Virus record (IMG/VR): IMGVR_UViG_3300046168_000058
Span: 1-64,000 of that record
Source of the DNA: a virus
Length of the DNA: 64,000 nt
Reading direction: 5' to 3' (one strand)
The notes beneath the pieces were generated by a model. The model was not told the origin of the DNA. It saw only the letters and a list, made by a program, of their open reading frames with translations, and did not search any database. Shown here piece after piece: positions 1-64,000 of the stretch. Position 1 is the stretch's first letter, and every line of letters starts with the position of its first letter. The position numbers and the translations under genes were made by a program.

Positions 1-948
1 GATAGTGGTTCCTGGGGTGAGCACTTTCCAATAATTGCTGAATGGATGGAGCACATGCTTGGGAAGGAGCAGCTAAAGTATGAATTGGCTTGGCTGGCCT
101 ATGCGTACGCAAATGCGTACGAAGGTAAGCCAGAAAAAGGTCATGCACACTTTCTTGTCGGTCCTCCTAATTGCGGAAAGACTCTATACAACAATGTAAT
201 TCTTGGTGGTTTGCTCGGCGGTGGTATTAAAGCCTCCGATTATCTTACGGGGAAGGAAGATTGGACAGAACACCTGTTTGAGTTTGGGGCTTGGTTAGTC
301 GATGACGAAGCACCCACAGCATCTTCTGCCATGCACACAGCTTTCACGGCAAGGCTCAAGGAGCACACAGCTAACGACACATTTCTGATCAAGGGTAAAT
401 TCAAGAAATCGGGACGGGCTTATTGGAGAGGACGGATCAGTATTACTCTTAATGATGACCCTGTATCTATGAGACTTCTCCCAGATTTGGACATGAGTAT
501 ACGGGATAAGCTTATGCTTTTTAAGTGTAATGATGGCTACGCTTTTAACTCTAAGACGAAAAAGACAGCCGAAGCCGAACTTCCGGCCTTTGCCCGTTGG
601 CTTTTGGATTATGAGATTCCGCAGGAGCTCGTTGAGCTTCGATTTGGAGTGAAAGCATTTCTTCACAAGGAGATTCAAGAGCTTGCTGGAGCGAATAGTA
701 ATTTCGCTCATATTATCGAGCTTTTGCAGATGTGGAGAAAGACACTGAAAGAAGATTTCTGGGAAGGCACATGCTCTGAACTTCTTAAAGTTCTCGGAGC
801 AAATGAAGCTAACAAGATTCTGCTGAAGGATATTTCCACTAGAAGCTTAGGCTGGGGCTTGAAGCATATGCAGTCTAAAGGCTTTCCATGGGTTTCCCGA
901 TCCAAGAAACTACAGTACGGATGGGTTGTTGATGGTTTAGATGGCTAA
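1..948 (+). CDS. SF3-type replicative helicase / primase-helicase, C-terminal part (5' end outside window)
   Basis: The frame is open from the first base of the window, so the Met at 46 is probably internal and the gene begins upstream. Visible motifs are a Walker A (GPPNCGKT, about residue 38 counting from the Met at 46), a Walker B (WLVDDE) and a sensor-1-like SITLND followed by a basic segment. This order is typical of superfamily-3 helicases of phage primase-helicase proteins. The product would unwind phage DNA at the origin, usually with an N-terminal primase domain that is not visible here. It overlaps the next gene by 8 nt. Without the N-terminus, a stand-alone helicase cannot be told from a primase fusion. 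Confidence 0.8.
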   Translation, partial: DSGSWGEHFPIIAEWMEHMLGKEQLKYELAWLAYAYANAYEGKPEKGHAHFLVGPPNCGKTLYNNVILGGLLGGGIKASDYLTGKEDWTEHLFEFGAWLVDDEAPTASSAMHTAFTARLKEHTANDTFLIKGKFKKSGRAYWRGRISITLNDDPVSMRLLPDLDMSIRDKLMLFKCNDGYAFNSKTKKTAEAELPAFARWLLDYEIPQELVELRFGVKAFLHKEIQELAGANSNFAHIIELLQMWRKTLKEDFWEGTCSELLKVLGANEANKILLKDISTRSLGWGLKHMQSKGFPWVSRSKKLQYGWVVDGLDG

Positions 949-1363
949 TAAAACCGCAGGCACTGTATACGAGTACAAGTTCTTCTCCAGAATTTTGGAG
1001 AAGGGCTATGACTTGTTTATACCTGCGGGTGATAATCTGCCCATCGATTGCATTGTCCAGAACGGGGCAGGAAAGCTCTACAAGGTTCAGATCAAGGGTA
1101 CAGCATCTGAGAATCGTGAAGGAGGTCGCACGGGGAAGAAAAGATATAAAGTTCTGGCGGCGACAGGTCAAAGTTCCAAAACGTCGATAGATTGCACAAA
1201 AGTCGACATATTGGCAGCTTATGTCGAACCGGTGAACACATGGTACATCATTCCATGTCTTGAGATTGGTGCAAAATCAGTGTGGTTTTACCCCCACATT
1301 GAAAATTCACGGTCAATGACGGAGCGATTTAAGGAGGAGTGGGACTTGTTTAAGAAACTTTAA
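941..1363 (+). CDS. PD-(D/E)XK-type nuclease (140 aa)
   Basis: Small protein with a conserved Glu near the N-terminus (VYEYKF), then PID followed by YKVQIKGT. This matches the E...D...QxK active-site pattern of PD-(D/E)XK nucleases such as archaeal Holliday-junction resolvases and PDDEXK_5 proteins. It starts inside the stop region of the helicase gene (8-nt overlap), so the two are probably co-translated and work together in replication or recombination. The 3' end overlaps a convergent small gene by 14 nt. A resolvase or recombination role is inferred; only the fold motif is visible. Confidence 0.7.
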   Translation: MANKTAGTVYEYKFFSRILEKGYDLFIPAGDNLPIDCIVQNGAGKLYKVQIKGTASENREGGRTGKKRYKVLAATGQSSKTSIDCTKVDILAAYVEPVNTWYIIPCLEIGAKSVWFYPHIENSRSMTERFKEEWDLFKKL

Positions 1364-1649
1364 GGTCTTTCACGAAGAATCCTGCGGCCCTAAGCCTAAC
1401 TCTTACGGTCTCTTCGCTTACACCAAGGCATCCAGCAATAATTTTTGGGTGCATACCGCTAAGGAACCTAGCGTAGACCATTGTTTCCCAACGCTTCATG
1501 CGTTTGGACATTCGCATCTGGTCATGCCGAAAAAGATAGCCTTTGGGTTTAGGCTTCTCCTTGGGTGTATTTACATTAAACGCTGTGCGAACTTCGTCAG
1601 CGCTTAGCCCCAGCTTCTCAAGAATCTTGTTTTTCTTTTTCTGACCCAT
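1350..1649 (-). CDS. Small helix-turn-helix protein (99 aa)
   Basis: Basic protein whose C-terminal third (residues about 65-92, IAGCLGVSEETVRVRLRAAG) reads as a helix-turn-helix of the sigma-region-4/LuxR-like type. The N-terminal half is Lys/Pro-rich. It overlaps the upstream gene by 32 nt and is cotranscribed with it from the promoter at 1947-1975. Placement beside the integrase suggests a lysogeny or excision regulator (repressor, Cro or Xis role), but no family was recognised. Confidence 0.6.
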   Translation of the reverse strand: MGQKKKNKILEKLGLSADEVRTAFNVNTPKEKPKPKGYLFRHDQMRMSKRMKRWETMVYARFLSGMHPKIIAGCLGVSEETVRVRLRAAGFFVKDLKVS

Positions 1650-1899
1650 ACCCTATCTGAAATGCTGTCGACACCGACTGTTTCGGTGGGAATGAGACTT
1701 GACCTTCACTCCAGATCTCCGTGTTCTTCTCGTTGAACTCGAAGTGAATGTTTAGTCGTACATCCGACATCATTTCATTTTCCAAAGCTGATAACCTGAT
1801 TTGAGGGATTAGGTCTTCGACCACTTCTCTCACCTGGATGTTTACAGCCTCGAGCATATGCTTCTCTTGGTCTTTTTGTTTATCTAACCACTTTTTCAT
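1618..1899 (-). CDS. Hypothetical protein (93 aa), first gene of leftward lysogeny-module operon
   Basis: Charged N-terminal helix (MKKWLDKQKDQEKHMLEAVNI) followed by a segment of alternating polar and hydrophobic residues; no family recognised. The start lies 48 nt from a -10 element on the same strand, and the stop overlaps the next gene. It is the first gene transcribed from the predicted promoter, next to a 14-bp palindrome, so a regulatory role is possible. Confidence 0.6.
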   Translation of the reverse strand: MKKWLDKQKDQEKHMLEAVNIQVREVVEDLIPQIRLSALENEMMSDVRLNIHFEFNEKNTEIWSEGQVSFPPKQSVSTAFQIGYGSEKEKQDS

Positions 1900-1909
1900 T
1901 TGTTCTTTA

Positions 1910-1946
1910 CTATGCGTCGATTAGGCGTTAGAACGCCAATATATAC
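1910..1946 (+). repeat. Degenerate duplicate of the integrase 5' coding end
   Basis: 1910-1927 matches 2132-2149 at 17 of 18 positions (ctatgcgtcRattaggcg). After an 11-12-nt gap, similarity resumes over about 20 nt (gttRgaacgcSaata). Read as protein, the first copy begins MRRLGVRTPI and the integrase begins MRQLGARSRVGTRI. The first copy runs to a stop at 1981-1983. It looks like a remnant or duplication of the integrase start on the other side of the attachment site. Confidence 0.55.
1924..1937. promoter_or_regulatory. 14-bp palindrome, candidate operator
   Basis: GGCGTT-AG-AACGCC is a perfect 6-bp-arm palindrome lying just downstream of the leftward -10 element (1947-1952), so it is in the transcribed leader. 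A repressor bound here would block transcription of the two small genes. A related imperfect copy lies in the integrase 5' region at about 2158-2172. Confidence 0.45.
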
Positions 1947-1975
1947 ATTGTATAGGCTTGCACTACATTCGTCAA
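1947..1975 (-). promoter_or_regulatory. Sigma70-type promoter for the leftward small operon
   Basis: Read on the minus strand: TTGACG (1975-1970), a 17-bp spacer, TACAAT (1952-1947). Both boxes match 5 of 6 consensus bases. The start codon of the first gene is at 1899. The promoter overlaps the region just upstream of the tRNA half, so integrase/att and leftward expression could interfere with each other. Confidence 0.6.
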
Positions 1976-1978
1976 GTC

Positions 1979-2049
1979 ATTAATTTTCAACACTTTAGCC
2001 CGGATGGCGGAATTGGTAGACGCGCCGGATTCAAAATTTGAAAATTAAT
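1979..2049 (+). other. attP: Candidate attP: tRNA-Leu(CAA) 5' half inside a 12-bp inverted repeat
   Basis: 1998-2037 reads as the 5' half of a tRNA-Leu: acceptor strand GCCCGGA, D-arm GCG..CGC, anticodon stem CCGGA and loop TTCAAAA (anticodon CAA). Identity stops just after the anticodon loop: the 3' strand of the anticodon stem, the variable arm and the T-arm are absent, so it cannot fold as a tRNA. It is flanked by a perfect 12-bp inverted repeat (attaattttcaa 1979-1990; ttgaaaattaat 2038-2049). Tyrosine integrases often cross over in the anticodon loop of tRNA genes, so this is the likely attP core. Confidence 0.65.
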
Positions 2050-2119
2050 ACTACCCGTAGTGTAGGTCCCGCATAAACACTGGACACTATGAAAAAAACA
2101 CACTACATCAACCGAATGA

Positions 2120-2128
2120 CCACACACC
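2120..2128 (+). promoter_or_regulatory. CCACACACC leader element before the integrase
   Basis: Exact 9-mer, five bases before the ATG at 2134. The same element precedes several other genes of the window that lack a Shine-Dalgarno. It helps place the integrase start at 2134 rather than at the upstream ATG at 2089. Confidence 0.5.
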
Positions 2129-2133
2129 AACCT

Positions 2134-3264
2134 ATGCGTCAATTAGGCGCCCGCTCCCGCGTTGGAACGCGAATACAGCGAAAATCGAAAAATGCAGTTT
2201 GGGCTTACCGCCCAATGATCGATGGCAAGCAGTATTGGTTCCCGCTCGGACATGATAAACGCCAGGCATTGGATCTTGCTGACAAGATTCGTGCAGCCAA
2301 AACGCTCTATCCTATAAAGGAGGTGATTGAGATGTATGCGAAGAAGAAATTCAACGCAGAGAAAGATCCGACACCAACCATCAAGGATGTTGAACAGAGG
2401 CTAAATGATCACAGGGTCGCACTGGGGATCACCCAGAAGACCGTGAAGGATTACATGGACAACTTGAAAAGGGTTGTTCGTGTAATGTTGAATACCAAGG
2501 ATGTCGATGACTTCGATTGCGGAGAGTTGAATACCTCCTTCATAAATGGGTATAAAGTTCTCGCACTGCAAGGATTGACCGATGAGGGGGAGATTCAGTC
2601 ACGCAAGAGAACAGTCAACTCAAAGATCAGATGCACCAAAGCCATCTTTAACCATAAGATTTTTGATGGGTTTAGTACTGACTTCAATGAAGACATTCAA
2701 GACATAGACTTCTATAAGAAGTTGGGTACTGATTATGTCCTTCCGCCTATGTCCTTAGTTAATGACACCTTTGCCCTTTGGCATACGACCTCAGGCGATG
2801 TACATACACTTTTGGGCTTATCCTTAATTTTTGGACTGAGACGGAATGAGATATTCCATTGCCGAAGATCATGGTTCGATCTCGAAGGGTCAAAGGCTCG
2901 GGTTACCGTGAAAGCGGAGAAACAATTCCGCCCAAAGGGAGGACATCAGGGTCACAGCATGGGGGATAAAGCTGTAGCTAAGAAAATACTAAACACCGCA
3001 TCAGGCGAAGATTATCTGATCAAGAATAGAGCAGACAGCGGAAGACCAGTGTTCGAAGAAGCACTAGGGCTTCTCAGAGATGTTGGCTGGGATCGAGCAA
3101 GCCCTTTGCATGAACTGCGGAAATTGTTTGGCAGTTATGTATCTACGACTGAGAGTCTATACACATCTCAGAAATGGTGCCGACATGCAGATTCGAGTAC
3201 CACGAATAAATTCTACAGCGATCTGATTGAGGATAAAAAGATCCTCAAGCTCTGGGCTGCTTAG
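2134..3264 (+). CDS. int: Tyrosine recombinase / phage integrase (376 aa)
   Basis: Site-specific recombinase that would integrate the phage at the att site directly upstream. Catalytic residues are visible in order: Arg in GLRRNEIF (about residue 236), HELR box (His 326, Arg 329), a later His in CRHADS (351) and the nucleophile Tyr in KFYSDL (361). The N-terminal half (about 20-160) has the Lys-rich arm-binding and SAM-like core-binding character. The start is set at 2134 because the CCACACACC leader precedes it; an in-frame ATG at 2089 would add 15 residues of poor character. The 3' end overlaps the convergent late gene by 4 nt. Confidence 0.93.
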   Translation: MRQLGARSRVGTRIQRKSKNAVWAYRPMIDGKQYWFPLGHDKRQALDLADKIRAAKTLYPIKEVIEMYAKKKFNAEKDPTPTIKDVEQRLNDHRVALGITQKTVKDYMDNLKRVVRVMLNTKDVDDFDCGELNTSFINGYKVLALQGLTDEGEIQSRKRTVNSKIRCTKAIFNHKIFDGFSTDFNEDIQDIDFYKKLGTDYVLPPMSLVNDTFALWHTTSGDVHTLLGLSLIFGLRRNEIFHCRRSWFDLEGSKARVTVKAEKQFRPKGGHQGHSMGDKAVAKKILNTASGEDYLIKNRADSGRPVFEEALGLLRDVGWDRASPLHELRKLFGSYVSTTESLYTSQKWCRHADSSTTNKFYSDLIEDKKILKLWAA

Positions 3265-5432
3265 AAGCTTTTACCGTAAAGATGCCCTATGGCCATTTCT
3301 CTCATGGCCCATGGGTAATCTTTATGAGCGACAAGCATCATACAAATCTGAATGCCTCTCGCTCTAAGATTAGTAAAGACTTTAACATGCTCTTTAATAG
3401 CTCCCTTGTACTGCCCTTTGACTTTACCGTCATCGTTTTGGACATAGAGGAAAAGGTGACCGACTGAGTTTTTATGGAATCTAAGATCGACACGATGAAT
3501 CTGTTTCTCGTTGTGCTCATCTCCTAGATGAATCCAATTAGTTTCAGCAATTGATAGATAAGCATCTTTAAAATACAGAGGGTCCTCTATTGGACCGCAT
3601 CCGATAATCGACTCTGCGAAAGGTTCAGCTTTGTATCTATTACGATAAGAGAAACCCTTTCCAGATTTAGACATAACAACCCCGCTCTCAGTCAAGGGGG
3701 TGGTGAGATCTGTAAAAGGGTCTTCTACTTTCGCGTAGTAAGTGTTGTTTAAGTCCGTAACTACAGTTCTTAAAATTTCATTTCCGGAATTTACTGCGTA
3801 CATCTCGGACGAGTTATCTTTGGTTGTAACCGCAGTGATATCTTGAGAAACAAAAGGTCCGGAAAGTGATGATGTTCTCGGATCGAAAACAAAACCTTTG
3901 TATCTAGTAGGAACACTGCACTCCACGAAAGCAGAGCTCAAGTTTACAGGACCTACTACTGGTTCAGTTACATCATCTTCATCACCGTCTGTATCAGGGC
4001 CGCCGTCGTCATCAGGGTCCTCAGGATCAACATCAGGATCATCATCGCCGCCAGGATCATCCGGATCATCGTCGGGATCAATACCGGTGCCTCCACCCAG
4101 CCCATCTCCATCTCCATCTCCATCTCCATCTCCATCTCCATCTCCAGGATCAACACCAGTACCTCCTCCGCCTCCGTCTCCATCTCCATCATCAACTATA
4201 TCAGAGTTTAGATCTGCAGGGCTTCCTGCGGGCTGAACTATAGCAGGAGTTAGATCTGCAGGGCTTCCTGCGGGCGGATCGACATCTCCGCCACCATCTC
4301 CGACTCCATCTCCGCCACCATCTCCGACTCCATCTCCGCCACCATCTCCGCCACCATCTCCGCCACCATCTCCGCCACCGTCGTCCGCTCCTTCGGAAAC
4401 TGTTAAACCATCCCAATCAGCATCAGCAGGACATTTTGATTCTTTAGTGGTGGTTGAAGAAACACCTGTTTCCAGATACCAAGTAGCATACCAGCATGCA
4501 AAGTCATCGGGATTTTCTAGTACTTCACGGATGAGATCTCTCCAGGGGGTTGTACCACTACTCCAAAGATATAAATATTGAACATAGCTATCCTCATCGG
4601 GAATGATTTCCCATTCTTGGGTAATAGTGCCTCCGCCAAAACGCAGGTCGGTGGTTTCATACACTCCTGATTGACTTACAAGGCAACCGATATCTAAAGT
4701 ATCATCGACATTAGTGCCTGATGTACCGCCTCCAACATCAAATCTAATGGTCCAATATGGATTACCTGTTGATGTGTTATTAGCAAAATAATTGCCCGTT
4801 GGCGATTTAAGTTCTGTTTCATAGATAGCACCATCAGATTCAGTTACAGCTACAAAAATTTCACCGACGGCTAAAATTGGCTCTCTAGTTAGATTCCAAT
4901 TTTCAACTAAATTTTCATTTGCGGTAGTAAATTGATAATAGCTAACTTCCTGATCAGGGACATAAGCAGTATCCCCTCCTGTTATGATTCTGACTTTGCA
5001 CTCATAGCCCCAACTTGTCCCCGTGGACTCTTTCTTTAAAACATTATATTGACTGTTAGTGAACTCAGGATCGAGGGTATACAAGCCTACTGATTCACCT
5101 ATTTTTCTCTTAGCTACCGCACAAGGACCAGCACCTTCAAGACCAGAGCTGTATAAAGCAGCTTCTTTATATGTCGTACTCCTTATTCTAAAAGAAGTGG
5201 GTGCAAAAGTAATAACCGCATCTTCAGCACCCGGTGGCGGTTCAGCGCCCTTAGGTGTTTGTATTTGAAACACCCAACGGTATTCCCCCGCAGCAACATC
5301 AAAAATCTTTACTACCTTACAGGTCGGGTTATTCCTATTTACCCATTCCTGAGTGTCTTCGGTTTTGTCGTAAACACCCGAACAAACACCGTTATCTAAA
5401 GTGTTTGTTACTGTTATAGATTCACAAGTCAT
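3261..5432 (-). CDS. Low-complexity Gly/Asp-rich virion protein (723 aa), last gene of late operon
   Basis: Large acidic protein. Residues 1-340 look like beta-rich structural modules with Cys residues. About 345-490 is a Gly/Asp tract (GDGGG repeats, DGDGDG run) that also contains two copies of PAGSPADL. A GPVNL motif at about 492 precedes a C-terminal domain ending in a basic segment. It is the distal gene of the late operon, after tail genes, so probably an accessory tail or fibre component. The Asp/Gly tract could bind divalent cations, but this is inference. The DNA tandem repeats in the tract predict length variation. Confidence 0.75.
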   Translation of the reverse strand: MTCESITVTNTLDNGVCSGVYDKTEDTQEWVNRNNPTCKVVKIFDVAAGEYRWVFQIQTPKGAEPPPGAEDAVITFAPTSFRIRSTTYKEAALYSSGLEGAGPCAVAKRKIGESVGLYTLDPEFTNSQYNVLKKESTGTSWGYECKVRIITGGDTAYVPDQEVSYYQFTTANENLVENWNLTREPILAVGEIFVAVTESDGAIYETELKSPTGNYFANNTSTGNPYWTIRFDVGGGTSGTNVDDTLDIGCLVSQSGVYETTDLRFGGGTITQEWEIIPDEDSYVQYLYLWSSGTTPWRDLIREVLENPDDFACWYATWYLETGVSSTTTKESKCPADADWDGLTVSEGADDGGGDGGGDGGGDGGGDGVGDGGGDGVGDGGGDVDPPAGSPADLTPAIVQPAGSPADLNSDIVDDGDGDGGGGGTGVDPGDGDGDGDGDGDGDGLGGGTGIDPDDDPDDPGGDDDPDVDPEDPDDDGGPDTDGDEDDVTEPVVGPVNLSSAFVECSVPTRYKGFVFDPRTSSLSGPFVSQDITAVTTKDNSSEMYAVNSGNEILRTVVTDLNNTYYAKVEDPFTDLTTPLTESGVVMSKSGKGFSYRNRYKAEPFAESIIGCGPIEDPLYFKDAYLSIAETNWIHLGDEHNEKQIHRVDLRFHKNSVGHLFLYVQNDDGKVKGQYKGAIKEHVKVFTNLRARGIQICMMLVAHKDYPWAMREMAIGHLYGKSF
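4102..4146 (-). repeat. Hexanucleotide tandem repeat (CCATCT)n, codes for (GD)n
   Basis: About seven perfect copies of CCATCT (plus-strand reading) within the Gly/Asp tract of the 723-aa gene. Because 6 is a multiple of 3, slippage changes length without breaking the frame. Confidence 0.85.
4283..4380 (-). repeat. 12-nt/18-nt tandem repeats, code for GDGGGDGxGD
   Basis: Imperfect repeats of ccgccaccatct and ccgactccatct on the plus strand, coding for GDGGGD/GDGVGD units. A separate direct repeat of about 24 bp around agatctgcagggcttcctgc lies just left (about 4207-4275) and codes for the doubled PAGSPADL motif. Confidence 0.8.
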
Positions 5433-5435
5433 TGA

Positions 5436-5519
5436 TTAGTTTTGTGAATGCAGAATAAAACCCTCGCTGAGCTTTACTCTCAGGAGTGTGACTAGTTTAC
5501 CGAAGTCTTTCGGAGCCAC
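5436..5519 (-). CDS. Possible small protein (27 aa) between tail genes
   Basis: A GTG-initiated frame, MAPKDFGKLVTLLRVKLSEG and so on, stops 4 nt before the next start codon. It fills an otherwise empty 100-nt gap in a densely packed operon and has ordinary amino-acid composition. An AGG lies about 12 nt upstream. No family recognised; this could also be untranslated spacer. Confidence 0.35.
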   Translation of the reverse strand: MAPKDFGKLVTLLRVKLSEGFILHSQN

Positions 5520-5535
5520 ATACTCTAACCTAAAA

Positions 5536-5811
5536 CTAGGCTTTAGCTGTAGCAGCCGTTGCAGCGGGACCGTAACCAGCTGAATTTTTAGTAACTACAG
5601 TGTAACTGTAAGTAGTACCGTACGATACAGATTGATCGTCATAAGAGTTTGTACCGTAGTTTACATCTCCGATTTTATTAGTACTAGGGCTGCCGGAATT
5701 AAAAATCTCACTCGCATTTTTTGTGCCTGCAGCTCGGTATATTTCATAAGTGTCAGGAGAACCTCCTGACCCTGAATCGGGTGCTGTCCAAGATAAGTCT
5801 ATTTGTGCCAT
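5536..5811 (-). CDS. Fibronectin type III-like single-domain protein (91 aa)
   Basis: One FnIII/Ig-like beta sandwich: IDLSWTAP at strand B, YEIYRAAG in the middle and YSYTVVTKNSAGYGP near the end are typical FnIII landmarks. It resembles the 95-aa protein at 24343-24630 (LSW..., SKNSGGFGP), so the phage has two stand-alone paralogous FnIII domains. Such domains decorate phage capsids or tails and are thought to help surface adhesion. It sits after the tail-nozzle candidate, so it is probably virion-attached. Confidence 0.75.
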   Translation of the reverse strand: MAQIDLSWTAPDSGSGGSPDTYEIYRAAGTKNASEIFNSGSPSTNKIGDVNYGTNSYDDQSVSYGTTYSYTVVTKNSAGYGPAATAATAKA

Positions 5812-5854
5812 GTTTATATATTGTTAATTTTTTAGTAATTTTTCAATCGGTTGC

Positions 5855-8800
5855 CTATGGGTATTCAGGTTGTAGGTTATCATGAAAGTCCAGGGCAAAA
5901 GTAGTGATACCGTCTGAGTGGAATGCACCTCCCCGTTTCGTACCATTTCGACCGTAACGGAATGGTTTTACGCCAACATAAAAATCATGCGGCATCCCAT
6001 AGTTTTCATATGCAGAGTCTAGTGTGTACTTACCGGTTATCTGGCAGGCTCCCGCATTTGGAGTAGCATTTCTATAGTAATATTTAACATTATTCAGCTC
6101 GTGAACAAACAGAAGCATCCAAGTATCAGGATCAGTCGCTGGGTAGAGATATATGTCGTAGCGGATAGGTCTGCTTCCACTGCTATTTTGGTCATAGCCT
6201 ACTTGAGCTTTAAAAGTTCTAGCTTTGCTGTTGGCCCTAGCTTTCAAAAATTGATAGCCCTTGCTGTTTGTAATATTGCTAAGGTTATCAGTTGTAACAG
6301 AGCCTCTCAAACTCGCCCAGTATTGATACTGGTTGAGAAGAGTGTCTTGAGCACCGCCGTAATATGTAGTTGTAATTTCTCCAATTCCACGGGCTACTCC
6401 TCCGCCTAGAGCCGGTTCCGTTTGGCTTTTATTAATCCAAAACGCACTTCCAGTGCTGTCATAAGCTGCTACTGATGTAGGAACCTGAGCGCCGTCTCCA
6501 GACATAGATACTTTATACCACGGATTAAGATTAAATCCACGAACCGCTGTTACAAATAATATATTATCTGTGTTAAATGGATCTCCACCGTATTGTTGGA
6601 GACCGGAGGTTGTTCCTGCTATGACAAGATCGCCATCCCGATTTTCTTCCCAATCGTGAATATTATTACCGCGACAATCGAGAAGTTCAGATTCTGAAAC
6701 CACATCAAATCCTCTAACAACTGCGGGAGCTAGGGTCTCAGCCTCTAGTTCTTGAGCAACGGCAGGTGTCTGATCCATACTAACACCGAAAGTTTGCACG
6801 CCAGTCGGAAGTTTAGGGAAAGCGCGTAATGTTTTCGCCGCGTCTGCCGTATCAGGTCCGACTACATCAAACGTCGCCAGACCAAACCCACTAGACCTAT
6901 ATTCAGGTCCGTCGTAATGGGCTCTTACTCGAAAAGCGTAAAGTGACCCTTGCCATAAATTAACAAAATCGTGCTGAGTTTGAGTTGTAATTATTCGCTG
7001 AACGCCGGGCTCTTCAAGGATACCGTTCGGAGCATTTTCATTACCAAAAGGATCTGGCGTCCCGTGATACTCCAGCTCGTAGTATACATTTTTTATTGGG
7101 TAGTTATCACCCGGCGACCACGATATTCTCACACCTGTAGCTTCTGGTAAGTGCGCGGGGAATGAGATACTCGTGTTTGTGGGCACGTCTAATCTTTCAC
7201 TTAAGATTAAATCGCTTACCGGTTCCGGGAGTTCAACATCGGCATTTAGATCAATAATCTGTTCGGGAAAATCTATTGTAACTTCTAGAGAAACACTAGG
7301 AGGTAGTTCAGGCTCGGCGTCAAAACTACCGACTTCTGCAGGAGTTTCAATGGTAAGGGTCAAATCATCGACTCCTGTGGGGGCTTCAACTGTAAGCGTT
7401 AAATCATCAACAGATGCAGGAATGCTTGGCTCAGCCTTAAAATCTACCACTACGGTAGGATCTTGAACCGTAAGCGTTAAAATAGGTACCTGACCTGGAA
7501 CATCCAAAGGTACAATCAAATCATTGACCTGCCCTGGTAATTCAGGAGTTGCTGTCAGATCATCAGCTCCAGCGGGCGGAGATTGAACTTCTAGATCATC
7601 AACTCCGCCAGGTAATTCCGGATTCACCGCTAAATCATCAACGCTCTGTGGAACCTCGCCAGCTAAACTTAAATCTTCAACCTGGCCTGGAATTTCTACA
7701 TCAAGAAGAAGGTCTAGCACGCCCTGAGGTGCTTGAGTATCCGCCTCAAGATCGTCAACAGCCGCCGGAACCGGAGCAAGCACATCTAAATCTTCGACAC
7801 CTTCCGGTAGTTGAATTGATAAAGTCAGATCGCTTGCACCCTCTGGCTCAATAGCTAATGTATTTAAAGCAGATACCGCAGCAGGCTCCTGAGTCCTAGC
7901 GTTAATATTTACAGCTCTTCCCGGAGGGGTGTTTTTAATATAGTCTAGATATTCAGGTGATTCTACGAATACCCAATACATTCCGGATTGTCTGTCATAG
8001 GCAGAAAAAGAGTTTTGCAGGGCTACAGGTAATTCCTTTTCCCAAATACTTTTAGATTTCCAACTAACCTGTGCGGGGTCAGCATAGTTCTTTGCATCCT
8101 CCGCCCCACGGCTTGCGGACTCATCCTTATAGATTTGGCCATCGTGCCCAAGCCAGAAATTCATGGATCCAGTCTCACCGGCAACAACCTGCGAGCTTAC
8201 GGCTGCAGAGAAATTGGTAGCAGGTGCCTGCTCAACCCTGTAACCCGTTTCCGCTTGGTCAGAGGTCGGAGCGTAGAGGAGATGACATCCTTTATTTGTA
8301 TGAACAACCACCTGATCGCCGCGCGATGATAGTGCTGATATGTAATCAGCATTTGATCCTATAATATCAACAACACTCAACCTTCCGGGGAATGTGTCTA
8401 AAACAGGTTCTTCCGTTGAATAAGGAGAGTCTTTTCTTGGGTTAGTTATACTGGCTGGCTCTGAGATATATACCCGAAGAGGGTTGCTAGGATTCCCAGA
8501 TGCGTAAATTGTTTTCTTCGGACCTTGTACAAAAAATTTACAGTTTGGAAATTTTGACCACTCGTAAGAATACAGTTCTTCATCCGGGAAAACACCCTTA
8601 TTACCTGTACCTTTACCTATAAACACAGCCTCCCCGTCGCCATCACCAAACGAATACAGTTGGTTACCAACCGGTGCAATAAAGGCTCTTCCATCCCGAT
8701 ACAAACCAACAGGTTCTACAACTGAATAATTCTCGCCAAAACTACTTATAGCGGTGTTTTCAGTTGATATAATTGCAAGCTCATGAACCTGATCCAATCG

Positions 8801-9028
8801 ACTAACAAATAGTGCTGAGTTTCCGTTACCGTCATCAGCCGCCCTCAATTGATTTATCTCAGTTTCGGATTCAATCTCAACACCCCCAACTGTTTCCCAC
8901 ACAGGACCGGAACGCAAGCCGCCCGGCCCGTACGGCAAGCAACCTTCGACTACGCGAAGGGACCCGCGATCGGCGTCATCGCGATGCGCTTCGATCCCGG
9001 TGAAGGATGGTATCCGGAAAAACCTCAC
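5855..9028 (-). CDS. Large tail protein, tail-nozzle candidate with 13-residue repeats and FnIII domain (1057 aa)
   Basis: The start is GTG at 9028, overlapping the previous stop (GTGA). The N-terminus (SFTGIEAHRDDADRGSLRVVEGCLPYGPGGLRSGP) resembles the opening of podovirus tail tubular B/nozzle proteins, where a similar stretch precedes a beta-propeller; that assignment is inferred. Residues about 385-610 hold some 15 tandem 13-residue units of the form PxxVxDLxxxxEx. An FnIII-like domain follows (about 612-720), then two more repeat units and a C-terminal lectin- or jelly-roll-like beta region. This repeat array inside a nozzle-type protein is not something I recognise. Confidence 0.7.
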   Translation of the reverse strand: MRFFRIPSFTGIEAHRDDADRGSLRVVEGCLPYGPGGLRSGPVWETVGGVEIESETEINQLRAADDGNGNSALFVSRLDQVHELAIISTENTAISSFGENYSVVEPVGLYRDGRAFIAPVGNQLYSFGDGDGEAVFIGKGTGNKGVFPDEELYSYEWSKFPNCKFFVQGPKKTIYASGNPSNPLRVYISEPASITNPRKDSPYSTEEPVLDTFPGRLSVVDIIGSNADYISALSSRGDQVVVHTNKGCHLLYAPTSDQAETGYRVEQAPATNFSAAVSSQVVAGETGSMNFWLGHDGQIYKDESASRGAEDAKNYADPAQVSWKSKSIWEKELPVALQNSFSAYDRQSGMYWVFVESPEYLDYIKNTPPGRAVNINARTQEPAAVSALNTLAIEPEGASDLTLSIQLPEGVEDLDVLAPVPAAVDDLEADTQAPQGVLDLLLDVEIPGQVEDLSLAGEVPQSVDDLAVNPELPGGVDDLEVQSPPAGADDLTATPELPGQVNDLIVPLDVPGQVPILTLTVQDPTVVVDFKAEPSIPASVDDLTLTVEAPTGVDDLTLTIETPAEVGSFDAEPELPPSVSLEVTIDFPEQIIDLNADVELPEPVSDLILSERLDVPTNTSISFPAHLPEATGVRISWSPGDNYPIKNVYYELEYHGTPDPFGNENAPNGILEEPGVQRIITTQTQHDFVNLWQGSLYAFRVRAHYDGPEYRSSGFGLATFDVVGPDTADAAKTLRAFPKLPTGVQTFGVSMDQTPAVAQELEAETLAPAVVRGFDVVSESELLDCRGNNIHDWEENRDGDLVIAGTTSGLQQYGGDPFNTDNILFVTAVRGFNLNPWYKVSMSGDGAQVPTSVAAYDSTGSAFWINKSQTEPALGGGVARGIGEITTTYYGGAQDTLLNQYQYWASLRGSVTTDNLSNITNSKGYQFLKARANSKARTFKAQVGYDQNSSGSRPIRYDIYLYPATDPDTWMLLFVHELNNVKYYYRNATPNAGACQITGKYTLDSAYENYGMPHDFYVGVKPFRYGRNGTKRGGAFHSDGITTFALDFHDNLQPEYP

Positions 9029-9189
9029 TCTTTAGTTTTAGGCTTTTCTTTGTACGGGAACAATCGGTTGAGTTTTTGCTGCCTACGCTTGCAGGCTCCG
9101 CATTGAGGGATGTGTAATGCATCCGTTACCTTTTTAATCGAATCTCCAAGACCTTTAGATTCTTCTTTTGGTTTTTGTTCTTCGTTCAT
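9025..9189 (-). CDS. Small CxxC tail-operon protein (54 aa)
   Basis: Coding is supported by ATGA overlap with the gene before (9186-9189) and GTGA overlap with the gene after (9025-9028). Lys/Glu-rich N-terminus, then CGACKRRQQKLNRLFPYK. This C-terminal CxxCxxRxxxLN pattern is often seen in very small proteins of phage structural operons. It may bind metal or be a structural cement; function unknown. Confidence 0.7.
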   Translation of the reverse strand: MNEEQKPKEESKGLGDSIKKVTDALHIPQCGACKRRQQKLNRLFPYKEKPKTKE

Positions 9190-9677
9190 GATAATACAAG
9201 TTTAAAATAGGTAGCGACGATAACCTCATTATCCACAATACTCGTCTCAGTAAGATATCCATTCATTATGTGATATCCGGGTTGTTGAAATTTAATGTTT
9301 CTGTTTTCATTATTTGGATCGGGTATACATCCATAATAGTTGTCGTACGCGCCACTGGCTCCATCGTGTTCAACACCCTCCGGTTCATCTCCCTCGTTTT
9401 CAGGTTCAAACCCTAGATGTGTATGAACTGTGACTTTTGAGAATTGGTAAACACCATCAATTTCTCCAGGAGGGCTATATACAGATATATCTATTAGATC
9501 GCCCTTAGAAACAGGTTCACCGTCATATAAAGCATTTGGACCAATCCAATATCTAGTAATTGTTGTGAATAAATAACTGTCTACACTATCCACACACCCT
9601 CGAAAGTCTTCACATGCAGATTTTTCGAAGTTTTCCGGGCAATCGGCACCGCAAGGTTTTAACCTGTATATTGCCAT
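9186..9677 (-). CDS. Hypothetical tail-region protein, Cys-rich N-terminus (163 aa)
   Basis: Begins MAIYRLKPCGADCPENFEKSACEDFRGCV, with four or five Cys in the first 30 residues, followed by a beta-rich body. Starts 2 nt after the previous stop and overlaps the next gene by 4 nt, so it is clearly part of the tail-gene cassette. No family recognised. The Cys cluster may bind metal or form cross-links in the virion. Confidence 0.7.
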   Translation of the reverse strand: MAIYRLKPCGADCPENFEKSACEDFRGCVDSVDSYLFTTITRYWIGPNALYDGEPVSKGDLIDISVYSPPGEIDGVYQFSKVTVHTHLGFEPENEGDEPEGVEHDGASGAYDNYYGCIPDPNNENRNIKFQQPGYHIMNGYLTETSIVDNEVIVATYFKLVLS

Positions 9678-9678
9678 A

Positions 9679-10449
9679 TTATGGCTCCTCAGGCGGGTAT
9701 ACTTTAATTCTCAAGTTCTGTTCTTGCCCGCTTTCAGTACAAACTTGCAGTGTATGATATGTCCCGGCGTCGCTACCACCCTCGCATATATCCACCGTAG
9801 CTGCCGTACCGTCTACCCATTCTGAACTGCTTTCAGGCTCTATTACCTCTGTCAAAATACCTGAATGAAACTTTAGCGTGGTGTTCTTTAACTGCGGGGT
9901 AATTGTTATACGCTTACAGTCTTCTTTCCCTTCAACTTCTATACTAGCTTCTTCAATCTTAAGTTTTAACTCGCTTACATATTCAACATCTTTTGTTGCT
10001 GATATTTTATCGATCGTCGTAGTGCCTGGAAGTCTTGGAATAAAAAAGGGAGGGTCTTCCCCCTGATTTCCGTCAATTGGTCCAGTATCCGCTCGTACTA
10101 AGCTGTCTAATGTTAATACATTTCCCAGGCTTACATCAGCACTACCGGTCTCGTTTCTCAAACCGGTAAGATCGAAAGTGGATGAAGACCCCTCTATTTC
10201 CTCAGCTACCAAAACCGTGTGTGTGTTAATAATTGGTTCTTCAGTTTCAGGGTCCTTAGAAGCTTCAATTTTTAACTCCCCACAGCTATTTGATTCAATG
10301 CTTTGTGTATGAATCTCAAGATCTGTATTTTTATATTCCGACAAAGTGCCTTCTGCATTCGTGCCGAACAAAGTGGTTTCATCAACTTTACCCTTATAAT
10401 CATACACATGATTTTCATATGTAAAATTTTTAGATATAAAACACTGCAT
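9679..10449 (-). CDS. Structural protein segment (256 aa as annotated); probably the 3' part of a frame-shifted gene
   Basis: Beta-rich, Cys-containing protein in the tail cassette; no family recognised. The first Met (10449) has no well-placed Shine-Dalgarno. The same frame reads naturally upstream for about 40 more codons (…TELTITKQEPDEESDAPEPDTYAFF…) to a stop at about 10570, with no ATG, GTG or TTG. That upstream reading aligns end to end with the C-terminus of the preceding 226-aa gene if one base is slipped. It is therefore best treated as the continuation of that gene, either by -1 frameshifting or because of a 1-nt error or mutation. Confidence 0.6.
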   Translation of the reverse strand: MQCFISKNFTYENHVYDYKGKVDETTLFGTNAEGTLSEYKNTDLEIHTQSIESNSCGELKIEASKDPETEEPIINTHTVLVAEEIEGSSSTFDLTGLRNETGSADVSLGNVLTLDSLVRADTGPIDGNQGEDPPFFIPRLPGTTTIDKISATKDVEYVSELKLKIEEASIEVEGKEDCKRITITPQLKNTTLKFHSGILTEVIEPESSSEWVDGTAATVDICEGGSDAGTYHTLQVCTESGQEQNLRIKVYPPEEP

Positions 10450-10541
10450 TCCAACATTATCGGGAACCTCCTCAGAATTTTTAAAAAATGCATAGGTGTC
10501 AGGTTCTGGAGCGTCAGATTCTTCGTCAGGCTCCTGCTTTG

Positions 10542-11222
10542 TTATCGTAAGTTCTGTGAGTTTCCGACTTTAACAAGCTCCTGCTCATCCTCCGGGCTGC
10601 TAATGGTAATACCGTATTTAATTTCTGCATCGCCTGGCGACTCGGGAAATTTTAACTCACCAATCTCAATTTTTTCTGGCTCTTCCGGGCAGGATTCTCC
10701 GCCGCAGGAATTCCAGGTTATAAACTGTTTAATCGTAGTATCACCCGCTTTTTGGGAAGTACCAATTTTTTCAGTCTCGTCGTGATTATTAACTTCTTGA
10801 GTCACACCATTGGTGACAAAACACATACCGATATAGTAGCAGGCATCTGGGTATGTAACTACTTCCGCCCCCTCGTCATCTTCTTCGGTTTCCTTAGCAG
10901 TATTACATAAGAGAATCATCACATCTCCATGAAGTATCTCCCTTTTCTCCCCGCCGGGAAGACGGGATTCGCTTATTTCTCTAAATATATTCTGAGCATC
11001 CTCGTTGGATTCTATGTCATCGCAATTGGTAATAGAGGTGGCTTCATCGATAGAAACCCAATGGGCTATAAAAGTTTTATCAGCGCTTTGAAACTCAATA
11101 GAGACAGGTGTTGAGCTTTGGTTTACGGGCGAGGAATCTTGTTCAAAAGCAAGGTTCTCAAGCTCTTGCTCAATAACCTTAATCTTATCTTCTAGCTCAT
11201 CAATCTTTACCTCATCCTGCAT
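10542..11222 (-). CDS. Structural protein with N-terminal coiled coil (226 aa); 5' part of a candidate frame-shifted gene
   Basis: Residues 1-30 (VKIDELEDKIKVIEQELENLAF) form a clear coiled coil, followed by beta-rich sequence. Its start overlaps the end of the 813-aa gene by 11 nt. It ends …VKVGNSQNLR, whereas a -1 slip at CGGAAAC gives …VKVGKLTELTITK and joins it to the next frame. Other genes of this operon couple by short overlaps, so the unexplained ~90-nt gap before the next Met also argues for one long gene. Confidence 0.65.
   Translation of the reverse strand: MQDEVKIDELEDKIKVIEQELENLAFEQDSSPVNQSSTPVSIEFQSADKTFIAHWVSIDEATSITNCDDIESNEDAQNIFREISESRLPGGEKREILHGDVMILLCNTAKETEEDDEGAEVVTYPDACYYIGMCFVTNGVTQEVNNHDETEKIGTSQKAGDTTIKQFITWNSCGGESCPEEPEKIEIGELKFPESPGDAEIKYGITISSPEDEQELVKVGNSQNLR
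10560..10566 (-). other. Candidate -1 frameshift site
   Basis: On the minus strand the frame-0 codons GTC GGA AAC contain CGGAAAC, in which the A-site codon can re-pair after a -1 slip (AAC to AAA) while the P-site match is poor. A slip here fuses the 226- and 256-aa frames into one product of about 520 aa. A missing A in an AAA/AAAA run would look the same. Confidence 0.4.
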
Positions 11223-13653
11223 AGCTTATACGAACTCTCCAAATTCTTTTTGTTTCATTCGGGTCTCCGCTGGTAAATATAGGATCGGTTTTTGCGGTTA
11301 TGGGGCTTGCTGTTGTGGCGTCTGAGTCAGGTGCCGCAGCTGTAAAAGTTATAGTACCCCCACCATCCGAAATTCTCATATTCTTAAAAATAGGAAGTCC
11401 TGAAGGATCGTCGCCATTGTAATATCCTCCGGTAAATCTAAAACCGTTGGTTACACCCTGACCGGTAGCTAAATCCGCAAGATTAGCACTGCCCACATTA
11501 GCAAATACAGCGTTATCTATGACAGAGTTAAAACTTATAGCTTTAGACCCGTCGTACGGGATTAAATAAAAATCCAAGCACACAGAGGGATCAGAATTAG
11601 AAACTCCCTGCCAATTACTCGAAAGATTTGTTGTAACAACATTCCCTACCACAAAAAATGATATCGTCGCGACCTGCCCTATTAAATTACCTCGAACTTC
11701 CGCATCTGTTGAGTAGACCTTTAAACCATCCCTATCGAAATCAACAGTTTTTGGAGATTTGGAGTTTACAGATCCGAGTGTTTTCTCCCCACCCGCTGAC
11801 CAATACGGATTAGTGTGGGTAGCCCAAGAAACGGTCCAGACATCAACGCCTGGTTGGCTAAGCCTAACGCTTGCCGATCCTTTTAACCATTCACCGCTAT
11901 TTGCTTCGCTGTATTCATTTATCACATCATTAATCCCAACCTCTCCGAGAAGAGCGGATACATTCATCGGGGTCGATTGAGGCATGCTACGAGCTACAGT
12001 TGTGGGAGGTTCGCTTACAGGATGCGGTGCATATTCCCACGGCTCATAACCTGACGCTTGGCTAGGATGTTTATTCCAAGTGCTGGTTTTTCCTGTTGGA
12101 GAGTATCCTTTTGCATGATCAGCTCTGAGTACAACAAAGTAACGCGTAATCTTTCTTAAATCATTAGCGACTGTCACACTCTCCTGAAAAGCTGAGTCTC
12201 TAATCTCGACAAACTGCCTAGTTAAAATAGCCAGATCCTCTACAGTGTCATCACCCTCTTTCTGCATGTTAAGCATGGGCTTGATAGCCTGATTGACGAG
12301 ATAATGGTCGGTGTATTCGTGATCTGCGGTTCCTACATCAAGAAATAATGGATTAAGTCCATCAAACATATTTGCCTTGGTGTAATAATCACCGGTGATT
12401 ACATACGACCGAGTAACTGTTTGAAAACCGATCTGAGAATCTTTGGTAATCGTAGGCTCACCTTCTGGACGGATAGGCGCTGTCCATGAAACACTCCACA
12501 CATCAACGCCAGGATTCTTGGAATCAACTGATATCGTGCTGCGATGCCATTTTTGATTAAATTCAATGTTGGTAGGGATGTTGAACAGTTCAGATATATC
12601 AGGCTCTGAATCAGCAACAACCGTCGGTAAATATTTCCACGGGCTATACTCTTTATTGGCTGTATTTACAGGGTGATTATCAAAAACTGCCTCAGTATAT
12701 CCTAAAGTATGCTGAGCCCTAAGAACTACGAATTGACGAGTTATCTTTTTGAATCCTCTGCTCTGACTGAAATTTTCAGTGCTCCATGTGTCTCGAATTT
12801 TAACAAAAGATCTCGTCAACATAGCAAGATCCTCAATTGAATCTTCACCATCCTGGACATTATTTAAAGGCTTGATCTCCTGATTTACTAAATAGTGATC
12901 AGTATACTCATGATCCGCTGTCCCTACATCTAGGAATAACGGGCTATCCCCATCGAATATTTTAGATTTAGTAAAATACTCACCGCTGATAACATACGAT
13001 CTTGATACTGTCTGATACCCTAGCTGAGAATCCTTGGTTATAGAGGGTTCGCCCTCTGGCCTTATAGGTGCTGTCCAAGTTACGCTCCAAACATCAAACC
13101 CAGGATTTTTAGTATCTACGGATATATTAGACCGTCGATATGTGTGATTGAAGGTTGTGTTTAGAGGTATGCTAAACTCTTCTCCAACATCAGGCTCAGA
13201 ATTACCTACAACCGTTGCTAGATAATCCCATGGAGAGTAGTCTTTATTCGAATTGTTATTTGGGTGTTTATCAAAATTTTGCTGTGTGTAACCGAGGTCA
13301 CTGACTGCTCGTAAAACTACAAACTGTCTGGTGACTCTTTTAAAACCTTTACTCTGTGCGAACTGCTCAGAACTCCATGTGTCCCGAACCTCAACAAATT
13401 CACGAGTGAGATAAGCTACATCAACAGAACCCTGCTTCGGGCTTATTTTTTGGTCTACTAAATAATGACCTTCAAATTCTTCGTCCTCAGTGCCAACAGC
13501 TAGAAACAAAGGGTTGGTCGGATCATTGATACCGCTATAACTAGCCCTATAGCCTTCGACCACATACTGTCGGCTTATGCGCTGATACCCAACTGCATCG
13601 TCTTTAGAAACCTGGGGCCGACCCAGAATCCTGATTGTCAGGTCTTTGGCCAT
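11212..13653 (-). CDS. Virion protein with three tandem ~200-residue repeats (813 aa)
   Basis: Residues about 5-200, 201-398 and 399-612 are three copies of one domain. Each opens with a GYQ(R/T)(I/V)SRxYV motif, contains HYLV(D/N)Q and RDTW or RDSA, then KxITRQFVVLRA, and ends in WSVxWTAPIRPEGEP. Copies 2 and 3 are much closer to each other than to copy 1. The C-terminal 200 residues differ and are rich in small residues. It lies directly after the head-tail adaptor, so it may form a tail, appendage or whisker. No known family recognised. Confidence 0.8.
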   Translation of the reverse strand: MAKDLTIRILGRPQVSKDDAVGYQRISRQYVVEGYRASYSGINDPTNPLFLAVGTEDEEFEGHYLVDQKISPKQGSVDVAYLTREFVEVRDTWSSEQFAQSKGFKRVTRQFVVLRAVSDLGYTQQNFDKHPNNNSNKDYSPWDYLATVVGNSEPDVGEEFSIPLNTTFNHTYRRSNISVDTKNPGFDVWSVTWTAPIRPEGEPSITKDSQLGYQTVSRSYVISGEYFTKSKIFDGDSPLFLDVGTADHEYTDHYLVNQEIKPLNNVQDGEDSIEDLAMLTRSFVKIRDTWSTENFSQSRGFKKITRQFVVLRAQHTLGYTEAVFDNHPVNTANKEYSPWKYLPTVVADSEPDISELFNIPTNIEFNQKWHRSTISVDSKNPGVDVWSVSWTAPIRPEGEPTITKDSQIGFQTVTRSYVITGDYYTKANMFDGLNPLFLDVGTADHEYTDHYLVNQAIKPMLNMQKEGDDTVEDLAILTRQFVEIRDSAFQESVTVANDLRKITRYFVVLRADHAKGYSPTGKTSTWNKHPSQASGYEPWEYAPHPVSEPPTTVARSMPQSTPMNVSALLGEVGINDVINEYSEANSGEWLKGSASVRLSQPGVDVWTVSWATHTNPYWSAGGEKTLGSVNSKSPKTVDFDRDGLKVYSTDAEVRGNLIGQVATISFFVVGNVVTTNLSSNWQGVSNSDPSVCLDFYLIPYDGSKAISFNSVIDNAVFANVGSANLADLATGQGVTNGFRFTGGYYNGDDPSGLPIFKNMRISDGGGTITFTAAAPDSDATTASPITAKTDPIFTSGDPNETKRIWRVRISYAG

Positions 13654-13657
13654 AGGA

Positions 13658-14410
13658 CTACCAACCCCCTCTACGGGTCAAGCGAAGAGAGCCTTTATGC
13701 TTTTGAGGAGTTACCAAAGTCCGTAATCTCTTCCTGGCTTCATCAGCCATTCGTAAAATAAATTCTTTGTTAGCACCGTTATAACGAGGGTCGGAAAGTA
13801 GTTTAGCCTGAGCTATCGGAAACATAATATCCCACACAAGATCAGCAGGAATGCGCGGTGTATCTTCATCTAAACTTAAATTTGATGGGATAACATTTGC
13901 GTAAAGTTCAACGGTGTATGCCTTATCAGGTATAGGGTATAGATAAAATCTAGGTATAACCTGCTGGTCAGTGCCCTGATCACGATTATCTAAATAGTAC
14001 CATATAGGCCGATCAACCTCAGGTTCGTTTTCTTTGTAGTGAGGAAAATTTAATCCACGACCCGAAGACGCTCTAAAGTCCCATGCAAAAATAGAACGGA
14101 TTTTTATCTCAGCTTCCGGACCAGTCATTGGAGATAGAGGTCCCTCCCCTACTAGCTCGGGAATCTTATCAACTGAAGTAACCTCGGCGGGAAGGTCAGC
14201 TCCTGCCTGCTCTCGATCAAAAGATAGAGTAAAATACTTCTGGGCCCACATAGGACGCTTTCCGTCCACAGGGTTGTAGCATTCCCGGTAAGCTTGGTTG
14301 ATGCAAATCTCTAAACGATTTTGATCAACTGGAGGAAGATCAGCTGATTCATCAGCCCCCAGCATAGAGGCAAGCTGATCTTTAAGAGCTAAAAAAGAGT
14401 TATCGACCAT
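13658..14410 (-). CDS. Head-tail adaptor / tail tubular protein A-like (250 aa)
   Basis: Length, alpha-helical C-terminal part (IPADLVWDIMFPIAQAKLLSDPRYNGANKEFILRMADEARKRL) and position between capsid and tail genes match the P22 gp4/T7 gp11 adaptor family, which forms a ring under the portal. The central PRFYLYPIPDKAYTVELY is also characteristic of that group. Supports a short-tailed morphology. Confidence 0.7.
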   Translation of the reverse strand: MVDNSFLALKDQLASMLGADESADLPPVDQNRLEICINQAYRECYNPVDGKRPMWAQKYFTLSFDREQAGADLPAEVTSVDKIPELVGEGPLSPMTGPEAEIKIRSIFAWDFRASSGRGLNFPHYKENEPEVDRPIWYYLDNRDQGTDQQVIPRFYLYPIPDKAYTVELYANVIPSNLSLDEDTPRIPADLVWDIMFPIAQAKLLSDPRYNGANKEFILRMADEARKRLRTLVTPQKHKGSLRLTRRGGW

Positions 14411-14419
14411 TCAAGAATA

Positions 14420-14707
14420 CTAGGAGACCGCCAGCTCTTCCGCTACCGGTTGAGATTTAGCCTTCTTAGTCTTCTTTACAGGTTTTGATTTTGGAGTATC
14501 TAGCCAAGCGGAAAAGAACATAGTCTTGTACAGCTTGCCCTGAGTTCTGAAAATATCATCTACTTCCTTTTGATCGGTCGGCTCATACGAATAGTGCCTA
14601 ATTTCAGGATCCCAGATAAATAAATATCTCTTTTGAGAGATGCCTTTAACACGAATTGATGGGGTCGTCCCCATCATGTCTCTTTTTCCAAGAATGATGA
14701 TTTTCAT
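14420..14707 (-). CDS. Hypothetical head-completion-region protein (95 aa)
   Basis: Compact beta-rich N-terminus (MKIIILGKRDMMGTTPSIRVKGI) and Lys-rich C-terminal tail (KPVKKTKKAKS). It is the first gene after the terminator that follows the capsid gene and directly precedes the adaptor, so it may be a small head-tail joining or decoration protein. No family recognised. Confidence 0.6.
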   Translation of the reverse strand: MKIIILGKRDMMGTTPSIRVKGISQKRYLFIWDPEIRHYSYEPTDQKEVDDIFRTQGKLYKTMFFSAWLDTPKSKPVKKTKKAKSQPVAEELAVS

Positions 14708-14710
14708 ATA

Positions 14711-14748
14711 TTATAAAAGCCTCTCCCCAGCGGATGCTGAGGAGAGGC
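14711..14748 (-). terminator. Intrinsic terminator after the major capsid gene
   Basis: On the minus strand GCCTCTCC (14748-14741), a 14-nt loop and GGAGAGGC (14726-14719), followed by TTTTATAA. It lies in the 69-nt gap after the capsid gene and before the next cistron, so part of the transcripts would stop here and give capsid more mRNA than tail genes. Confidence 0.8.
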
Positions 14749-14775
14749 CAAGTGGTTAGGTGGATAGGAAATCCA

Positions 14776-16278
14776 TTAAGGTTGTCCGAGAGACAAACCA
14801 GGGACCTGGCGTACTACTTCAACAAGTTGTACTCCGGGTATTCTTCCACGAGTGTCATGACGGGCAGCCATACCATAGACAGACTGAACACCGACAGCGC
14901 TCAAGTGAGCTTCGTTTCCACTGTTGGCGAAGTCGTCGTAATGGAAGATTTGCTCTCCGTAGATAGAGCCCTTTGCGAAGTAAAGAGCATCTTTACCCAT
15001 TGCAAGAGCGTAACCGATAGGGGTTCCGATTGCGTTAGCTTGTACGAACAAGGAGCCAGCACTGAATGCGTTATCACCATCTCCTTTAACATTGTTGCCG
15101 TTCATTCCATCGGTGGCCTGAGTAACACGGACTAGCGTGATTTGTCCCTTGTTAGCGTTAACACTTGCCTGGGTGTAACGGTACAATGCAACAGTTCCGT
15201 CGGTATCAATACCAAGGATGTAATATGTTCCATCGTCGTCATCTCCCATTGCAGCTCCGCCTCCACCAGGGATGTTGATTTCCACACCGCGGAAGTTGGC
15301 AACATAATCACCATCGGCTCCGCCAAGAGCATTTGCGGCAACAGCATTAGGAATTGCGCTGTATGCGTAGAAGGTAGGAAGAAGAGGAGAACCTTGACGA
15401 CCACGAGCGGTGTCAATCACAACATTGTGATTAGCAATGATGTTATTATCCCATTTTGCATAGCTTCCGCTGTACAGTTTGTTGTCTGCACTGCGAACAT
15501 CAGCAGCTGTGATAGCCTCGAGGTAGTCGGGGTCAGAACGCAGTGGGCGTAAGCATGCGTCAGGAGCGAAGAATAAATAACCAGGAATTTCTTGGTTCTC
15601 GTCTCCGCCAGTGTTCATAGGCTCAGCACCGTTAGCGATCAATGCTTGTTTAGCTTCTTGGATGATGTCGGTACTTAATCCGTCAACATATTTAAGAGCT
15701 CCGCCTGCACCGGTTCCGTATCCAGAAATAAGATTACTTCCAACAGCGTTTTTCAAGCAGATCTGACGAAGTGCATATTGGATTTGGTCTTGCTCTGTAC
15801 GGCTCATCCACTCGGACATAACCTCAGCGGAAAGCTGATCGATGGTTTTGCCGGTAAATCTCATGAGCTTAAGAACTTGAGTCCAAGAAACAGCGTGACG
15901 GACGAGATCGATTTCAACATTGAATGTTCCGAAGTCGAGGGTATCAGTCGCATTCTTGAGGATTTCTTCCCCACGAACACCTTGTCCTCTGATCGGAGCA
16001 ACAGTAGTGAATGTAATCTTGTCTGATCCGCCTGCGGATAGATCGCGTTTTTCTGTGATTGGTTTACCACTTCCTTCTCCGCCGATGAACTTTGAGAATA
16101 CATTCTTTTCTCTAGCGTCACGGGATACGAGCTCAGACCAAAGTCTTGAACGCAAATCGGAGTTAGCATTATTAAGTAAACCCTGATAGGAAGTTGTGTT
16201 AGATACGAGATCCACATTGCTAGCACCTTGTGCTGCAGCGATTGGATTGGGATTAGCTGGAATAGTTTTAATAGCCAT
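14776..16278 (-). CDS. Major capsid protein, N4-gp56 / Phage_capsid_3 type (500 aa)
   Basis: HK97-fold capsid protein. The segment FIGGEGSGKPITEKRDLSAGGSDKITFTTVAPIRGQGVRGEE, followed by ...FNVEIDLVRHAVS..., is the typical N-terminal signature of the N4-gp56-like family. Next come the helical SAEVMSEWMSRTEQDQIQYALRQ and a domain with a Gly-rich loop (NIPGGGGAAMGDDDDG). It is preceded by a scaffold-like gene and followed by a strong terminator, the usual arrangement for the most abundant virion protein. Codon usage is smoother than in its neighbours, as expected for high expression. Confidence 0.9.
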   Translation of the reverse strand: MAIKTIPANPNPIAAAQGASNVDLVSNTTSYQGLLNNANSDLRSRLWSELVSRDAREKNVFSKFIGGEGSGKPITEKRDLSAGGSDKITFTTVAPIRGQGVRGEEILKNATDTLDFGTFNVEIDLVRHAVSWTQVLKLMRFTGKTIDQLSAEVMSEWMSRTEQDQIQYALRQICLKNAVGSNLISGYGTGAGGALKYVDGLSTDIIQEAKQALIANGAEPMNTGGDENQEIPGYLFFAPDACLRPLRSDPDYLEAITAADVRSADNKLYSGSYAKWDNNIIANHNVVIDTARGRQGSPLLPTFYAYSAIPNAVAANALGGADGDYVANFRGVEINIPGGGGAAMGDDDDGTYYILGIDTDGTVALYRYTQASVNANKGQITLVRVTQATDGMNGNNVKGDGDNAFSAGSLFVQANAIGTPIGYALAMGKDALYFAKGSIYGEQIFHYDDFANSGNEAHLSAVGVQSVYGMAARHDTRGRIPGVQLVEVVRQVPGLSLGQP

Positions 16279-16314
16279 TGTATTATATAATTTTGATTAG
16301 GTTAGATTTATACG

Positions 16315-17364
16315 CTACCTAAGCGGAGTGGCTCCTCCAGGGGCTCCCAGCAATTTGTAAAGATCATCATTACTCATACCGGGAAGTGCCTGAATTAAAC
16401 CATCGCGAGTAGCGGGTTGATTTACAGGTTGTGCCGTAGTCCCAGTCGTCAATACCTTCGTTTGAGTTCCCATCTGCGGTGCCTGAGGAGCGGGAGCGAC
16501 CGGTTGTTCTACCGGTGCCGGCTGCTGCTGAGGAATATTTGCGGCTGCGAACTCATTGGCTAATAATTCCGGCCAACGAGGTGAGTCAAAAACTGCGGCG
16601 TAATCGGGGTCGTTCTGAGCCTGTGAGACATAATCATCGAACTGCTTGCGAAGGACATTGTCTTTGTTCTGCAGATCTGGATAACGCTCGTAAACTCGAT
16701 CACGGCTTTCCATCGCTTTGCTGCGATGGGTTTGATAAACATGCTGTTCCTGCTCGCGTTGCATTTGCTCTTTACGGAGAGTCAAGTTTTGCAACTCAAG
16801 TTCTTGCTTCATAATCTCACGCTGTATTTTTAGCGCTTGAGTAGTCTCAAGTTCTTCTGCTGCTTTCTCGACTTTTCCTTCAAGCTCTAGAATGCTTGCT
16901 CGGATATCATCAGCTTGTTTATCGATACCTTGGATGGGATCGGGCTCGGACGCCTCGACTTGATCCTGATTAGGTTGTAAATTTTGTTGAGCTGGTTGTT
17001 GCGCTTCCTGACCGTAGATAATTCTCGAAGCATCGGCGAATGATCCTTGGAATCCTTCAGATCTATAGAGATCAATGACTTGTTGGTCCATCTCGTTGCG
17101 GGGACGAATCCTTCGCTTTGCGAGCTTTTCCTCTTCAGTCTCAGTTTCCTCTGGCTCTTGGCCTTCAGCCTGCGGCTCTTGGACTTCGGCTTCTGGCTCT
17201 GGGATTTGCTCCTCAGGCTGAACTTCTTGGGTCGGAACCTCTTGATTGACTTCGGCAGTCTGCGTTATACCTAAAGCATTGCGAAGATCGTCGGTTGACG
17301 CATTCTCAATACTAAACTCTGATTCGGTTTGCGGGGATTCAACCTCCGCAGTTTCTGTATCCAT
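16315..17364 (-). CDS. Scaffolding protein-like (349 aa)
   Basis: Acidic Pro/Glu-rich N-terminus (about 1-80), then a long coiled coil (about 150-225, KVEKAAEELETTQALKIQREIMKQELELQN), Pro/Gln-rich linker and a short C-terminal motif (MSNDDLYKLLGAPGG). This composition and its place directly before the capsid gene are typical of scaffold proteins of N4-gp56-type phages, which guide procapsid assembly and then leave. Confidence 0.8.
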   Translation of the reverse strand: MDTETAEVESPQTESEFSIENASTDDLRNALGITQTAEVNQEVPTQEVQPEEQIPEPEAEVQEPQAEGQEPEETETEEEKLAKRRIRPRNEMDQQVIDLYRSEGFQGSFADASRIIYGQEAQQPAQQNLQPNQDQVEASEPDPIQGIDKQADDIRASILELEGKVEKAAEELETTQALKIQREIMKQELELQNLTLRKEQMQREQEQHVYQTHRSKAMESRDRVYERYPDLQNKDNVLRKQFDDYVSQAQNDPDYAAVFDSPRWPELLANEFAAANIPQQQPAPVEQPVAPAPQAPQMGTQTKVLTTGTTAQPVNQPATRDGLIQALPGMSNDDLYKLLGAPGGATPLR

Positions 17365-17412
17365 AATGCGAAGATATACTTCGCACTACAAAAAAGTAAC
17401 CGGTTGGAAAAA

Positions 17413-17544
17413 TTATTTTCCTTTAGGTTTGTAGGACTTAGTTCCTGGTTTGCTGTCAAGCTTAGCCTGGCATCCAAACTTTGCACATATGGATGGAGCG
17501 AGACAGTCTTTACCACAGGGTACTTTACTAGTTTTTTTGTTCAT
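17413..17544 (-). CDS. Small Cys-containing protein (43 aa)
   Basis: Frame MNKKTSKVPCGKDCLAPSICAKFGCQAK..., with four Cys (CxxxC...CxxxxC) and a Lys-rich tail, ending just before the scaffold gene. It overlaps the preceding 52-aa gene by 17 nt. Possibly a metal-binding micro-protein; no family recognised. Confidence 0.55.
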   Translation of the reverse strand: MNKKTSKVPCGKDCLAPSICAKFGCQAKLDSKPGTKSYKPKGK

Positions 17545-17686
17545 CTCTTTTGATTTTGATTAGTTTCCAAATTAAATAGACACAGGTTAGTGCTCCAGCC
17601 ATAGCTCCGAAGAGATCATTCCACTGGCCAAGGGTGAAAGAAAGAGTTGTACCTAAGAATCCTATAGTTGGTGTTGGGTCATTCAT
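17528..17686 (-). CDS. Small membrane protein, holin candidate (52 aa)
   Basis: Start chosen at the ATG at 17686: GGAGG lies 7 nt upstream, and the ATG overlaps the previous stop as ATGA. An N-terminal hydrophobic stretch (IGFLGTTLSFTLG) and a strong transmembrane segment (LFGAMAGALTCVYLIWKLIKI) are followed by a charged tail (KRDEQKN), the layout of small class II holins. It sits in a group of four membrane proteins. Holin function is inferred. Confidence 0.6.
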   Translation of the reverse strand: MNDPTPTIGFLGTTLSFTLGQWNDLFGAMAGALTCVYLIWKLIKIKRDEQKN

Positions 17687-18147
17687 CGTCTTCCTCCAGG
17701 TGTGAAATAAAATCCGACAATCATCGGCAACACGACGGATGTTTGGAAGAGGCATAGGTGTCCGCTTGTAATGACCATATGGGTTTGCTCTGCTGGAAAA
17801 CTGAGGAGCCCGAAAAGAATTTCTGTTCGTCCTTCCCCCGTAATGTTTGTTGAACTGAGTATTGGGACTGACGGATAAATCGCTGTGATGCAAGTGACGA
17901 AGGCGATGGAGCCCATTCCGATGAGTGCGAGCATCCGGCGTGTAGCCCTAGTGAAAGCACCCCCATCACCACTGTTAAGACTTTCCTGGAATTTAATAGC
18001 AAACTCGTTATTCCGAGCTTCTCTTGCCATTTCAATTTCATACTTTTGTTGCCGAGCATCCGTAAGCATACCAAATACACCTTTAAGTATGCTACCCATT
18101 GCGGCTGAACCGCCGCCCGTCAGGAATAAAGTTAGTAGTTCAAACAT
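17683..18147 (-). CDS. Membrane protein of lysis-like cluster (154 aa)
   Basis: Amphipathic N-terminus, charged helical middle (QQKYEIEMAREARNNEFAIKFQESL) and two hydrophobic segments (LALIGMGSIAFVTCITAI and VVLPMIVGFYF). Similar proteins occur beside holin and spanin genes in short-tailed marine phages; their function is unknown. It starts by TAATG overlap with the upstream gene and ends by ATGA overlap with the holin candidate. Confidence 0.65.
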   Translation of the reverse strand: MFELLTLFLTGGGSAAMGSILKGVFGMLTDARQQKYEIEMAREARNNEFAIKFQESLNSGDGGAFTRATRRMLALIGMGSIAFVTCITAIYPSVPILSSTNITGEGRTEILFGLLSFPAEQTHMVITSGHLCLFQTSVVLPMIVGFYFTPGGRR

Positions 18148-18365
18148 TACCGGCTTTTCTCAAAAAGTTTTTGAATATCTCTTCTGCGGTCTTCGACGAC
18201 CTTATTAAGAATTGCGATTCTTTCTGTTTTACGAGCATCGGAAATCTGAAGCTCGCGAACATGCTCTTTCATTAAATCAATCTCCACCTTATTCTTCTTA
18301 AGAAAAAAAGCTAAAACCGAAAGGCCTACGCCGATACCGGCAAACATATATGATGATAGTTCCAT
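18147..18365 (-). CDS. Inner-membrane coiled-coil protein, i-spanin-like (72 aa)
   Basis: One N-terminal membrane anchor (MFAGIGVGLSVLAFFLKKN) and a C-terminal charged coiled coil (EHVRELQISDARKTERIAILNKVVEDRRR). This matches i-spanin architecture, which spans the periplasm in Gram-negative hosts. A partner lipoprotein is not adjacent. Assignment is by architecture only. Confidence 0.5.
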   Translation of the reverse strand: MELSSYMFAGIGVGLSVLAFFLKKNKVEIDLMKEHVRELQISDARKTERIAILNKVVEDRRRDIQKLFEKSR

Positions 18366-18688
18366 TAGTGTTTGGCGGTTTCCTGGTATCTTATTTTGTC
18401 AAGCTGCTCTTCATGCTTGTTCATTTGCTTCTCAAGAAAAATAAGCCTCATGTTCTGCTCTGCATCGTCAGGTAATGCTCCGAGCTCACCTCTCGGCCAC
18501 TTAATTCTGAACTCCGCGTTCATTTCCACATCATGCTGCAATCGAAGGATCTCCATCTCTAGGGTGTTAAGTCTGGCGTAGATCATAGCTCCCGAGTAAA
18601 CGATAAAAATGGCGGTCCCAAAAACTTTGGCTATAAAACCGAGGTTGGTTTTAACCTGCTTTGCCTCACCTATTTCTTCTTGGGTCAT
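18365..18688 (-). CDS. Membrane-anchored coiled-coil protein (107 aa)
   Basis: One transmembrane segment (FIAKVFGTAIFIVYSGAMIYA, about residues 18-38) followed by two helical coiled-coil stretches (LNTLEMEILRLQHDVEM and NMRLIFLEKQMNKHEEQLDKI). It overlaps the tail-fibre gene by 4 nt (ATGA). Could be a second spanin-like or holin-associated protein. Confidence 0.55.
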   Translation of the reverse strand: MTQEEIGEAKQVKTNLGFIAKVFGTAIFIVYSGAMIYARLNTLEMEILRLQHDVEMNAEFRIKWPRGELGALPDDAEQNMRLIFLEKQMNKHEEQLDKIRYQETAKH

Positions 18689-20955
18689 AGCAATGAGGGT
18701 ATTAGTTTTGCGTTGTTATTTACTGATGAAAGCTTCGCGTTTGCGTTTAGAGTTTCTTCAAGCTGTGGCTGAACATTTATAGCCATAGCTCCTGAGTCCA
18801 TGGTTATAGGTCCGTTACCGGCTACCAGGACAGACCTGTCGTCATCTCTGTACAACCTACCACCTCCTACTACCACAGCATTAGACCCTACATTTTGTAT
18901 TTTAATGTCAGCGTTTCCTACATTTATCTGGTAGTTGTTTTGATTAATAGCGGTCATACCATTGAACCACTGCTCGACCCCATCTTCTGTAGTCGTTGAG
19001 TATGTGAAAAATGCATAAATATCTTTAACACTTGCGGTACCATCTGAATCATCGATATCGATTCCCATTGGATCCCCGTAGTCTGAAATAAGAGTACCAT
19101 CCGACGAGTTAAGAGTCTTTGATACTTCGCTACCGTTTATCGCATTTAAATTGTAAATTTCATCTGCTTGCTGGTCTACCTGGAAGGTTATGCCCGCCGC
19201 AGTAGCCACTCCGGTCTTCTCGACGGGAAGCATTGCTTCAGCATCAACCACGCATGAAACTCTAAGTCTTATGACATCCCCGACTGAAATTTGACTTCCA
19301 TTGTAGGAGCCCGTGACATCTATAAAGTCGCCTGCACTACCACTTAGCTTTTCTGTGTGAACGAGTGCATTACTCTTAGTTACATTTACAAGCTGTATGC
19401 GAGAGGTGGCTTCCACATTTTTTATTTCCCAAGGAAGTGTTGTGGTGTCCTTAAATCTTCCTATTACTTCTGCATCATTTAAAAGTGTGGCAGTACCATC
19501 AGTAAGTATATTACCTATAAAAGTGGTGGCTTTGATTGTTAAAGTATTACCGCTAATCGCAAATGCAGAACCTGCATTTTTGTCCACCACCACATCATAA
19601 GAGCCCGCATCAATTGTGTTACCATCTTTCGACACCAATGGTGACAGTTCTCCTGCATAGTTATCGACTAAATATGATTTTGCTATGTCGTAAAATTTTT
19701 GTGGAGTATCTATTAAAGTATACGCATCTACAGTTGCCTTCGATGCTTCAGACACTACCAGATCTGGTGTCATTTTAACTGTGCTTTGCAAAGCATCGAG
19801 TCCAACTAAATCCTCTGCAAATCCAGTGATAGTTTGGTTGTATGCAATAATAGAGAATGGAATTTCTGAATTTGAATTTGTGCGAGAATCAGTGGTGATG
19901 GTCTTATCAATGTAATTGATTACCTCGACCAAAACATCTTCATCTAGATTGCTAGTCTGGTTGACTCCATTGTAAATCTTATCAGATCTATCATCTTGAT
20001 TTTTTGGCCCAAATGCTCTGTTGCCACTGTCTAAATCTTTAGCGTAATACGAATAGGTTAATGGGTTACCATCCAAATCTTCCACCACTAAACTTATAGG
20101 TCTGACGCATTTTAGATACATGAAATTGTTTCTTGCTGCATCGAGTGCGACTCTTAGTCTGTCAGAAAAACCTTTGATGGTAATTGTCTCTCCACTTGAT
20201 TTAGTTCTAGTAACATTAATTATGTCGAAGTCATGTAAGTTTGGGCCTGTGTCGAAGTTCTCAAAAGTCAGTGGTGGGAATGGTGAATTATAACTCTGGA
20301 ATCCTCCTTTTTTAAATTTAAAGATTCCGACATTCCATCCGCTTTTTGTGAAGACCCTAGACTCCAAAGTCTCTCCATCGAAAGTTAAATTGTAAATATT
20401 TATTTTTGCGTCACTTGTCGAGTTAGTGGACTCAATCCTGAACTGAGATGTGTTCGTGTTTGATGATCCCTGCTTTGCAAGGTTGTAGAAAATCCCACTA
20501 TTGACTGTGACTGTTGCCCCATTTGCAGTACGCAAAGTTGCAGTAGTACGAATTATTCCACCATTCCATAAGAATGTAGAATTGCTACCAAACGAAATCC
20601 CAAAGGTATTATACATTTGCCCAGTCAAATTCTCATTGGGTAGATCAATACCCACTCCGACTGAGTATTTATCTTTTCCATTGGCAGTAGTTTTCACACC
20701 TAAATTTAATGTGCCTGTTACTGTGAGTGGATGCCCACTACCTGCATTGATCGCTTGCTTCATCACTTGCAAGGTCTCATAGGCAGGATCAATGCTTAGT
20801 GTTCCTTGAACCTCTAAGAAATGAGTTGATGCAATTGTATAAGTAGTGTGATTTCCACGAACTGTAGTAGTCACTCCTGGCACTCCATTCAGCTCACTAA
20901 GATCAATGTCTGTACCTGTTTGCGTAATCTTGTTACTTGCTTCAGAAAAACTCAT
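18685..20955 (-). CDS. Tail fibre / beta-helix receptor-binding candidate (756 aa)
   Basis: Long beta-rich protein full of short N/T/S/G-rich strands (TLSIDPAYETLQ, GTLNLGVKTTANG, GGIIRTTATLRTANGATVTVNSG), which reads as a right-handed parallel beta-helix in its first 250 residues. A helical segment (LQSTVKMTPDLVVSEASKATVDAY) lies in the middle, and the last 60 residues repeat Asn/Ala-rich motifs. Its start overlaps the preceding short reading frame (ATGA). Likely host recognition; no enzymatic motif seen. Confidence 0.7.
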   Translation of the reverse strand: MSFSEASNKITQTGTDIDLSELNGVPGVTTTVRGNHTTYTIASTHFLEVQGTLSIDPAYETLQVMKQAINAGSGHPLTVTGTLNLGVKTTANGKDKYSVGVGIDLPNENLTGQMYNTFGISFGSNSTFLWNGGIIRTTATLRTANGATVTVNSGIFYNLAKQGSSNTNTSQFRIESTNSTSDAKINIYNLTFDGETLESRVFTKSGWNVGIFKFKKGGFQSYNSPFPPLTFENFDTGPNLHDFDIINVTRTKSSGETITIKGFSDRLRVALDAARNNFMYLKCVRPISLVVEDLDGNPLTYSYYAKDLDSGNRAFGPKNQDDRSDKIYNGVNQTSNLDEDVLVEVINYIDKTITTDSRTNSNSEIPFSIIAYNQTITGFAEDLVGLDALQSTVKMTPDLVVSEASKATVDAYTLIDTPQKFYDIAKSYLVDNYAGELSPLVSKDGNTIDAGSYDVVVDKNAGSAFAISGNTLTIKATTFIGNILTDGTATLLNDAEVIGRFKDTTTLPWEIKNVEATSRIQLVNVTKSNALVHTEKLSGSAGDFIDVTGSYNGSQISVGDVIRLRVSCVVDAEAMLPVEKTGVATAAGITFQVDQQADEIYNLNAINGSEVSKTLNSSDGTLISDYGDPMGIDIDDSDGTASVKDIYAFFTYSTTTEDGVEQWFNGMTAINQNNYQINVGNADIKIQNVGSNAVVVGGGRLYRDDDRSVLVAGNGPITMDSGAMAINVQPQLEETLNANAKLSSVNNNAKLIPSLL

Positions 20956-21273
20956 GCGTAATCCTTTGTAATTGATGCTAGATTACCATCTCCATCGTAG
21001 GTTAAAGTCTTAGTGAGAGTGGTAGTATCAGAGCCGTCTTTTTCTACTACGCTAGTTAGATTACCGCTTGTATATGTAAATGTCTTACTTCCCACTTTTG
21101 TTCCCTTCCCGCTGTCCGTCCATGTCGTCTGCGCTGTAAGCAGACCGGCTGTGAATGTAGGCTCCGAGTAGTTATCGGATGAGCTGTCTCCTCCAATACC
21201 ATCGATACGATCAGATAGGGACTTTAACTCAGTCCCTATCTTCGTACCGATCTGTGAAAAGATGTCAGGACAT
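20952..21273 (-). pseudogene. Tail-fibre accessory protein (about 106 aa) with a frame break at codon 2
   Basis: The frame from 21266 to 20952 codes for a continuous protein (DIFSQIGTKIGTELKSLSDR…, with TLTYDGDGNLASITKDYA at its end) and overlaps the next gene as ATGA, but it has no usable start codon. The only ATG (21273) reads ATG TCC TGA C: a stop after two codons. Skipping one base gives MSDIFSQIGTKIGTELKSL, which closely mirrors the start of the neighbouring fibre protein (MSTATDILGKVGEKVGSEIKNI). It is either a +1 recoding site, a real mutation, or an extra C in the assembly. Confidence 0.65.
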
Positions 21274-21281
21274 CCTTAAGC

Positions 21282-23906
21282 TTAAGCATCAAATGGTGAG
21301 TGCTGTTCGTTAGCAGCAGGCTCAAAATCAGACCATAGTAATCTAAAAGGATCTATTGTTAGTACAGGACCGGTAAAAGACGACATGTCGTTTCCTCCAC
21401 TAGTTTTTGCCGCTTCGGTTACCAGAGAATTATCTGCGCTTATGTAGAAATATCGCGGCACATCACGACCCCAAGCGAGTACTGACTCAAAGCCTCCATA
21501 GATTTCGGTAATACCAGAGTCACTTAAATCTGTGTTTAGCTGATACGATTCATCTATATATTTTCTATAAGGTGTCGCGTAGTCATGGCTAACAGTCCAC
21601 ATGTCTGAAGAACTTGACGCCGTCCCATCATAAACATGTAGCTTACCATCCTTTACAAACTGAAACCTATTGATGTGAACAGCGGGATTTAGGGAACTGT
21701 CATTTGCTTCGATTACAATAGTTTCAGAGCTAACGCCCGCACCTGCGATATAACTTGGCGGCCCGTTAACCGCTATAACTAGCGCGCTTTCAAAGCTGGC
21801 GTAATTACCAAGGTCAATATTGTTAATCTTAATACCGCTGGAGTCTGCTACCTTAAGGGCACTACCTGCACTAACATCAATATTACCCGTTACTGTCTGC
21901 CCGGCGGATGTGTCAAACAACTCTTTCCACACCCCTCCATGAGCGAAGTATCCTCTACCCGTATCATGGACATGCGCAAACATGCCGTGATATGTGGAAG
22001 CGCTTGGAAGATCGCTCGCGCTAGGGAAGACATTAGAGTAAAATATTTTTGAACCACTGCCATCTTTGGAGAAAGACCAAGCATCTAAGTCCTGATTCCA
22101 AACAAGCTCAGCATCGGGAAGCACAGCTCCCGCTTCTGAGTATGTAGCGATAGTCGCGTATCCCATATCTAGCTGGTTACCAGCGCCGCCATCCCTTTCT
22201 TTCCAGGCTGTTTTGACCCTACTTTGTATTAGACCGTTATAGACAGCTGTCTCTATTCTGTAACTTTTGGGGGTACCCGCATTTTCAGTAAGATTACCTG
22301 TTGTGTCAGCAGGACCCGATACAACTCCTTCAGCTGGCTTAGCTCCAGTCCATTCTAATGTAAGACTGGTTACATTATTACTGCTATTGTATGAAGGTGT
22401 GATATCCCAGCCCGCTTCGGCAGCAGTGTAGGTCAAAGAACCTTTAGACCCAGATACTGCAGCTATTACACTATTATCTTGATCGCCACTGTTTGGATCT
22501 CTCTGTCTTAAATACAGTTCATTACTTATATGATAAAGATCTGTATTTTTACTGATGCCGGCAACATGTTCCATTTCGACTTGGTATCCCGACAACGACA
22601 AGCCGTCACTCCGATATGAGGTAACGGAGCCACCGAAGGGGAACTCAACTGGGTTGCTGTGCGTGTAAAACTTGGTTTGTTGTTTCCAATCTGCTGAAGT
22701 TCCTGTAGGTGTCCCGGCTCCTGCGGGCTCCTTAGAATCGCCTGATCCAAAAGATGATATGTAGGTCTTTTGGTCTGCGAAATTAACAGGCACCAAAGAA
22801 TTTTCACTAGTGAACATACTTGAATTGCCGGTAAAATAATCATTTGATGAATCATCGTAGTACCTAAACGACCACCATCCATCGTAGTCACCACCAGTAC
22901 TAGGCTTGTAATACTCGCCACCAGCCCCTGTCGCGTCGTCCATTCTTTTGTAATAGATGGTGCCAGCTGTTTCTCCATCAAATTTCTTAAAAGAGATCTT
23001 GTATGTTACATGTTCAGACACAGCGGTCATGGAGCTTCCTCTTTTTAAATACTTCGGCCAATAGCGAGTGGCGTCAGTCATATTATCAAAAGTTGATCCA
23101 TCCTCTGAGCTATGACTAAATCGATATACAGACGCATCAAACACCCACGGTTCTATAGCATAGTCCGCACTGTAGTACCTACCGGCATAGTAAGAATCGC
23201 CAGTGTAGTTCGAAAACGCACCTGTTGGTGCGAAACGATAATCTGTCCAGCTTGGTATATTCGAAGGACCGAGATTGTAATCCACACTACTTGGAGCGTT
23301 GTATACCTGCGTAAGACTAAAATCACTGCCCGGGATAAAATTTTTAATAAATTCTGACCCAGGGAGCTGAGCGGTCGGTTTGTATGATGTTCCCAGTTCT
23401 GTTATAACGTACTCGCCCCCTTCTATTGACTGCGACTTGGCTGCAGTAAGACTTGTGGCAATATCTGTATCCTGTACATAACTCCCGGCTTGTAATCCAC
23501 GATTTACAGCAATACCACCAGTATTCGTAGTTATGTTACCATCGGCCGCAAGGTTAACCTCAATCATGTTATCAGAGACCTCAACAGTCTGAGTATTAAC
23601 AATTGTGGTATCTCCTCTGACGATGAGCTCATCTACTTCAGCCCTTGAAGCTTTTAGGTTTGAGAAGGTGCTCGAACCATTAGCATATGCCGCTAAGCTA
23701 GCTTTAGTGGAGTATGGGGAAAGATCTAAATTCTCTATTTTCTGATCAACGACGCCAAGGGAAACCACCGTGGCGTAAGGACTAAAATCAATTGTGCTTG
23801 AGACATTCCCTAAGCTGACCTTAGTCGCGTAGTTGTCTTTAATGTTTTTAATTTCTGAGCCGACTTTTTCGCCGACTTTACCGAGAATATCTGTTGCTGT
23901 GGACAT
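21282..23906 (-). CDS. Tail fibre protein (874 aa)
   Basis: Opens with a helical, repetitive stem (NYATKVSLGNVSS, SPYATVVSLGVVDQ, SPYSTKASLAAYA). The segment LIVRGDTTIVNTQTVEVSDNMIEVNL and then NTGGIAVNRG is a widespread fibre motif found before distal domains of phage tail fibres. The C-terminal 600 residues are beta-rich with many Ser, Gly and Tyr, likely the receptor-binding part. It lies in the fibre group between portal and scaffold genes. No S74 chaperone or lyase motif recognised. Confidence 0.8.
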   Translation of the reverse strand: MSTATDILGKVGEKVGSEIKNIKDNYATKVSLGNVSSTIDFSPYATVVSLGVVDQKIENLDLSPYSTKASLAAYANGSSTFSNLKASRAEVDELIVRGDTTIVNTQTVEVSDNMIEVNLAADGNITTNTGGIAVNRGLQAGSYVQDTDIATSLTAAKSQSIEGGEYVITELGTSYKPTAQLPGSEFIKNFIPGSDFSLTQVYNAPSSVDYNLGPSNIPSWTDYRFAPTGAFSNYTGDSYYAGRYYSADYAIEPWVFDASVYRFSHSSEDGSTFDNMTDATRYWPKYLKRGSSMTAVSEHVTYKISFKKFDGETAGTIYYKRMDDATGAGGEYYKPSTGGDYDGWWSFRYYDDSSNDYFTGNSSMFTSENSLVPVNFADQKTYISSFGSGDSKEPAGAGTPTGTSADWKQQTKFYTHSNPVEFPFGGSVTSYRSDGLSLSGYQVEMEHVAGISKNTDLYHISNELYLRQRDPNSGDQDNSVIAAVSGSKGSLTYTAAEAGWDITPSYNSSNNVTSLTLEWTGAKPAEGVVSGPADTTGNLTENAGTPKSYRIETAVYNGLIQSRVKTAWKERDGGAGNQLDMGYATIATYSEAGAVLPDAELVWNQDLDAWSFSKDGSGSKIFYSNVFPSASDLPSASTYHGMFAHVHDTGRGYFAHGGVWKELFDTSAGQTVTGNIDVSAGSALKVADSSGIKINNIDLGNYASFESALVIAVNGPPSYIAGAGVSSETIVIEANDSSLNPAVHINRFQFVKDGKLHVYDGTASSSSDMWTVSHDYATPYRKYIDESYQLNTDLSDSGITEIYGGFESVLAWGRDVPRYFYISADNSLVTEAAKTSGGNDMSSFTGPVLTIDPFRLLWSDFEPAANEQHSPFDA

Positions 23907-23912
23907 GGTTTA

Positions 23913-24326
23913 TTATGTTAAGGTTGTTTCTAAATGGTTTCTAAAAGATTCATAATTCCCGTATTCAATGCGAATCTCATTCATTGCGGGTTCTTCAATG
24001 TATTCTAAATCGTTCCAACTGTTAAAACCGTCGCCGACCTTCAATCTTTTGTTTGTGATATCGTACCCTATGCTACCCTGTTGCAGAGCGGGATTTAAAT
24101 CGGTCCACTCCTCCGCAGTCTTTGATTGAACCCCCGCGCTGACTAACGAAGAAAGCTCGGCAAAGCCGGCTTCGTAGGTCGACTTAAGGACAAAAATATC
24201 TACAGATCTTCCAACTAAAGTCCCCGCTGCTGCTAGCGAGACAGCATCGTCCTCAGGCTTGGCAATATTCTGAATAGATATATCACCAGAATAGCTCCCA
24301 CTCTGAATGGATATATCACCAGTCAT
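23913..24326 (-). CDS. Short fibre protein with Mtd-N/hyaluronidase-type trimerisation motif (137 aa)
   Basis: AEEWTDLNPALQQGSIGYDITNKRLKVGDGFNSWNDLEYI (residues about 70-110) is the classic motif of the major-tropism-determinant N-terminal domain found at the base of many phage fibres. The N-terminus has a doubled GDISIQ unit. It precedes the large fibre gene by 6 nt and probably connects fibre parts. Confidence 0.75.
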   Translation of the reverse strand: MTGDISIQSGSYSGDISIQNIAKPEDDAVSLAAAGTLVGRSVDIFVLKSTYEAGFAELSSLVSAGVQSKTAEEWTDLNPALQQGSIGYDITNKRLKVGDGFNSWNDLEYIEEPAMNEIRIEYGNYESFRNHLETTLT

Positions 24327-24342
24327 CCTAGAGTCTCTAGGC

Positions 24343-24630
24343 TTATGTGACCGTGATTGTGGAGTCTGTTAAGTCGCCAGGACCGAAACCGCCAGAGTTT
24401 TTGGAGAAAGCACCGTAAGTATATTCACCAGCATCTACCGCTGATTCTGTATACTCTTGAGAAGCGTTAGCAGAACCAACAGCTTCAGAAGCCACTAAAC
24501 TTGCGCCAGATCTGAAAGTTTCCATGTTGGATTCTGCTGTGTGATCTCCACTCTTACGATATACTTCAATAGTGTCTATATCGGATACGGTTGCGGGGTT
24601 TGTCCACGATAGTTTTATGTTTTTAGCCAT
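24343..24630 (-). CDS. Fibronectin type III-like single-domain protein (95 aa)
   Basis: IKLSWTNPA, IEVYRKSGD and YTYGAFSKNSGGFGP mark an FnIII sandwich over the whole length. It is a paralogue of the 91-aa protein at 5536-5811, although the genes are 19 kb apart in the operon. Likely a virion decoration domain. Confidence 0.75.
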   Translation of the reverse strand: MAKNIKLSWTNPATVSDIDTIEVYRKSGDHTAESNMETFRSGASLVASEAVGSANASQEYTESAVDAGEYTYGAFSKNSGGFGPGDLTDSTITVT

Positions 24631-24699
24631 ATTATTAAATTAGATTACGGTTTTAGTTTGTATACAGATTTGAGGGTTATCAATCGGTTGGCTTTTTAC

Positions 24700-24831
24700 C
24701 TAGCTGTTTTTAACGGGGGCAGGCTTGCTAGGTAGAACGACAGGTGAAACCTTTGAGTTTTTCAATGCCTCGGGTCTGTTCGGCAGGATTATATTGCCTG
24801 GATGTTTGTCGACAGTCTTTACAGTCTTCAT
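24700..24831 (-). CDS. Small basic Pro/Lys-rich protein (43 aa)
   Basis: Starts by ATGA overlap with the preceding 93-aa gene; sequence MKTVKTVDKHPGNIILPNRP… with a Pro/Val/Lys-rich end. It fills most of an otherwise empty gap. The 69 nt that follow it show nothing recognisable. No family recognised. Confidence 0.5.
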   Translation of the reverse strand: MKTVKTVDKHPGNIILPNRPEALKNSKVSPVVLPSKPAPVKNS

Positions 24832-25109
24832 ATCTTTTTAATCTTCCATGTTTCGGGGTTTTTAACCTTCGAGTTTTTCACTTCAATCTTCAGAGTTTTC
24901 TCTGCGAGCGATAACGGCGAGAGCGTCTCCAGCGCGTTGACGACCGCTTTGAGTGCAAGTGTTTCGTCGGCACTGGTGTCCGGATCGAGGAGTTTGGCGA
25001 GGTATCTACTTCTTTCTTTCTGAAAGCGTTTCTCAAGATGGATAAAAGCTTCATCAGTCGTTAATCGTTTTAAGTCTGCTAGTTTGTCGAATATTACTAT
25101 GTCGGTCAT
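24828..25109 (-). CDS. Hypothetical helical protein (93 aa)
   Basis: Predominantly alpha-helical, charged (LTTDEAFIHLEKRFQKERSRYLAKLLDPDTSADETLALKAVVNAL). Located between repeat-bearing structural proteins and fibre genes. Helical proteins of this size here are sometimes head-tail or packaging accessories; no family recognised. Confidence 0.6.
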   Translation of the reverse strand: MTDIVIFDKLADLKRLTTDEAFIHLEKRFQKERSRYLAKLLDPDTSADETLALKAVVNALETLSPLSLAEKTLKIEVKNSKVKNPETWKIKKI

Positions 25110-25121
25110 TTTGAATTGATA

Positions 25122-26117
25122 TTATTCGCAAGGAGCTCCGTCTCTGCGATAAAACCTACTAAATATATAACTAAGGTCGCCTGCTACCCTGAATGGCGAT
25201 TCATGATTGTTGCTATATTGTGCGTGAACACCGGTCGTAGAAGCGGGCCCGGTGTTAACCTGCTTTCGGGTGCTGCGGCTGCCTTGTGCAGGCTGAACAT
25301 TACCGAATTCCCAAGCTTCAAGGAGTTCGCCACGCGTATTTGGATACCGAGCTTTATATAACCACAAGGTGTACACAGTAGGAACACAATCTTCGTCAAT
25401 CACCCTTTCGTATACAAAACCGTCAAAAACGGTGTCTGTTAACCAATCACCGTCGGGATTAAAATACCCTTTAAGTCCCTCTACTTGTCGGTAGTACCCG
25501 TCTAGTAGTATTCCTTGAAACAAACCTTTAACCTCCAAAACTACTGAACCAATCAGTTCAGGTGTGAGCATAGGCTCAACAGTTCCATCAAGATTTTGCG
25601 GTCCACTTATCGGAATGGCTGCCGTGGAGATTAACTCCGATGGTCCTTGTGATGGCACAATAACATTGGAACTTAGGCTACCTGGGCCGGAAGCTGGCTC
25701 AACTATGCTGGTAATTAAATCTTGTGGGCCTAAATCTGGGTATGGTTTCTCTTTCAGAGATTGAGGACCAAGGGCGGGTTTAACTATTGTTGAAGCTAAG
25801 CCTAAAGGTCCTGCGTTAGATACGCCGAATGCAGTAGTTAGATTGGTTGGACCTAGTAATGGCGCAACCTCAAGACCTGAAGGACCAAAATCCGGCGGGA
25901 GCATACTTCGATAGACACAGGTTGTACCTTTGCCAACAGCCTCACTTCTTCTCTTGGTAAATGTTGCATTTGCAAACCCATCGCCGGTCTCGTCGCAATA
26001 CTGTTTTTTAATGGAACCAGGAAACCGGCTAGCCTGCAAACCAAAGTACTTAGAGCTTACAGCATAGTTAGTGTAGTTGTCCGTGTTGAACTTCTTATTT
26101 TTATATGCTCGGCTCAT
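25122..26117 (-). CDS. Structural protein with GPxxL tandem repeats (331 aa)
   Basis: Residues about 74-190 contain eight units of 13-14 residues beginning GPxxL (GPTNL, GPLGL, GPQSL, GPQDL, GPGSL, GPSEL, GPQNL). The preceding region has a possible cation-binding Asp/Gly segment (CDETGDGFANA), and the C-terminal 140 residues form a separate Trp/Tyr-rich domain. Its start overlaps the previous gene by one base. It shares the repeat with the 357-, 723- and 1057-aa proteins. Probably a virion appendage; no family known to me. Confidence 0.7.
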   Translation of the reverse strand: MSRAYKNKKFNTDNYTNYAVSSKYFGLQASRFPGSIKKQYCDETGDGFANATFTKRRSEAVGKGTTCVYRSMLPPDFGPSGLEVAPLLGPTNLTTAFGVSNAGPLGLASTIVKPALGPQSLKEKPYPDLGPQDLITSIVEPASGPGSLSSNVIVPSQGPSELISTAAIPISGPQNLDGTVEPMLTPELIGSVVLEVKGLFQGILLDGYYRQVEGLKGYFNPDGDWLTDTVFDGFVYERVIDEDCVPTVYTLWLYKARYPNTRGELLEAWEFGNVQPAQGSRSTRKQVNTGPASTTGVHAQYSNNHESPFRVAGDLSYIFSRFYRRDGAPCE

Positions 26118-27190
26118 CAGTAAGGATTTGGAGGAGTGCTGGAGTGATGAGTTCTGAAGTCCTGAGTATATTCAGGATTAATTCTCATAGTAGAGCCTAC
26201 GGCAAAACCTGTTCCTTCTCCGCCTTCAAGTGAGGATTTCATGGCCATTACATCAGACTCCTTAAATCTGTTATATGGATTATATTGTAGATCTCTAAGA
26301 TAAGCATTAGGGTAGCTAAACCATAAACTAAATTTAGGATTACTAAGATTAGGATTAACCGAATAGCTATTGTACTTAACCTTACTCTCGGCGCTCCCCG
26401 ATACTAAATATCCGCCTGTTGGTCTGTATTTATACCAATACCACTCCCAGAGATTATTACCGACACCTGACCCCCGGCTAACATTTGAATAGTATGCGGC
26501 TTGCGTCTCAGGTACAATTTTAAATCTTTGCCCTTCAATAAGAGGAAATGCGTAGTATTTATAAGGAGCATCTTCACCCAAATATATTGCGGCATCATCT
26601 ACTTCCTTAGGATACCACCGACCATCGGGCTCGCCGTACAGGTTGCCGAAATTGCTGTCAGAAAAAGATACTACCGTATAAATCGGCTCAGGGGCTTCTG
26701 CCACTAAATCTTGCGGGCCAGATGTTGGTGCGGGCCATTCTTCCAACGATTGCGGACCTGCCGCAGGGGCTACAACTGATGCGTTCAACATAGCTGGGCC
26801 CGTTGAAGAAATTTCAATTCCAGTACTCAAACCTGTCGGTCCAAACTGAGGAGGAAAAGTTAAAAACTCAAGGCTCAGAGGTCCAGCTTCAGGTGTTGGC
26901 ACTCTTAAATTAGTAGGGCCAAATGCAGGTAGGCCAAATGCGGACAGCATGTTAGGACCTCTTCTCGGCTCGTTAATATGTAAGCCCGGCTTTTCCGCCA
27001 CACCCGCACGCTGCTTTGGATATAAACCATCCAAATCACCATCTCCGTCAAAATCACCAAATCCCAGTTTAATAGAAGCACCCTGAGATACTTTTTTTTC
27101 AAGATACTCAGGATTATATTTCCTTTTGTATCTTCTTTGTGAAATATTAGTTAGTTTTTTGTGACGGTATATGTGCGGGAGTTCTCGCAT
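26117..27190 (-). CDS. Structural protein with GPxxL tandem repeats (357 aa)
   Basis: Same layout as its neighbour: a Lys/Arg-rich N-terminus (YRHKKLTNISQRRYKRKYN), an Asp-rich EF-hand-like segment (FGDFDGDGDLDGLYP, about residues 46-60), seven GPxxL units (about 75-165), and a Tyr/Trp-rich C-terminal domain. The two genes are probably an ancient tandem duplication that diverged outside the repeats. The DGDGDLDG loop matches dockerin/thrombospondin-like calcium-binding loops, so calcium may order the N-terminal part. Confidence 0.7.
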   Translation of the reverse strand: MRELPHIYRHKKLTNISQRRYKRKYNPEYLEKKVSQGASIKLGFGDFDGDGDLDGLYPKQRAGVAEKPGLHINEPRRGPNMLSAFGLPAFGPTNLRVPTPEAGPLSLEFLTFPPQFGPTGLSTGIEISSTGPAMLNASVVAPAAGPQSLEEWPAPTSGPQDLVAEAPEPIYTVVSFSDSNFGNLYGEPDGRWYPKEVDDAAIYLGEDAPYKYYAFPLIEGQRFKIVPETQAAYYSNVSRGSGVGNNLWEWYWYKYRPTGGYLVSGSAESKVKYNSYSVNPNLSNPKFSLWFSYPNAYLRDLQYNPYNRFKESDVMAMKSSLEGGEGTGFAVGSTMRINPEYTQDFRTHHSSTPPNPY

Positions 27191-27414
27191 TAAGCAACGC
27201 TGTCAGCCCTGTGTGCTTTTGAAATCTTTCCTGTAGCTTGACTATATACTACACCTAATGAACCACCCATTGTTGGGTATTTAGCTCCATAGATATTTTC
27301 TACAGATTTATGATTAGAAGCTTTACGGAAAGATTTTTTCCTCTCGGCTGCTTTGTAGTTATTAGCTGGTTTGCTGTGTTTATATTTAACTGTTGCTGGT
27401 GCTGATGCGCTCAT
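27190..27414 (-). CDS. Small basic protein next to portal (74 aa)
   Basis: Lys/Ser/Ala-rich (KYKHSKPANNYKAAERKKSFRKASNHK) with a short C-terminal Gly-containing part. It shares one base with the next gene and follows the portal stop by 3 nt. Basic proteins here may bind DNA in the head or act as assembly factors. No family recognised. Confidence 0.6.
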   Translation of the reverse strand: MSASAPATVKYKHSKPANNYKAAERKKSFRKASNHKSVENIYGAKYPTMGGSLGVVYSQATGKISKAHRADSVA

Positions 27415-27417
27415 AAT

Positions 27418-29436
27418 TTATTGTTGGTATTGGTTCATGCCTTGTGGGTTGCTATTACCCATACCGGCGGTTGCTGCGGAAACTCCATCCTTTGGCTCAT
27501 TGGCATTGCCCTGCGCCGCTGCATTATCGCCAAGCATCTTGGCAATTTCTGCTTCGCTCTTTGGATCGGGCGGTGCTTCCTGAGGTAATAATTCATCCGT
27601 TCTTTCAAAGCCCATAGCATCAAGAATACGCTTGAGCATAGGACGAATGAACGGACGCATTTCGGGAGGTGATTGAAAATATCTGTCCTGTGTTTGCAGT
27701 GCGAGATTTGCTTTCTCGATAGCCCTCTGGCCTTGGTCCTGAGACAAGATGACTTTGGTATTGATACCAATATTACGGATCGCTTCAGGAGTCATAACAC
27801 CGAAGGCTCGGACATCACCTTCCATGTATTCAAATACTTCTTCCTCATCCATAGTTGCCATGGATACCTGGACGAGCTTGGTCAAATGCTCCTCGAATCC
27901 ACGAACGATTCTACGCATCCAACGACGACCAATCTTAGAAGCTTCTCTTAATGTTGCTTCAACTCCGGTTGCTGTATTGGCAGGAGCCAACGCTTGGTAG
28001 TCACCCTGAGCCATGTTGGAAACACCCAGCCAGAGCTGAACAATACCAAACACAAAATCAATTAACTCCTGGGTCTTAATATCAACATTAGGAATCGCAG
28101 AGAACTGGAGGAAGTCATCAATGTTATATTGATCCTTCAATTCAAAGATCTTACCAGCGTGCAATTCAACATCCTCAGGCTCATCCTCTACGGCCTGCGG
28201 GTTAACACCTATGACCGGATTGGCTGCGAGTTCATTACGATAGCTCTGAGAATTAAACTGCTTATCGACATACTCCTGAAAAGATCTGATCCTTTCAGGA
28301 AGGCTTTTTCCGCACCACTTGTTTCTATCTTTTCCAATAGAAACAGCGGTGTACGGAATGCGGTTATCTGGGGTAAGCTTTGCTACAAATTCGTAATATA
28401 AAATCTTTTTGGCCTCAGGGTCTACAAACACACAGAACTCTTGAGGATCACCGGTACCAAGAACATCACGCTTAACCCAGCATTCAAGAATCTGAATACT
28501 TGGATTTTCTTCATTATCAAAATCTAAGTTCTCGATTCTATCTTCGTTCTTCTCGATCGGACTTCTGGGGTTGGCGTCTTTGTTAACCAAATTGAAATAG
28601 TCACCAAAATTCATCCATTCACGCTCGAGGAACATCTTCTGAGCCCAGCGCATATCTTTATCGTAAAGCTCTACTACGATATCGGCGTCCTCAAGAGACT
28701 CTGCGGTTGTCGGGCATAGGAAACGATCAGAGTCTATGACCTCTGACCTAGGACCTTTGTACTTAACCTGCTGGGTTGGAACACCCTGAGGTAAAGGTTG
28801 AAATTCATGGACACCGGGTATCATCTGAAAGCTAGGATCAGATGCAAGCCGAAGCTCTGACTCACCGGTCATTGGATTCATCTCTGGGATAAACTGTGCC
28901 TCACCTTCAATAATCGGACCTTCACCAGGAATCTCCTCAAACTCGCCTCGTTCGTTGTTGAATAATCCGTTTCTCTCATAATCGTACCAAGTGGACACCT
29001 CTTCCTTATAGGTGGATTTTAAGACCAAAGCCCGTTGGATAAACAAATGGAGATAGGATTCTTCCAAACGCTCACGGGTTTGGCCTTTGTCCTCAAGCTT
29101 CCAGTTAAAGTATTTGTCGTAGGCTTCGGCTGATTCTTGATCTCCTGCTCCCTGGGCCTCAAATTTAAAGTATGGGCTTGTGCCTGTAATCTCATCCTCA
29201 GCCCTAGCCATAAAGTGATCGACCACAAGACTGGTCATAGGGATGGATAAATTAGAATTACTAAAAATACTGTCGTACCCTACCCGATCGGTTCGATCAT
29301 TGTGGTACATCTTCCAGGAAATTTTATCATGCTCAATACGCTCACGGTTGTCCTCCTTGAGCTGCTCTACTCGATCGAGTAAGTATTTAAGGAGTTTATC
29401 CTCCTGTTTCTTAGTTATCTTTAGATTGGTTTCCAT
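27418..29436 (-). CDS. Portal protein (672 aa)
   Basis: The dodecameric DNA gateway of the head. Features typical of podovirus portals are the N-terminal helical wing (QEDKLLKYLLDRVEQLKEDNRERIEHDKISWKMYHND), NLSIPMTSLVVDHFMARAEDEI, a central beta-rich region, and a helical C-terminus (NIGINTKVILSQDQGQRAIEKANLALQTQ…PMLKRILDAMGFERTDELLP). It starts 2 nt after the giant gene stops. Position in the operon, downstream of terL and the giant protein, is unusual but the family features are clear. Confidence 0.85.
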   Translation of the reverse strand: METNLKITKKQEDKLLKYLLDRVEQLKEDNRERIEHDKISWKMYHNDRTDRVGYDSIFSNSNLSIPMTSLVVDHFMARAEDEITGTSPYFKFEAQGAGDQESAEAYDKYFNWKLEDKGQTRERLEESYLHLFIQRALVLKSTYKEEVSTWYDYERNGLFNNERGEFEEIPGEGPIIEGEAQFIPEMNPMTGESELRLASDPSFQMIPGVHEFQPLPQGVPTQQVKYKGPRSEVIDSDRFLCPTTAESLEDADIVVELYDKDMRWAQKMFLEREWMNFGDYFNLVNKDANPRSPIEKNEDRIENLDFDNEENPSIQILECWVKRDVLGTGDPQEFCVFVDPEAKKILYYEFVAKLTPDNRIPYTAVSIGKDRNKWCGKSLPERIRSFQEYVDKQFNSQSYRNELAANPVIGVNPQAVEDEPEDVELHAGKIFELKDQYNIDDFLQFSAIPNVDIKTQELIDFVFGIVQLWLGVSNMAQGDYQALAPANTATGVEATLREASKIGRRWMRRIVRGFEEHLTKLVQVSMATMDEEEVFEYMEGDVRAFGVMTPEAIRNIGINTKVILSQDQGQRAIEKANLALQTQDRYFQSPPEMRPFIRPMLKRILDAMGFERTDELLPQEAPPDPKSEAEIAKMLGDNAAAQGNANEPKDGVSAATAGMGNSNPQGMNQYQQ

Positions 29437-29437
29437 A

Positions 29438-32400
29438 CTAATTTACTATGCCCAAAGCTCTGGCCTTTTTAATTGTAGCTATGTAGGCATTATTTTCCTT
29501 TTTCTCTAGCTCTGCAATGCGTTGGCTTTTTTGTAATCTGCTTAGGGAGTCGTTCTGTTCTACCTTCAGAATACTGTCTCTAATCTTCTTGCGGAGTGAA
29601 TCAGCCCGTTTTACATAGCTGTCCAGAGCTATAAAATCTTTTAAAGCATTCTTATGCTGGTTATACTCTTTTGAGCTCACTGCTTTAGAAATTCGTAACT
29701 GTTTCTCAGCTGCTAGTTTTTTATCTCTAAGCTGGTAGTACATATTCTTAAGGCTAGAGTTAGACACCGAGCTTCTATAAAATCTGTTTATTATTGGAAT
29801 GTTATTTATCTCTGGTGCTTTATAATCGATTTTATCTGAAATCATAGGAGCAATAGCTGAACCTATAAATGAGTTAAGAATCTGACCTGGACCGCCTAGG
29901 TACGCTGTCATTAAATGCTCAAGCTGACTACCAGACACATTCCATGAGACTACCGAGTCTTCAAATCCTTCTAAGGGGTGGTATCCAAAAAAGCTGCTAA
30001 AACTACCTTTTACCGCTTCACTTCCACCCAACATCGTATTAACCCACTTCGATATTTCTGTCCAATACTGCTCTGTCCTTTTAGGATCATTCATGTATGC
30101 AGCTAAAGATGGTTCAAAGTCTCGATCCTCTTTTCGTATTTCCGCACCCATGAAATTTCGGTTATTAGCAAGCTCTACTATTGGTACAATCGGAGTGGGA
30201 ACCATAAAGGTACCCCAGCTACCAGAAGCTAATGGATTTGTAGCGTTTACAATAGCCTGAGCATTTCTCTCCATCCACTCAACAGGACCTCCCCCACCTT
30301 TACCGTTCCAGCGTGAGAATATATCTCCTACTGTTTGACCTAATGCCCAGAAGATATTGTACCCGAGAGGTAGAGGAATCCTTGCATTACTTCCGTCTTC
30401 AAAAGCAAATGTGACATTTGTATCTCTAAGAAAACTGTTGATTTTATCATACTTGGGTTCGGCCTCTTCATCCTCATCATAGTTCAACATTCTCTGTAAA
30501 ATTGCGTGTAAAGCAGAGGCTCCCGCGATAGAACTTATTAAAGCTATAGATTTTTTGAGACCACGCGTATGTAAGGTTTTAAACAGACGGTGCGTTGAGT
30601 TAACTGATGCTCCGAAGAAAACAAACATTGATCCAAGAGTCTGCGTAAAAGTACCCTTCTGATTGAAATCAACTGTTATGTTACGGGCTATCTTTGCGGC
30701 TTCTTGGGCGGATCTGCCTTGCTCTAAAGCAGCTGAAAAAGATGCAAGCCTTATAGAGTTTTCGATGGCAGTATTTCCGGCATCTAAATAATTCAATGTA
30801 GCCATCCAGGCTTCTTTCGCCTTTCCAGGCTTACCGGTTAGCTCTTGAACATCGGCAATCAGCTCAGTCAACGGCTTGCTTCGGAAGTATCCGACCTTAC
30901 CTCCAGACTGCTTATAAAACTGATACAATCTTTTATAGTCTCCGGAGACAGAAAGATTCTTTCCGTACTCGGCTAACTCCTTAGGATCTTTTGGAAGGTT
31001 ATCAAGTTTAGTTGCAATCTTATTACCTGTATCGACCTCAACTTTAGCGATATCCTTCATCATTAAAGCTATTCGCTTAGGGTCGAGTGCCTTACCCATT
31101 AATGTAACTTTGTCATCTTCGGATAAATGAATAGCGGCTGTAAGTAAATCTCTCGCAAAGTTAGGGAAAAGGAATGCAGGGTTCTTCGAAGTAAATAGCT
31201 GAGCCATGTTACGAGTAAACCAAGCAAAGGTTTGCAGAGGCCCAGGCAAAGCTTCGAAATTTAAATTCTTCAGCGAGGCAGCTGACTGCATACCTGCTTT
31301 GTTTTGTTTGAATTTAATGTACATAGGCACACCGTTTTTACGGTACACAAATGTTAAAGGATCGTTCCTAAGTTTCTCGCTCATCTCACGGCGGTAGAAC
31401 TTCAATCCATCAACAGTTTTCTCCCTCTTTTTACCGTCCTCATCGTAGAACTCTATTTTCTGCTCTTTTACCTCGTAGCCATTCTTCATAGTGAGCTCTT
31501 GAAAGTCCTTCTCAAAGATTCCATCTACGCCGAACACTCGCTCACGCAAGTTCTCACTTATAGTAGGATCTTGTTTGATTTTTGCCTCTAGATCTTTACC
31601 TCCCTCAAATGAGTCGAGTTTAGGTATAGGTAAACCTGTGACATTTTTCTGTCCGTAAAAAGCAACGGCTCTCATCAGCTCAAACGCTCTGCCGTATGCC
31701 TGTGCCACTTCGTTTTTGTGGGCTCGTAGCGCACCGTCAAAATACTGGCTCTGAGCCACAGAAAATACCATTTCGGGATCTGGACCTACGGACTTCGCAT
31801 CGCGGCCATATGACGCTTCAAAGAGGAACTGCTGTTTGGGTTGATCCCATGCACGCCCAGAACTGGAAGAAGACTTACCTGCTATTTGATAAACCTCTTC
31901 TAAATCATTTAACCTCTCAGTCTGACCGTCAAAACCCTGCATCGGTGCGTAAGAGTAGGCACTCTCTTTACCGTCTGACTTGTACATATATTTAGACCCG
32001 CCCTGCTTCTTCCAATTAAAATAGGAGCTAGCATTGATCATGGCTGTACGCTCATTGATATCTGCACCACTCTGAATCAAACCGCCATCATTACGCAGAT
32101 TCAGACTGCTCATGTTCATGTCGTAAAATGTCTGCAGCGGATTGCTGGGGTCATCCAAAAATGCTTTGAAGTTTGGATCTTTCTCCATGCTCTGAACAAC
32201 CTTTATAGCGGTTGCAGTTTTTACTCCGCTCAAGGCATCTCCATGCTTTTTAATAGTTTTCTGAATGTTCTTCTTGGTCTCACCTTTCGCTTCAGCCATT
32301 AACTCTTTATAAAGCTCTTTAAGGTGTATGTTTTTACTTGGAGCTATGCGGGCGATTAAATACTCACCAAACTCGCGGTTAGTCACATTATGATTACGGA

Positions 32401-35400
32401 GTGCTTCTTTTATAGGCTCAATGTAGATAAGCTCCGATTGCTTTACCACTTCGTCAGTCTTACCAAAATACTGATGCCATAGTGCGTGGATATCTAAATT
32501 TTCTTTTAATGCTTTGGACGCACCGAGATCCTTTAATATATCCTCCAAAGGTTTTGTAGCAGCTCTCGAGTTGTCTACAAGGGAGTTCATAAACCCATGT
32601 TTAGTTATCGGTTTACCTCCATTTAAAGCGTTCAAACGAACCCCTAACTCTTGACGGCTCTTAGCATTACTACCTGTTTTTTTGAACAGGCGATCCATGA
32701 GAGATAGAGCGTCATTGTATTGGTCAACGCTTTTAATTTTCTCTTTTAACGAAAATGTTTGTTCTTCAAGTCTTGCCCCTAGGAATGGGCTTTTTGAATC
32801 AAGTACTCTAGCTTTAAATACTGGGAATAGCTTACTCTCCTTAATCTTCTTCTGCCAAGCATAGCCGTAAAGCTTCATGTTCTTGGGAGGTACATCCATG
32901 CCAAACGCTTTCCAGAAATCAAACTCAACCTGTTCATCAGCACCTTGAAACTGCTTAACCACATCGCCTACGGAAACCTTACGGCCTCCGGATTTAAGAT
33001 TAAATAGAAGCTGTCTTATCGTTGCGGCAGTCTTTTCATTCTTGTTAAGATTTTTAGTAACAATATCGTCCGCGTTAATACTCGGATCAAGCTTGTCCTT
33101 AATACCCTCCCCTTCGGATTCCTCAAAATCGCTGTCCTTAGTTTTACCCATATCCTTATCGGTACGGGTCTCTTCTTCGAAATCTGCGTCAAATCCTTCA
33201 GGTGTATCGTCATTAGCATCCCCCTGCTTCTCCTGATCGCTGGTATGCTTTTGCATATCGCGATCCATGATAGTTTTATCTTTGCGTTTGGAGGTGCCGA
33301 AGATGTCTACACGACGGGCGTCTACGACTGCCTGGAATATAGGGGCTAAGGTTGCCTGTACATATTCATAACTAGGTACTTCACGATTAAACAAAGAATC
33401 ATCGCGGAGCTTTCCGTTAACATAGAAGTACTGATTATCCGCCTCATATCTAAACTGCTTCTTCTCGAAACTGTCAGCATACGCCTCTTTTCTTTGCTGC
33501 TTTTTCTTAGCTTTCTTAGCAGCTTTCTTCTTACCTTTTTTAGTATTAAGCTTCTCTAAATCTTTGGCCACTGCCTTACGGTCTTTACCGAAAGCATTCT
33601 GGACAATAGATGCAAGCTGATCGTCTTTGAGGTTAATCGATTTATTAGTTGAATCGTAAAGCACAGCACGACCATTAGCATCAACAGTTATCCTTACAGA
33701 TTTACCTTCCCATAAAGTATCTTTTGATGCTTCACCAAGTGGATCTACAGTGTCTTTCTTTTTCTCAAGGTAGTCTACTTTGAAGTTTTTTATATTAAGC
33801 TTCTTGTACATGCTTTTGATAAAGTCATCCCACACAAAAAGTAAGAAGCCTCCCCCGGGAGCTCCAGGCATTGACTGTACAAGAGTAGAACCTTTCGGCT
33901 TTTTAGATGAAGGCATTTGTTCGAGTCGTGTAAGGTCACTCAAAACACCTTGCCCGTTCCAGAAGAATTTTGCTACATCTGCTGCTGATACAAGATCGAG
34001 CCTCTTATCAGCAGAGAGTAACCGTTGATCAACCTCTTCCATGTAAGTATCGTTTAGATACTGCATGTCGTTATTCCAGACGGTTATCTGTCTGTCCAAA
34101 TCAGCTATTTCAGCCTCAACCTTTTCGTCTTTTTTCAGCTGCAGCACCAGAGGTATTTGTTTAGCTCGCAGCTCGCTTATTCTTTGTGCGATTACCTGTC
34201 TGAAAGTTTTGTCCTTATTAGTTTTTAAATACCAGTCACCATCTCCCTCTTCATTCAACTTCCAGACAACGGTCATGTCGTCCCCGTTAGATCTTGTGTA
34301 AGTTACCTCGTACCCACTTTCAGGCGCTACGAAATCACTAACCATATCAAGATCAAGTCTCGAAGGTATATTTACAACATTCGGATCTTCTTTTGTAGCC
34401 TCAGCAGCTTCAAAGCGTCTCACTGCTGTTTCAAGATCCTGCTGTAACCTTTTGGCTTGTTCCTTAGCCATACGGGTAATTTCTTCTTTGGTGCGAACCT
34501 CCCCGTCTTTACCTTTGGTGCTTATGTTTTCTTTGCTGACATCACCCTTTAGCAATCTAGCAACCCTTTTCTGAAGCTCTTTAATTATCTTCTTTTGTTT
34601 CTTCTTCTCTGGGTTGCCTTTGGCTAGCTTACGGGCTGCGGCCATTACATCAAAGCCCTCGTCTACATTGCCTCTTACAAAACCTCCATGAACCTGTTCA
34701 CGAGCTGGAATCTTATCATCAGCCTCTTCTCCAATCTCGCGGTAATCAAACCCGCTGTCGTCAAAGCTTTTTACATACTGAGTACGACCTTTTGAATCTG
34801 GTGCAATACTTTGATTAAGATAAGTCTGCCACCCTGGACCATCTCCCTTAAAACTAGATTCTGCAACATCAGGACCAGTATCAATATTTTCTCTTTGGTA
34901 GAAAGGAAACAGAGGTCTCTTCTTCTTAGCGTCTTCCTTCTTCTCATCAAGCTTACCTTCTAGATGTTCTATGTAATCAAGCTGTCTTTGTTTAAGCCAC
35001 TCGAATACAGAATCGGCTCCTGGGTTTTGCTCGTTCTTATAAGTTTTAGCTATGTAAGCCTCAAACGCTGTGCGCTTCTTATTTGTTTGGGAAGCTTTCT
35101 CGATTAGGTCTTTATCCGTTGCATCTGGGTCAGTTCCTTCAAAGTCAGGAAACTTATCAGATTTATACTCAATAAGATTTTTATATCTCTCCGCCAAGTC
35201 CGACTCGACATAATTAAAATAGTCTTCTATCGCTTCCTCTCGCTTATGAAAGTAATCCCACTCATCAAACGCTCCTGAAAAAGGTTTTCCTCCCTGTACT
35301 TTTGGAAAATAAGGGTTCTCCTCAGCACCTCTAGCACTAAACGCTTCGGAATTATATATGTCATCAAGACGAGGAACTAACGACTTCTGATACCTTTTTA

Positions 35401-38400
35401 AATTTTCAATAGACTTCTCAATCGCCTCTGCTTCTTTATCACCGGCATCTAACTTTTTAAGCTCCTCTTTGTACTGTTCAATTCTGCGACCAGCTTCTTT
35501 GAACATTCTATCGGTCAATGCCTTGTATCTGTACTGCCAGGTGCTCTCAAAAAGTTCGTTGCGACTCTCAAAGTTCTTACCAAGTGCAACACTTATCACA
35601 TGCTGCTCATCAAGGCTAGGATCTGAGTTCATCAGGTCTATACGATTCTTTGCCTTCCTCTCAAGATCGATGGCTTGTTGAATAGCGTATGCAAAGTATG
35701 TGGTGCCTTTCTCGCTCTGAAAGCCTCCTATAGATCTAGCTTTGTTAGGTCCTTCTACTAAGTCACCGTCCTCATCCTTTGTCTTGGGTATGTAAGTCAT
35801 TGGCTCGTTACGAGTACCCGTAGGATTGAGCATGCCTGCCCTTATAGACTTAACATTTACTATGTAATCCGATTTAGAAATGTCACTACCAAGAAAGTCC
35901 CAGTCTTTTCTCTCACCAGGTTTAAAATTTTCAATAAACTGAAGCAGAGTGGCTTGACCATTACTAAGATTGTTCTTTTTCCACTCACCGTCTTTATTCT
36001 TTGACCAGTATGTAATGTTTTTGTTGGGTCCTGTATTCAAAGCTCCAAGCTTCATTCGCATATTCGTACGCTTACCACCTGCATCTACATAATAACTTGG
36101 GTGCGGCATTTCGCTCCACATGAAAGCTTTAGATTCGGGTATCAGAGCCTCTCGGTATTCTCGGACAAATTTTAGCGTCTTTTCAGCGTCCTTGATCTCC
36201 TTCTCAAGGTTTACCAATTTACGGAGAGGGCTAAAGCTTTCTACCTTAGTGTAGTCTTTTTTCTTCTGCTTTTTCTTAGAAACCTTAAATCTAATCTGAT
36301 AACTTTTTTTACCAAGCTTAGCTCTATACTTCTTTAACTGTGCCTGAATCTGTTTATCGCTTATCGCAGCCGGATCAATCATGTCGGTCTGCGTAGTCTC
36401 CTTAAAATATGCTCGGTTTTTCTTAGTAAGCTTTCCAATGTTTTTGAACTTACCTCCTACAATCTTTTGGACAAATTCCTGTTTTGTCTTTTTGTCCTTT
36501 AAAATATTAACCACCTCAACAGTGTCGAATTTGTAGTCGGAATCGCCTTTCTTAATCCATTTGTCTGCAAGCTTGGATAGAGTTTTCTGATCTCCATTCT
36601 CAGAGGCTTTTGTCCATAACTCCTTCTCCTTATCAGTTGCAAAGCTAGGGGCTTTAGTTGTAGTCAGAGTCGCGTAGTTTTTACGATCAGCTTCAAGACC
36701 ACGAACAAGTTCAGCTTCTCGATTTTGAAGTAGCTTTAAAGCTTCATCATGCTCAGCCTGCGAAAGATATAAATCCTCCTCTATCTCAATAATACTGGGC
36801 ATCTTTACAATGCCTCGTTCACCCTTAGCACCCAGATCTGAGTGGACTTTATCCTCCGCAAGATGTCTCGCGGCGTACAAATCCCCAAAAAGCGAGTTTG
36901 ACATTAGATCTTTTAGACCAAACGCTTTTTCAATAATTTGAGCTATCGATGCGCCCTCACCAAGTGCTTTCTTTGTTTTGTTGTATAAGGCTTTAAATTT
37001 CTTTGGATCCGCTAAAGTGGCTTTCATCGCAGCCTGCTTTTTAAGCGTGTTCTTCAAAGCTTTTCTACCAAACTCATTCTCAAACTCTTTAGCTGCTTTG
37101 GTAGCTTCTGCCCGAGTCTTAAAATACTTAGTCTCCACCTTACCTCGAAGACCAGGTGTCGATAAGGTTACCCTAAATCGATTGCCCTTTTCCCACTCAG
37201 ATTTTTCACGCTTAGTGTCGTAGGGACTGCGACCAACAATACCTGGCTGAGGTTTATCTTTAGGTATGTCCGGAACTTTGGGTTTCTCTTTATACTTATT
37301 TAATTCTCCTGGAGTTAGATCTCTAACGGTGCCGTCTGGTAGTTCAATCTGAGTGACCGTTTTCTTATCATCACCTGCAAGGGTTTGTTTAATCGTCTTT
37401 TTTACGATCTTACCTTTGACTTTTTTAGTGGGTCTTCCTTTTACCTTTTTCTTAACCACGCTCCCGTCTGCACCGACCTCTTCAATCTCCTTTTCTACAT
37501 CAGGTAAGCTCTTGTCAGGATCTTCAACTTCAACCTCAAATAACTCAGGCTCTTTGGGAGCTCGCTCCTTAGCACCCTCTCCGGTCTCTTTAATTTCGGG
37601 CTCGGCAAAATCAACCTCCTTCATCTCCTGCACCCGACCTCTAGGAAGAAGCTGGGCTGTGCGGGACATGTCAGCAATTTCCTGGTCTCCGTATGTTTGA
37701 TCTAAACTAGAATCGCGATCCTTCTCAACCGCCGTGGCTACTTCTACCTCACGATCAGTCCAGAATGATGTGTTAGTATCTAAAGCATTCTTACCAACAA
37801 AGGTGTTAAAATCTTTAGCGAAATTAGCACGCTCCTTTGGTGTAGTAAACTCGCCTTTAATTCTACCAACAAGGAAGTTTAAACCTTCCATATCACTCAG
37901 CCCCGATATAGCGGATGAGCCTTCAGGAGCCCTCATATTCTCCGCATTAAAATTAGTGCGAGTACCTGCGGAATCTACATTCTTAAAGCTAAACTTCTTA
38001 CCGCTTGGGCTCCTGCCCATATGCTCCAATATCTTTGCAGATAGCTGATCCTTCATGGATCCGCCAAGCTTTTCAGAACCGGCGTATTTTTTAAGAAAGG
38101 GGAAAGCATACTTACGAAGCCAGCTCTGCATTTCAGTCTTAACAGACTTATCAACCTTACCTCCTGCAAGGATGTTTACGAACTGCATACTGAACCATTC
38201 ATCAGCCGCGTGGAGAGGACCTTTCTTTTGGAGCTGCTTATAGCGTTTCTGTATCTGTTTTTGCTCCGCTTCGGAATATTCGCTGAACATTTTTCCGCGA
38301 ACACCGTACTCCTCCTGCTCGGCAAAAGCGGACAGCTTCTCCTCATAGCTCAACCCATCGTATATGGTGAGTAGCTGCTCGTCATTGAACATTGAATCCC

Positions 38401-41077
38401 TGGCTAGGTGTCCAGCTTCATGGAAGAAAGCTCCTATTGGGTCATTGTTGAATTGAGTTCTGTTTAAATATATTACTCCGTTCCCTAGAAGATCTCTTTC
38501 AAAAGTACCCGGCATTGTCATATCGGAACTTGGTGTACGATCCGAAACAATCACCCGAAGATTTTTCATCTTCTCAGGGTTAGCTCTCCATAGATTGGCC
38601 ACCCAATCCTGAACAGCGGCAGCCTTGCGCCCGTTGTCAATGTCGTTTAAATTTTCATCCGATATGCCAGACAACTCAAGAAGCCCGCTGGTCATACCGT
38701 CAGCACTGTTGTAGGTGTTATACGGTGCAGTGTACCCTGCCCTATTTATAACACCTGTAGAGCCGTCTGGCGTAACCTGCATATTCTGGTATTGAATATC
38801 CGTTTCAGTGAAATCATTGGATGCGCTTCTAAGAGAAGAAACAGTTGCACCGACGATACCTGGACCCGTACCAATAATACCCTCAGCCGCAATATCATCG
38901 TAGTTCAAAGGCTCACCCGCCTCATTAGCCCATATCTGTGCAAGGAGCTCACCTGACATACCTGAAAGTGAATCTGCGCCAAGCTCTGTAGCTGCGTTAG
39001 TTACTTTCTGGAATTTAGTAAACCTCGGAGCGTTCTTCTCAGCGTATTTTATGTTCTGAGCCCAGCTCGCACCATCGATCATTTTACCACCGTTCAGACC
39101 GAGCTCACGCAATCCATTCATCTTACCTGCCATACCGGCAGATAGTGAGTCCATTAAAGCAATAGGAATGCCTCGTTTTAATGCTTTGTCACGGATTTTG
39201 TTAAAAAGAACAGGATTGGTTGAAGAGTCCAGAGCGGCAGCAAGAACAAAAGGATCCTTGTCATCAATACCGAGCTCACGGAGAGACTCCATGACACTAC
39301 CCACTGCTTCTAAATTAAATGAAGCAAGACCCCAACTAGCACTTACTCCAATTCCTGTGCCTTGTAGAACGCCTTTTATTAGACCAGACTTACCCGGTCC
39401 AAGACCTTGATAAAGAGCACCTCCAGCAGCTGCAACTGGAACTGCTGTCATTGCCGCTTTGAATGTGGACGGTAGGAAAGATGCCATAGACTCGACAAAC
39501 ATCGTAGTCGCAGCACCCGGGTTCATTAGTATATTACCTAACGCATCAAGGAAATTCTCGCTCTTGATCTTTTTATACCTCTCCATCGAGGTAGTTGTAG
39601 GAAGCTTCTCAATTTGTGATGATAGTTCGACCATGTTCTGGATATCGTCCAGATCCAAAGTCCCTGTAAGAATCTCATCCGTATAATCACCCAGTTCAGA
39701 AGTCATCATCCCACGCTGCACCGCCGTACCTAAATGCTCTAACCATCCAACCGTATCCGCCTGCTCAAATATTTCATTAGCAAGACCAAACTCGGATGCT
39801 AACGACAAGGTCTGCATTACATACTCCCTGGCCTCATCCATCTTCTTCTTAGACTCGGCATTCTTAGGTCCACCCGCATTCTTCAGGAACTCAAGTTGAG
39901 CATCCCTGGATGCGTTCTTAGCGGCGTAGACAGCCTGCATGACCTTAGCCATGTTTATACGCTCCTCGCCGCCTATTTCATTTAAAGCTTCCTCCAATGG
40001 GCGACCGTTATATTCAGTCATCCCGACCCTGCGCATCTCATCCAGATCAAGCGCATCCACATCCCTACGGCTTAAGCCCCGTGGCCTACCATCCTGCAAA
40101 CCGTTAAGGGAGAACATTACACCACGGTCACGCAATTGACGATCCCTGGATGTTAAATCCCTTTTCTTAAATACCCCGGCAAAATCACCTCTGGCGGCTG
40201 CCGCTGCTCGCTCATGCTGAGCACCTACTGATTTTGAAACCTGACCTGTTTTGTAATCAGGAAAAGATGATATCGGTCTTCTAGGATCGGTTGCCTCGAG
40301 ATTAACAACCTCCCCCGTCTTATAATCAACGACAGGGTTCTCAAAAGATTGTCTGTCTAAATATTCATTTAAAGCTTTTTTACTAGAAGATGAAGAACTG
40401 CCGCGAGATTTAAGCTGGTTGTCCATCTCCATGCGGACAGACATCGGAATAGCCGTAAGTTGATCCTGTAACGCTATCTTTTGCGCGTTAAACTGATCGG
40501 CTAAAGCCTGACGCTGATCTCTTTCGGCCTTTAGCTTTAGGTACTGCGACTTAAGACCATTTGGCTGATTCCACTGAGCAAACTTTCCTAGTCTTTGTCT
40601 TGCTGCGGCACGACCTTCAGGCTCACCGAAAAACCCATCGGGCTGCTTACTAATCTTAAGATCAGACTTATACATCTTATCAAGACTATTAAGATACTCA
40701 TCGTGATCGTCGTACTCGTTAAACTCATCAAAACCAGCGTAGAAAGGCTTAAGCTTGTTATTTATGAAATCGTCGTAGCGTTTATTATACAGACTGGCTG
40801 ACTGATTGTGATTGCTCGCGTAACTGGATATGTAAGAAAGATTCTTTTTTGCCTGTCCGTACGCATCAAGCTCATCCCCAAATACATTATAACCCGTAGG
40901 CTCCTGAGCTGGAGTATCATACGATATCTCCTGGGCCATTGGTTGGGGAGCTTCCGGCATCGGCCCTCCAAAGGGCTGATACTTCCTGGGGGTAGGCTTG
41001 CTTAAAAATTGCGACAGATCCTGGTCATTCTCTTTGTCGTAATCCGACAGCAAATCAAGCTGGTCGAAATCTGACAT
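29438..41077 (-). CDS. Giant polyvalent ejection protein with zincin motif and LPD38-like C-terminus (3879 aa)
   Basis: One 11.6-kb reading frame, the largest in the window. Visible modules are hydrophobic, membrane-prone segments at about 520-580 (AAMTAVPVAAAGGAL…); a zinc-metalloprotease motif HEAGH at 886-890 (context GAFFHEAGHLARDS) followed by an acidic helix; a long Lys-rich, coiled-coil-rich middle (about 1100-2700); and a C-terminal domain near 3460-3660 (VDFNQKGTFTQTLGSMFVFFGASVN) typical of large polyvalent-protein-associated domain 38. Such proteins are packaged in the head and injected with DNA. The protease may process host or virion proteins. No RNA polymerase motifs were found. 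Confidence 0.85.
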   Translation of the reverse strand: MSDFDQLDLLSDYDKENDQDLSQFLSKPTPRKYQPFGGPMPEAPQPMAQEISYDTPAQEPTGYNVFGDELDAYGQAKKNLSYISSYASNHNQSASLYNKRYDDFINNKLKPFYAGFDEFNEYDDHDEYLNSLDKMYKSDLKISKQPDGFFGEPEGRAAARQRLGKFAQWNQPNGLKSQYLKLKAERDQRQALADQFNAQKIALQDQLTAIPMSVRMEMDNQLKSRGSSSSSSKKALNEYLDRQSFENPVVDYKTGEVVNLEATDPRRPISSFPDYKTGQVSKSVGAQHERAAAAARGDFAGVFKKRDLTSRDRQLRDRGVMFSLNGLQDGRPRGLSRRDVDALDLDEMRRVGMTEYNGRPLEEALNEIGGEERINMAKVMQAVYAAKNASRDAQLEFLKNAGGPKNAESKKKMDEAREYVMQTLSLASEFGLANEIFEQADTVGWLEHLGTAVQRGMMTSELGDYTDEILTGTLDLDDIQNMVELSSQIEKLPTTTSMERYKKIKSENFLDALGNILMNPGAATTMFVESMASFLPSTFKAAMTAVPVAAAGGALYQGLGPGKSGLIKGVLQGTGIGVSASWGLASFNLEAVGSVMESLRELGIDDKDPFVLAAALDSSTNPVLFNKIRDKALKRGIPIALMDSLSAGMAGKMNGLRELGLNGGKMIDGASWAQNIKYAEKNAPRFTKFQKVTNAATELGADSLSGMSGELLAQIWANEAGEPLNYDDIAAEGIIGTGPGIVGATVSSLRSASNDFTETDIQYQNMQVTPDGSTGVINRAGYTAPYNTYNSADGMTSGLLELSGISDENLNDIDNGRKAAAVQDWVANLWRANPEKMKNLRVIVSDRTPSSDMTMPGTFERDLLGNGVIYLNRTQFNNDPIGAFFHEAGHLARDSMFNDEQLLTIYDGLSYEEKLSAFAEQEEYGVRGKMFSEYSEAEQKQIQKRYKQLQKKGPLHAADEWFSMQFVNILAGGKVDKSVKTEMQSWLRKYAFPFLKKYAGSEKLGGSMKDQLSAKILEHMGRSPSGKKFSFKNVDSAGTRTNFNAENMRAPEGSSAISGLSDMEGLNFLVGRIKGEFTTPKERANFAKDFNTFVGKNALDTNTSFWTDREVEVATAVEKDRDSSLDQTYGDQEIADMSRTAQLLPRGRVQEMKEVDFAEPEIKETGEGAKERAPKEPELFEVEVEDPDKSLPDVEKEIEEVGADGSVVKKKVKGRPTKKVKGKIVKKTIKQTLAGDDKKTVTQIELPDGTVRDLTPGELNKYKEKPKVPDIPKDKPQPGIVGRSPYDTKREKSEWEKGNRFRVTLSTPGLRGKVETKYFKTRAEATKAAKEFENEFGRKALKNTLKKQAAMKATLADPKKFKALYNKTKKALGEGASIAQIIEKAFGLKDLMSNSLFGDLYAARHLAEDKVHSDLGAKGERGIVKMPSIIEIEEDLYLSQAEHDEALKLLQNREAELVRGLEADRKNYATLTTTKAPSFATDKEKELWTKASENGDQKTLSKLADKWIKKGDSDYKFDTVEVVNILKDKKTKQEFVQKIVGGKFKNIGKLTKKNRAYFKETTQTDMIDPAAISDKQIQAQLKKYRAKLGKKSYQIRFKVSKKKQKKKDYTKVESFSPLRKLVNLEKEIKDAEKTLKFVREYREALIPESKAFMWSEMPHPSYYVDAGGKRTNMRMKLGALNTGPNKNITYWSKNKDGEWKKNNLSNGQATLLQFIENFKPGERKDWDFLGSDISKSDYIVNVKSIRAGMLNPTGTRNEPMTYIPKTKDEDGDLVEGPNKARSIGGFQSEKGTTYFAYAIQQAIDLERKAKNRIDLMNSDPSLDEQHVISVALGKNFESRNELFESTWQYRYKALTDRMFKEAGRRIEQYKEELKKLDAGDKEAEAIEKSIENLKRYQKSLVPRLDDIYNSEAFSARGAEENPYFPKVQGGKPFSGAFDEWDYFHKREEAIEDYFNYVESDLAERYKNLIEYKSDKFPDFEGTDPDATDKDLIEKASQTNKKRTAFEAYIAKTYKNEQNPGADSVFEWLKQRQLDYIEHLEGKLDEKKEDAKKKRPLFPFYQRENIDTGPDVAESSFKGDGPGWQTYLNQSIAPDSKGRTQYVKSFDDSGFDYREIGEEADDKIPAREQVHGGFVRGNVDEGFDVMAAARKLAKGNPEKKKQKKIIKELQKRVARLLKGDVSKENISTKGKDGEVRTKEEITRMAKEQAKRLQQDLETAVRRFEAAEATKEDPNVVNIPSRLDLDMVSDFVAPESGYEVTYTRSNGDDMTVVWKLNEEGDGDWYLKTNKDKTFRQVIAQRISELRAKQIPLVLQLKKDEKVEAEIADLDRQITVWNNDMQYLNDTYMEEVDQRLLSADKRLDLVSAADVAKFFWNGQGVLSDLTRLEQMPSSKKPKGSTLVQSMPGAPGGGFLLFVWDDFIKSMYKKLNIKNFKVDYLEKKKDTVDPLGEASKDTLWEGKSVRITVDANGRAVLYDSTNKSINLKDDQLASIVQNAFGKDRKAVAKDLEKLNTKKGKKKAAKKAKKKQQRKEAYADSFEKKQFRYEADNQYFYVNGKLRDDSLFNREVPSYEYVQATLAPIFQAVVDARRVDIFGTSKRKDKTIMDRDMQKHTSDQEKQGDANDDTPEGFDADFEEETRTDKDMGKTKDSDFEESEGEGIKDKLDPSINADDIVTKNLNKNEKTAATIRQLLFNLKSGGRKVSVGDVVKQFQGADEQVEFDFWKAFGMDVPPKNMKLYGYAWQKKIKESKLFPVFKARVLDSKSPFLGARLEEQTFSLKEKIKSVDQYNDALSLMDRLFKKTGSNAKSRQELGVRLNALNGGKPITKHGFMNSLVDNSRAATKPLEDILKDLGASKALKENLDIHALWHQYFGKTDEVVKQSELIYIEPIKEALRNHNVTNREFGEYLIARIAPSKNIHLKELYKELMAEAKGETKKNIQKTIKKHGDALSGVKTATAIKVVQSMEKDPNFKAFLDDPSNPLQTFYDMNMSSLNLRNDGGLIQSGADINERTAMINASSYFNWKKQGGSKYMYKSDGKESAYSYAPMQGFDGQTERLNDLEEVYQIAGKSSSSSGRAWDQPKQQFLFEASYGRDAKSVGPDPEMVFSVAQSQYFDGALRAHKNEVAQAYGRAFELMRAVAFYGQKNVTGLPIPKLDSFEGGKDLEAKIKQDPTISENLRERVFGVDGIFEKDFQELTMKNGYEVKEQKIEFYDEDGKKREKTVDGLKFYRREMSEKLRNDPLTFVYRKNGVPMYIKFKQNKAGMQSAASLKNLNFEALPGPLQTFAWFTRNMAQLFTSKNPAFLFPNFARDLLTAAIHLSEDDKVTLMGKALDPKRIALMMKDIAKVEVDTGNKIATKLDNLPKDPKELAEYGKNLSVSGDYKRLYQFYKQSGGKVGYFRSKPLTELIADVQELTGKPGKAKEAWMATLNYLDAGNTAIENSIRLASFSAALEQGRSAQEAAKIARNITVDFNQKGTFTQTLGSMFVFFGASVNSTHRLFKTLHTRGLKKSIALISSIAGASALHAILQRMLNYDEDEEAEPKYDKINSFLRDTNVTFAFEDGSNARIPLPLGYNIFWALGQTVGDIFSRWNGKGGGGPVEWMERNAQAIVNATNPLASGSWGTFMVPTPIVPIVELANNRNFMGAEIRKEDRDFEPSLAAYMNDPKRTEQYWTEISKWVNTMLGGSEAVKGSFSSFFGYHPLEGFEDSVVSWNVSGSQLEHLMTAYLGGPGQILNSFIGSAIAPMISDKIDYKAPEINNIPIINRFYRSSVSNSSLKNMYYQLRDKKLAAEKQLRISKAVSSKEYNQHKNALKDFIALDSYVKRADSLRKKIRDSILKVEQNDSLSRLQKSQRIAELEKKENNAYIATIKKARALGIVN

Positions 41078-41080
41078 GGA

Positions 41081-43057
41081 CTATCTTCCGAAAAAGTCTG
41101 CCGGATTTAGATCTTCAGCCGAGAAATTATCGAAAAACCTTTTCTTTTTAGCTTCCTGAACGATTCTTTGTCCAGAAGGATCTAAGCCTCCTGATTGTAA
41201 TCTGCGATACTCTTCAGGAGTTAACTGTCTAGGCTCAAATTTGCGGGCTACCCCTTTCTCTGGAAGAGCAAGCTGCTGCTGCCTTCTGTGATGATTGATG
41301 ATATTCTGAGTAGAAACATCAGTGCCGTCTTTAGCTCTTCTAAACTGCTCGGGTGTTATCTTTTTAGGCATGCCGCCAGGATGTAAAGGAACCCCCTGAG
41401 GAGTTGGGATAGACGCATTTCTTTGAAGTTTTATCGGTCCATCTGGCCCCATAGTCATCTTTGGATTAAATTTGTCTTTAAGCTTGTTAACACCTCTTTT
41501 AATTAGATTGCCTGAGCCTGGTAGTCTTCTATCCAAGTACCTTCTACCCGCCTCCGCAGCCCCGAGTCCAGCGGCTGTAAGGAAAGGCCATAATGGCATA
41601 CCGTCTTCGTCTGTTTGTGGAGCTGGAGATGGCTCGTCCAAGGAGGGTTTCTGGTACGGCTCGTTTAGACTTCCGCGATTCAAATAGTTCAGGGCATCCT
41701 GTTCATTCGTGAACATCGCATCGCCGTAATCCTGCATATCGTTAGTCATACGCCGGGTGCCTTTGTTTACATTTACATTAAACTTGGAACCATCTTTAAA
41801 AGTGAATCGGTTGTCAGCAGCTCCCTGATTACGAAGATTAGCAAGCATAGCACCAGCGTTTTCCGGACGATATGGCTCACTCCCCATAGACAGAGATCCT
41901 CCTCTGGCTGCCGGTGCCAAAACCTGTTTCGCAGTGTCCATACCTCCCGCACGCTCAAAAGCATCCCCGAACTCCACAGTCTCAATGCGGCCATCATCGT
42001 GCTTGAACATGGCAGTACCAGGATTCTCCATACCTGTTCTGGCCATATACTCTTCTCTTGATACCTGTCCAGGAGCTCCGTTTTTATTTTCAGGATCATT
42101 AGGATCCACATAAATATTACCTGAGGCGGCAATCTCCTGCAAAGTTTTGTTTCTACGCTTTTCCCTGGCATCATCCGCACTGTTATAAGCACCCGCGGTT
42201 TTACTTTTTATATAACGCTCCCGCATTTGAGCCTGCGTATCAGCGTCAAGCTCATCAAACGATTTACCAGTGGCAAGGGCTCCGTGAGGGCTCTTATTCC
42301 AAGCTTCTCGCATGTCAGCTTCTCTACCCTCCATTATCTCACGGGTTCGAGCTTCTTGCTTTGCTTTACGATTGTCACGGCTATCCTCCCGCTTCATATC
42401 TCTTCTGGATCTGTTTAACTGATCCCTCTGAATACCCTCTTTAATAAGCTCGTTATGTGAACGCTTTCCGCTGAAACCACCCATCGCATCTGCAGCCCTA
42501 AAAGAGTTTACTCCTGGGCTGTTACCTTGGGGCGCGGGCTCTCGTGCTTCTACATTTTGCTGATATTCGGGATCCGCTAAAAGATCATCTAAAGACCTTT
42601 GGCCTGTAGGTTGTACTGGAAAGCCAGCGTCGTTCGAGCTTGGAGCTTCGCGAAAATCTAGTGCATCCATCCCCGCTCCGAGAGCGGTAGCTCCTACTCC
42701 TACTTGCAAACCAGGTTTGATGTAATTTTTTGGCGTTAAAAACTCCTTACCTAAGTTAACCGCAGCATCAAATCCCTCTTTACCTTTTTTTGCGGCTTTA
42801 AAAGCTGGTATTAGTTCAGCAGCAGTCAGAGCAGCGTCCATAGCATCGCCCCCGGTCCAGTCTCGATCGTAGTTAGGGTCTCCCATTAAATCACCCCTAA
42901 CAGCATCGTTAATCATACCGCCGACTTCCATTGGAGCTCCAAATAAAAACTGCCCACCACCTTTCATGCCTCGAGTAAACCAGTTATCATCATCCTCCGG
43001 CTCAAATAAATACTTTTTAGCAGCGGCTATGTTTTTTTGACTCTGAGTTAATGCCAT
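41081..43057 (-). CDS. Internal virion protein (658 aa)
   Basis: Gly/Arg/Asn-rich, with an N-terminal amphipathic region (GGQFLFGAPMEVGGMINDAVRG), Ala-rich helices that could insert in membranes (VGVGATALGAGMDAL) and a charged, disordered middle (RRDMKREDSRDNRKAKQEARTREI). It lies directly before the giant protein gene with a 3-nt gap. Most probably a partner of the giant protein in the ejectosome. Family not recognised. Confidence 0.65.
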   Translation of the reverse strand: MALTQSQKNIAAAKKYLFEPEDDDNWFTRGMKGGGQFLFGAPMEVGGMINDAVRGDLMGDPNYDRDWTGGDAMDAALTAAELIPAFKAAKKGKEGFDAAVNLGKEFLTPKNYIKPGLQVGVGATALGAGMDALDFREAPSSNDAGFPVQPTGQRSLDDLLADPEYQQNVEAREPAPQGNSPGVNSFRAADAMGGFSGKRSHNELIKEGIQRDQLNRSRRDMKREDSRDNRKAKQEARTREIMEGREADMREAWNKSPHGALATGKSFDELDADTQAQMRERYIKSKTAGAYNSADDAREKRRNKTLQEIAASGNIYVDPNDPENKNGAPGQVSREEYMARTGMENPGTAMFKHDDGRIETVEFGDAFERAGGMDTAKQVLAPAARGGSLSMGSEPYRPENAGAMLANLRNQGAADNRFTFKDGSKFNVNVNKGTRRMTNDMQDYGDAMFTNEQDALNYLNRGSLNEPYQKPSLDEPSPAPQTDEDGMPLWPFLTAAGLGAAEAGRRYLDRRLPGSGNLIKRGVNKLKDKFNPKMTMGPDGPIKLQRNASIPTPQGVPLHPGGMPKKITPEQFRRAKDGTDVSTQNIINHHRRQQQLALPEKGVARKFEPRQLTPEEYRRLQSGGLDPSGQRIVQEAKKKRFFDNFSAEDLNPADFFGR

Positions 43058-43080
43058 AGGAAAAATGTATATCCCCTAAT

Positions 43081-44841
43081 TTAAGGCATCAACCGCTTGT
43101 AATTCTTCTTAATCGATCCTAAAGGAGCCCGCATGAACCCGTCGGGGCACATCATGGATGGATTTTTGCGTAACATCCGATTGCTTATCTTTTTCTTTTT
43201 CGGGGTCTTGAATGTCGTTGCACTGTCAATGTTATACAGGGCGATGGCCGCGGCCAGGACATGATCATCATGATGACCCGGAGCAGCCTCAGGCTTACCC
43301 CGATCATTGATTACAAAAGTTTTGAACTCTTTTAATACATCCGCATCAGGAATATCCACATTTTCCTCGATAATTTCCGAAGCCAGATGGTCTATAACAG
43401 TCTTTCGTGTAATTTTATCCGTAGACCACCCAAAACTCTTCTCAACCATGCCCATAGAATCGTTATATTTACGCCTCCTATAAACAGATAAGCCCATCTC
43501 CAGTAGATACTTTAATAAGGCCAGCCCAGAATTGTTAACTTCAGGGATTACGAACGCATTTCCATAAAATCTAGCAGCCGCTTCGACCTCATGCGCTAAT
43601 ATGCCAATATCTACGCGCGAATGGTGCAATGCAACCAATCGGGGAACATGCCAATTGCCATGCCAATCCTCAAAAGGAGCTCTCCAGACCTGTACAGAAT
43701 GGTAATCCGGATCGGCGGCCAAGCCCTGGGTCTGCTGGTCCTCGCCAGTGCATGTATCCGCAGATATTAAATACTTGGAATCATACTCAGGCTCATCATA
43801 AATCTTCCACATACCAGCCCTATCGGGCGTAAATGAAGCGTTTTTGCTGTCACCCTGAACAGCTAAATTCCCAATACGGCATTTCTGACCGCTACACGCT
43901 CTGTGCATAGACTCAACATTCGCCATATGAAACCTAGGGCGGGATGACATAAGGAAACATTCATCAGGATCCGAAGGATACTCCTGCCGGAACTTACTTA
44001 AATCACCGTTGCACTTGTCCTGGAGGACACGACGACGCCAATGCAGCTGCTCATAGTTAACATCAAACCGTTCCATCTCCTGCTTCTCGTCCTCGGTCAT
44101 CGTATCAATGAAGTCCTGCTTCATATCATCGTTCGCAAACGGTACTACGGAGTCCTCAAATTCAAACCAGGCGGCGAATATCTTGGCCCATTCATTGTCC
44201 TGAACCCATGTCCTATAGAACCAGCCATTCGGACCGTTCGGTGTGGAATCAGCCACAACCAGGGATACCGCATCCCCATCATATAAAGACTGCAAATAAC
44301 CCAGAGCCGGGTCACGCTCGCCCTGCATAGGCCAGAACGCAACCTCCGTCATGTTACCAACCTGGATTGTTCCGCTTCTTCCCGCGTTTTTGGAACCCGC
44401 AGTTTCCTTTCCGTATTGGCTTCTTGTTTTTAGCTTTATCAGATCCGCGAGATTGCCACCGTCCTCCAGGTTTGTTCCTGTACCGTCCCACGGAAAAAGA
44501 TCGTTTTCCGCGTATCTTCGATATATCTCGAAAACTTTGTCCGATGTACCGCTTATGTCCCCCATCAGACTCCCGCTTAAGTTCTCGTACTTTCTCATAT
44601 GATGATATGTCAGGGCTTGCGCGCATGTGCTCGCTCCCTTCTGACGAGGTTTCAGAATGATCATCTTGCATGGGAGACCTTCAATTTGGCATTTTCTGTA
44701 ATGGGCGAACATACGCTTCTGCAGCGTATTGGCTTTTGGTTTGATATCTTTACCACGCTTATCTTTGATTACCGCAAATGTTGAAAACCAGACCTCCGGA
44801 TCAATGCGGATGAGGTCTGCCAGCTGCTCTGAATCACTCAC
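43081..44841 (-). CDS. terL: Terminase large subunit (586 aa)
   Basis: Packaging ATPase and nuclease. Walker A variant KPRQKGAST at residues 64-72, an acidic ATPase region before it continues into VVADSTPNGPNGWFY, and the RNase H-like nuclease residues in LISADTC (about 350), IPEVNNSG (about 425) and HHDDHVLAAAIAL (about 525). Length and motif order are normal. The gene is separated from the small subunit by six tiny genes and one 291-aa gene. Confidence 0.92.
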   Translation of the reverse strand: MSDSEQLADLIRIDPEVWFSTFAVIKDKRGKDIKPKANTLQKRMFAHYRKCQIEGLPCKMIILKPRQKGASTCAQALTYHHMRKYENLSGSLMGDISGTSDKVFEIYRRYAENDLFPWDGTGTNLEDGGNLADLIKLKTRSQYGKETAGSKNAGRSGTIQVGNMTEVAFWPMQGERDPALGYLQSLYDGDAVSLVVADSTPNGPNGWFYRTWVQDNEWAKIFAAWFEFEDSVVPFANDDMKQDFIDTMTEDEKQEMERFDVNYEQLHWRRRVLQDKCNGDLSKFRQEYPSDPDECFLMSSRPRFHMANVESMHRACSGQKCRIGNLAVQGDSKNASFTPDRAGMWKIYDEPEYDSKYLISADTCTGEDQQTQGLAADPDYHSVQVWRAPFEDWHGNWHVPRLVALHHSRVDIGILAHEVEAAARFYGNAFVIPEVNNSGLALLKYLLEMGLSVYRRRKYNDSMGMVEKSFGWSTDKITRKTVIDHLASEIIEENVDIPDADVLKEFKTFVINDRGKPEAAPGHHDDHVLAAAIALYNIDSATTFKTPKKKKISNRMLRKNPSMMCPDGFMRAPLGSIKKNYKRLMP

Positions 44842-45132
44842 TTAGCACTTCCAGCGTCTACGCGCCTGCCGAAGTCTGCTATTGGGGTCTTTAGCTGCCT
44901 TTGGAAATTTTTTCATCTGACCTGCAGAACGGGAGCAATAGGATTTACGACGCTTGGCCGATTTACTCCCCTTCTTTACCTTGCCGGTCACAGCTCCTTT
45001 GAGCTTGGATCCAGGATTATCCTTACGATACTTCGCAATACCCTTCTTTGTCATACCAGCACCCTTCTTGGTTGGGCGTTTATGCCCTCCCCCAATCGTG
45101 TGCCCTTTCATAGAACCCTTCTTACTTGCCAT
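44842..45132 (-). CDS. Very basic protein, DUF6321-like (96 aa)
   Basis: Lys/Arg/Gly-rich, with the pattern KKGIAKYRKDNPGSKLKGAV…KRRKSYCSRSAGQMKK…DPNSRLRQARRRWKC. This is a recurring signature in aquatic phages and large DNA viruses that I associate with DUF6321. The gene abuts terL (no spacer). Function unknown; charge and position suggest binding to DNA during packaging or within the virion. Confidence 0.75.
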   Translation of the reverse strand: MASKKGSMKGHTIGGGHKRPTKKGAGMTKKGIAKYRKDNPGSKLKGAVTGKVKKGSKSAKRRKSYCSRSAGQMKKFPKAAKDPNSRLRQARRRWKC

Positions 45133-45235
45133 AACCTTTACCTTTTTTTACTGCACTTCGAGCAGCAGGCTTTTTTTTTCTGGGCATGTTCTTAATAGGT
45201 TTCTTCTTGGCGGATACTTTCTTTCCGTACTTCAT
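45122..45235 (-). CDS. Lys-rich micro-protein (37 aa)
   Basis: Frame MKYGKKVSAKKKPIKNMPRKKK…GKGYGK, about 40% Lys/Arg. It starts by TAATG overlap with the previous gene and overlaps the next by 11 nt. Similar tiny basic peptides flank it, so it is probably a genuine member of the basic cluster. Confidence 0.5.
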   Translation of the reverse strand: MKYGKKVSAKKKPIKNMPRKKKPAARSAVKKGKGYGK

Positions 45236-45489
45236 TACTTTTTCCTCTTTCTGATTGATGATGTTCGTTTTCCCATGCCAACACGCTTTTTTTCAGCTAC
45301 GACAGCTTTCTTACGCTTGCCGACGCCTTTCCATGTGACTGGGGTTTTCTTTGAAACTTTTTTGCTGGGTCTGCACTTCTTCACACCCTTGTTTTTCGAC
45401 GATCCACACGGGTTCCCTTTTTCGTCCTTCCACTTCTCTTTGAACCAACGCTTGAGCGCTGCACCCTTTGCCGTCTTTCTTACGGCCAT
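45235..45489 (-). CDS. Basic protein, DUF5872-like (84 aa)
   Basis: KGAALKRWFKEKWKDEKGNPCGSSKNKGVKKCRPSKKVSKKTPVTW, with KKAVVAEKKRVGMGK, matches the pattern I associate with DUF5872, found in phages and algal viruses, often next to terminase or capsid genes. Cys pairs (PCG, KKC) may bind metal. TAATG overlaps at both ends. Confidence 0.75.
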   Translation of the reverse strand: MAVRKTAKGAALKRWFKEKWKDEKGNPCGSSKNKGVKKCRPSKKVSKKTPVTWKGVGKRKKAVVAEKKRVGMGKRTSSIRKRKK

Positions 45490-45641
45490 TACTTCTTCTT
45501 TGCGCCCCCACGCTTACGGCATTTGGCTATAGCCCCGCTCGCATAGGCACTTGGGAATACCTTATACGATGCTTTTACCTTACGATAGCACGCGTCTTTG
45601 TTAGTCTTTTTAGCTCCGCTTTTTTTCTTTTTTGCTGGCAT
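45489..45641 (-). CDS. Small basic protein with DACYRKVKASYKVFPSAYASGA motif (50 aa)
   Basis: Lys-rich ends around the conserved core DACYRKVKASYKVFPSAYAS and CRKRGGAKKK. This core recurs as a short domain in virion-operon proteins of many aquatic phages. It couples to the next gene by TAATG. Function unknown. Confidence 0.7.
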   Translation of the reverse strand: MPAKKKKSGAKKTNKDACYRKVKASYKVFPSAYASGAIAKCRKRGGAKKK

Positions 45642-45723
45642 TATTCATTCTCCTTGCAAGAGCCTGACGACGCTTTACTTCACCAGGCGTGTTCATAAAT
45701 TTTATCTCTTCGAGGCTGTGCAT
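45610..45723 (-). CDS. Small basic protein (37 aa)
   Basis: MHSLEEIKFMNTPGEVKRRQ… ending in KKEKKRS. It starts by TGATG overlap with the preceding 61-aa gene and overlaps the following one by 32 nt. Charge and coupling fit the basic cluster; no family recognised. Confidence 0.5.
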   Translation of the reverse strand: MHSLEEIKFMNTPGEVKRRQALARRMNNASKKEKKRS

Positions 45724-45908
45724 CAGTCTTCTAAATCAAAATCTGCTTCAAATTCTACGCTCGTATCGCAAAAGCGTTCGATGACATTAACAGCGGCTAG
45801 AGCCATTTCTTCTTCGTCCAGGTCGGATTCTTCCCACCAGCGGACAAATAACGAGCTAACCTCATTCTCGAACTGCTCGATTGGTTGTAGTTTCTTTTTT
45901 CTTGGCAT
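45723..45908 (-). CDS. Small acidic protein (61 aa)
   Basis: Basic start (MPRKKK), then strongly acidic helices (EESDLDEEEMALAAVNVIERFCDTSVEFEADFDLED). It stands out as acidic within a basic gene cluster and may neutralise or chaperone its neighbours. No family recognised. Confidence 0.55.
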   Translation of the reverse strand: MPRKKKLQPIEQFENEVSSLFVRWWEESDLDEEEMALAAVNVIERFCDTSVEFEADFDLED

Positions 45909-45914
45909 AATAAA

Positions 45915-46790
45915 TTAAGCATTTAGTGGCCCGCGGCCTGTAAATAAACCAGCTGGGCGTTTGTTTTGGACGGTACTCTCAAGAAAGTCTTTAAAATGTT
46001 CTTCATTTTCTTTCATATACTTAAGACCAGGTGATTCACCCTTGGAGTTACGGTTTTGGTAAAGCAACTGTTTCAGGCCATAATCTTGTACATGCCCTCC
46101 CCCTTTTTGAACTTTGTCTAGGATAGCCTTAGCATCATTACGGTTAAATTTATCCGTCCGTCCGCTACCGTCCTTAGGCCAGTTCCTGCGGATGTAGTCG
46201 TGCTTCATATTAGTGAGCTTAGCCCCCATTTCCTTATTTCGGGCTGCATAAGGAAGCTCACCTCCTTGATCCCCAAAATCGCCTTCTATATCGTAGTACT
46301 GACCACCCTCATAAGGCTGTGCCCCATGAACCATTTCTTCAGACATGGGGTTGTATGGGTATTTTTGTTGAAAGCGATTTAAAGGATCTGACCTTAGATG
46401 ATCCAAACCGTATACATGTAACTCGGAAAAAGTTCTACCGGCATCATCTTTAATCGAATCTATAAAAGCTCTTCCACCAATAACATGTCCAGGGCGGCTA
46501 CTGGGCTTCTCTTTAAACGCGTAAGAAGGATTTTTACGGTTCAATGTCCAATCGTCGAGTTTTGGAGCAATCGCTTTATCCTCTTTGGAGTCAAAATCAC
46601 CATATTTAGACCTATTTTGTCTCGCTTCTGAAATAGCGGCGTCTACACCTCCTGGATAACCTTCGTAAAAATCAGATACATACTCTCGATACCCTAAATT
46701 AGCCGTTTTTTCAGGTTTTGGGAACTGATCAAGCTGCTGCTGATTCCTCTTATAAAGAGGTTCAACGGGATAATACTCTTTATCCGCCAT
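45915..46790 (-). CDS. Hypothetical protein between terS and terL (291 aa)
   Basis: Polar, Gly/Asp/Asn/Tyr-rich. One stretch, SEEMVHGAQPYEGGQYYDIEGDFG (about residues 150-172), looks like a degenerate metallopeptidase helix (ExxH) followed by acidic residues, but the first His of HExxH is absent. The C-terminal helices are KFNRNDAKAILDKV and LKYMKENEEHFKDFL. Starts 11 nt inside the end of the small-terminase gene. No family recognised. Confidence 0.6.
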   Translation of the reverse strand: MADKEYYPVEPLYKRNQQQLDQFPKPEKTANLGYREYVSDFYEGYPGGVDAAISEARQNRSKYGDFDSKEDKAIAPKLDDWTLNRKNPSYAFKEKPSSRPGHVIGGRAFIDSIKDDAGRTFSELHVYGLDHLRSDPLNRFQQKYPYNPMSEEMVHGAQPYEGGQYYDIEGDFGDQGGELPYAARNKEMGAKLTNMKHDYIRRNWPKDGSGRTDKFNRNDAKAILDKVQKGGGHVQDYGLKQLLYQNRNSKGESPGLKYMKENEEHFKDFLESTVQNKRPAGLFTGRGPLNA

Positions 46791-47172
46791 TTTCTAATTC
46801 TACAGGTGCTTCCTGCACCGATTCCGAGTAAACATCGACGATTTCGTTCAAATCAACACCTGATTGACGGAATCTGGACATAATTTCGGCCGGTGATATG
46901 ACTTTTGAACTGTTATCATTAACAGTAATCTCTGCCCTGGTGGCCGGTTTACCAAATCCGTACTCCAACATGAGCTTTGCAGCGGTTAATCGGGTCGTAT
47001 GGTTGGGTCTTTCAATATATTCGACCCCTCGCTGCCCATCTGCACGGTTTTGACGCACTGTATGATTGGCTTTTAGGCCATCTCGTAGTGCATTCATAGC
47101 GGCTTCAAAGTCATCATCCTGGATAAACCGGTGAATATCTTCTCTTAACTGTGTAATTTGCTTACTTGGCAT
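46780..47172 (-). CDS. terS: Terminase small subunit candidate (130 aa)
   Basis: The first gene of the late operon. Short helical N-terminus (QITQLREDIHRFIQDDDFEAAMNALRDGL), then NHTTRLTAAKLMLEYGFGKPATRAEITV, a stretch characteristic of small terminase-like proteins of several phage groups. The size is normal and it is separated from terL by about 2 kb of tiny genes. A regulatory role in recognising the packaging site is expected; the adjacent non-coding region is a candidate site. Confidence 0.65.
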   Translation of the reverse strand: MPSKQITQLREDIHRFIQDDDFEAAMNALRDGLKANHTVRQNRADGQRGVEYIERPNHTTRLTAAKLMLEYGFGKPATRAEITVNDNSSKVISPAEIMSRFRQSGVDLNEIVDVYSESVQEAPVELENGG

Positions 47173-47640
47173 AAGGAGTCCTCAATTTAAGTAAGACTAC
47201 TATTTTGGTACCCCCCGTACCACCGGTTGGGGTGCATGGTAAAAAAGGCATTTACGCGGTTTGAGTCTCAAACTACTCGATTTCTACCCCATAACCACTG
47301 TTTTGCAGGATATACCAGGCAGAAGACGGCCTTCCAAAAGATTGTTTTATTTTTTGTGATTGATAGTCGAGTGCGAGTGGTAGTGATAGTTGGTACCCGG
47401 TGGGATGTGGGGGGTAGCTTTGCTAGTCAACGCAGGCTATTGGGCACCAATTAAGCGTCCATGCCGCAAGGCTTTCTCGTAAGCGACTAAGAGTCAACGA
47501 CTTGGGCTCGAGGACGCACAGAATTAAGTATTCGGTTAACGAACAGGAGGTCGAGGGAGGCTGTTTTGTCCCTTGATCCCTGGAAGTCCGTGTGCTGAAT
47601 TTTGTGTGTCAGTGGAGGTCAGGTCAACTTGACTCGGAAC
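47173..47640. other. Non-coding region next to terS: late-operon leader and candidate packaging site
   Basis: About 470 nt without a convincing gene; the one 75-codon frame (47227-47454) lacks a start signal and a protein-like composition. It contains a perfect interrupted palindrome GGTAC-CCCCC-GTACC near 47210 and a G-rich stretch with ggtacccgg and ggggggtag near 47394-47415. Expected contents are the late promoter and leader. A pac or cos site is possible because terS starts at its left edge. No -35/-10 pair was certain. Confidence 0.4.
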
Positions 47641-47675
47641 AAAAAAAGACGCCACAGCCGCGAGGCTGTGACGCT
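47641..47675 (-). terminator. Intrinsic terminator for the 116-aa gene
   Basis: Stem GGCTGTG/CACAGCC (47664-47670 and 47653-47659), 4-nt loop, followed on the minus strand by a run of seven T (47647-47641). It ends the middle-gene transcript before the late region. Confidence 0.75.
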
Positions 47676-47699
47676 TTTGTATACAAGTTTGAGTGATGG

Positions 47700-48050
47700 T
47701 TAGTTAATAACCCAGCTCTTAGACTTACCTTTTTTGACGGCGATGTAACCATCGTCATCAACAAAGAGAGTAAGAACGCATTCCTGTAAGGAATCTTTCT
47801 TAACTTTACGTATCTTGCCAAAGATTCGATCGTCATAAGTGTTGATGGTTTTACCACTCAACGGGCCATGATCGATTTCACAAGTAACAGCGGTGAACTT
47901 GCCTTCACCGTCTTTACGTTTCATCTTCACCACGGCAGTGATGACAGCTGAATGCTGTGGATCTTTAGGATCGAAGATACTAGGATTAACAGAATTTGAA
48001 CTACCGCCACCTGCTGGCGCGGTTCCTTTGTGTATTTTCTTAATAGACAT
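47700..48050 (-). CDS. Hypothetical protein (116 aa), own promoter and terminator
   Basis: N-terminal Gly/Ser-rich tail, then a beta-rich body (HSAVITAVVKMKRKDGEGKFTAVTCEIDHGPLSGKTINTYDD…QECVLTLFVDDDGYIAVKKG). Monocistronic: a terminator lies on each side and the repeated 60-bp element directly precedes its start, which has an AGGT before the ATG. Strong separate expression suggests an abundant product; the composition could fit a small OB-fold or nucleic-acid-binding protein, but this is a guess. Confidence 0.65.
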   Translation of the reverse strand: MSIKKIHKGTAPAGGGSSNSVNPSIFDPKDPQHSAVITAVVKMKRKDGEGKFTAVTCEIDHGPLSGKTINTYDDRIFGKIRKVKKDSLQECVLTLFVDDDGYIAVKKGKSKSWVIN

Positions 48051-48110
48051 ACCTCATGAAATGGGGAAACAATATTAGTAACAGTCACCTTAATGATAGT
48101 AAGCTAGCGG
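48051..48110 (-). promoter_or_regulatory. Repeated ~60-bp promoter-like element, copy A
   Basis: About 80% identical to 55738-55797. On the minus strand the shared sequence is CCGCTAGCT(T)ACTATCATTAA(A)GG, a variable stretch, and TTTCCCCATT.CAT.AGGT. It lies directly before the 116-aa gene and after a terminator, so a promoter is the simplest reading. The part CATTAA(A)GG recalls the initiation region of T7-type phage promoters. Confidence 0.55.
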
Positions 48111-48120
48111 ACTCGGAGTA

Positions 48121-48158
48121 TAAGAAAAGCCCTGCCAGCGGACAAGACTGACAGGGCT
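48121..48158 (-). terminator. Intrinsic terminator of the rII operon
   Basis: Eleven-base stem AGCCCTG(T/C)CAG/CTGGCAGGGCT with one G-T wobble, 9-nt loop, followed on the minus strand by TTTCTTA. It lies 16 nt after the stop of the last gene (117 aa). Confidence 0.75.
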
Positions 48159-48173
48159 TAGTGTTTATATATA

Positions 48174-48527
48174 CTACGAACTGAACAACTGCATAACCAT
48201 AGGATGCAAATATTTTATAGTGTCCATGAACTCATTGTGTTTTGCGAACGATGGTGAACCACCTGTTAACCAGACAGATCCTTGGTCGTGAACCAGAGAA
48301 TAGCTTGTACTAGGAACATCAATTTGAGTATAGCTCCAGTTATTGTGTCCCCATTGTACACGGTAGTGAACATTGTATGCACTTTTAGATATACATACAG
48401 TATCGCGTGGTAGTTCTGGTTTGTTACAACTTGCACTGTGCATAGGTGCTTCAATGTCGTTGAACTTTAGTTTGGCAGCAGTGCCACGATTAGTGGCAAA
48501 GCTGTAAGGTAATGGTGTGTGTTGCAT
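48174..48527 (-). CDS. Hypothetical protein (117 aa)
   Basis: Beta-rich with aromatic residues (YNVHYRVQWGHNNWSYTQIDVPSTSYSLVHDQG). It begins right after rIIA (4-nt gap) and has no Shine-Dalgarno; a near copy of the leader 9-mer (ACACACACC) lies just inside the coding start. No family recognised. Confidence 0.55.
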   Translation of the reverse strand: MQHTPLPYSFATNRGTAAKLKFNDIEAPMHSASCNKPELPRDTVCISKSAYNVHYRVQWGHNNWSYTQIDVPSTSYSLVHDQGSVWLTGGSPSFAKHNEFMDTIKYLHPMVMQLFSS

Positions 48528-48531
48528 GATA

Positions 48532-50661
48532 TTAGATGGTTACTGCGTTGATGTATTTATGGATGTGATTGGCGATATCGTTTTTGTTTTCTGCCCAGGT
48601 TCTGATGGTGACAGTGTCAAGCAATGGATAGTTTCGCGTCATGTATTCCGACATATCTTTGAGGTATTCAGAACGCTCAACTAGTTTTAGTCTGTATAAA
48701 ACAGAGAACAGATTGGTGAGGTTGTATCTGTCAGATAGTTGAGTTTGCCCGTGATAGTAACTTGAATTTTTGTGGTAGTGTACTAATACACGACCGTAAT
48801 TCGCGATGTCTTGATTGTCACAATTTACAATTATGTCAGCTAACTCTCGGTCATAGTTGGAGTGAGTGTCTTTTGATGTAACTTGTGCATACAATTTAGA
48901 TTGATCAGGATTAGCTTTTTCCCATGTTGCAAACAATTCTGCGATATATGCATCAAGTGTAATCCATTTGTTATCAAGTTTTTTGACATGATGTTTTTTG
49001 ACACCGTGAATGACAGGAGTAAGCGTGCTTAAATTAGACATATCAGACAGGAAGCGTATAGCTTTTTGTATTTGCTCAAGATAATCGAGCCAGTCTTCGT
49101 GGCCTTGCCAATCGAAGCGATCGAGTGGGACATATACAAAGCGTCCGTCAGCCATTGCTGTAGTTGGAGCTTCTTTAGATAATCTAGCAGACTTGAGTGT
49201 GTTAGGGCTAAGTGTACATACATTTACACGAACAGGTTTTTGTGTATTGCCGTTGGTGATAGTGCTGGCTGTACGGTTAGCTTTGAGTGGTTCGATATTA
49301 TCGAGATCTATGTAATCACCTGGTATCAGTTTAGGTTCAACATAATCAAGACGGCTACGAGGAATGACATAGTATCTTTCCATTTGTGGATTCTTAGATT
49401 CATGCTGAAGCGTGCGTATGCGTCGAGTGGCATTGTTGTTAGCAATCTTGTCATCTGAATATACACAAAGTTTGGTGTATTTGGTTAGTGATGTAGACAC
49501 TGCATCACCTGATTTGTTGCGCCATACATTGTCAGAAGATCGCCATGATTTCTGTTGCTCATGCATTCTGATGCTGGTTGTACCGAACTTTATTGATGAT
49601 ATGAGTGGAAGGCCGCGCCATGTGCATTTTGATACAATAGATTTATGTATGCCGCCAGGTATCAAGGCAGCGTATTTATCTGCTGTGATGGATGCTTGAA
49701 CACGAGAAGTTGCTGCTTTAACGCTTTTGTTAGTGCGGTTTACAAGATCAAGTAGCATGTTATTTGTCATTGCGACAAGTGCATTGCGTGTACGATCGGT
49801 GTACTCGAGAGATTCACGATTGGCAGCTATGTCGACAGCACCAAGTGGTGCGTATAGAATAACACTGTTGGCTTGAGCTAACGATCCGGCATCGCTGTTA
49901 ATGTTTAGTTGATTGTAATCAATCGGATAGCATATGTTACCCATGACAAGACTCGCACCGCCGTAGTGACGACCGTGACGGTATTGGTTTGAATCTTCGA
50001 ATGATTGCAGTGCCCAGTCATCGGTTGATTCAACAATATTTATATCAATTAGTTTTTCATTCGATGTAGGTTTGACACGCCAGTATTTGAAGAACTGATG
50101 TGCTTTGCTGATGCATGAGTTGATGTCATCTTTGCGTATAGCTACGATAACTTCAGTACCTGTTGGTCTGTTGATGTTATCAATTTTGCTGATCATTGAT
50201 ATTGTACCGCGTTTGGATTCATCAATCCGTGCATGCCATGTTGTGATGTGTGATCGGGTAAAGCTGACGACTTGGAAGTCATCACCGTATGCGAAGCCAG
50301 CTTTGCAACCGATACCAAGGCAACCTGTGTAATCGTTTGATGATCGCTTAGTTGATGCACCGTATTTGACATACAGATTGCAAACATCGTCATCAGATAA
50401 ACCCTTGCCGAAGTCACGGAATGATAGTTCTGGTTTTGCAATGGTTGGTAGTTGTACATCAATTGGATTGTCGTTGCCTGCTTCGATGTTGGCGTCAGCT
50501 GCATTGGTGCTGTATTCACGAATGACAGCGAGTAGTTTGTCGGAGTATATTTGTGAACGAAGAATACCCATGATGTGAGATAAGTCAGATTCTTCGATGC
50601 CGAAGTCAGCGGCTTTTGTTATGTTAGTGCTGTAGTTAGATGTATTAGTTGATAATTTCAT
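48532..50661 (-). CDS. rIIA: RIIA-like protein, GHKL ATPase (709 aa)
   Basis: T4 rIIA-like membrane-integrity/exclusion protein with a GHKL (Hsp90/MutL) ATPase fold. N-box REYSTNAADA (Glu 49, Asn 53), DFGKG (83-87) and glycine box GCLGIGCKAG (113-122), then a long C-terminal region. Start placed at the internal Met (50661, MKLSTNTSNY) because the longer frame (to 50763) adds a low-quality segment and runs through the leader element. In T4, rIIA and rIIB lie together and counter prophage Rex; here rIIB is directly upstream in the transcript. Confidence 0.85.
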   Translation of the reverse strand: MKLSTNTSNYSTNITKAADFGIEESDLSHIMGILRSQIYSDKLLAVIREYSTNAADANIEAGNDNPIDVQLPTIAKPELSFRDFGKGLSDDDVCNLYVKYGASTKRSSNDYTGCLGIGCKAGFAYGDDFQVVSFTRSHITTWHARIDESKRGTISMISKIDNINRPTGTEVIVAIRKDDINSCISKAHQFFKYWRVKPTSNEKLIDINIVESTDDWALQSFEDSNQYRHGRHYGGASLVMGNICYPIDYNQLNINSDAGSLAQANSVILYAPLGAVDIAANRESLEYTDRTRNALVAMTNNMLLDLVNRTNKSVKAATSRVQASITADKYAALIPGGIHKSIVSKCTWRGLPLISSIKFGTTSIRMHEQQKSWRSSDNVWRNKSGDAVSTSLTKYTKLCVYSDDKIANNNATRRIRTLQHESKNPQMERYYVIPRSRLDYVEPKLIPGDYIDLDNIEPLKANRTASTITNGNTQKPVRVNVCTLSPNTLKSARLSKEAPTTAMADGRFVYVPLDRFDWQGHEDWLDYLEQIQKAIRFLSDMSNLSTLTPVIHGVKKHHVKKLDNKWITLDAYIAELFATWEKANPDQSKLYAQVTSKDTHSNYDRELADIIVNCDNQDIANYGRVLVHYHKNSSYYHGQTQLSDRYNLTNLFSVLYRLKLVERSEYLKDMSEYMTRNYPLLDTVTIRTWAENKNDIANHIHKYINAVTI

Positions 50662-50716
50662 AGTATTTATAGTTGTTGTGTGAGTTGAGCAGTTTGTTGA
50701 CATGCTCAGGTCATAT

Positions 50717-50725
50717 GGTGTGTGG
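50717..50725 (-). promoter_or_regulatory. CCACACACC leader element upstream of rIIA
   Basis: The element, followed by ATATGA, lies 55 nt upstream of the rIIA start, in the gap after and just inside the end of rIIB. The same 17-nt string (AACCACACACCATATGA, allowing for the flanking base) recurs at 55857-55873. Confidence 0.45.
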
Positions 50726-51682
50726 TTAGGATGGAAGTTCCATGAATCTGATTGTGAAATCATTCATGTGATTATCGAAGCCGAAGTCGGCGTGGTAGTG
50801 ACTTTGATCTATTATGCAGTCACGGATATCAGACATACCTACATTTGGGAATGCATGTTGTACTTCTCGGAAGTAAACAGGTACATCATTATGGACACGA
50901 GCATCAAGCCAGTCAAACAATGCATTGCTGTCAACTGATGAAACACCGTAGCCACCGTTGTTGAGTTTAGCGCGGCTGGTATTTTCTGCGATGACTGTAT
51001 ATTTGCATACACGCAGTTTACCGTAATCACATTCGTTAGGTACAGATACGATGTCTGCTGGACTATATTCGACAGTCATTAGTTTGCCATCGTCACCAGC
51101 CCATGAGTCAGCATAGTCATGTGAACCTACATGGAAGCCTGATGAGCAGCCGTGATCTGGGTTGTCGTCAACACCAGACCGAGGCATTGATAGTACTTGG
51201 CCGACGCTGTTGTCGAACTTGCCAGAGTATTTATCTTTGTAGTCATCACGCACACCTTTGTAACCGATGAGATTACCTGTTTTATTCATGGGCATACCGC
51301 TGTGTTTGATGAAGTTGTATGCTTGCTGACGACAGTTGTACGATGGATTGTCGTGCAACTTTTCGATGAAGCGAAACCAGCGATCAATGTCGCTTGCACC
51401 TTCTGATACAAGGTCGATTAGTTTTTGTGCTTCTGCTGAATGAAGCTTGTTGCCATCAAGGAATACTTTGTTACCGCGAACAGTAACGCGTCCGTTAGAT
51501 ACAGACTTGAGAACATTTGATTCATCAAGTAGATCGCGAACGGTTTCTTCATCACCTTTTTTGATTGCATCAATTAATGGACGGTAGTTCATTCGGTCAC
51601 TGGTGATAGTGACGGCGTTATGGTTTATGAGATCGTGTACGAATACAGATTCATCTTGGTATGAGTATGCTATATTATTCAT
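50726..51682 (-). CDS. rIIB: RIIB-like protein (318 aa)
   Basis: Conserved rIIB block: MPMNKTGNLIGYKGVRDDYKDKYSGKFDNSVGQVLSMPRSGVDDNPDHGCSSGFHVGSHDYA (about residues 130-195). An upstream region with repeat-like helices (RPLIDAIKKGDEETVRDLLDES) and DNA-binding-like C-terminal segment follow the family. The start is set at 51682 because its ATG overlaps the preceding stop (ATGA). Partner of rIIA. Confidence 0.85.
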   Translation of the reverse strand: MNNIAYSYQDESVFVHDLINHNAVTITSDRMNYRPLIDAIKKGDEETVRDLLDESNVLKSVSNGRVTVRGNKVFLDGNKLHSAEAQKLIDLVSEGASDIDRWFRFIEKLHDNPSYNCRQQAYNFIKHSGMPMNKTGNLIGYKGVRDDYKDKYSGKFDNSVGQVLSMPRSGVDDNPDHGCSSGFHVGSHDYADSWAGDDGKLMTVEYSPADIVSVPNECDYGKLRVCKYTVIAENTSRAKLNNGGYGVSSVDSNALFDWLDARVHNDVPVYFREVQHAFPNVGMSDIRDCIIDQSHYHADFGFDNHMNDFTIRFMELPS

Positions 51683-52458
51683 AGATATTTTGCCCAATAT
51701 AGGCTGTTTGGTTGATTTTGGATTTGGTCCCAGAATATGTTGCGAGCAATTACTGGTGGGACATCGTATGCTTTGGATAGCATAAGCCAGTAGTTCTCGT
51801 AGTAGTGGTATTGTGCTGGTGAACCTGATTTGTCAGGGTCGAGCCAACCGAATGCTTTCCACATGTGACGATCGATGCATATGACTTGAGCAGTCAATGG
51901 GTAGATCATCTCGAGTGCGAAGCTGGTTTTAGCTAGACCAAGCTTGGGCAGGTTATCTGTAATGACATTGCGGAAGCGTTGCCATTGAACACTGTTTTGT
52001 TTTACGAATATGTTGGAGTCCCATAGTTCGTGTAGCTTGTCGATACCGACAGCTTTGATATTGTACATACCGCCAGGTGTATCTTTGAGTATACTAGACA
52101 GTTGGTTCAGCGATACATTATCGTATAGATTACGAATAGCATCATACTGAATACAACTGTTGAGCCAGCTTGTGTGTACTGTGCAGTATGCAAAGCGGAA
52201 GCGATTGATTTCTTCGTGATCAGACCGAGGACGCAAGTCAATCCATTGATTGATATAGCGTGCTTTAGTATACGGTGTAATACTAGCGAAGAACTTTGTT
52301 ATACGCTTACGATGCACACGAGGTATTTGCACGATACCCTGTCCACCCCGATAGCTTGAGAAGCGTAAGCGCTTTGCTGGCTTCGCTGCCCGCTGGTTGG
52401 GTGCCGTGAATAAGTTGAGCGAAGTCTGGTCCGCGTTTGTATGCGTGTGAGTCGTCAT
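51679..52458 (-). CDS. DNA glycosylase-like protein, HhH-GPD superfamily candidate (259 aa)
   Basis: GLAKTSFALEMIYPLTAQVICIDRHMWKAFGW (about residues 180-212) matches the helix-hairpin-like segment and catalytic Asp (CIDRHM) of HhH-GPD-related proteins seen in T4-like and marine phages. The first Met (52458) makes a 152-nt overlap with GP88; a GTG at 52317 in the same frame would leave an 11-nt overlap and remove 47 low-complexity residues. Base-excision or modified-base role is inferred. Confidence 0.6.
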   Translation of the reverse strand: MTTHTHTNADQTSLNLFTAPNQRAAKPAKRLRFSSYRGGQGIVQIPRVHRKRITKFFASITPYTKARYINQWIDLRPRSDHEEINRFRFAYCTVHTSWLNSCIQYDAIRNLYDNVSLNQLSSILKDTPGGMYNIKAVGIDKLHELWDSNIFVKQNSVQWQRFRNVITDNLPKLGLAKTSFALEMIYPLTAQVICIDRHMWKAFGWLDPDKSGSPAQYHYYENYWLMLSKAYDVPPVIARNIFWDQIQNQPNSLYWAKYL

Positions 52459-53071
52459 TGTCGATTTCTAGTCCTTTTTTGTTAGCTTCTTGTTTTGAGT
52501 ATACAACTTGAGCAGATTTTAGATTATGGGTTGTGATGAGGTGGTCATGTTTACCGCCCCATGATGCATTGAGTTCGAAGTTGGATGGAATGTGTTCCAT
52601 GTTAGCAACCCATAGATCAATGCGTTTAGTGTAGCTGTAGAACCAAGTTGGTGCAAAGGCACGAGCTAGATCACACCAAGCCAAGAAGTAGGATTGGTTG
52701 AAGAAGTCGCCACCTATGTGTGCGCGTACAATAGGTCGTTGTTGATGGTTACGGTGATAGTTATCGTGCAGCGGTCGTAGACTGTTGAACAATAGCTTGA
52801 ACATTTGTTTCCTACTTTTCTTTCGTAATAGAAGGAAGTTGTTCCATCGTTGTTTGCGTATAGCTGAGTGACGAGCTTCCATAGTTGCTGCATAGCATCT
52901 GAACTTGGTTGAGTCGCCATCTGTGATTTTACCGGTTGTTTGGTCAGCTTTTGACAGACATTCGTCTGCCGCCGGGCACGAGTGTCCTGACGGCAGACTG
53001 AGATGTTTGATTCTGTCTGGTAACTTTGCGTTACTAGCTGACCAGCGTAACGTTGTGTTAGCTGATGTCAT
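52307..53071 (-). CDS. GP88-family protein (254 aa)
   Basis: Matches the 'gene product 88' family of mycobacteriophages and plasmids: HLSLPSGHSCPAADECLSKAD…FRCYAATMEARHSAIRKQRWNNF, IGGDFFNQSYFLAWCDLARAF and the C-terminal FAQLIHGTQPAGSEASKAL. Cys residues near the N-terminus (SCPAADEC, FRC) suggest a metal cluster. Function unknown. It starts with AAATACTATG, without Shine-Dalgarno. Confidence 0.85.
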   Translation of the reverse strand: MTSANTTLRWSASNAKLPDRIKHLSLPSGHSCPAADECLSKADQTTGKITDGDSTKFRCYAATMEARHSAIRKQRWNNFLLLRKKSRKQMFKLLFNSLRPLHDNYHRNHQQRPIVRAHIGGDFFNQSYFLAWCDLARAFAPTWFYSYTKRIDLWVANMEHIPSNFELNASWGGKHDHLITTHNLKSAQVVYSKQEANKKGLEIDNDDSHAYKRGPDFAQLIHGTQPAGSEASKALTLLKLSGWTGYRANTSCAS

Positions 53072-53270
53072 AGTATTTATTTATTTTAGGTGAGTATAGC
53101 GTGCTACATTGTAAACAGGGCGTTGTACCATATGTAGACTTTTGTTTGTTACATATAGGACAGCGACTTAAGCTGTTTATTTTGTAGTAAGTTGCTGTTG
53201 CTTCTCGTATCTCTGCAGGTGTGTATTTAGCACGGTTGCCAAGAATTTTTAGAGCACGAGCATAACTCAA
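53058..53270 (-). CDS. Small zinc-finger-like protein (70 aa)
   Basis: RCPICNKQKSTYGTTPCLQC: two CxxC pairs 12 residues apart, typical of a zinc ribbon; the N-terminal half is helical (YTPAEIREATATYY). It overlaps GP88 by 14 nt and starts one base after the DUF932 stop, so it lies within the operon. Confidence 0.65.
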   Translation of the reverse strand: MSYARALKILGNRAKYTPAEIREATATYYKINSLSRCPICNKQKSTYGTTPCLQCSTLYSPKINKYYDIS

Positions 53271-54056
53271 TTAGTTGAGTTGAAGCTGTGATTGAATTGT
53301 ATCAGCTGGGTTAGTTAGTTGTACATTGCAGAAACGATCGAACACTTTGTGCAATGCGATACCGCGTTGTGCTGAGTTAGCGATTGAGGTTCTACATTCT
53401 TTGTGAATTTCAGTGAATGCATTGAATGCAGACCAGGCATTGCGATCAGCAAATGCATCGTGTCGTGGATCAAGGTATTCAGTATGTACTTTTTCAGCTT
53501 TGCTTTGAGGTAGTGCACCGTTGATGATAGCGTCACCTAGTATTTGGTAGAAGTTATTCATAGATAGTTCTGTTTCCATATACTTGTTGAAGCGGGTCTC
53601 GTTGTTTGACCATGTCTGTACTACTTGATCGAGCATGTTTGATACACGATTGTTGAAGTTAGTGTGTACATGTTTGGTATGTTTGCTGGAGATTATGTGA
53701 TCACCAGTGAAGTAACCATTTGAACATACAAGCACTTGGCCACCTGAACATGCGGATGCGCCGAAGCGTTTGTTGTGACTGTTACGAATGCCGAGCATGT
53801 TACGATAGACACCGTTTTCGCTTTCCATATACATGGTAGCAAACATGTCAGGATGTGGTTGGCGTACTTTATTTTCTACTACATCAACAATTTGATACTT
53901 GAGTTCATCAATATGAAGATCGCGTTTTTCTGCTTGCTCAATGACAGTTGTCATAACCTCATGATGCGGCATTGGTTGCCAAGTAGCAGTAGGTGCTGGC
54001 GTTGATATTTGTGTTAATCCGTTGAAGTCAACGGTGCGTGAGTTATTTAGTTTCAT
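53271..54056 (-). CDS. DUF932 family protein (261 aa)
   Basis: GIRNSHNKRFGASACSGGQVLVCSNGYFTGDHIISSKHTKHVHTN (about 90-135) is the hallmark of the DUF932/YfjQ-like family, common in phages, plasmids and defence-associated islands; biochemical function unknown. Length is typical of the short phage form. The start lacks a Shine-Dalgarno and has the CCACACACC element 28 nt upstream. Confidence 0.85.
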   Translation of the reverse strand: MKLNNSRTVDFNGLTQISTPAPTATWQPMPHHEVMTTVIEQAEKRDLHIDELKYQIVDVVENKVRQPHPDMFATMYMESENGVYRNMLGIRNSHNKRFGASACSGGQVLVCSNGYFTGDHIISSKHTKHVHTNFNNRVSNMLDQVVQTWSNNETRFNKYMETELSMNNFYQILGDAIINGALPQSKAEKVHTEYLDPRHDAFADRNAWSAFNAFTEIHKECRTSIANSAQRGIALHKVFDRFCNVQLTNPADTIQSQLQLN

Positions 54057-54062
54057 AATCTG

Positions 54063-54290
54063 TTATGCTATTACTGTTTTGGTTGGTGTGTGGTATATTG
54101 TTTCAGCCCAGCCACGCATTACGATGTGTGGTTGTGACTTGTTATGATGCGATTCGATAGGCACATCGCATTTGATGTTTGTCGTTAGTAGACATTTGTT
54201 TTTGTAGTGCAACGACAGGCACTTGTGTTGTTTGTTGTAGTGAAAGAAGAACCGACGATGATTGCTGCTAGGCCGACATAGCGATGACAT
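54063..54290 (-). CDS. Hypothetical Cys/His-rich protein (75 aa)
   Basis: Cys/His/Asn-rich (HYNKQHKCLSLHYKNKCLLTTNIKC), ending in MRGWAETIYHTPTKTVIA. It begins 23 nt inside the previous gene and ends 6 nt before DUF932. The leader element for DUF932 (54085-54093) lies within its last codons, so the C-terminus could be partly regulatory DNA. Confidence 0.5.
   Translation of the reverse strand: MSSLCRPSSNHRRFFFHYNKQHKCLSLHYKNKCLLTTNIKCDVPIESHHNKSQPHIVMRGWAETIYHTPTKTVIA
54085..54093 (-). promoter_or_regulatory. CCACACACC leader element upstream of DUF932 gene
   Basis: Exact 9-mer 28 nt before the DUF932 start codon, in the sense orientation, followed by AACCAAAACAG. Confidence 0.4.
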
Positions 54291-54654
54291 TGTTTGGTAT
54301 GGGTTGAGTTGTTGTTGTCAGGTCGATGTGTTGAGCGATTGGTATAGGTGTAACAACGCATTCGACACCATGCAGACGCACTGAAGTGATAGTGTCGAGG
54401 TTGAGATTACGGTAGCCGCGTTCAGCTTCGAAGGTGTGTCCATCCATGGTCCACATTAGATATATTGATATATATGAATGTTTTAGACTTGGAGGCATGC
54501 CAGTACCTTTGATGTGCTTGGTTACTCCAAGTCGTGCATTTGCGCAGCGTTCTGTTCCATCTTTTTTAGTCCAACATACATTGAATATTTTGCCACGCGT
54601 AGTAAGTAGCAATTGTTCAAGTTTTGAACGGTGTATAATTATTGGTTTGTCCAT
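54268..54654 (-). CDS. Small phage protein, WYL-like SH3 character (128 aa)
   Basis: The start is set at the ATG at 54654 (MDKPIIIHRSKLEQL) because the longer frame runs through the previous gene. GKIFNVCWTKKDGTERCANARLGVTKHIKGTG is a motif shared by many small, uncharacterised phage early proteins, read as a short beta-hairpin-rich domain. C-terminal part: YISIYLMWTMDGHTFEAERGYRNLNLDTITSVRLHG. Function unknown. Confidence 0.65.
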   Translation of the reverse strand: MDKPIIIHRSKLEQLLLTTRGKIFNVCWTKKDGTERCANARLGVTKHIKGTGMPPSLKHSYISIYLMWTMDGHTFEAERGYRNLNLDTITSVRLHGVECVVTPIPIAQHIDLTTTTQPIPNNVIAMSA

Positions 54655-54664
54655 GTAGTGTGTA

Positions 54665-55231
54665 TTAGTTTGAGGTTGAGAACTTTTGCCAGATTTCAGT
54701 ATCGAGACTGCTGACAGATTTGTCTTGTTGTGCAGCAAGCCCAATGAACATAGCTTCGAGGCGTTTGTATTCATCGAGATCTTGCGGTGTTTGTTCTGGT
54801 ATTGGATACTTAGGGAACTGTTGCTGTAAGTATCGCAAAATGTGTACATCAAGTACTGCAATGTCTTCGTATGGACGGCTATGCAGAACAAAGAAGGATG
54901 CAGTTTTGGGACCGATACCTGGTATGTTTTGCATTAGCTCATCGCGATGTACTTTGAAGAACTGACCATACGGTTTGTATTGACTGATTTTACGCCAACA
55001 AGCTGACAGTCTTTTGTACTGACCAATGCGTGCATTCCGAAGTGCAGCAGTGATAGTGCGACCGTCTTTGTTGAGTAGATCAGATGGTTTGATTGATGTG
55101 AATATACTGTTGAATGCAGGTGTAATAGTCTGAGACTTTTTACCTGGAGTTACAGTACACCACAGAAGGAATAGCAGTAGCTCTTCAAGCGACCGTTTTT
55201 CTTTGGTTATGTTGTTGTAGTCGATTTGCAT
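54665..55231 (-). CDS. HhH-GPD DNA glycosylase / endonuclease III-like (188 aa)
   Basis: Helix-hairpin-helix IPGIGPKTASFFVLHS followed by the catalytic-Asp segment IAVLDVHILRYL, as in thermostable 8-oxoguanine glycosylases and EndoIII. A Lys (GPKTAS) occupies the usual bifunctional-lyase position. It would cut out damaged or modified bases. It is the second glycosylase-like gene in the operon. The start lies 3 nt after a CCACACACC element. Confidence 0.8.
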   Translation of the reverse strand: MQIDYNNITKEKRSLEELLLFLLWCTVTPGKKSQTITPAFNSIFTSIKPSDLLNKDGRTITAALRNARIGQYKRLSACWRKISQYKPYGQFFKVHRDELMQNIPGIGPKTASFFVLHSRPYEDIAVLDVHILRYLQQQFPKYPIPEQTPQDLDEYKRLEAMFIGLAAQQDKSVSSLDTEIWQKFSTSN

Positions 55232-55234
55232 GAT

Positions 55235-55243
55235 GGTGTGTGG
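55235..55243 (-). promoter_or_regulatory. CCACACACC leader element of the HhH-GPD gene
   Basis: Exact 9-mer immediately before the start codon (CCACACACC-ATC-ATG), in the 17-nt gap after the preceding gene; no Shine-Dalgarno is present. Confidence 0.55.
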
Positions 55244-55248
55244 TTGGA

Positions 55249-55677
55249 TTAGTTGGCCGCGGGTTTGTATTCGTTGGCATTAGGACGAGCCATTGCACCG
55301 GTCATACCATTGATTAGGAAGAATGCTTGCTGCATACCTTTACCAAGCATTTTGTACTCTGGTGTCTTGATGTAGAAGTTTTCGCGTAGAATGCGTTCAT
55401 CAAATTCTGACATGTTATCGAACATGTGTTTCATTTGACTCATGACTACTTCAAGCGTGTGAGACATGATCTTGGATTGGAACTCAATGGTCTGTTGTTT
55501 GTACGCATTGAATTCGTCTACACCTACGCGTTCCCATAGTGGTTTATGGTTTAGTTCATTGAGTGTGAGCCGTTGCTCTTTCGTTAGCGGTTTTGGCACG
55601 ATTAAATCTACTTCGTTATATATTTGTAGTAGGTTGCCTAGTTGTTGCTCTGATGTGATAGTGATTTGTTCGTTCAT
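55249..55677 (-). CDS. Hypothetical helical protein (142 aa), first gene of the rII operon
   Basis: Mostly alpha-helical (KPLTKEQRLTLNELNHKPLWERVGVDEFNAYKQQTIEFQSKIMSHTLEVVMSQMKHMF) and acidic/neutral; no family recognised. First cistron of the leftward operon, about 60 nt downstream of the repeated promoter-like element. No Shine-Dalgarno before the ATG (ACATACAGCTATG). Confidence 0.6.
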   Translation of the reverse strand: MNEQITITSEQQLGNLLQIYNEVDLIVPKPLTKEQRLTLNELNHKPLWERVGVDEFNAYKQQTIEFQSKIMSHTLEVVMSQMKHMFDNMSEFDERILRENFYIKTPEYKMLGKGMQQAFFLINGMTGAMARPNANEYKPAAN

Positions 55678-55737
55678 AGCTGTATGTAGTTGTTAGTGAT
55701 TTGTAGTATGTAACAGGGATATATTTACACCTATTAC

Positions 55738-55797
55738 ACCTGATGGAATGGGGAAAAAATATAGAGCAACTAACCTTTAATGATAGTAGCTAGCGGA
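55738..55797 (-). promoter_or_regulatory. Repeated ~60-bp promoter-like element, copy B
   Basis: Matches 48051-48110 closely. It lies 61 nt upstream of the first gene of the rII operon, in the same orientation relative to transcription. Minus-strand core: CTAGCTACTATCATTAAAGG. Confidence 0.55.
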
Positions 55798-55841
55798 TGA
55801 TCCGTATTGACAAAGGCTAAGCCTTTAAGTAAAAGTCTAAA

Positions 55842-55871
55842 TATTAGTTGATAATCTCATATGGTGTGTGG
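55842..55871 (-). repeat. Copy of the rII leader joined to the first codons of rIIA
   Basis: Minus strand: CCACACACC-ATATGA followed by GATTATCAACTAATA. Compare rIIA, whose leader has CCACACACC-ATATGA and whose gene opens ATGAAATTATCAACTAATA. The short copy encodes only MRLSTNI before a stop. It looks like a truncated duplicate or a micro-ORF upstream of the operon promoter. Confidence 0.5.
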
Positions 55872-55886
55872 TTATTTTCTATTTTA

Positions 55887-55916
55887 GGACTGTGTTAGCG
55901 CACAGTCCTTTTTTTT
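55887..55916 (+). terminator. Plus-strand intrinsic terminator without an obvious plus-strand gene before it
   Basis: GGACTGTG (55887-55894), 6-nt loop, CACAGTCC (55901-55908), followed by eight T. No plus-strand coding region lies upstream for several kb. It may insulate the plus operon, end an antisense transcript of the rII region, or end a small RNA. Confidence 0.75.
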
Positions 55917-55985
55917 GTGAACGAGTGACAACCAATGTAATACATCTGATTGCAGGTCAACTACGATTGCCAGATACTTATTTAC

Positions 55986-56228
55986 GTGAGTAAACCAAGA
56001 AACTACAAAAACGAATATAAGTCATACCACAAGAAACCTGTTCAAAAGAAAAGAAGGGCTCAACGAAATGCTGCCCGGAGAAAGATGACAAAGGCAGGTT
56101 TAGTTCGGAAAGGTGACGGCAAGGATGTCGATCACAAGAACCGAAATACAGCCGACAATAGAAGGAAAAACCTTAGGGTTGTCTCAAAGTCCAAAAATCG
56201 TAGCTTTTCCCGCAAAAAGAAAAGGTGA
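55986..56228 (+). CDS. HNH endonuclease-like protein (80 aa)
   Basis: SYHKKPVQKKRRAQRNAARRKMTKAGLVRKGDGKDVDHKNRNTADNRRKNLRVVSKSKNRSF: a very common phage HNH (beta-beta-alpha-metal) variant, with Asp-His in VDHKN and Asn in NLRVV. Start set at GTG 55986 because the family begins shortly before the YHK motif; upstream residues are not conserved. It ends in a GTGA overlap with the next gene. Probably a packaging- or recombination-related nuclease. Confidence 0.8.
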   Translation: MSKPRNYKNEYKSYHKKPVQKKRRAQRNAARRKMTKAGLVRKGDGKDVDHKNRNTADNRRKNLRVVSKSKNRSFSRKKKR

Positions 56229-56344
56229 AACACACCCATATCTTGCTCGATGCGGATGATGGGCTAATAATTTCGGTCGAATCCGAAGATGAAAATCTCG
56301 ACTGGAGTCCTATTTTGGTATATTTATCACAAAATGATGAATAA
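56225..56344 (+). CDS. Small acidic protein (39 aa)
   Basis: GTG start overlapping the HNH stop (GTGA). Sequence MKHTHILLDADDGLIISVESED… is acidic with short beta strands. No family recognised; coupling supports translation. Confidence 0.45.
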   Translation: MKHTHILLDADDGLIISVESEDENLDWSPILVYLSQNDE

Positions 56345-56553
56345 TAATAACATTCTCATGGTTATATGGTTTATGGTTGCTAACCCATATCCTGGGGAAC
56401 GCACTCTGGGGGGTACAGGGCGTAGCCCCTATATAATATACTTAATATCTATACTTTTAATAAATAAAACCATAAACCATATAGAGTCTCAGCTCCCCTT
56501 GATAATCAAGGACTTCTGAAATAGGGTTGATCTCCTGGTTTTATGGTTTCTCC
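56345..56553. other. Non-coding region with a 16-bp inverted repeat
   Basis: TATATGGTTTATGGTT (56363-56378) and its exact complement AACCATAAACCATATA (56468-56483) bracket about 90 nt that are G-rich at first (GGGGGGTACAGGGCG) and then very A/T-rich. A related GGTTTTATGGTTT lies at about 56538. An A/T-rich block flanked by inverted repeats next to replication genes is a candidate origin or regulatory switch. Confidence 0.45.
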
Positions 56554-56817
56554 TTAAGCTCCTCTGAGCCTACGGAGTTCGGCCTCCAGCTTAGCAGCTT
56601 TGAGCTCACGCTCCATTTGCTTATCGGCAAACTCCTCGATTTTTCCGACTAAAGCTGTACGAATCACATCAGAAATTGACGAATTCTCTACTTTAGCTAC
56701 TTCGCAAAGCTGCTCGTACATGGTTTTTGGGAGACGAACTGCGCATGTGATATCTTTGTGTTCACGATTCAGTGCAAGATTCTTCCTAGGTAGTTTAAGA
56801 GGTTTCTTTTTACTCAT
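56554..56817 (-). CDS. Ribbon-helix-helix regulator (87 aa)
   Basis: DITCAVRLPKTMYEQLCEVAKVENSSISDVIRTALVGKIEEF is a CopG/Arc-type ribbon-helix-helix: beta strand, helix, turn, helix. Basic N-terminus and coiled-coil tail (LKAAKLEAELRRLRG). The start is set at 56817 (MSKKKPLKL) because upstream sequence is the promoter region. Only leftward gene in this plus-strand block, transcribed from the operator-like palindrome at 56853-56874, so it may repress itself. Confidence 0.8.
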   Translation of the reverse strand: MSKKKPLKLPRKNLALNREHKDITCAVRLPKTMYEQLCEVAKVENSSISDVIRTALVGKIEEFADKQMERELKAAKLEAELRRLRGA

Positions 56818-56852
56818 TTTGACTTTTATTTTAGGGTGAGTTTGTTCAGCCC

Positions 56853-56879
56853 ATGTATAACACTTTATATACATTTGCA
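56853..56879. promoter_or_regulatory. Operator-like 7-8-7 palindrome with TATACATTTGCA
   Basis: ATGTATA (56853-56859), 8-nt spacer, TATACAT (56868-56874), continuing into TTGCA. The same 12-mer TATACATTTGCA and the same 7-8-7 geometry recur at 61872-61893. TGTATAACA within it recurs at 57896, 61873 (inverted) and 63941. Between divergent regulator genes. Confidence 0.5.
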
Positions 56880-56969
56880 AGCTTTTTTCTAACTATTTTT
56901 TCACAGCTTGACCGTAAAACTTTCTTCCAATCCCTTGCATACCGGTGCTAGATAATGTAGAACATTGTT

Positions 56970-57134
56970 ATGCGTAAGAATACACAGATCAACATAAGGC
57001 TCGACGATGACCTTCTGTCTACCCTGAAGGCTCAGGCCTTAGAGGAAGTGACAACGACCTCTCAGCTAGTCCGTAAGGCGGTTACAATGTACCTTAAGAA
57101 ATTCGCGGATGCCTCAGGGAATAATAGCCTTTGA
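56970..57134 (+). CDS. Ribbon-helix-helix protein (54 aa)
   Basis: QINIRLDDDLLSTLKAQALEEVTTTSQLVRKAVTMYLKKFA is a complete RHH domain, similar in layout to the leftward 87-aa protein. It overlaps the RuvC-like gene by 26 nt. Divergent from the other regulator across the operator at 56853, suggesting a two-regulator switch. Confidence 0.7.
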   Translation: MRKNTQINIRLDDDLLSTLKAQALEEVTTTSQLVRKAVTMYLKKFADASGNNSL

Positions 57135-57555
57135 TCCAGGTAAAGGTGGCGGAGCCTGCATCCTCCGACCAGATGCTAAGACCATCAGCCTAAAGCCTTG
57201 GACCGTAGACCATGAGCATATAGATATGCTCCGTAGCCTTGATCCTGAGGATTACGAGGCAGTGGTTGAAGATGTACCCGCATTCGTTAGTGCAATGACA
57301 TCGAATGCGAGCTCTTTTAAGTTAGGCCAAAATTTTGGTGTCATTACCGGAAGCCTTCGGGCATTAAAGTTTCCGCTCCACCTGGTGAAGCCTCAGATTT
57401 GGCAGAAGGGATTGGTGGGGTTGAAGCCTAAGATGGGATACACAGCCCGGAAGCGACAGCTTAAGGACAATGCCATTCGGCTGTACCCTGATCTAAAGAT
57501 CACGAATGCGACTGCGGATGCTGTCCTGATCATGAACTACTATAAAAACCTTTGA
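57109..57555 (+). CDS. RuvC-like Holliday-junction resolvase (148 aa)
   Basis: RNase H-fold nuclease with the RuvC acid residues: Asp in IAFDPGKGG, Glu in VVEDVPAF, and Asp in NATADAVLI. The central PLHLVKPQIWQKGL is also typical. It would resolve recombination or replication branch points. Shorter than cellular RuvC, as usual in phages. The stop overlaps a 24-aa gene. Confidence 0.85.
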   Translation: MPQGIIAFDPGKGGGACILRPDAKTISLKPWTVDHEHIDMLRSLDPEDYEAVVEDVPAFVSAMTSNASSFKLGQNFGVITGSLRALKFPLHLVKPQIWQKGLVGLKPKMGYTARKRQLKDNAIRLYPDLKITNATADAVLIMNYYKNL

Positions 57556-57629
57556 TGATAGAGCTATTCGTATGGCTCTTCGTAATTACTATAATAGCAA
57601 TGGCGTTGGAGACGCTTCTAAATAGATGA
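57555..57629 (+). CDS. Single-transmembrane micro-protein (24 aa)
   Basis: MIELFVWLFVITIIAMALETLLNR: one hydrophobic helix. It shares TGATG with the RuvC-like stop and ATGA with the next start, so its translation would link the two genes. Possibly an early membrane-acting phage peptide. Confidence 0.45.
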   Translation: MIELFVWLFVITIIAMALETLLNR

Positions 57630-57868
57630 TGAAAGTACAGGTATATAATGATGAGGGGCATGAGGTAATCGGCACCATAGATGTAGTGAAGATTGAGCAT
57701 GATGACGGAGCCGATCGCCCCTACCATTTGGAATTAGTCATCGAGGATTCGCTCCTTGATGAGATCGTAAAGTTCGGATCAGAGGTTTTTGGGCAGCTTG
57801 ATCTTTTGCAGGCGGGGCTCAGAGGAGCTTTGTTAGAGCGGCTTGCGAGGGAAAAAGAAGAAAATTAA
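57626..57868 (+). CDS. Hypothetical acidic protein (80 aa)
   Basis: MMKVQVYNDEGHEVIGTIDVVKIEHDDGADRPYHLELVIEDSLLDEIVKFGSEVFGQLDLLQAGL…: beta strands then helices. No family recognised. Last gene before a regulatory gap with the TGTATAACA motif and the doubled leader element. Confidence 0.55.
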   Translation: MMKVQVYNDEGHEVIGTIDVVKIEHDDGADRPYHLELVIEDSLLDEIVKFGSEVFGQLDLLQAGLRGALLERLAREKEEN

Positions 57869-57895
57869 AACTTTTTTCGAAAAATGTTTGACGAG

Positions 57896-58004
57896 TGTAT
57901 AACATTGTGATTCATTGAAGACTTAGTTTCATTTAATCATCCCTCCTTCCGGTGCGCTAACACTAGGGGGAGGGATTTAAAAACCACACACCAAACCACA
58001 CACC
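57896..58004 (+). promoter_or_regulatory. Early promoter region: TGTATAACA motif and two CCACACACC leader elements
   Basis: TTTGACGAG-TGTATAACA at 57886-57904, an inverted GC-rich segment (cctcccttccggtgcgctaacactaggggg near 57942-57971 is not a clear terminator), then CCACACACC at 57984-57992 and 57996-58004. The next start codon (58015) follows 10 nt later without a Shine-Dalgarno. Confidence 0.5.
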
Positions 58005-58014
58005 ACTAGAGATT

Positions 58015-58293
58015 ATGAAAGATAAATTAAATCCTGATGCCGAGGCCGCGCTTCGGAAATTATTATTAGAGATCTGGAGCTTTCAGACTAAATTCGAGGA
58101 GGCTGACATTCCCGAGTCTGATTGGGATATGCCGTTGGATGATTCCGAGCCGACTAAAAACCAAGAGCTCTGCGATTTTCATGTAGCGCTGGACGGCGAG
58201 GCGTACAGAGCGCTCCAGCTTCTTGGCTTTGACAGCTATGAAGAGCTTGAGGAATCCGTATGGGCTAAGAAACCTGAGGAGGCCGCGGTATGA
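58015..58293 (+). CDS. Hypothetical acidic helical protein (92 aa)
   Basis: Helical (DAEAALRKLLLEIWSFQTKFEEADIPESDWDM…GEAYRALQLLGFDSYEELEESVW). First gene of the early plus-strand operon. ATGA overlap with the next. No family recognised. Confidence 0.6.
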   Translation: MKDKLNPDAEAALRKLLLEIWSFQTKFEEADIPESDWDMPLDDSEPTKNQELCDFHVALDGEAYRALQLLGFDSYEELEESVWAKKPEEAAV

Positions 58294-58478
58294 AAGAAAG
58301 TCAAATTATTGAACAGCTAAAGGATCGGGTAATCCATTTGGAGAGTACCGTCAAGGTCCTGCGTGGATTGATCGGTAGGCTCGACAGCCGTCTCGATCAT
58401 ACGGACGAGAAGCTTAAATACCAGAGACCACAAACAACTGCGGATTCGAATGAGGACCGCGTAACCCGATTCATCTGA
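58290..58478 (+). CDS. Small coiled-coil protein (62 aa)
   Basis: Residues 5-45 form a heptad-rich coiled coil (IIEQLKDRVIHLESTVKVLRGLIGRLDSRLD). ATGA overlap upstream and TGATG overlap downstream. Likely an oligomerisation partner in the operon; no family recognised. Confidence 0.55.
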   Translation: MKESQIIEQLKDRVIHLESTVKVLRGLIGRLDSRLDHTDEKLKYQRPQTTADSNEDRVTRFI

Positions 58479-58972
58479 TGTACAACATGACAAAAGAGGA
58501 GTGGGCTGAAGTTCAGCTTGAGGAGACCTTTAAATCTCAAGTCGAAGAACAGCTTGGTGATCCTGATGGTTTCCGCGAATGGGAAGAAGGTAGCTTCTGC
58601 CGTCACGGAGTAACAGGAGGTGCTTTTAAAACCCGGGTTTATGAGCTTGCTGTTGAGGTTGCACGAGATGTTTTCAAATTGCTCTATGCGCCCAACAATG
58701 CCCGGCACCTGCTCAAGGAGTACGGGGATGTTCTCAGTCAGATTCAGCGCAATTCGACTTCGATTGCAGCTAATATAGCTGAGGGTGTCGGACGGAACAC
58801 GCCCAAGCAAAAGATTCAGTTTCTTAGTTATGCGAGAGGTTCATTCTTTGAGCTACTGGCATTCTTTGACTGCTTACCAATACCTTTAACAGACAAACAA
58901 AAACAAAATCACAAGGAGCTGTACCGTTTAATCGAAGACGAGTACTGGGATGCTGTGCGTGATATAAGATAG
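58478..58972 (+). CDS. Four-helix-bundle protein, bIVS/S23-related (164 aa)
   Basis: SQIQRNSTSIAANIAEGVGRNTPKQKIQFLSYARGSFFELLAFFD is the diagnostic loop and helices of the four-helix-bundle family that includes 23S rRNA intervening-sequence proteins and DGR Avd accessory proteins. The family is pentameric and binds nucleic acid in known cases. The N-terminal 60 residues are acidic and not conserved. No reverse transcriptase or variable repeat was seen, so a DGR role is not supported here. Confidence 0.8.
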   Translation: MYNMTKEEWAEVQLEETFKSQVEEQLGDPDGFREWEEGSFCRHGVTGGAFKTRVYELAVEVARDVFKLLYAPNNARHLLKEYGDVLSQIQRNSTSIAANIAEGVGRNTPKQKIQFLSYARGSFFELLAFFDCLPIPLTDKQKQNHKELYRLIEDEYWDAVRDIR

Positions 58973-58985
58973 GAGGATACCAACA

Positions 58986-59285
58986 ATGGATATTAATAAA
59001 AAGTACGAACAGTTACTTACTAACCTTGAGCTTTGGGCTGAAACCCTTGCGACCCGTGGCCCAAAGGCTGTGGACGATGTCATGGGGGAGATGTACGATG
59101 AGGTAAAGGTTTACGCCGATGAGCTTGAGCCAAGACTCCCTGCCCTATCGCTTAAGGAGAAACTGCTTCAGGTCAGAAAGCAATTAACTAAAGAGCTTGG
59201 CGAGGAGCCGACAGATGAAGTCCTTGCGAGTGAGATGAATTTACCCGGCGGTGTCAGCACCGTCAGAACTGTTTTATCATTGTGA
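58986..59285 (+). CDS. Sigma70 region-3-like protein (99 aa)
   Basis: The C-terminal half (about residues 56-98) LKEKLLQVRKQLTKELGEEPTDEVLASEMNLPGGVSTVRTVLSL aligns with sigma70 region 3 (…ELGREPTPEELAERMxMPxxxIRKVL), including the EPT and LA..M signatures. No region 2 or 4 is attached; the N-terminal half is acidic and helical. Strong Shine-Dalgarno AGGAGG with 9-nt spacing. A separate region-4-like protein is encoded 670 bp downstream. It could bind host RNA polymerase or DNA. Confidence 0.7.
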   Translation: MDINKKYEQLLTNLELWAETLATRGPKAVDDVMGEMYDEVKVYADELEPRLPALSLKEKLLQVRKQLTKELGEEPTDEVLASEMNLPGGVSTVRTVLSL

Positions 59286-59569
59286 TGGCTGTAGAGATGG
59301 ATCCGGTGATGGAAGTCACTGAAGAGGCGAAGCTTTTTCACGATGGCTTAGAGATTTTGCTCAAGGAGATGCGGGGAAGGGTCTCGCAAGATATTGTTAT
59401 AGACAGTTTAATATCTGCGGGGTTGGATCAATTGCATCATAGTGCATTGCATGACTGTGCTGACGATCGCCGTTTGGCGGGTGAGCTTGTCCGCGAGCAT
59501 ATGATTTTAGTGCTAGATAGATTGGTTGAGGAGGTATGGGTCAACGATGCGGAACGCGACTCTAGCTAG
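59285..59569 (+). CDS. Hypothetical helical protein (about 94 aa)
   Basis: Acidic helical protein (EEAKLFHDGLEILLKEMRGRVSQDIVIDSLISAGLDQLHHSALHD…). Start at ATG 59285 (TGATG overlap with the sigma-like gene); GTG 59282 also possible. No family recognised. Its end overlaps the lipoprotein start. Confidence 0.6.
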   Translation: MAVEMDPVMEVTEEAKLFHDGLEILLKEMRGRVSQDIVIDSLISAGLDQLHHSALHDCADDRRLAGELVREHMILVLDRLVEEVWVNDAERDSS

Positions 59570-59897
59570 CTTTATATTAGTTATGACCGTTGTGTCATTT
59601 CTGGTGTTGTGTGCGTGCAGCAAGCCCCCGGTTGAAGGGGGCACTGCACGGTACAACAAAATGTATCATTATCAAAATATGGAGGACTGCCCCTATGACG
59701 CAGAAGATTGGCAACATAATAGAACAAATGCAAACGACAATGGATGGGATGCTAGAGAGGCTAGCAAAGTTAGAAGGGGCTTTAGTAGCCCTAAAACAAT
59801 CGAGGAAGCCCTCGGTTTACATAGACGAGCAAACAGCCCTGCTGAGCTCGGAGGACGCGGACATTCGCTTTATAGCCAGGAAGGTGGCGGAAAATGA
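59547..59897 (+). CDS. Lipoprotein-like protein (about 116 aa), overlaps next gene out of frame
   Basis: MRNATLASFILVMTVVSFLVLCAC: signal sequence with a lipobox-like LCAC. The following segment is polar. The last 200 nt are overprinted by the coiled-coil gene at 59695. An overlapping lipoprotein/coiled-coil pair recalls o-/i-spanin gene nesting, but the partner lacks an anchor. The C-terminal 60 residues may simply be a read-through of the neighbouring frame. Confidence 0.45.
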   Translation: MRNATLASFILVMTVVSFLVLCACSKPPVEGGTARYNKMYHYQNMEDCPYDAEDWQHNRTNANDNGWDAREASKVRRGFSSPKTIEEALGLHRRANSPAELGGRGHSLYSQEGGGK

Positions 59898-59958
59898 ATT
59901 GTCCAAAATGCGAGAGCAAGACCGAGGTATTGGAAACACGGAAGACGGTGTATTATGA
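59695..59958 (+). CDS. Coiled-coil protein (87 aa)
   Basis: MTQKIGNIIEQMQTTMDGMLERLAKLEGALVALKQSRKP: heptads over 40 residues, then an acidic domain (SSEDADIRFIARKVAENELSKMRE). Good Shine-Dalgarno GGAGG with 12-nt spacing. Ends with ATGA overlap with the region-4 frame (59955). Confidence 0.6.
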   Translation: MTQKIGNIIEQMQTTMDGMLERLAKLEGALVALKQSRKPSVYIDEQTALLSSEDADIRFIARKVAENELSKMREQDRGIGNTEDGVL

Positions 59959-60142
59959 CGCGGTCAAAAGAAGACGCGAATGCCCTAGTTGCGGACACCG
60001 CTTCACAACGAAAGAGTGCTCGCAGGAAAAATTCAAAGAGCTCCTCTTCGTCAAAGAAGAGCTCCTCGAAGCGCGTGCCAAAATCCGAGGACTCGAAAGC
60101 TTTAAGCGAAAAATACTTGGAACCGCCCTTACCGTTTCCTAA
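59894..60142 (+). CDS. NrdR-like zinc ribbon protein (82 aa)
   Basis: MNCPKCESKTEVLETRKTVYYDAVKRRRECPSCGHRFTTKE is a zinc ribbon of the NrdR N-terminal type (CPxC…CPSCGHRF); the ATP-cone of true NrdR is absent and replaced by a helical tail. Phages often carry such single ribbons as transcription or DNA-binding accessories. It overlaps two other frames: the coiled-coil gene end and the region-4 gene start. Confidence 0.75.
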   Translation: MNCPKCESKTEVLETRKTVYYDAVKRRRECPSCGHRFTTKECSQEKFKELLFVKEELLEARAKIRGLESFKRKILGTALTVS

Positions 60143-60449
60143 CAACACGAAGGAAGATCAGACCAATGCCGATGTACGTTTATCTGAGTTTATGCGTGGT
60201 GAGCGTACTGTGCTGTTTAATGGCGAAGAGCATGTCTATGATTCGGAAGGTATGCGGACTTATACGCTTGAGGAGGTTGGCACCATTATGGGAGTCACTC
60301 GGGAGCGTGTCCGTCAGATTGAGGAAACAGGTATACGGAAAATGTGGCGTGCTTTTGACATCATGTGCAAGCGCGAGGGAGTCACTAAAGAAGAATTTAT
60401 GGGGATGTTATTAGGTGGAAACGATGAAGCAACAGTCTACATGCCCTAA
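59955..60449 (+). CDS. Sigma70 region-4-like protein (up to 164 aa)
   Basis: YTLEEVGTIMGVTRERVRQIEETGIRKMWRAF (about residues 101-132) is a classical sigma70 region 4.2 HTH that recognises -35 elements. The ATG at 59955 overlaps the previous stop (ATGA), but its first 63 residues (Ser/Lys/Arg-rich) are overprinted by the zinc-ribbon gene. A later start (ATG 60192) would leave an 85-aa region-4 protein. No region 2 or 3 is attached. Partner of the region-3-like protein upstream is an inference. Confidence 0.75.
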   Translation: MTRSKEDANALVADTASQRKSARRKNSKSSSSSKKSSSKRVPKSEDSKALSEKYLEPPLPFPNNTKEDQTNADVRLSEFMRGERTVLFNGEEHVYDSEGMRTYTLEEVGTIMGVTRERVRQIEETGIRKMWRAFDIMCKREGVTKEEFMGMLLGGNDEATVYMP

Positions 60450-61743
60450 GCTATTTGATTGGCAGGAGGCTCATGCGAGGAGACTCTCGGATGCGCTTAC
60501 TGTATTTGGATATGCGAAGGATGGCTCGGATACGGGCACCGGTAAAACGGTTGTCGCTCTGTCTGTGGCCAAAGACCTGGGACTTACACCCTTTGTCGTT
60601 TGCCCTAAGTCCGTTGTCCCATCGTGGAAAGAGTGGATACAGAAATTTTACCCATCCTCCACTAACTATGTCTTGAACTACGAAAGTCTGGTTCGTGGCA
60701 AGACAGAGTACTACAAGCGCAAGGGGTCGCAGAGATTATGGACTCTGCACCCCGAGCGTGTACTTTTAATTTTTGACGAAGATCATCGGTGCAAGGGCGC
60801 GAAGAGCGAAAACGCAAAGATGATGATCGCGGCTAAGAGCAGAGGCTTAATCACCCTGTCTTTAGGTGCGACCAGTTGCAACTCCCCTATCGAAATGCGT
60901 GCTCTAGGTTATCTGTTAGAGATGCATGATGATAGAGGTTGGTGGAATTGGTGTCTCAAAAACGGGTGTAAGCGTGGAACCTTTGGCGGATTGACTTTCA
61001 CGGGGAATAAGTCGGCCTTGAAAAGGATTCACGATCACATCTACAAAGAAGGACGGGGGAGCAGATTAAAGATCACCGATCTGCCCCCCGGCTCCTTCCC
61101 TGATGGGGTTGTTATCCCTGAGGGCTACGATGTCGGATCGACAAACGAGATTGAGAAAATTTATCACGATCTATGGGTTAAGCTTGAGGAGATTGAACAT
61201 AAGAAATCAGATAATGATAACCCTCTAACTCTTCAGCTTCGGGCTCGGCAGGAGGTGGAGCTATTAAAAGTTCCTGTCCTTGAAGAGCTCGCCCGTGATG
61301 CATTGGAGGCTGATAACTCCGTAGTAATATTTGTAAATTTTAGGGAGACGCTCGAGGCTCTGCTTCGTAGGCTGTCTGGAACTCATGAAATCAGTGTAAT
61401 TGAAGGTTCTCAGTCTGGGGTGGCTAGAGACCTTGAAGTTAAAAGATTTCAGAGAGATGAGTCCCGGATATGTCTGGTCACGACACAAGCGGGAGGCACA
61501 GGTTTGAGCCTTCATGATGTCAACGGCAAGCATCCTCGGGTGTCCCTGATTTCACCGAGCTTTAGCGCAATTGACCTGAAACAAGCACTTGGACGGATTC
61601 ACAGGGCGGGAGCCCAGAGCCCTGCCGTCCAAAAAATTATATTCGCGGAGGGGACTGTGGAGATGCGTGTCTGCCGTCTTGTCCGCAAGAAACTGAACAA
61701 CATCGATCTTATCAATGATGATGAGATGAATCCATTATTATGA
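60424..61743 (+). CDS. SNF2/DEAD-type helicase (439 aa)
   Basis: Superfamily-2 helicase: Walker A DTGTGKT (about residue 38), motif II as DEDH, a motif III-like SLGATS, and C-terminal motifs VVIFVNFRETLEAL, VTTQAGGTGLSLHD and QALGRIHRAGAQSP. This is the small phage SNF2-like form. Start at ATG 60424 with Shine-Dalgarno AGGTGG 5 nt upstream; an upstream GTG (60415) is possible. Likely recombination or replication remodelling. Confidence 0.85.
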   Translation: MKQQSTCPKLFDWQEAHARRLSDALTVFGYAKDGSDTGTGKTVVALSVAKDLGLTPFVVCPKSVVPSWKEWIQKFYPSSTNYVLNYESLVRGKTEYYKRKGSQRLWTLHPERVLLIFDEDHRCKGAKSENAKMMIAAKSRGLITLSLGATSCNSPIEMRALGYLLEMHDDRGWWNWCLKNGCKRGTFGGLTFTGNKSALKRIHDHIYKEGRGSRLKITDLPPGSFPDGVVIPEGYDVGSTNEIEKIYHDLWVKLEEIEHKKSDNDNPLTLQLRARQEVELLKVPVLEELARDALEADNSVVIFVNFRETLEALLRRLSGTHEISVIEGSQSGVARDLEVKRFQRDESRICLVTTQAGGTGLSLHDVNGKHPRVSLISPSFSAIDLKQALGRIHRAGAQSPAVQKIIFAEGTVEMRVCRLVRKKLNNIDLINDDEMNPLL

Positions 61744-61844
61744 GAAAACTAATACCTTACATCCTACGACCTTTGATCTTAATCCAAAGACTTTTGACCA
61801 AGAAGCGTGAAGAGAAGTTTGAGCCGAAAAGACCTTTTCTTTGA
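61740..61844 (+). CDS. Basic amphipathic peptide (34 aa)
   Basis: MRKLIPYILRPLILIQRLLTKK…: basic-hydrophobic helix. Starts by ATGA overlap with the helicase stop. Could be a membrane-active or RNA polymerase-binding early peptide; no family recognised. Confidence 0.4.
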   Translation: MRKLIPYILRPLILIQRLLTKKREEKFEPKRPFL

Positions 61845-61871
61845 TTTTTTACTTTTCTTTTTCGTACGCAA

Positions 61872-61901
61872 GTGTTATACATTTGCATAACACCACACAC
61901 C
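61872..61901 (+). promoter_or_regulatory. Operator-like 7-8-7 palindrome and CCACACACC leader
   Basis: GTGTTAT-N8-ATAACAC (61872-61893) has the same geometry and 12-mer core (TATACATTTGCA) as the site at 56853. CCACACACC (61893-61901) follows directly, then a 23-nt AC/AT-rich leader to the ATG at 61925. Transcription control and translation leader are thus joined in one short region. Confidence 0.5.
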
Positions 61902-61924
61902 AACCCACATAACCCAATATTATT

Positions 61925-62227
61925 ATGAGATTAAATCCCGATTTTTTCGAGGATCCTGAAAGCGATCCAGAGAGCCAACTTGATGACGCAATACAGGAGA
62001 TTACTAAGTTTTCATCATTACCTGCAGAGACACAATCCGAAATATATCAATACGGTGAGCAAGTTAGCCACATGATTGCAACAGCACCCAAGGATGTAGA
62101 GGATCCTATGGCATACTACTTAGGGTTTCAAGCTATGCAGATTAATGCTTTACAGAAATCGTTAGTGAAGGCTCAGAAGATAGCGGTATTGCTAGCAGGA
62201 AAAATAGACGATCTTTCTAATGAGTAG
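61925..62227 (+). CDS. Hypothetical helical protein (100 aa)
   Basis: Acidic start (RLNPDFFEDPESDPESQLDDAIQ), helical middle and C-terminus (YLGFQAMQINALQKSLVKAQKIAVLLAGKI). First gene behind the leader element; no Shine-Dalgarno. No family recognised. Confidence 0.6.
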   Translation: MRLNPDFFEDPESDPESQLDDAIQEITKFSSLPAETQSEIYQYGEQVSHMIATAPKDVEDPMAYYLGFQAMQINALQKSLVKAQKIAVLLAGKIDDLSNE

Positions 62228-62450
62228 CCCGGAAGAGATTAAAGATCTACCAACTATTCGAATCCTCAAGGAGCGCGAGGTTCCCTATGTCGAATGGGAT
62301 CTTGAGATGGAGGATGATACCCATGCCATGCTTGTTAAGTGGGGTAAGGAGGGTGCGACCGATGAGGATTTTGTAAACATAGCAGTCCGCGAAGGATTAA
62401 AAGCCTTTGTAGAAAGCAAGGAGGAGATTGATGAAGATATCACTGAGTAA
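62220..62450 (+). CDS. Hypothetical acidic protein (76 aa)
   Basis: Acidic, begins 8 nt before the previous stop. Resembles early phage accessory proteins in composition (TIRILKEREVPYVEWDLEMEDDTHAMLVKWGKEGATDEDFVNIAVREGLKAF). No family recognised. Confidence 0.6.
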   Translation: MSSPEEIKDLPTIRILKEREVPYVEWDLEMEDDTHAMLVKWGKEGATDEDFVNIAVREGLKAFVESKEEIDEDITE

Positions 62451-62622
62451 TTTTGGAAAAACTTTTACGGTTGAGCTGGAGCAGGACTCTAGTCTCGATA
62501 CCTGTTTAGATGCAATCAAGGGATTGCTTGTGTCCGTAGGTTTTCACCCTACGACAGTAGATTGGCATATTAAAACGGATACATGGAATCTCGAGCAGAG
62601 TCCATTTGGCGACGATGAGTAG
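62431..62622 (+). CDS. Hypothetical small protein (63 aa)
   Basis: Start at ATG 62431 (Shine-Dalgarno GGAGG 6 nt upstream). Beta-alpha sequence (MKISLSNFGKTFTVELEQDSSLDTCLDAIKGLLVSVGF). No family recognised. Confidence 0.6.
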   Translation: MKISLSNFGKTFTVELEQDSSLDTCLDAIKGLLVSVGFHPTTVDWHIKTDTWNLEQSPFGDDE

Positions 62623-62887
62623 TCCTGAACAACATCATGCGCTTGGGCCGAGCACATTAAAGTATGTAGAAATTTGCCCATCGTATCGCTCCTCCAACGA
62701 GACCAACATCTTTGCGGAGGAGGGTACGCTTTTACATTCAGCAGCTGAGACTGGCGATCTCACCGAGCTTAACGAGGAGCAGTTACGACATGTCGTATCG
62801 TGTTTAGATTATTTAAAACCTTTGGAAGATCAGGCGGATCAAGTTTTCAAAGAGTTGCGTGTGGAGATTGGATATGGATCAGATTAA
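62615..62887 (+). CDS. N-terminal fragment of PD-(D/E)XK (Cas4/RecB-like, DUF2800-type) nuclease (90 aa)
   Basis: LGPSTLKYVEICPSYRSSNETNIFAEEGTLLHSAAETGDLTELNEEQLRHVVSCLDYLKPL, followed by VFKELRVEIG, is the start of Cas4/RecB-type phage nucleases: substrate-binding helices and the conserved EEGTLLH His. Here the frame stops after about 90 residues. The catalytic D…DxK part lies in a separate gene (63094). Start at ATG 62615, 8-nt overlap with the previous gene. Confidence 0.7.
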   Translation: MSSPEQHHALGPSTLKYVEICPSYRSSNETNIFAEEGTLLHSAAETGDLTELNEEQLRHVVSCLDYLKPLEDQADQVFKELRVEIGYGSD

Positions 62888-63104
62888 AGAAGGAAAGATT
62901 CGACAAAGTACCGAGGCCCCTCTTTGGCACGAGCTTCAACTGCTCGGCTCTGGAGATAAGGTTGTCGGAAGAAGTGTCATCAGGCGGGGTGACTCAATTT
63001 ATGTGGAGACTAACTTCGAGCAGGTTCCTATCTATGCGTTCAAAATGAACGGGAATCTCATGAATTTTCTTCGCGAGCATAGGAGTGTGTGGGATGGAGA
63101 GTAG
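62874..63104 (+). CDS. Small protein inserted between nuclease halves (76 aa)
   Basis: MDQIKEGKIRQSTEAPLWHELQLLGSGDKVVGRSVIRRGDSIYVETNFEQVPIYAFKMNGNLMNFL…: mixed alpha/beta, no family recognised. It starts 14 nt inside the N-terminal nuclease piece and ends 11 nt inside the C-terminal piece, so the three translate as a chain in three different frames. It is not expected within the nuclease family at this point. Confidence 0.6.
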   Translation: MDQIKEGKIRQSTEAPLWHELQLLGSGDKVVGRSVIRRGDSIYVETNFEQVPIYAFKMNGNLMNFLREHRSVWDGE

Positions 63105-63939
63105 TATATTTGGAACAGTAGATCGGGTCGTCATAAGAGGAACTCATGTCGATGTAGTAGATTTTAAATTTGGTCGCGGTGAGATCGATGATGCGGAAAT
63201 TAATATTCAGGGTCAGGCATATTTGCTTGGCGTAATGGATAAGTTTCCAGAGCTCGAGACCGCTACCGTTCATTTTATCATTCCAAGAAGGGATGAGGTT
63301 TTTACTGCTGATTTCACTCGTGCTGACATGGAGGGGATCCGTCTTCGCATCGGTCTTATTGTTGGTAAGGCTATGCTTTCTGATGCGGAGCGGATCCCCA
63401 ATACCGAGGGCTGTAAATACTGTAAGCACAAGCTATCCTGCCCTGCCCTGAATGATAAGATGCTACCTCTTGCTAAGAAGTATGCGAAGACTGTAGATGA
63501 TTTTGAATTAAATCTTTGGGGCAGCTACTCCCCTGCTGAGATCGAGGATCCTGAGGTTCTTGGTAAGATGCTTAATGTAGCCAGCGTGGTAGACAAGTGG
63601 GCAGAGGCTGCCAAGAAACAGGCGACAAAGCTTGCAACAGATGAAGGTCTGGAGATACCCGGATACGATCTGCATTTCAGAACAGCAACTGCAAAGATTG
63701 ATGATAGTCAGGCTGCTTTCGATGCGGTGGAGCATTTGCTAAGTGCGGAAGAATTTATGAATGCGTGTAATGTTACCCCCTCTGCATTGGGTAAAGCGTA
63801 TTCTGAAAAACTTCCACGGGGTGAGAAGAAGGACGCCAGGGCTAAGATCGACAATGCCCTTGAGGATGCAGGAGTAATCCTGTCCGAAGAAGAACGGAGT
63901 TTGACTCCTTATCTTAGGAAATCAAAAAATTTATCTTGA
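63094..63939 (+). CDS. C-terminal (catalytic) fragment of PD-(D/E)XK Cas4/RecB-like nuclease (281 aa)
   Basis: Opens SSIFGTVDRVVIRGTHVDVVDFKFGRG: catalytic Asp in GTVDRV and the DxK of VDFKFG. Then IQGQAYLLGVMDKFPELETATVHFIIPRRDEVFTADFTR, typical of the family, and a Cys motif GCKYCKHKLSCPAL that could be a Cas4-like metal site. Own start at 63094 with AGGAG 8 nt upstream. Together the two pieces have the length of a normal single-chain family member. Confidence 0.8.
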   Translation: MESSIFGTVDRVVIRGTHVDVVDFKFGRGEIDDAEINIQGQAYLLGVMDKFPELETATVHFIIPRRDEVFTADFTRADMEGIRLRIGLIVGKAMLSDAERIPNTEGCKYCKHKLSCPALNDKMLPLAKKYAKTVDDFELNLWGSYSPAEIEDPEVLGKMLNVASVVDKWAEAAKKQATKLATDEGLEIPGYDLHFRTATAKIDDSQAAFDAVEHLLSAEEFMNACNVTPSALGKAYSEKLPRGEKKDARAKIDNALEDAGVILSEEERSLTPYLRKSKNLS

Positions 63940-63940
63940 G

Positions 63941-64000
63941 TGTATAACATTTGTTAACGCTCGCAAAACAATAACCAATAGACAGGAAGGATACAAGATG
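63941..64000 (+). promoter_or_regulatory. Promoter/leader of the next gene (start codon at window end)
   Basis: TGTATAACATTTG at 63941 (fourth copy of the TGTATAACA motif), then an A-rich leader and GGAAGGATACAAG before an ATG at 63998-64000, the probable start of the next gene, which lies outside the window. Confidence 0.5.

What the first reader, a model, noticed from the sequence alone, without database searches (positions are those of the whole stretch)
48051..55797. A ~60-bp element repeated upstream of two leftward transcription units
48051-48110 and 55738-55797 share about 80% identity, including gctagc, aatgatagt and atggggaaa blocks; both lie just upstream of a first cistron, in the same orientation. 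The CATTAA(A)GG core resembles T7/T3-type promoter initiation regions. No phage RNA polymerase was recognised in the window, so it may be a middle promoter for a modified host polymerase (possibly using the sigma-like proteins) or for a polymerase encoded elsewhere.
Basis: partly seen in the sequence, partly recalled or inferred. Interest (0 to 1): 0.58.

Follow-up and report, generated by a model that had tools for sequence, protein, structure and literature searches.

The report
Phage promoter with folded RNA leader
The repeated stretch is a conserved start signal for two leftward gene blocks in a group of uncultured phages, and in relatives the first RNA made from it folds into a three-armed shape; it does not look like the T7-style signal first suspected.

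Summary
The two copies are real: 51 of 63 aligned columns identical, local score 36.5 against at most 18 in 2000 shuffles, and no third copy in the 68,374-base record. Relatives show two separable parts. (1) A DNA core, GCTAGC-(1-2 nt)-ACTATCAT, at both operon starts. Of 18 relatives fully covering the copy-1 site, 15 have it with at most one mismatch, none on the other strand; the other 3 keep ACTATCAT but change the first block. Spacer length is position-specific: 1 nt in 11 of 11 copy-2-type sites, 2 nt in 28 of 29 copy-1-type. Post-core letters agree between the two sites of a genome (p 4e-5). (2) In some relatives a leader RNA forms a three-way junction with strong covariation; in the window it is degenerate and not significant. 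T7/T3 promoter: not supported; no RNA_pol match in 11 records, while T7 rings. A sigma region-4 protein is conserved (9 of 11). Best reading: phage-specific promoter plus leader. Unexpected: ACTATCA recurs on the sense strand every ~0.8 kb through the module in 12 of 12 genomes. No transcript data exist.

The parts
48051..48110 (-). copy 1 (class B) of the 60-bp element
48093..48108 (-). class B core GCTAGCTTACTATCAT (2-nt spacer)
   Evidence: conserved in 15 of 18 fully covered relatives
48052..48066 (-). P2 hairpin remnant CCCCAT-TTC-ATGAGG containing a Shine-Dalgarno-like GAGG, next to the ATG at 48050
   Evidence: E 0.87; not significant by folding energy
55738..55797 (-). copy 2 (class A) of the 60-bp element
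55780..55794 (-). class A core GCTAGCTACTATCAT (1-nt spacer)
   Evidence: 11 of 11 class A sites have the 1-nt spacer
55692..55774 (-). copy 2 leader: P1 arms 55774-55769/55697-55692, P2 55753-55739 (imperfect), P3 55738-55709
   Evidence: model R1 hit E 0.56, weak in this genome
48127..48159 (-). intrinsic-terminator-like hairpin ending the rII operon just upstream of copy 1
47649..47674 (-). intrinsic-terminator-like hairpin between the first gene after copy 1 and the terminase region
47361..47390 (-). two ACTATCA 23 nt apart in a conserved noncoding block upstream of ORF 46780-47172
55807..55812 (+). TTGACA, -35-like hexamer of a possible divergent rightward promoter
   Evidence: read directly; the consensus scan did not list it
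55249..55677 (-). first ORF after copy 2
   Evidence: no PHROG match
47700..48050 (-). first ORF after copy 1
   Evidence: no match
50726..51697 (-). rIIB-like protein
48532..50763 (-). rIIA-like protein
43081..44841 (-). terminase large subunit, query for relatives
59955..60449 (+). sigma-70 region-4-like protein, candidate trans factor
   Evidence: (PF04545 4.3e-9), conserved
58986..59285 (+). weak sigma-70 region-3-like protein
   Evidence: 3.3e-5, under cut-off; region-3 matches at E<=0.01 in 4 of 11 records
1350..1649 (-). small HTH protein (PHROG 'anti-termination Q-like' 2.4e-4; PF04545 0.0024, under cut-off), candidate repressor or late regulator
   Evidence: weak r4-like matches in 7 other records too, kinship not tested

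Best explanation
Each copy is the start signal of a leftward transcription unit: a phage-specific promoter core, GCTAGC-N(1-2)-ACTATCAT, followed by the beginning of a transcribed leader. Shown by comparison: conservation at both operon starts, co-orientation, tandem copies, a spacer rule by position, within-genome agreement of the letters after the core, and a downstream RNA three-way junction in a number of relatives. Inferred: host RNA polymerase reads the core, with WACTAT as a -10-like hexamer, CATNNA as discriminator and the start near the following purine. Also inferred: a phage factor acts at the GCTAGC block in place of a -35; the conserved sigma region-4-like protein is the first candidate. 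Copy 2 would start the rII module; copy 1, with the other spacer, would start the unit before terminase. The leader, where intact, most likely acts in cis at the RNA level. Antitermination resembling HK022 put is my first guess (about 35% of this reading), because copy-1 transcripts meet a strong terminator after one gene; translational or stability control is next.
For: Core at the syntenic place in 15 of 18 fully covered relatives with <=1 mismatch, 0 of 18 on the opposite strand; the 3 misses carry CCAG(A/G)G-N-ACTATCAT. Spacer 1 nt in 11 of 11 class A and 2 nt in 28 of 29 class B sites. Tandem cores at class A in L121, L124, L201 and at class B in L058, L169. A-B agreement of the 6 post-core letters in 11 genomes, p 4e-5, with G020 at 0 of 6. 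Leader P1: own arms pair better than swapped arms, 0 of 20,000 permutations. A covariance model from five class B leaders finds class A leaders with unrelated P1 letters (1.3e-5, 2.9e-5, 0.034) and, without knowing the core, a new leader in L169 with two cores just upstream. 16 of 23 pairs change on both sides, 0 of 500 shuffles. In class B units the core is squeezed between a terminator and the leader, so little room is left for another promoter.
Against: No RNA data. The spacer varies by 1 nt, odd for one rigid protein-DNA interface. The sigma region-4-like protein keeps an RERVRQIE helix expected, from recalled knowledge, to read TTGACA-like sites, not GCTAGC. In the window neither leader folds better than shuffles (z -0.66 and +0.70). 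Ten of the 15 core-bearing, fully covered relatives have no P2-like leader within 100 nt. ACTATCA also occurs in many non-promoter places.
Confidence: 0.6

Rival explanations
1. Operator and stoperator reading: ACTATCAY is the asymmetric site of a phage repressor. It sits at the promoters (A, B and the block before terminase) and every ~0.8 kb along the module, and halts initiation and elongation in the lysogen.
For: Same octamer at promoters and along the units, always in the transcribed direction (146 to 0 in 12 segments); selected beyond codon use; spacing more even than random. Integrase-like genes in 8 of 11 records; small HTH gene near the integrase. Stoperators are asymmetric and follow transcription (PMC9283540, passages).
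Against: No repressor shown; sites are 7-8 bp and often inside genes; enriched in one module only; GCTAGC, the spacer rule and the leader are left unexplained, so it may be an addition to the promoter reading rather than a rival.
Confidence: 0.2
2. Promoter of a T7-like single-subunit RNA polymerase encoded by the phage or elsewhere.
For: Contiguous, nearly identical pair within a genome, with letters that co-vary between genomes; ACTAT occurs in T7-family promoters (recalled).
Against: No RNA_pol match in 11 records with T7 as positive control; letters around a +1 GG not conserved; spacer differs by 1 nt between the two sites; the 3879-aa ORF shows no such motif.
Confidence: 0.07
3. The core is transcribed: a sigma-70 promoter lies upstream, and GCTAGC/ACTATCAT act in RNA, for example as an antitermination or processing signal.
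For: Weak sigma-70 match TTGTCC-17-TATACT at 48145-48117 would start near 48110. ACTATCAC also lies in terminator hairpins of relatives.
Against: The scan finds 14 sigma-70-like sites against 23.7 in shuffles; TATACT is not kept in relatives; tandem cores and variable upstream distance fit a DNA signal better.
Confidence: 0.1
4. Duplicated recombination linker without regulatory role.
For: Sits at module boundaries; same orientation.
Against: Core kept while flanks diverge; spacer rule; compensatory changes in the leader.
Confidence: 0.03

Closest known systems
HK022 put RNA sites (PMC9378689, passages read)
   Same: Two related ~60-70-nt structured RNAs, one at the start of each of two major transcripts; putL lies just downstream of its promoter.
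   Different: put is two stem-loops; this is a closed three-way junction; no sequence likeness shown; antitermination untested here; no Rfam match.
T4 late promoters with gp55 and gp33 (recalled; search listing only)
   Same: Short -10-like octamer used by host polymerase with phage sigma-like proteins.
   Different: Here an extra GCTAGC block; the conserved phage protein has region 4 with its DNA-contact helix; no credible region-2 protein found.
Mycobacteriophage L5 operators and stoperators (PMC9283540, passages read)
   Same: Asymmetric sites at promoters and along the genome, oriented with transcription.
   Different: L5 sites are 13-mers in promoters and short intergenic spaces; here 7-8 bp, also in genes, enriched in one module.
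T7-family promoters (recalled)
   Same: Share ACTAT; pairs nearly identical within a genome.
   Different: No such polymerase found; initiation letters not conserved; variable spacer.
Lambda-type Q with its binding element in the late promoter (PMC6606751, abstract start in search listing)
   Same: A phage protein acting at a promoter-embedded site to pass terminators would fit the layout.
   Different: Only a weak PHROG match; no pause element tested.

Membership tests
T7-type single-subunit polymerase promoter | cognate single-subunit RNA polymerase in the genome | tested here: not met
   PF00940: 0 of 11 records, T7 positive; records are classed linear and may be incomplete
T7-type single-subunit polymerase promoter | fixed spacing and conserved initiation region | tested here: not met
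   spacer 1 versus 2 nt; post-core letters differ between genomes
sigma-70 promoter | -35 and -10 hexamers at 16-18 nt at this place | tested here: not met
   none listed with WACTAT as -10; an overlapping weak match is not kept in relatives
T4-late-type promoter | -10-only element read through a phage region-2 protein | tested here: inconclusive
   -10-like WACTAT present; PF04542 in 1 of 11 records, weak (0.0016) and inside a 3825-aa frame
put RNA | put sequence or fold | tested here: not met
   different fold; no Rfam family matched; no direct alignment with put was run
put RNA | cis antitermination | not testable with these tools
   needs transcription assay
stoperator system | asymmetric sites oriented with transcription, at promoters and along units | tested here: met
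   for ACTATCA; enriched in one module only
stoperator system | repressor that binds the sites | not testable with these tools
   candidate HTH ORF 1350-1649 only

The most novel reading that the evidence does not exclude
One octamer, ACTATCAY, is both the heart of the two promoters and a polar landmark repeated about every 0.8 kb through the 8-13 kb module they control, in genes and between them. Sites are gained and lost while the spacing is kept. Read by one phage factor, it would set where transcription starts and how far it runs (stoperator-like or processivity sites), together with a new three-way-junction leader RNA at the 5' end of the transcripts.
Probability: 0.25. Interest if true: 0.85.

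Novelty: new variant of a known kind. Interest (0 to 1): 0.62.

Why it matters
It gives an uncultured phage group, seen in many environmental contigs, a readable map of its two main leftward start signals, a candidate factor to test, and a covarying phage leader RNA that no Rfam 15 family matched. If the recurrent ACTATCAY is bound by one factor, it would be a rare case of control distributed evenly along an operon, and a very short motif would make its targets predictable in metagenomes.

Tried and rejected
T7/T3-type promoter: rejected as above. The first RNA_pol search had an empty control, so it was repeated with T7 added.

Giant 3879-aa ORF as a virion RNA polymerase: a DxDxD-type pattern was sought in all ORFs and not found in it; T7 motif-B also absent. 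PHROG matches are of unknown function. This is motif evidence only; no fold was predicted.

ACTATCAC in genes as mere Thr-Ile-Thr codons: my first reading, dropped because the motif occurs in all three frames and beats synonymous-codon shuffles. Caveat kept: inside one genome other 7-mers reach similar scores (in the window's module it ranks seventh, z 3.8), so the strength lies in a motif fixed in advance by the core and found in 12 of 12 genomes.

Genome-wide strand purge of the reverse motif: in right arms 0 seen against 3.2 expected, with 27 of 210 anagrams equally low, so not significant; late region 0 against 16.2, with only 5 of 210 anagrams that low, but the loci are homologous. Chi-like, packaging-site and type III restriction ideas were considered and left untested.

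SD-sequestering uORF in the leader: an AUG follows P2 in several class B leaders but not in L164, L169 or L196 (read by eye); not kept.

One search's four-mismatch synteny test was too lax (25 of 62 on the opposite strand, and five loci whose TerS start lies outside were sliced wrongly); replaced. A search for another clade's motif in G019 found no standout.
Full report
Setting. The window is bases 1-64,000 of a 68,374-base IMG/VR virus record classed linear. Leftward genes fill about 3.2-55.7 kb: structural genes, portal, a 3879-aa ORF, terminase, then an rII module with rIIA- and rIIB-like proteins. Rightward genes fill about 56-68.4 kb: resolvase, weak sigma region-3-like and region-4 proteins, helicase, DNA polymerase. 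An integrase-like ORF lies at 2089-3264. No near DNA relative of the queried stretches is in the phage collection, and the portal has no tblastn match there. Terminase finds 80 kept relatives of 127 in viral contigs, which made comparison possible. ORF 46780-47172 is called TerS below by position only; no family matched it at a useful level.

The observation. Confirmed and well above chance. The core pattern finds exactly two places in the record.

The core. Across relatives the conserved part is GCTAGC, one or two bases, then ACTATCAT. At the copy-1 place (class B), 18 of the 80 terminase loci hold at least 2.5 kb upstream of TerS. Of these, 15 have the core with at most one mismatch, 0 of 18 have it on the other strand, and the three misses (L063, L064, L080) have CCAG(A/G)G-N-ACTATCAT. 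Of 39 loci with less upstream DNA, 10 have it and 0 have it antisense. The remaining loci had no TerS match (18 of 80) or a TerS start outside the locus (5). Copy-2-type (class A) cores occur at the start of the rII operon in L119, L121, L124, L126 and others, sometimes in tandem; G003 has the CCAGAG variant at both places. A scan of viral contigs with the exact core gave 113 stretches, many judged chance because no gene of the group was found near them. The 40 distinct 60-mers with gene evidence split cleanly: class A, 11 of 11 with a 1-nt spacer; class B, 28 of 29 with a 2-nt spacer, the exception being L187, from G020. In 11 genomes with both sites, the six letters after the core agree within a genome more than across genomes: 46 of 66 against a permutation mean of 30.4, p 4e-5; G020 agrees in 0 of 6. 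Shared change of two sites in one genome points to a common reader or to conversion between the copies.

The leader. Downstream of a number of cores lies TTTCC-NN-ATTNCATNNGG. Folding of relatives gives a three-way junction: P1 closing, P2 with a 3-nt loop, P3 (z -5.5 L124, -4.4 L164, -5.4 L196, -4.7 L017, -3.4 L045, -2.7 L259, -2.4 L005; the L017 and L259 minimum-energy folds are not the simple junction). P1 arms pair with their own partner far better than with others: mean -12.1 against -7.5 kcal/mol, 0 of 20,000 permutations, for 21 leaders with the P2 pattern out of 86 distinct sites, one leader counted twice because of tandem cores. A covariance model from five class B leaders returned 20 matches at E<=1 in 50 sources I chose. 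These include class A leaders with different P1 letters and a new one in L169 whose upstream DNA, read afterwards, carries two degenerate cores; the weakest match (L045 minus, E 0.76) is antisense and probably false. On the resulting alignment (15 distinct rows, seeds and that weak match included, fitted to the model and so leaning towards it) 95.5% of cells pair and 16 of 23 pairs change on both sides, with 0 of 500 shuffles reaching any of the five measures. No Rfam family matched the window or the six relatives scanned in a meaningful way. Against this: in the window the two leaders are poor folders (z -0.66, +0.70), although in an unfiltered scan of 9 kb they are the top two matches of the model (E 0.56 and 0.87). 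Ten of the 15 core-bearing fully covered loci have no P2-like leader within 100 nt. Core and leader are therefore separable modules.

Who reads it. The Pfam RNA_pol model finds nothing in 11 records of the group and finds T7. The sigma region-4 model passes its cut-off in 9 of 11; a second, weaker r4-like match appears in 8 of 11, in the window at 1350-1649(-), which PHROGs liken to a Q-type antiterminator at 2.4e-4; that these weak matches are one family was not tested. Region 2 was not found in a credible place. Host polymerase redirected by a phage factor is thus the simplest reading, but the link between factor and core is inference.

Why antitermination is my first guess for the leader. 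A strong terminator-like hairpin (47674-47649) stands after the single gene that follows copy 1 and before the terminase region, and in relatives several such terminators follow one another. The layout recalls HK022 putL and putR. A separate promoter in the conserved noncoding block before TerS is an equally open alternative.

The recurrent ACTATCA. In 12 module segments (121 kb) ACTATCA is the commonest 7-mer: 146 on the sense strand and 0 antisense, against an anagram mean of 17.1. In coding DNA 101 occur against 26.2 (sd 4.7, maximum 39 of 300) after synonymous shuffling. Each of the 12 genomes alone exceeds its shuffles: at least as many in 0-6 of 1000 for eleven, 29 of 1000 for G007. Of 422 aligned comparisons with homologues under 75% identity, 46 share the site. 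Gaps (places closer than 60 nt merged) average 814 nt with coefficient of variation 0.51 against 0.93 for random placement, 0 of 5000 as even. The late operon of the window is not clearly enriched (5 against 2.5), nor is the more distant record G019 (2 sites). Caveats: the genomes are related, ORF calls are mechanical, and within one genome other 7-mers score alike. The function is unknown; stoperator-like sites fit best among known things.

Literature. Searches for stoperators, put, T4 late promoters, regularly spaced strand-specific phage motifs, leader RNAs in uncultured marine phages and the letters ACTATCAT returned no description of this element in their listings; the library holds only openly licensed papers. 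That the group is marine is an impression, not tested by any search; hosts are unknown.

Noticed in passing
47361-55787 (-), and the same module in relatives: ACTATCA(T/C) recurs on the sense strand about every 0.8 kb, never antisense in the 12 segments counted, beyond codon use, with position turnover. Unexplained.
   Followed up: partly
50711-50728 and 55857-55874 (-): Exact 18-nt repeat TAACCACACACCATATGA: rII-module genes seem to start after CCACACACC instead of a Shine-Dalgarno sequence; ACACACC is frequent between genes in relatives (44 of 80 intergenic).
   Followed up: partly
47172-47640 (-): Conserved noncoding block before ORF 46780-47172 with GGTACC, two ACTATCA 23 nt apart and a run of A; present in many relatives. 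Possibly the promoter or packaging region.
   Followed up: no
L011, L015, L023, L027, L040, L051 and others: Intrinsic terminators of relatives often carry ACTATCAC in the hairpin (CCTCGATACTATCACGGTATCGAGG) and are followed by T-run plus CCGAGTC.
   Followed up: no
58986-59285 and 59955-60449 (+): Separate small ORFs resembling sigma region 3 (weak) and region 4; perhaps pieces of a split sigma factor.
   Followed up: partly
29438-41077 (-): 3879-aa ORF with an HEAGH metalloprotease-like motif (recalled pattern) and a C-terminal part related to giant phage proteins of unknown function.
   Followed up: no
58478-58972 (+): ORF matching the 23S rRNA intervening-sequence protein family (PF05635, 1.1e-15), seemingly unusual for a phage.
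   Followed up: no
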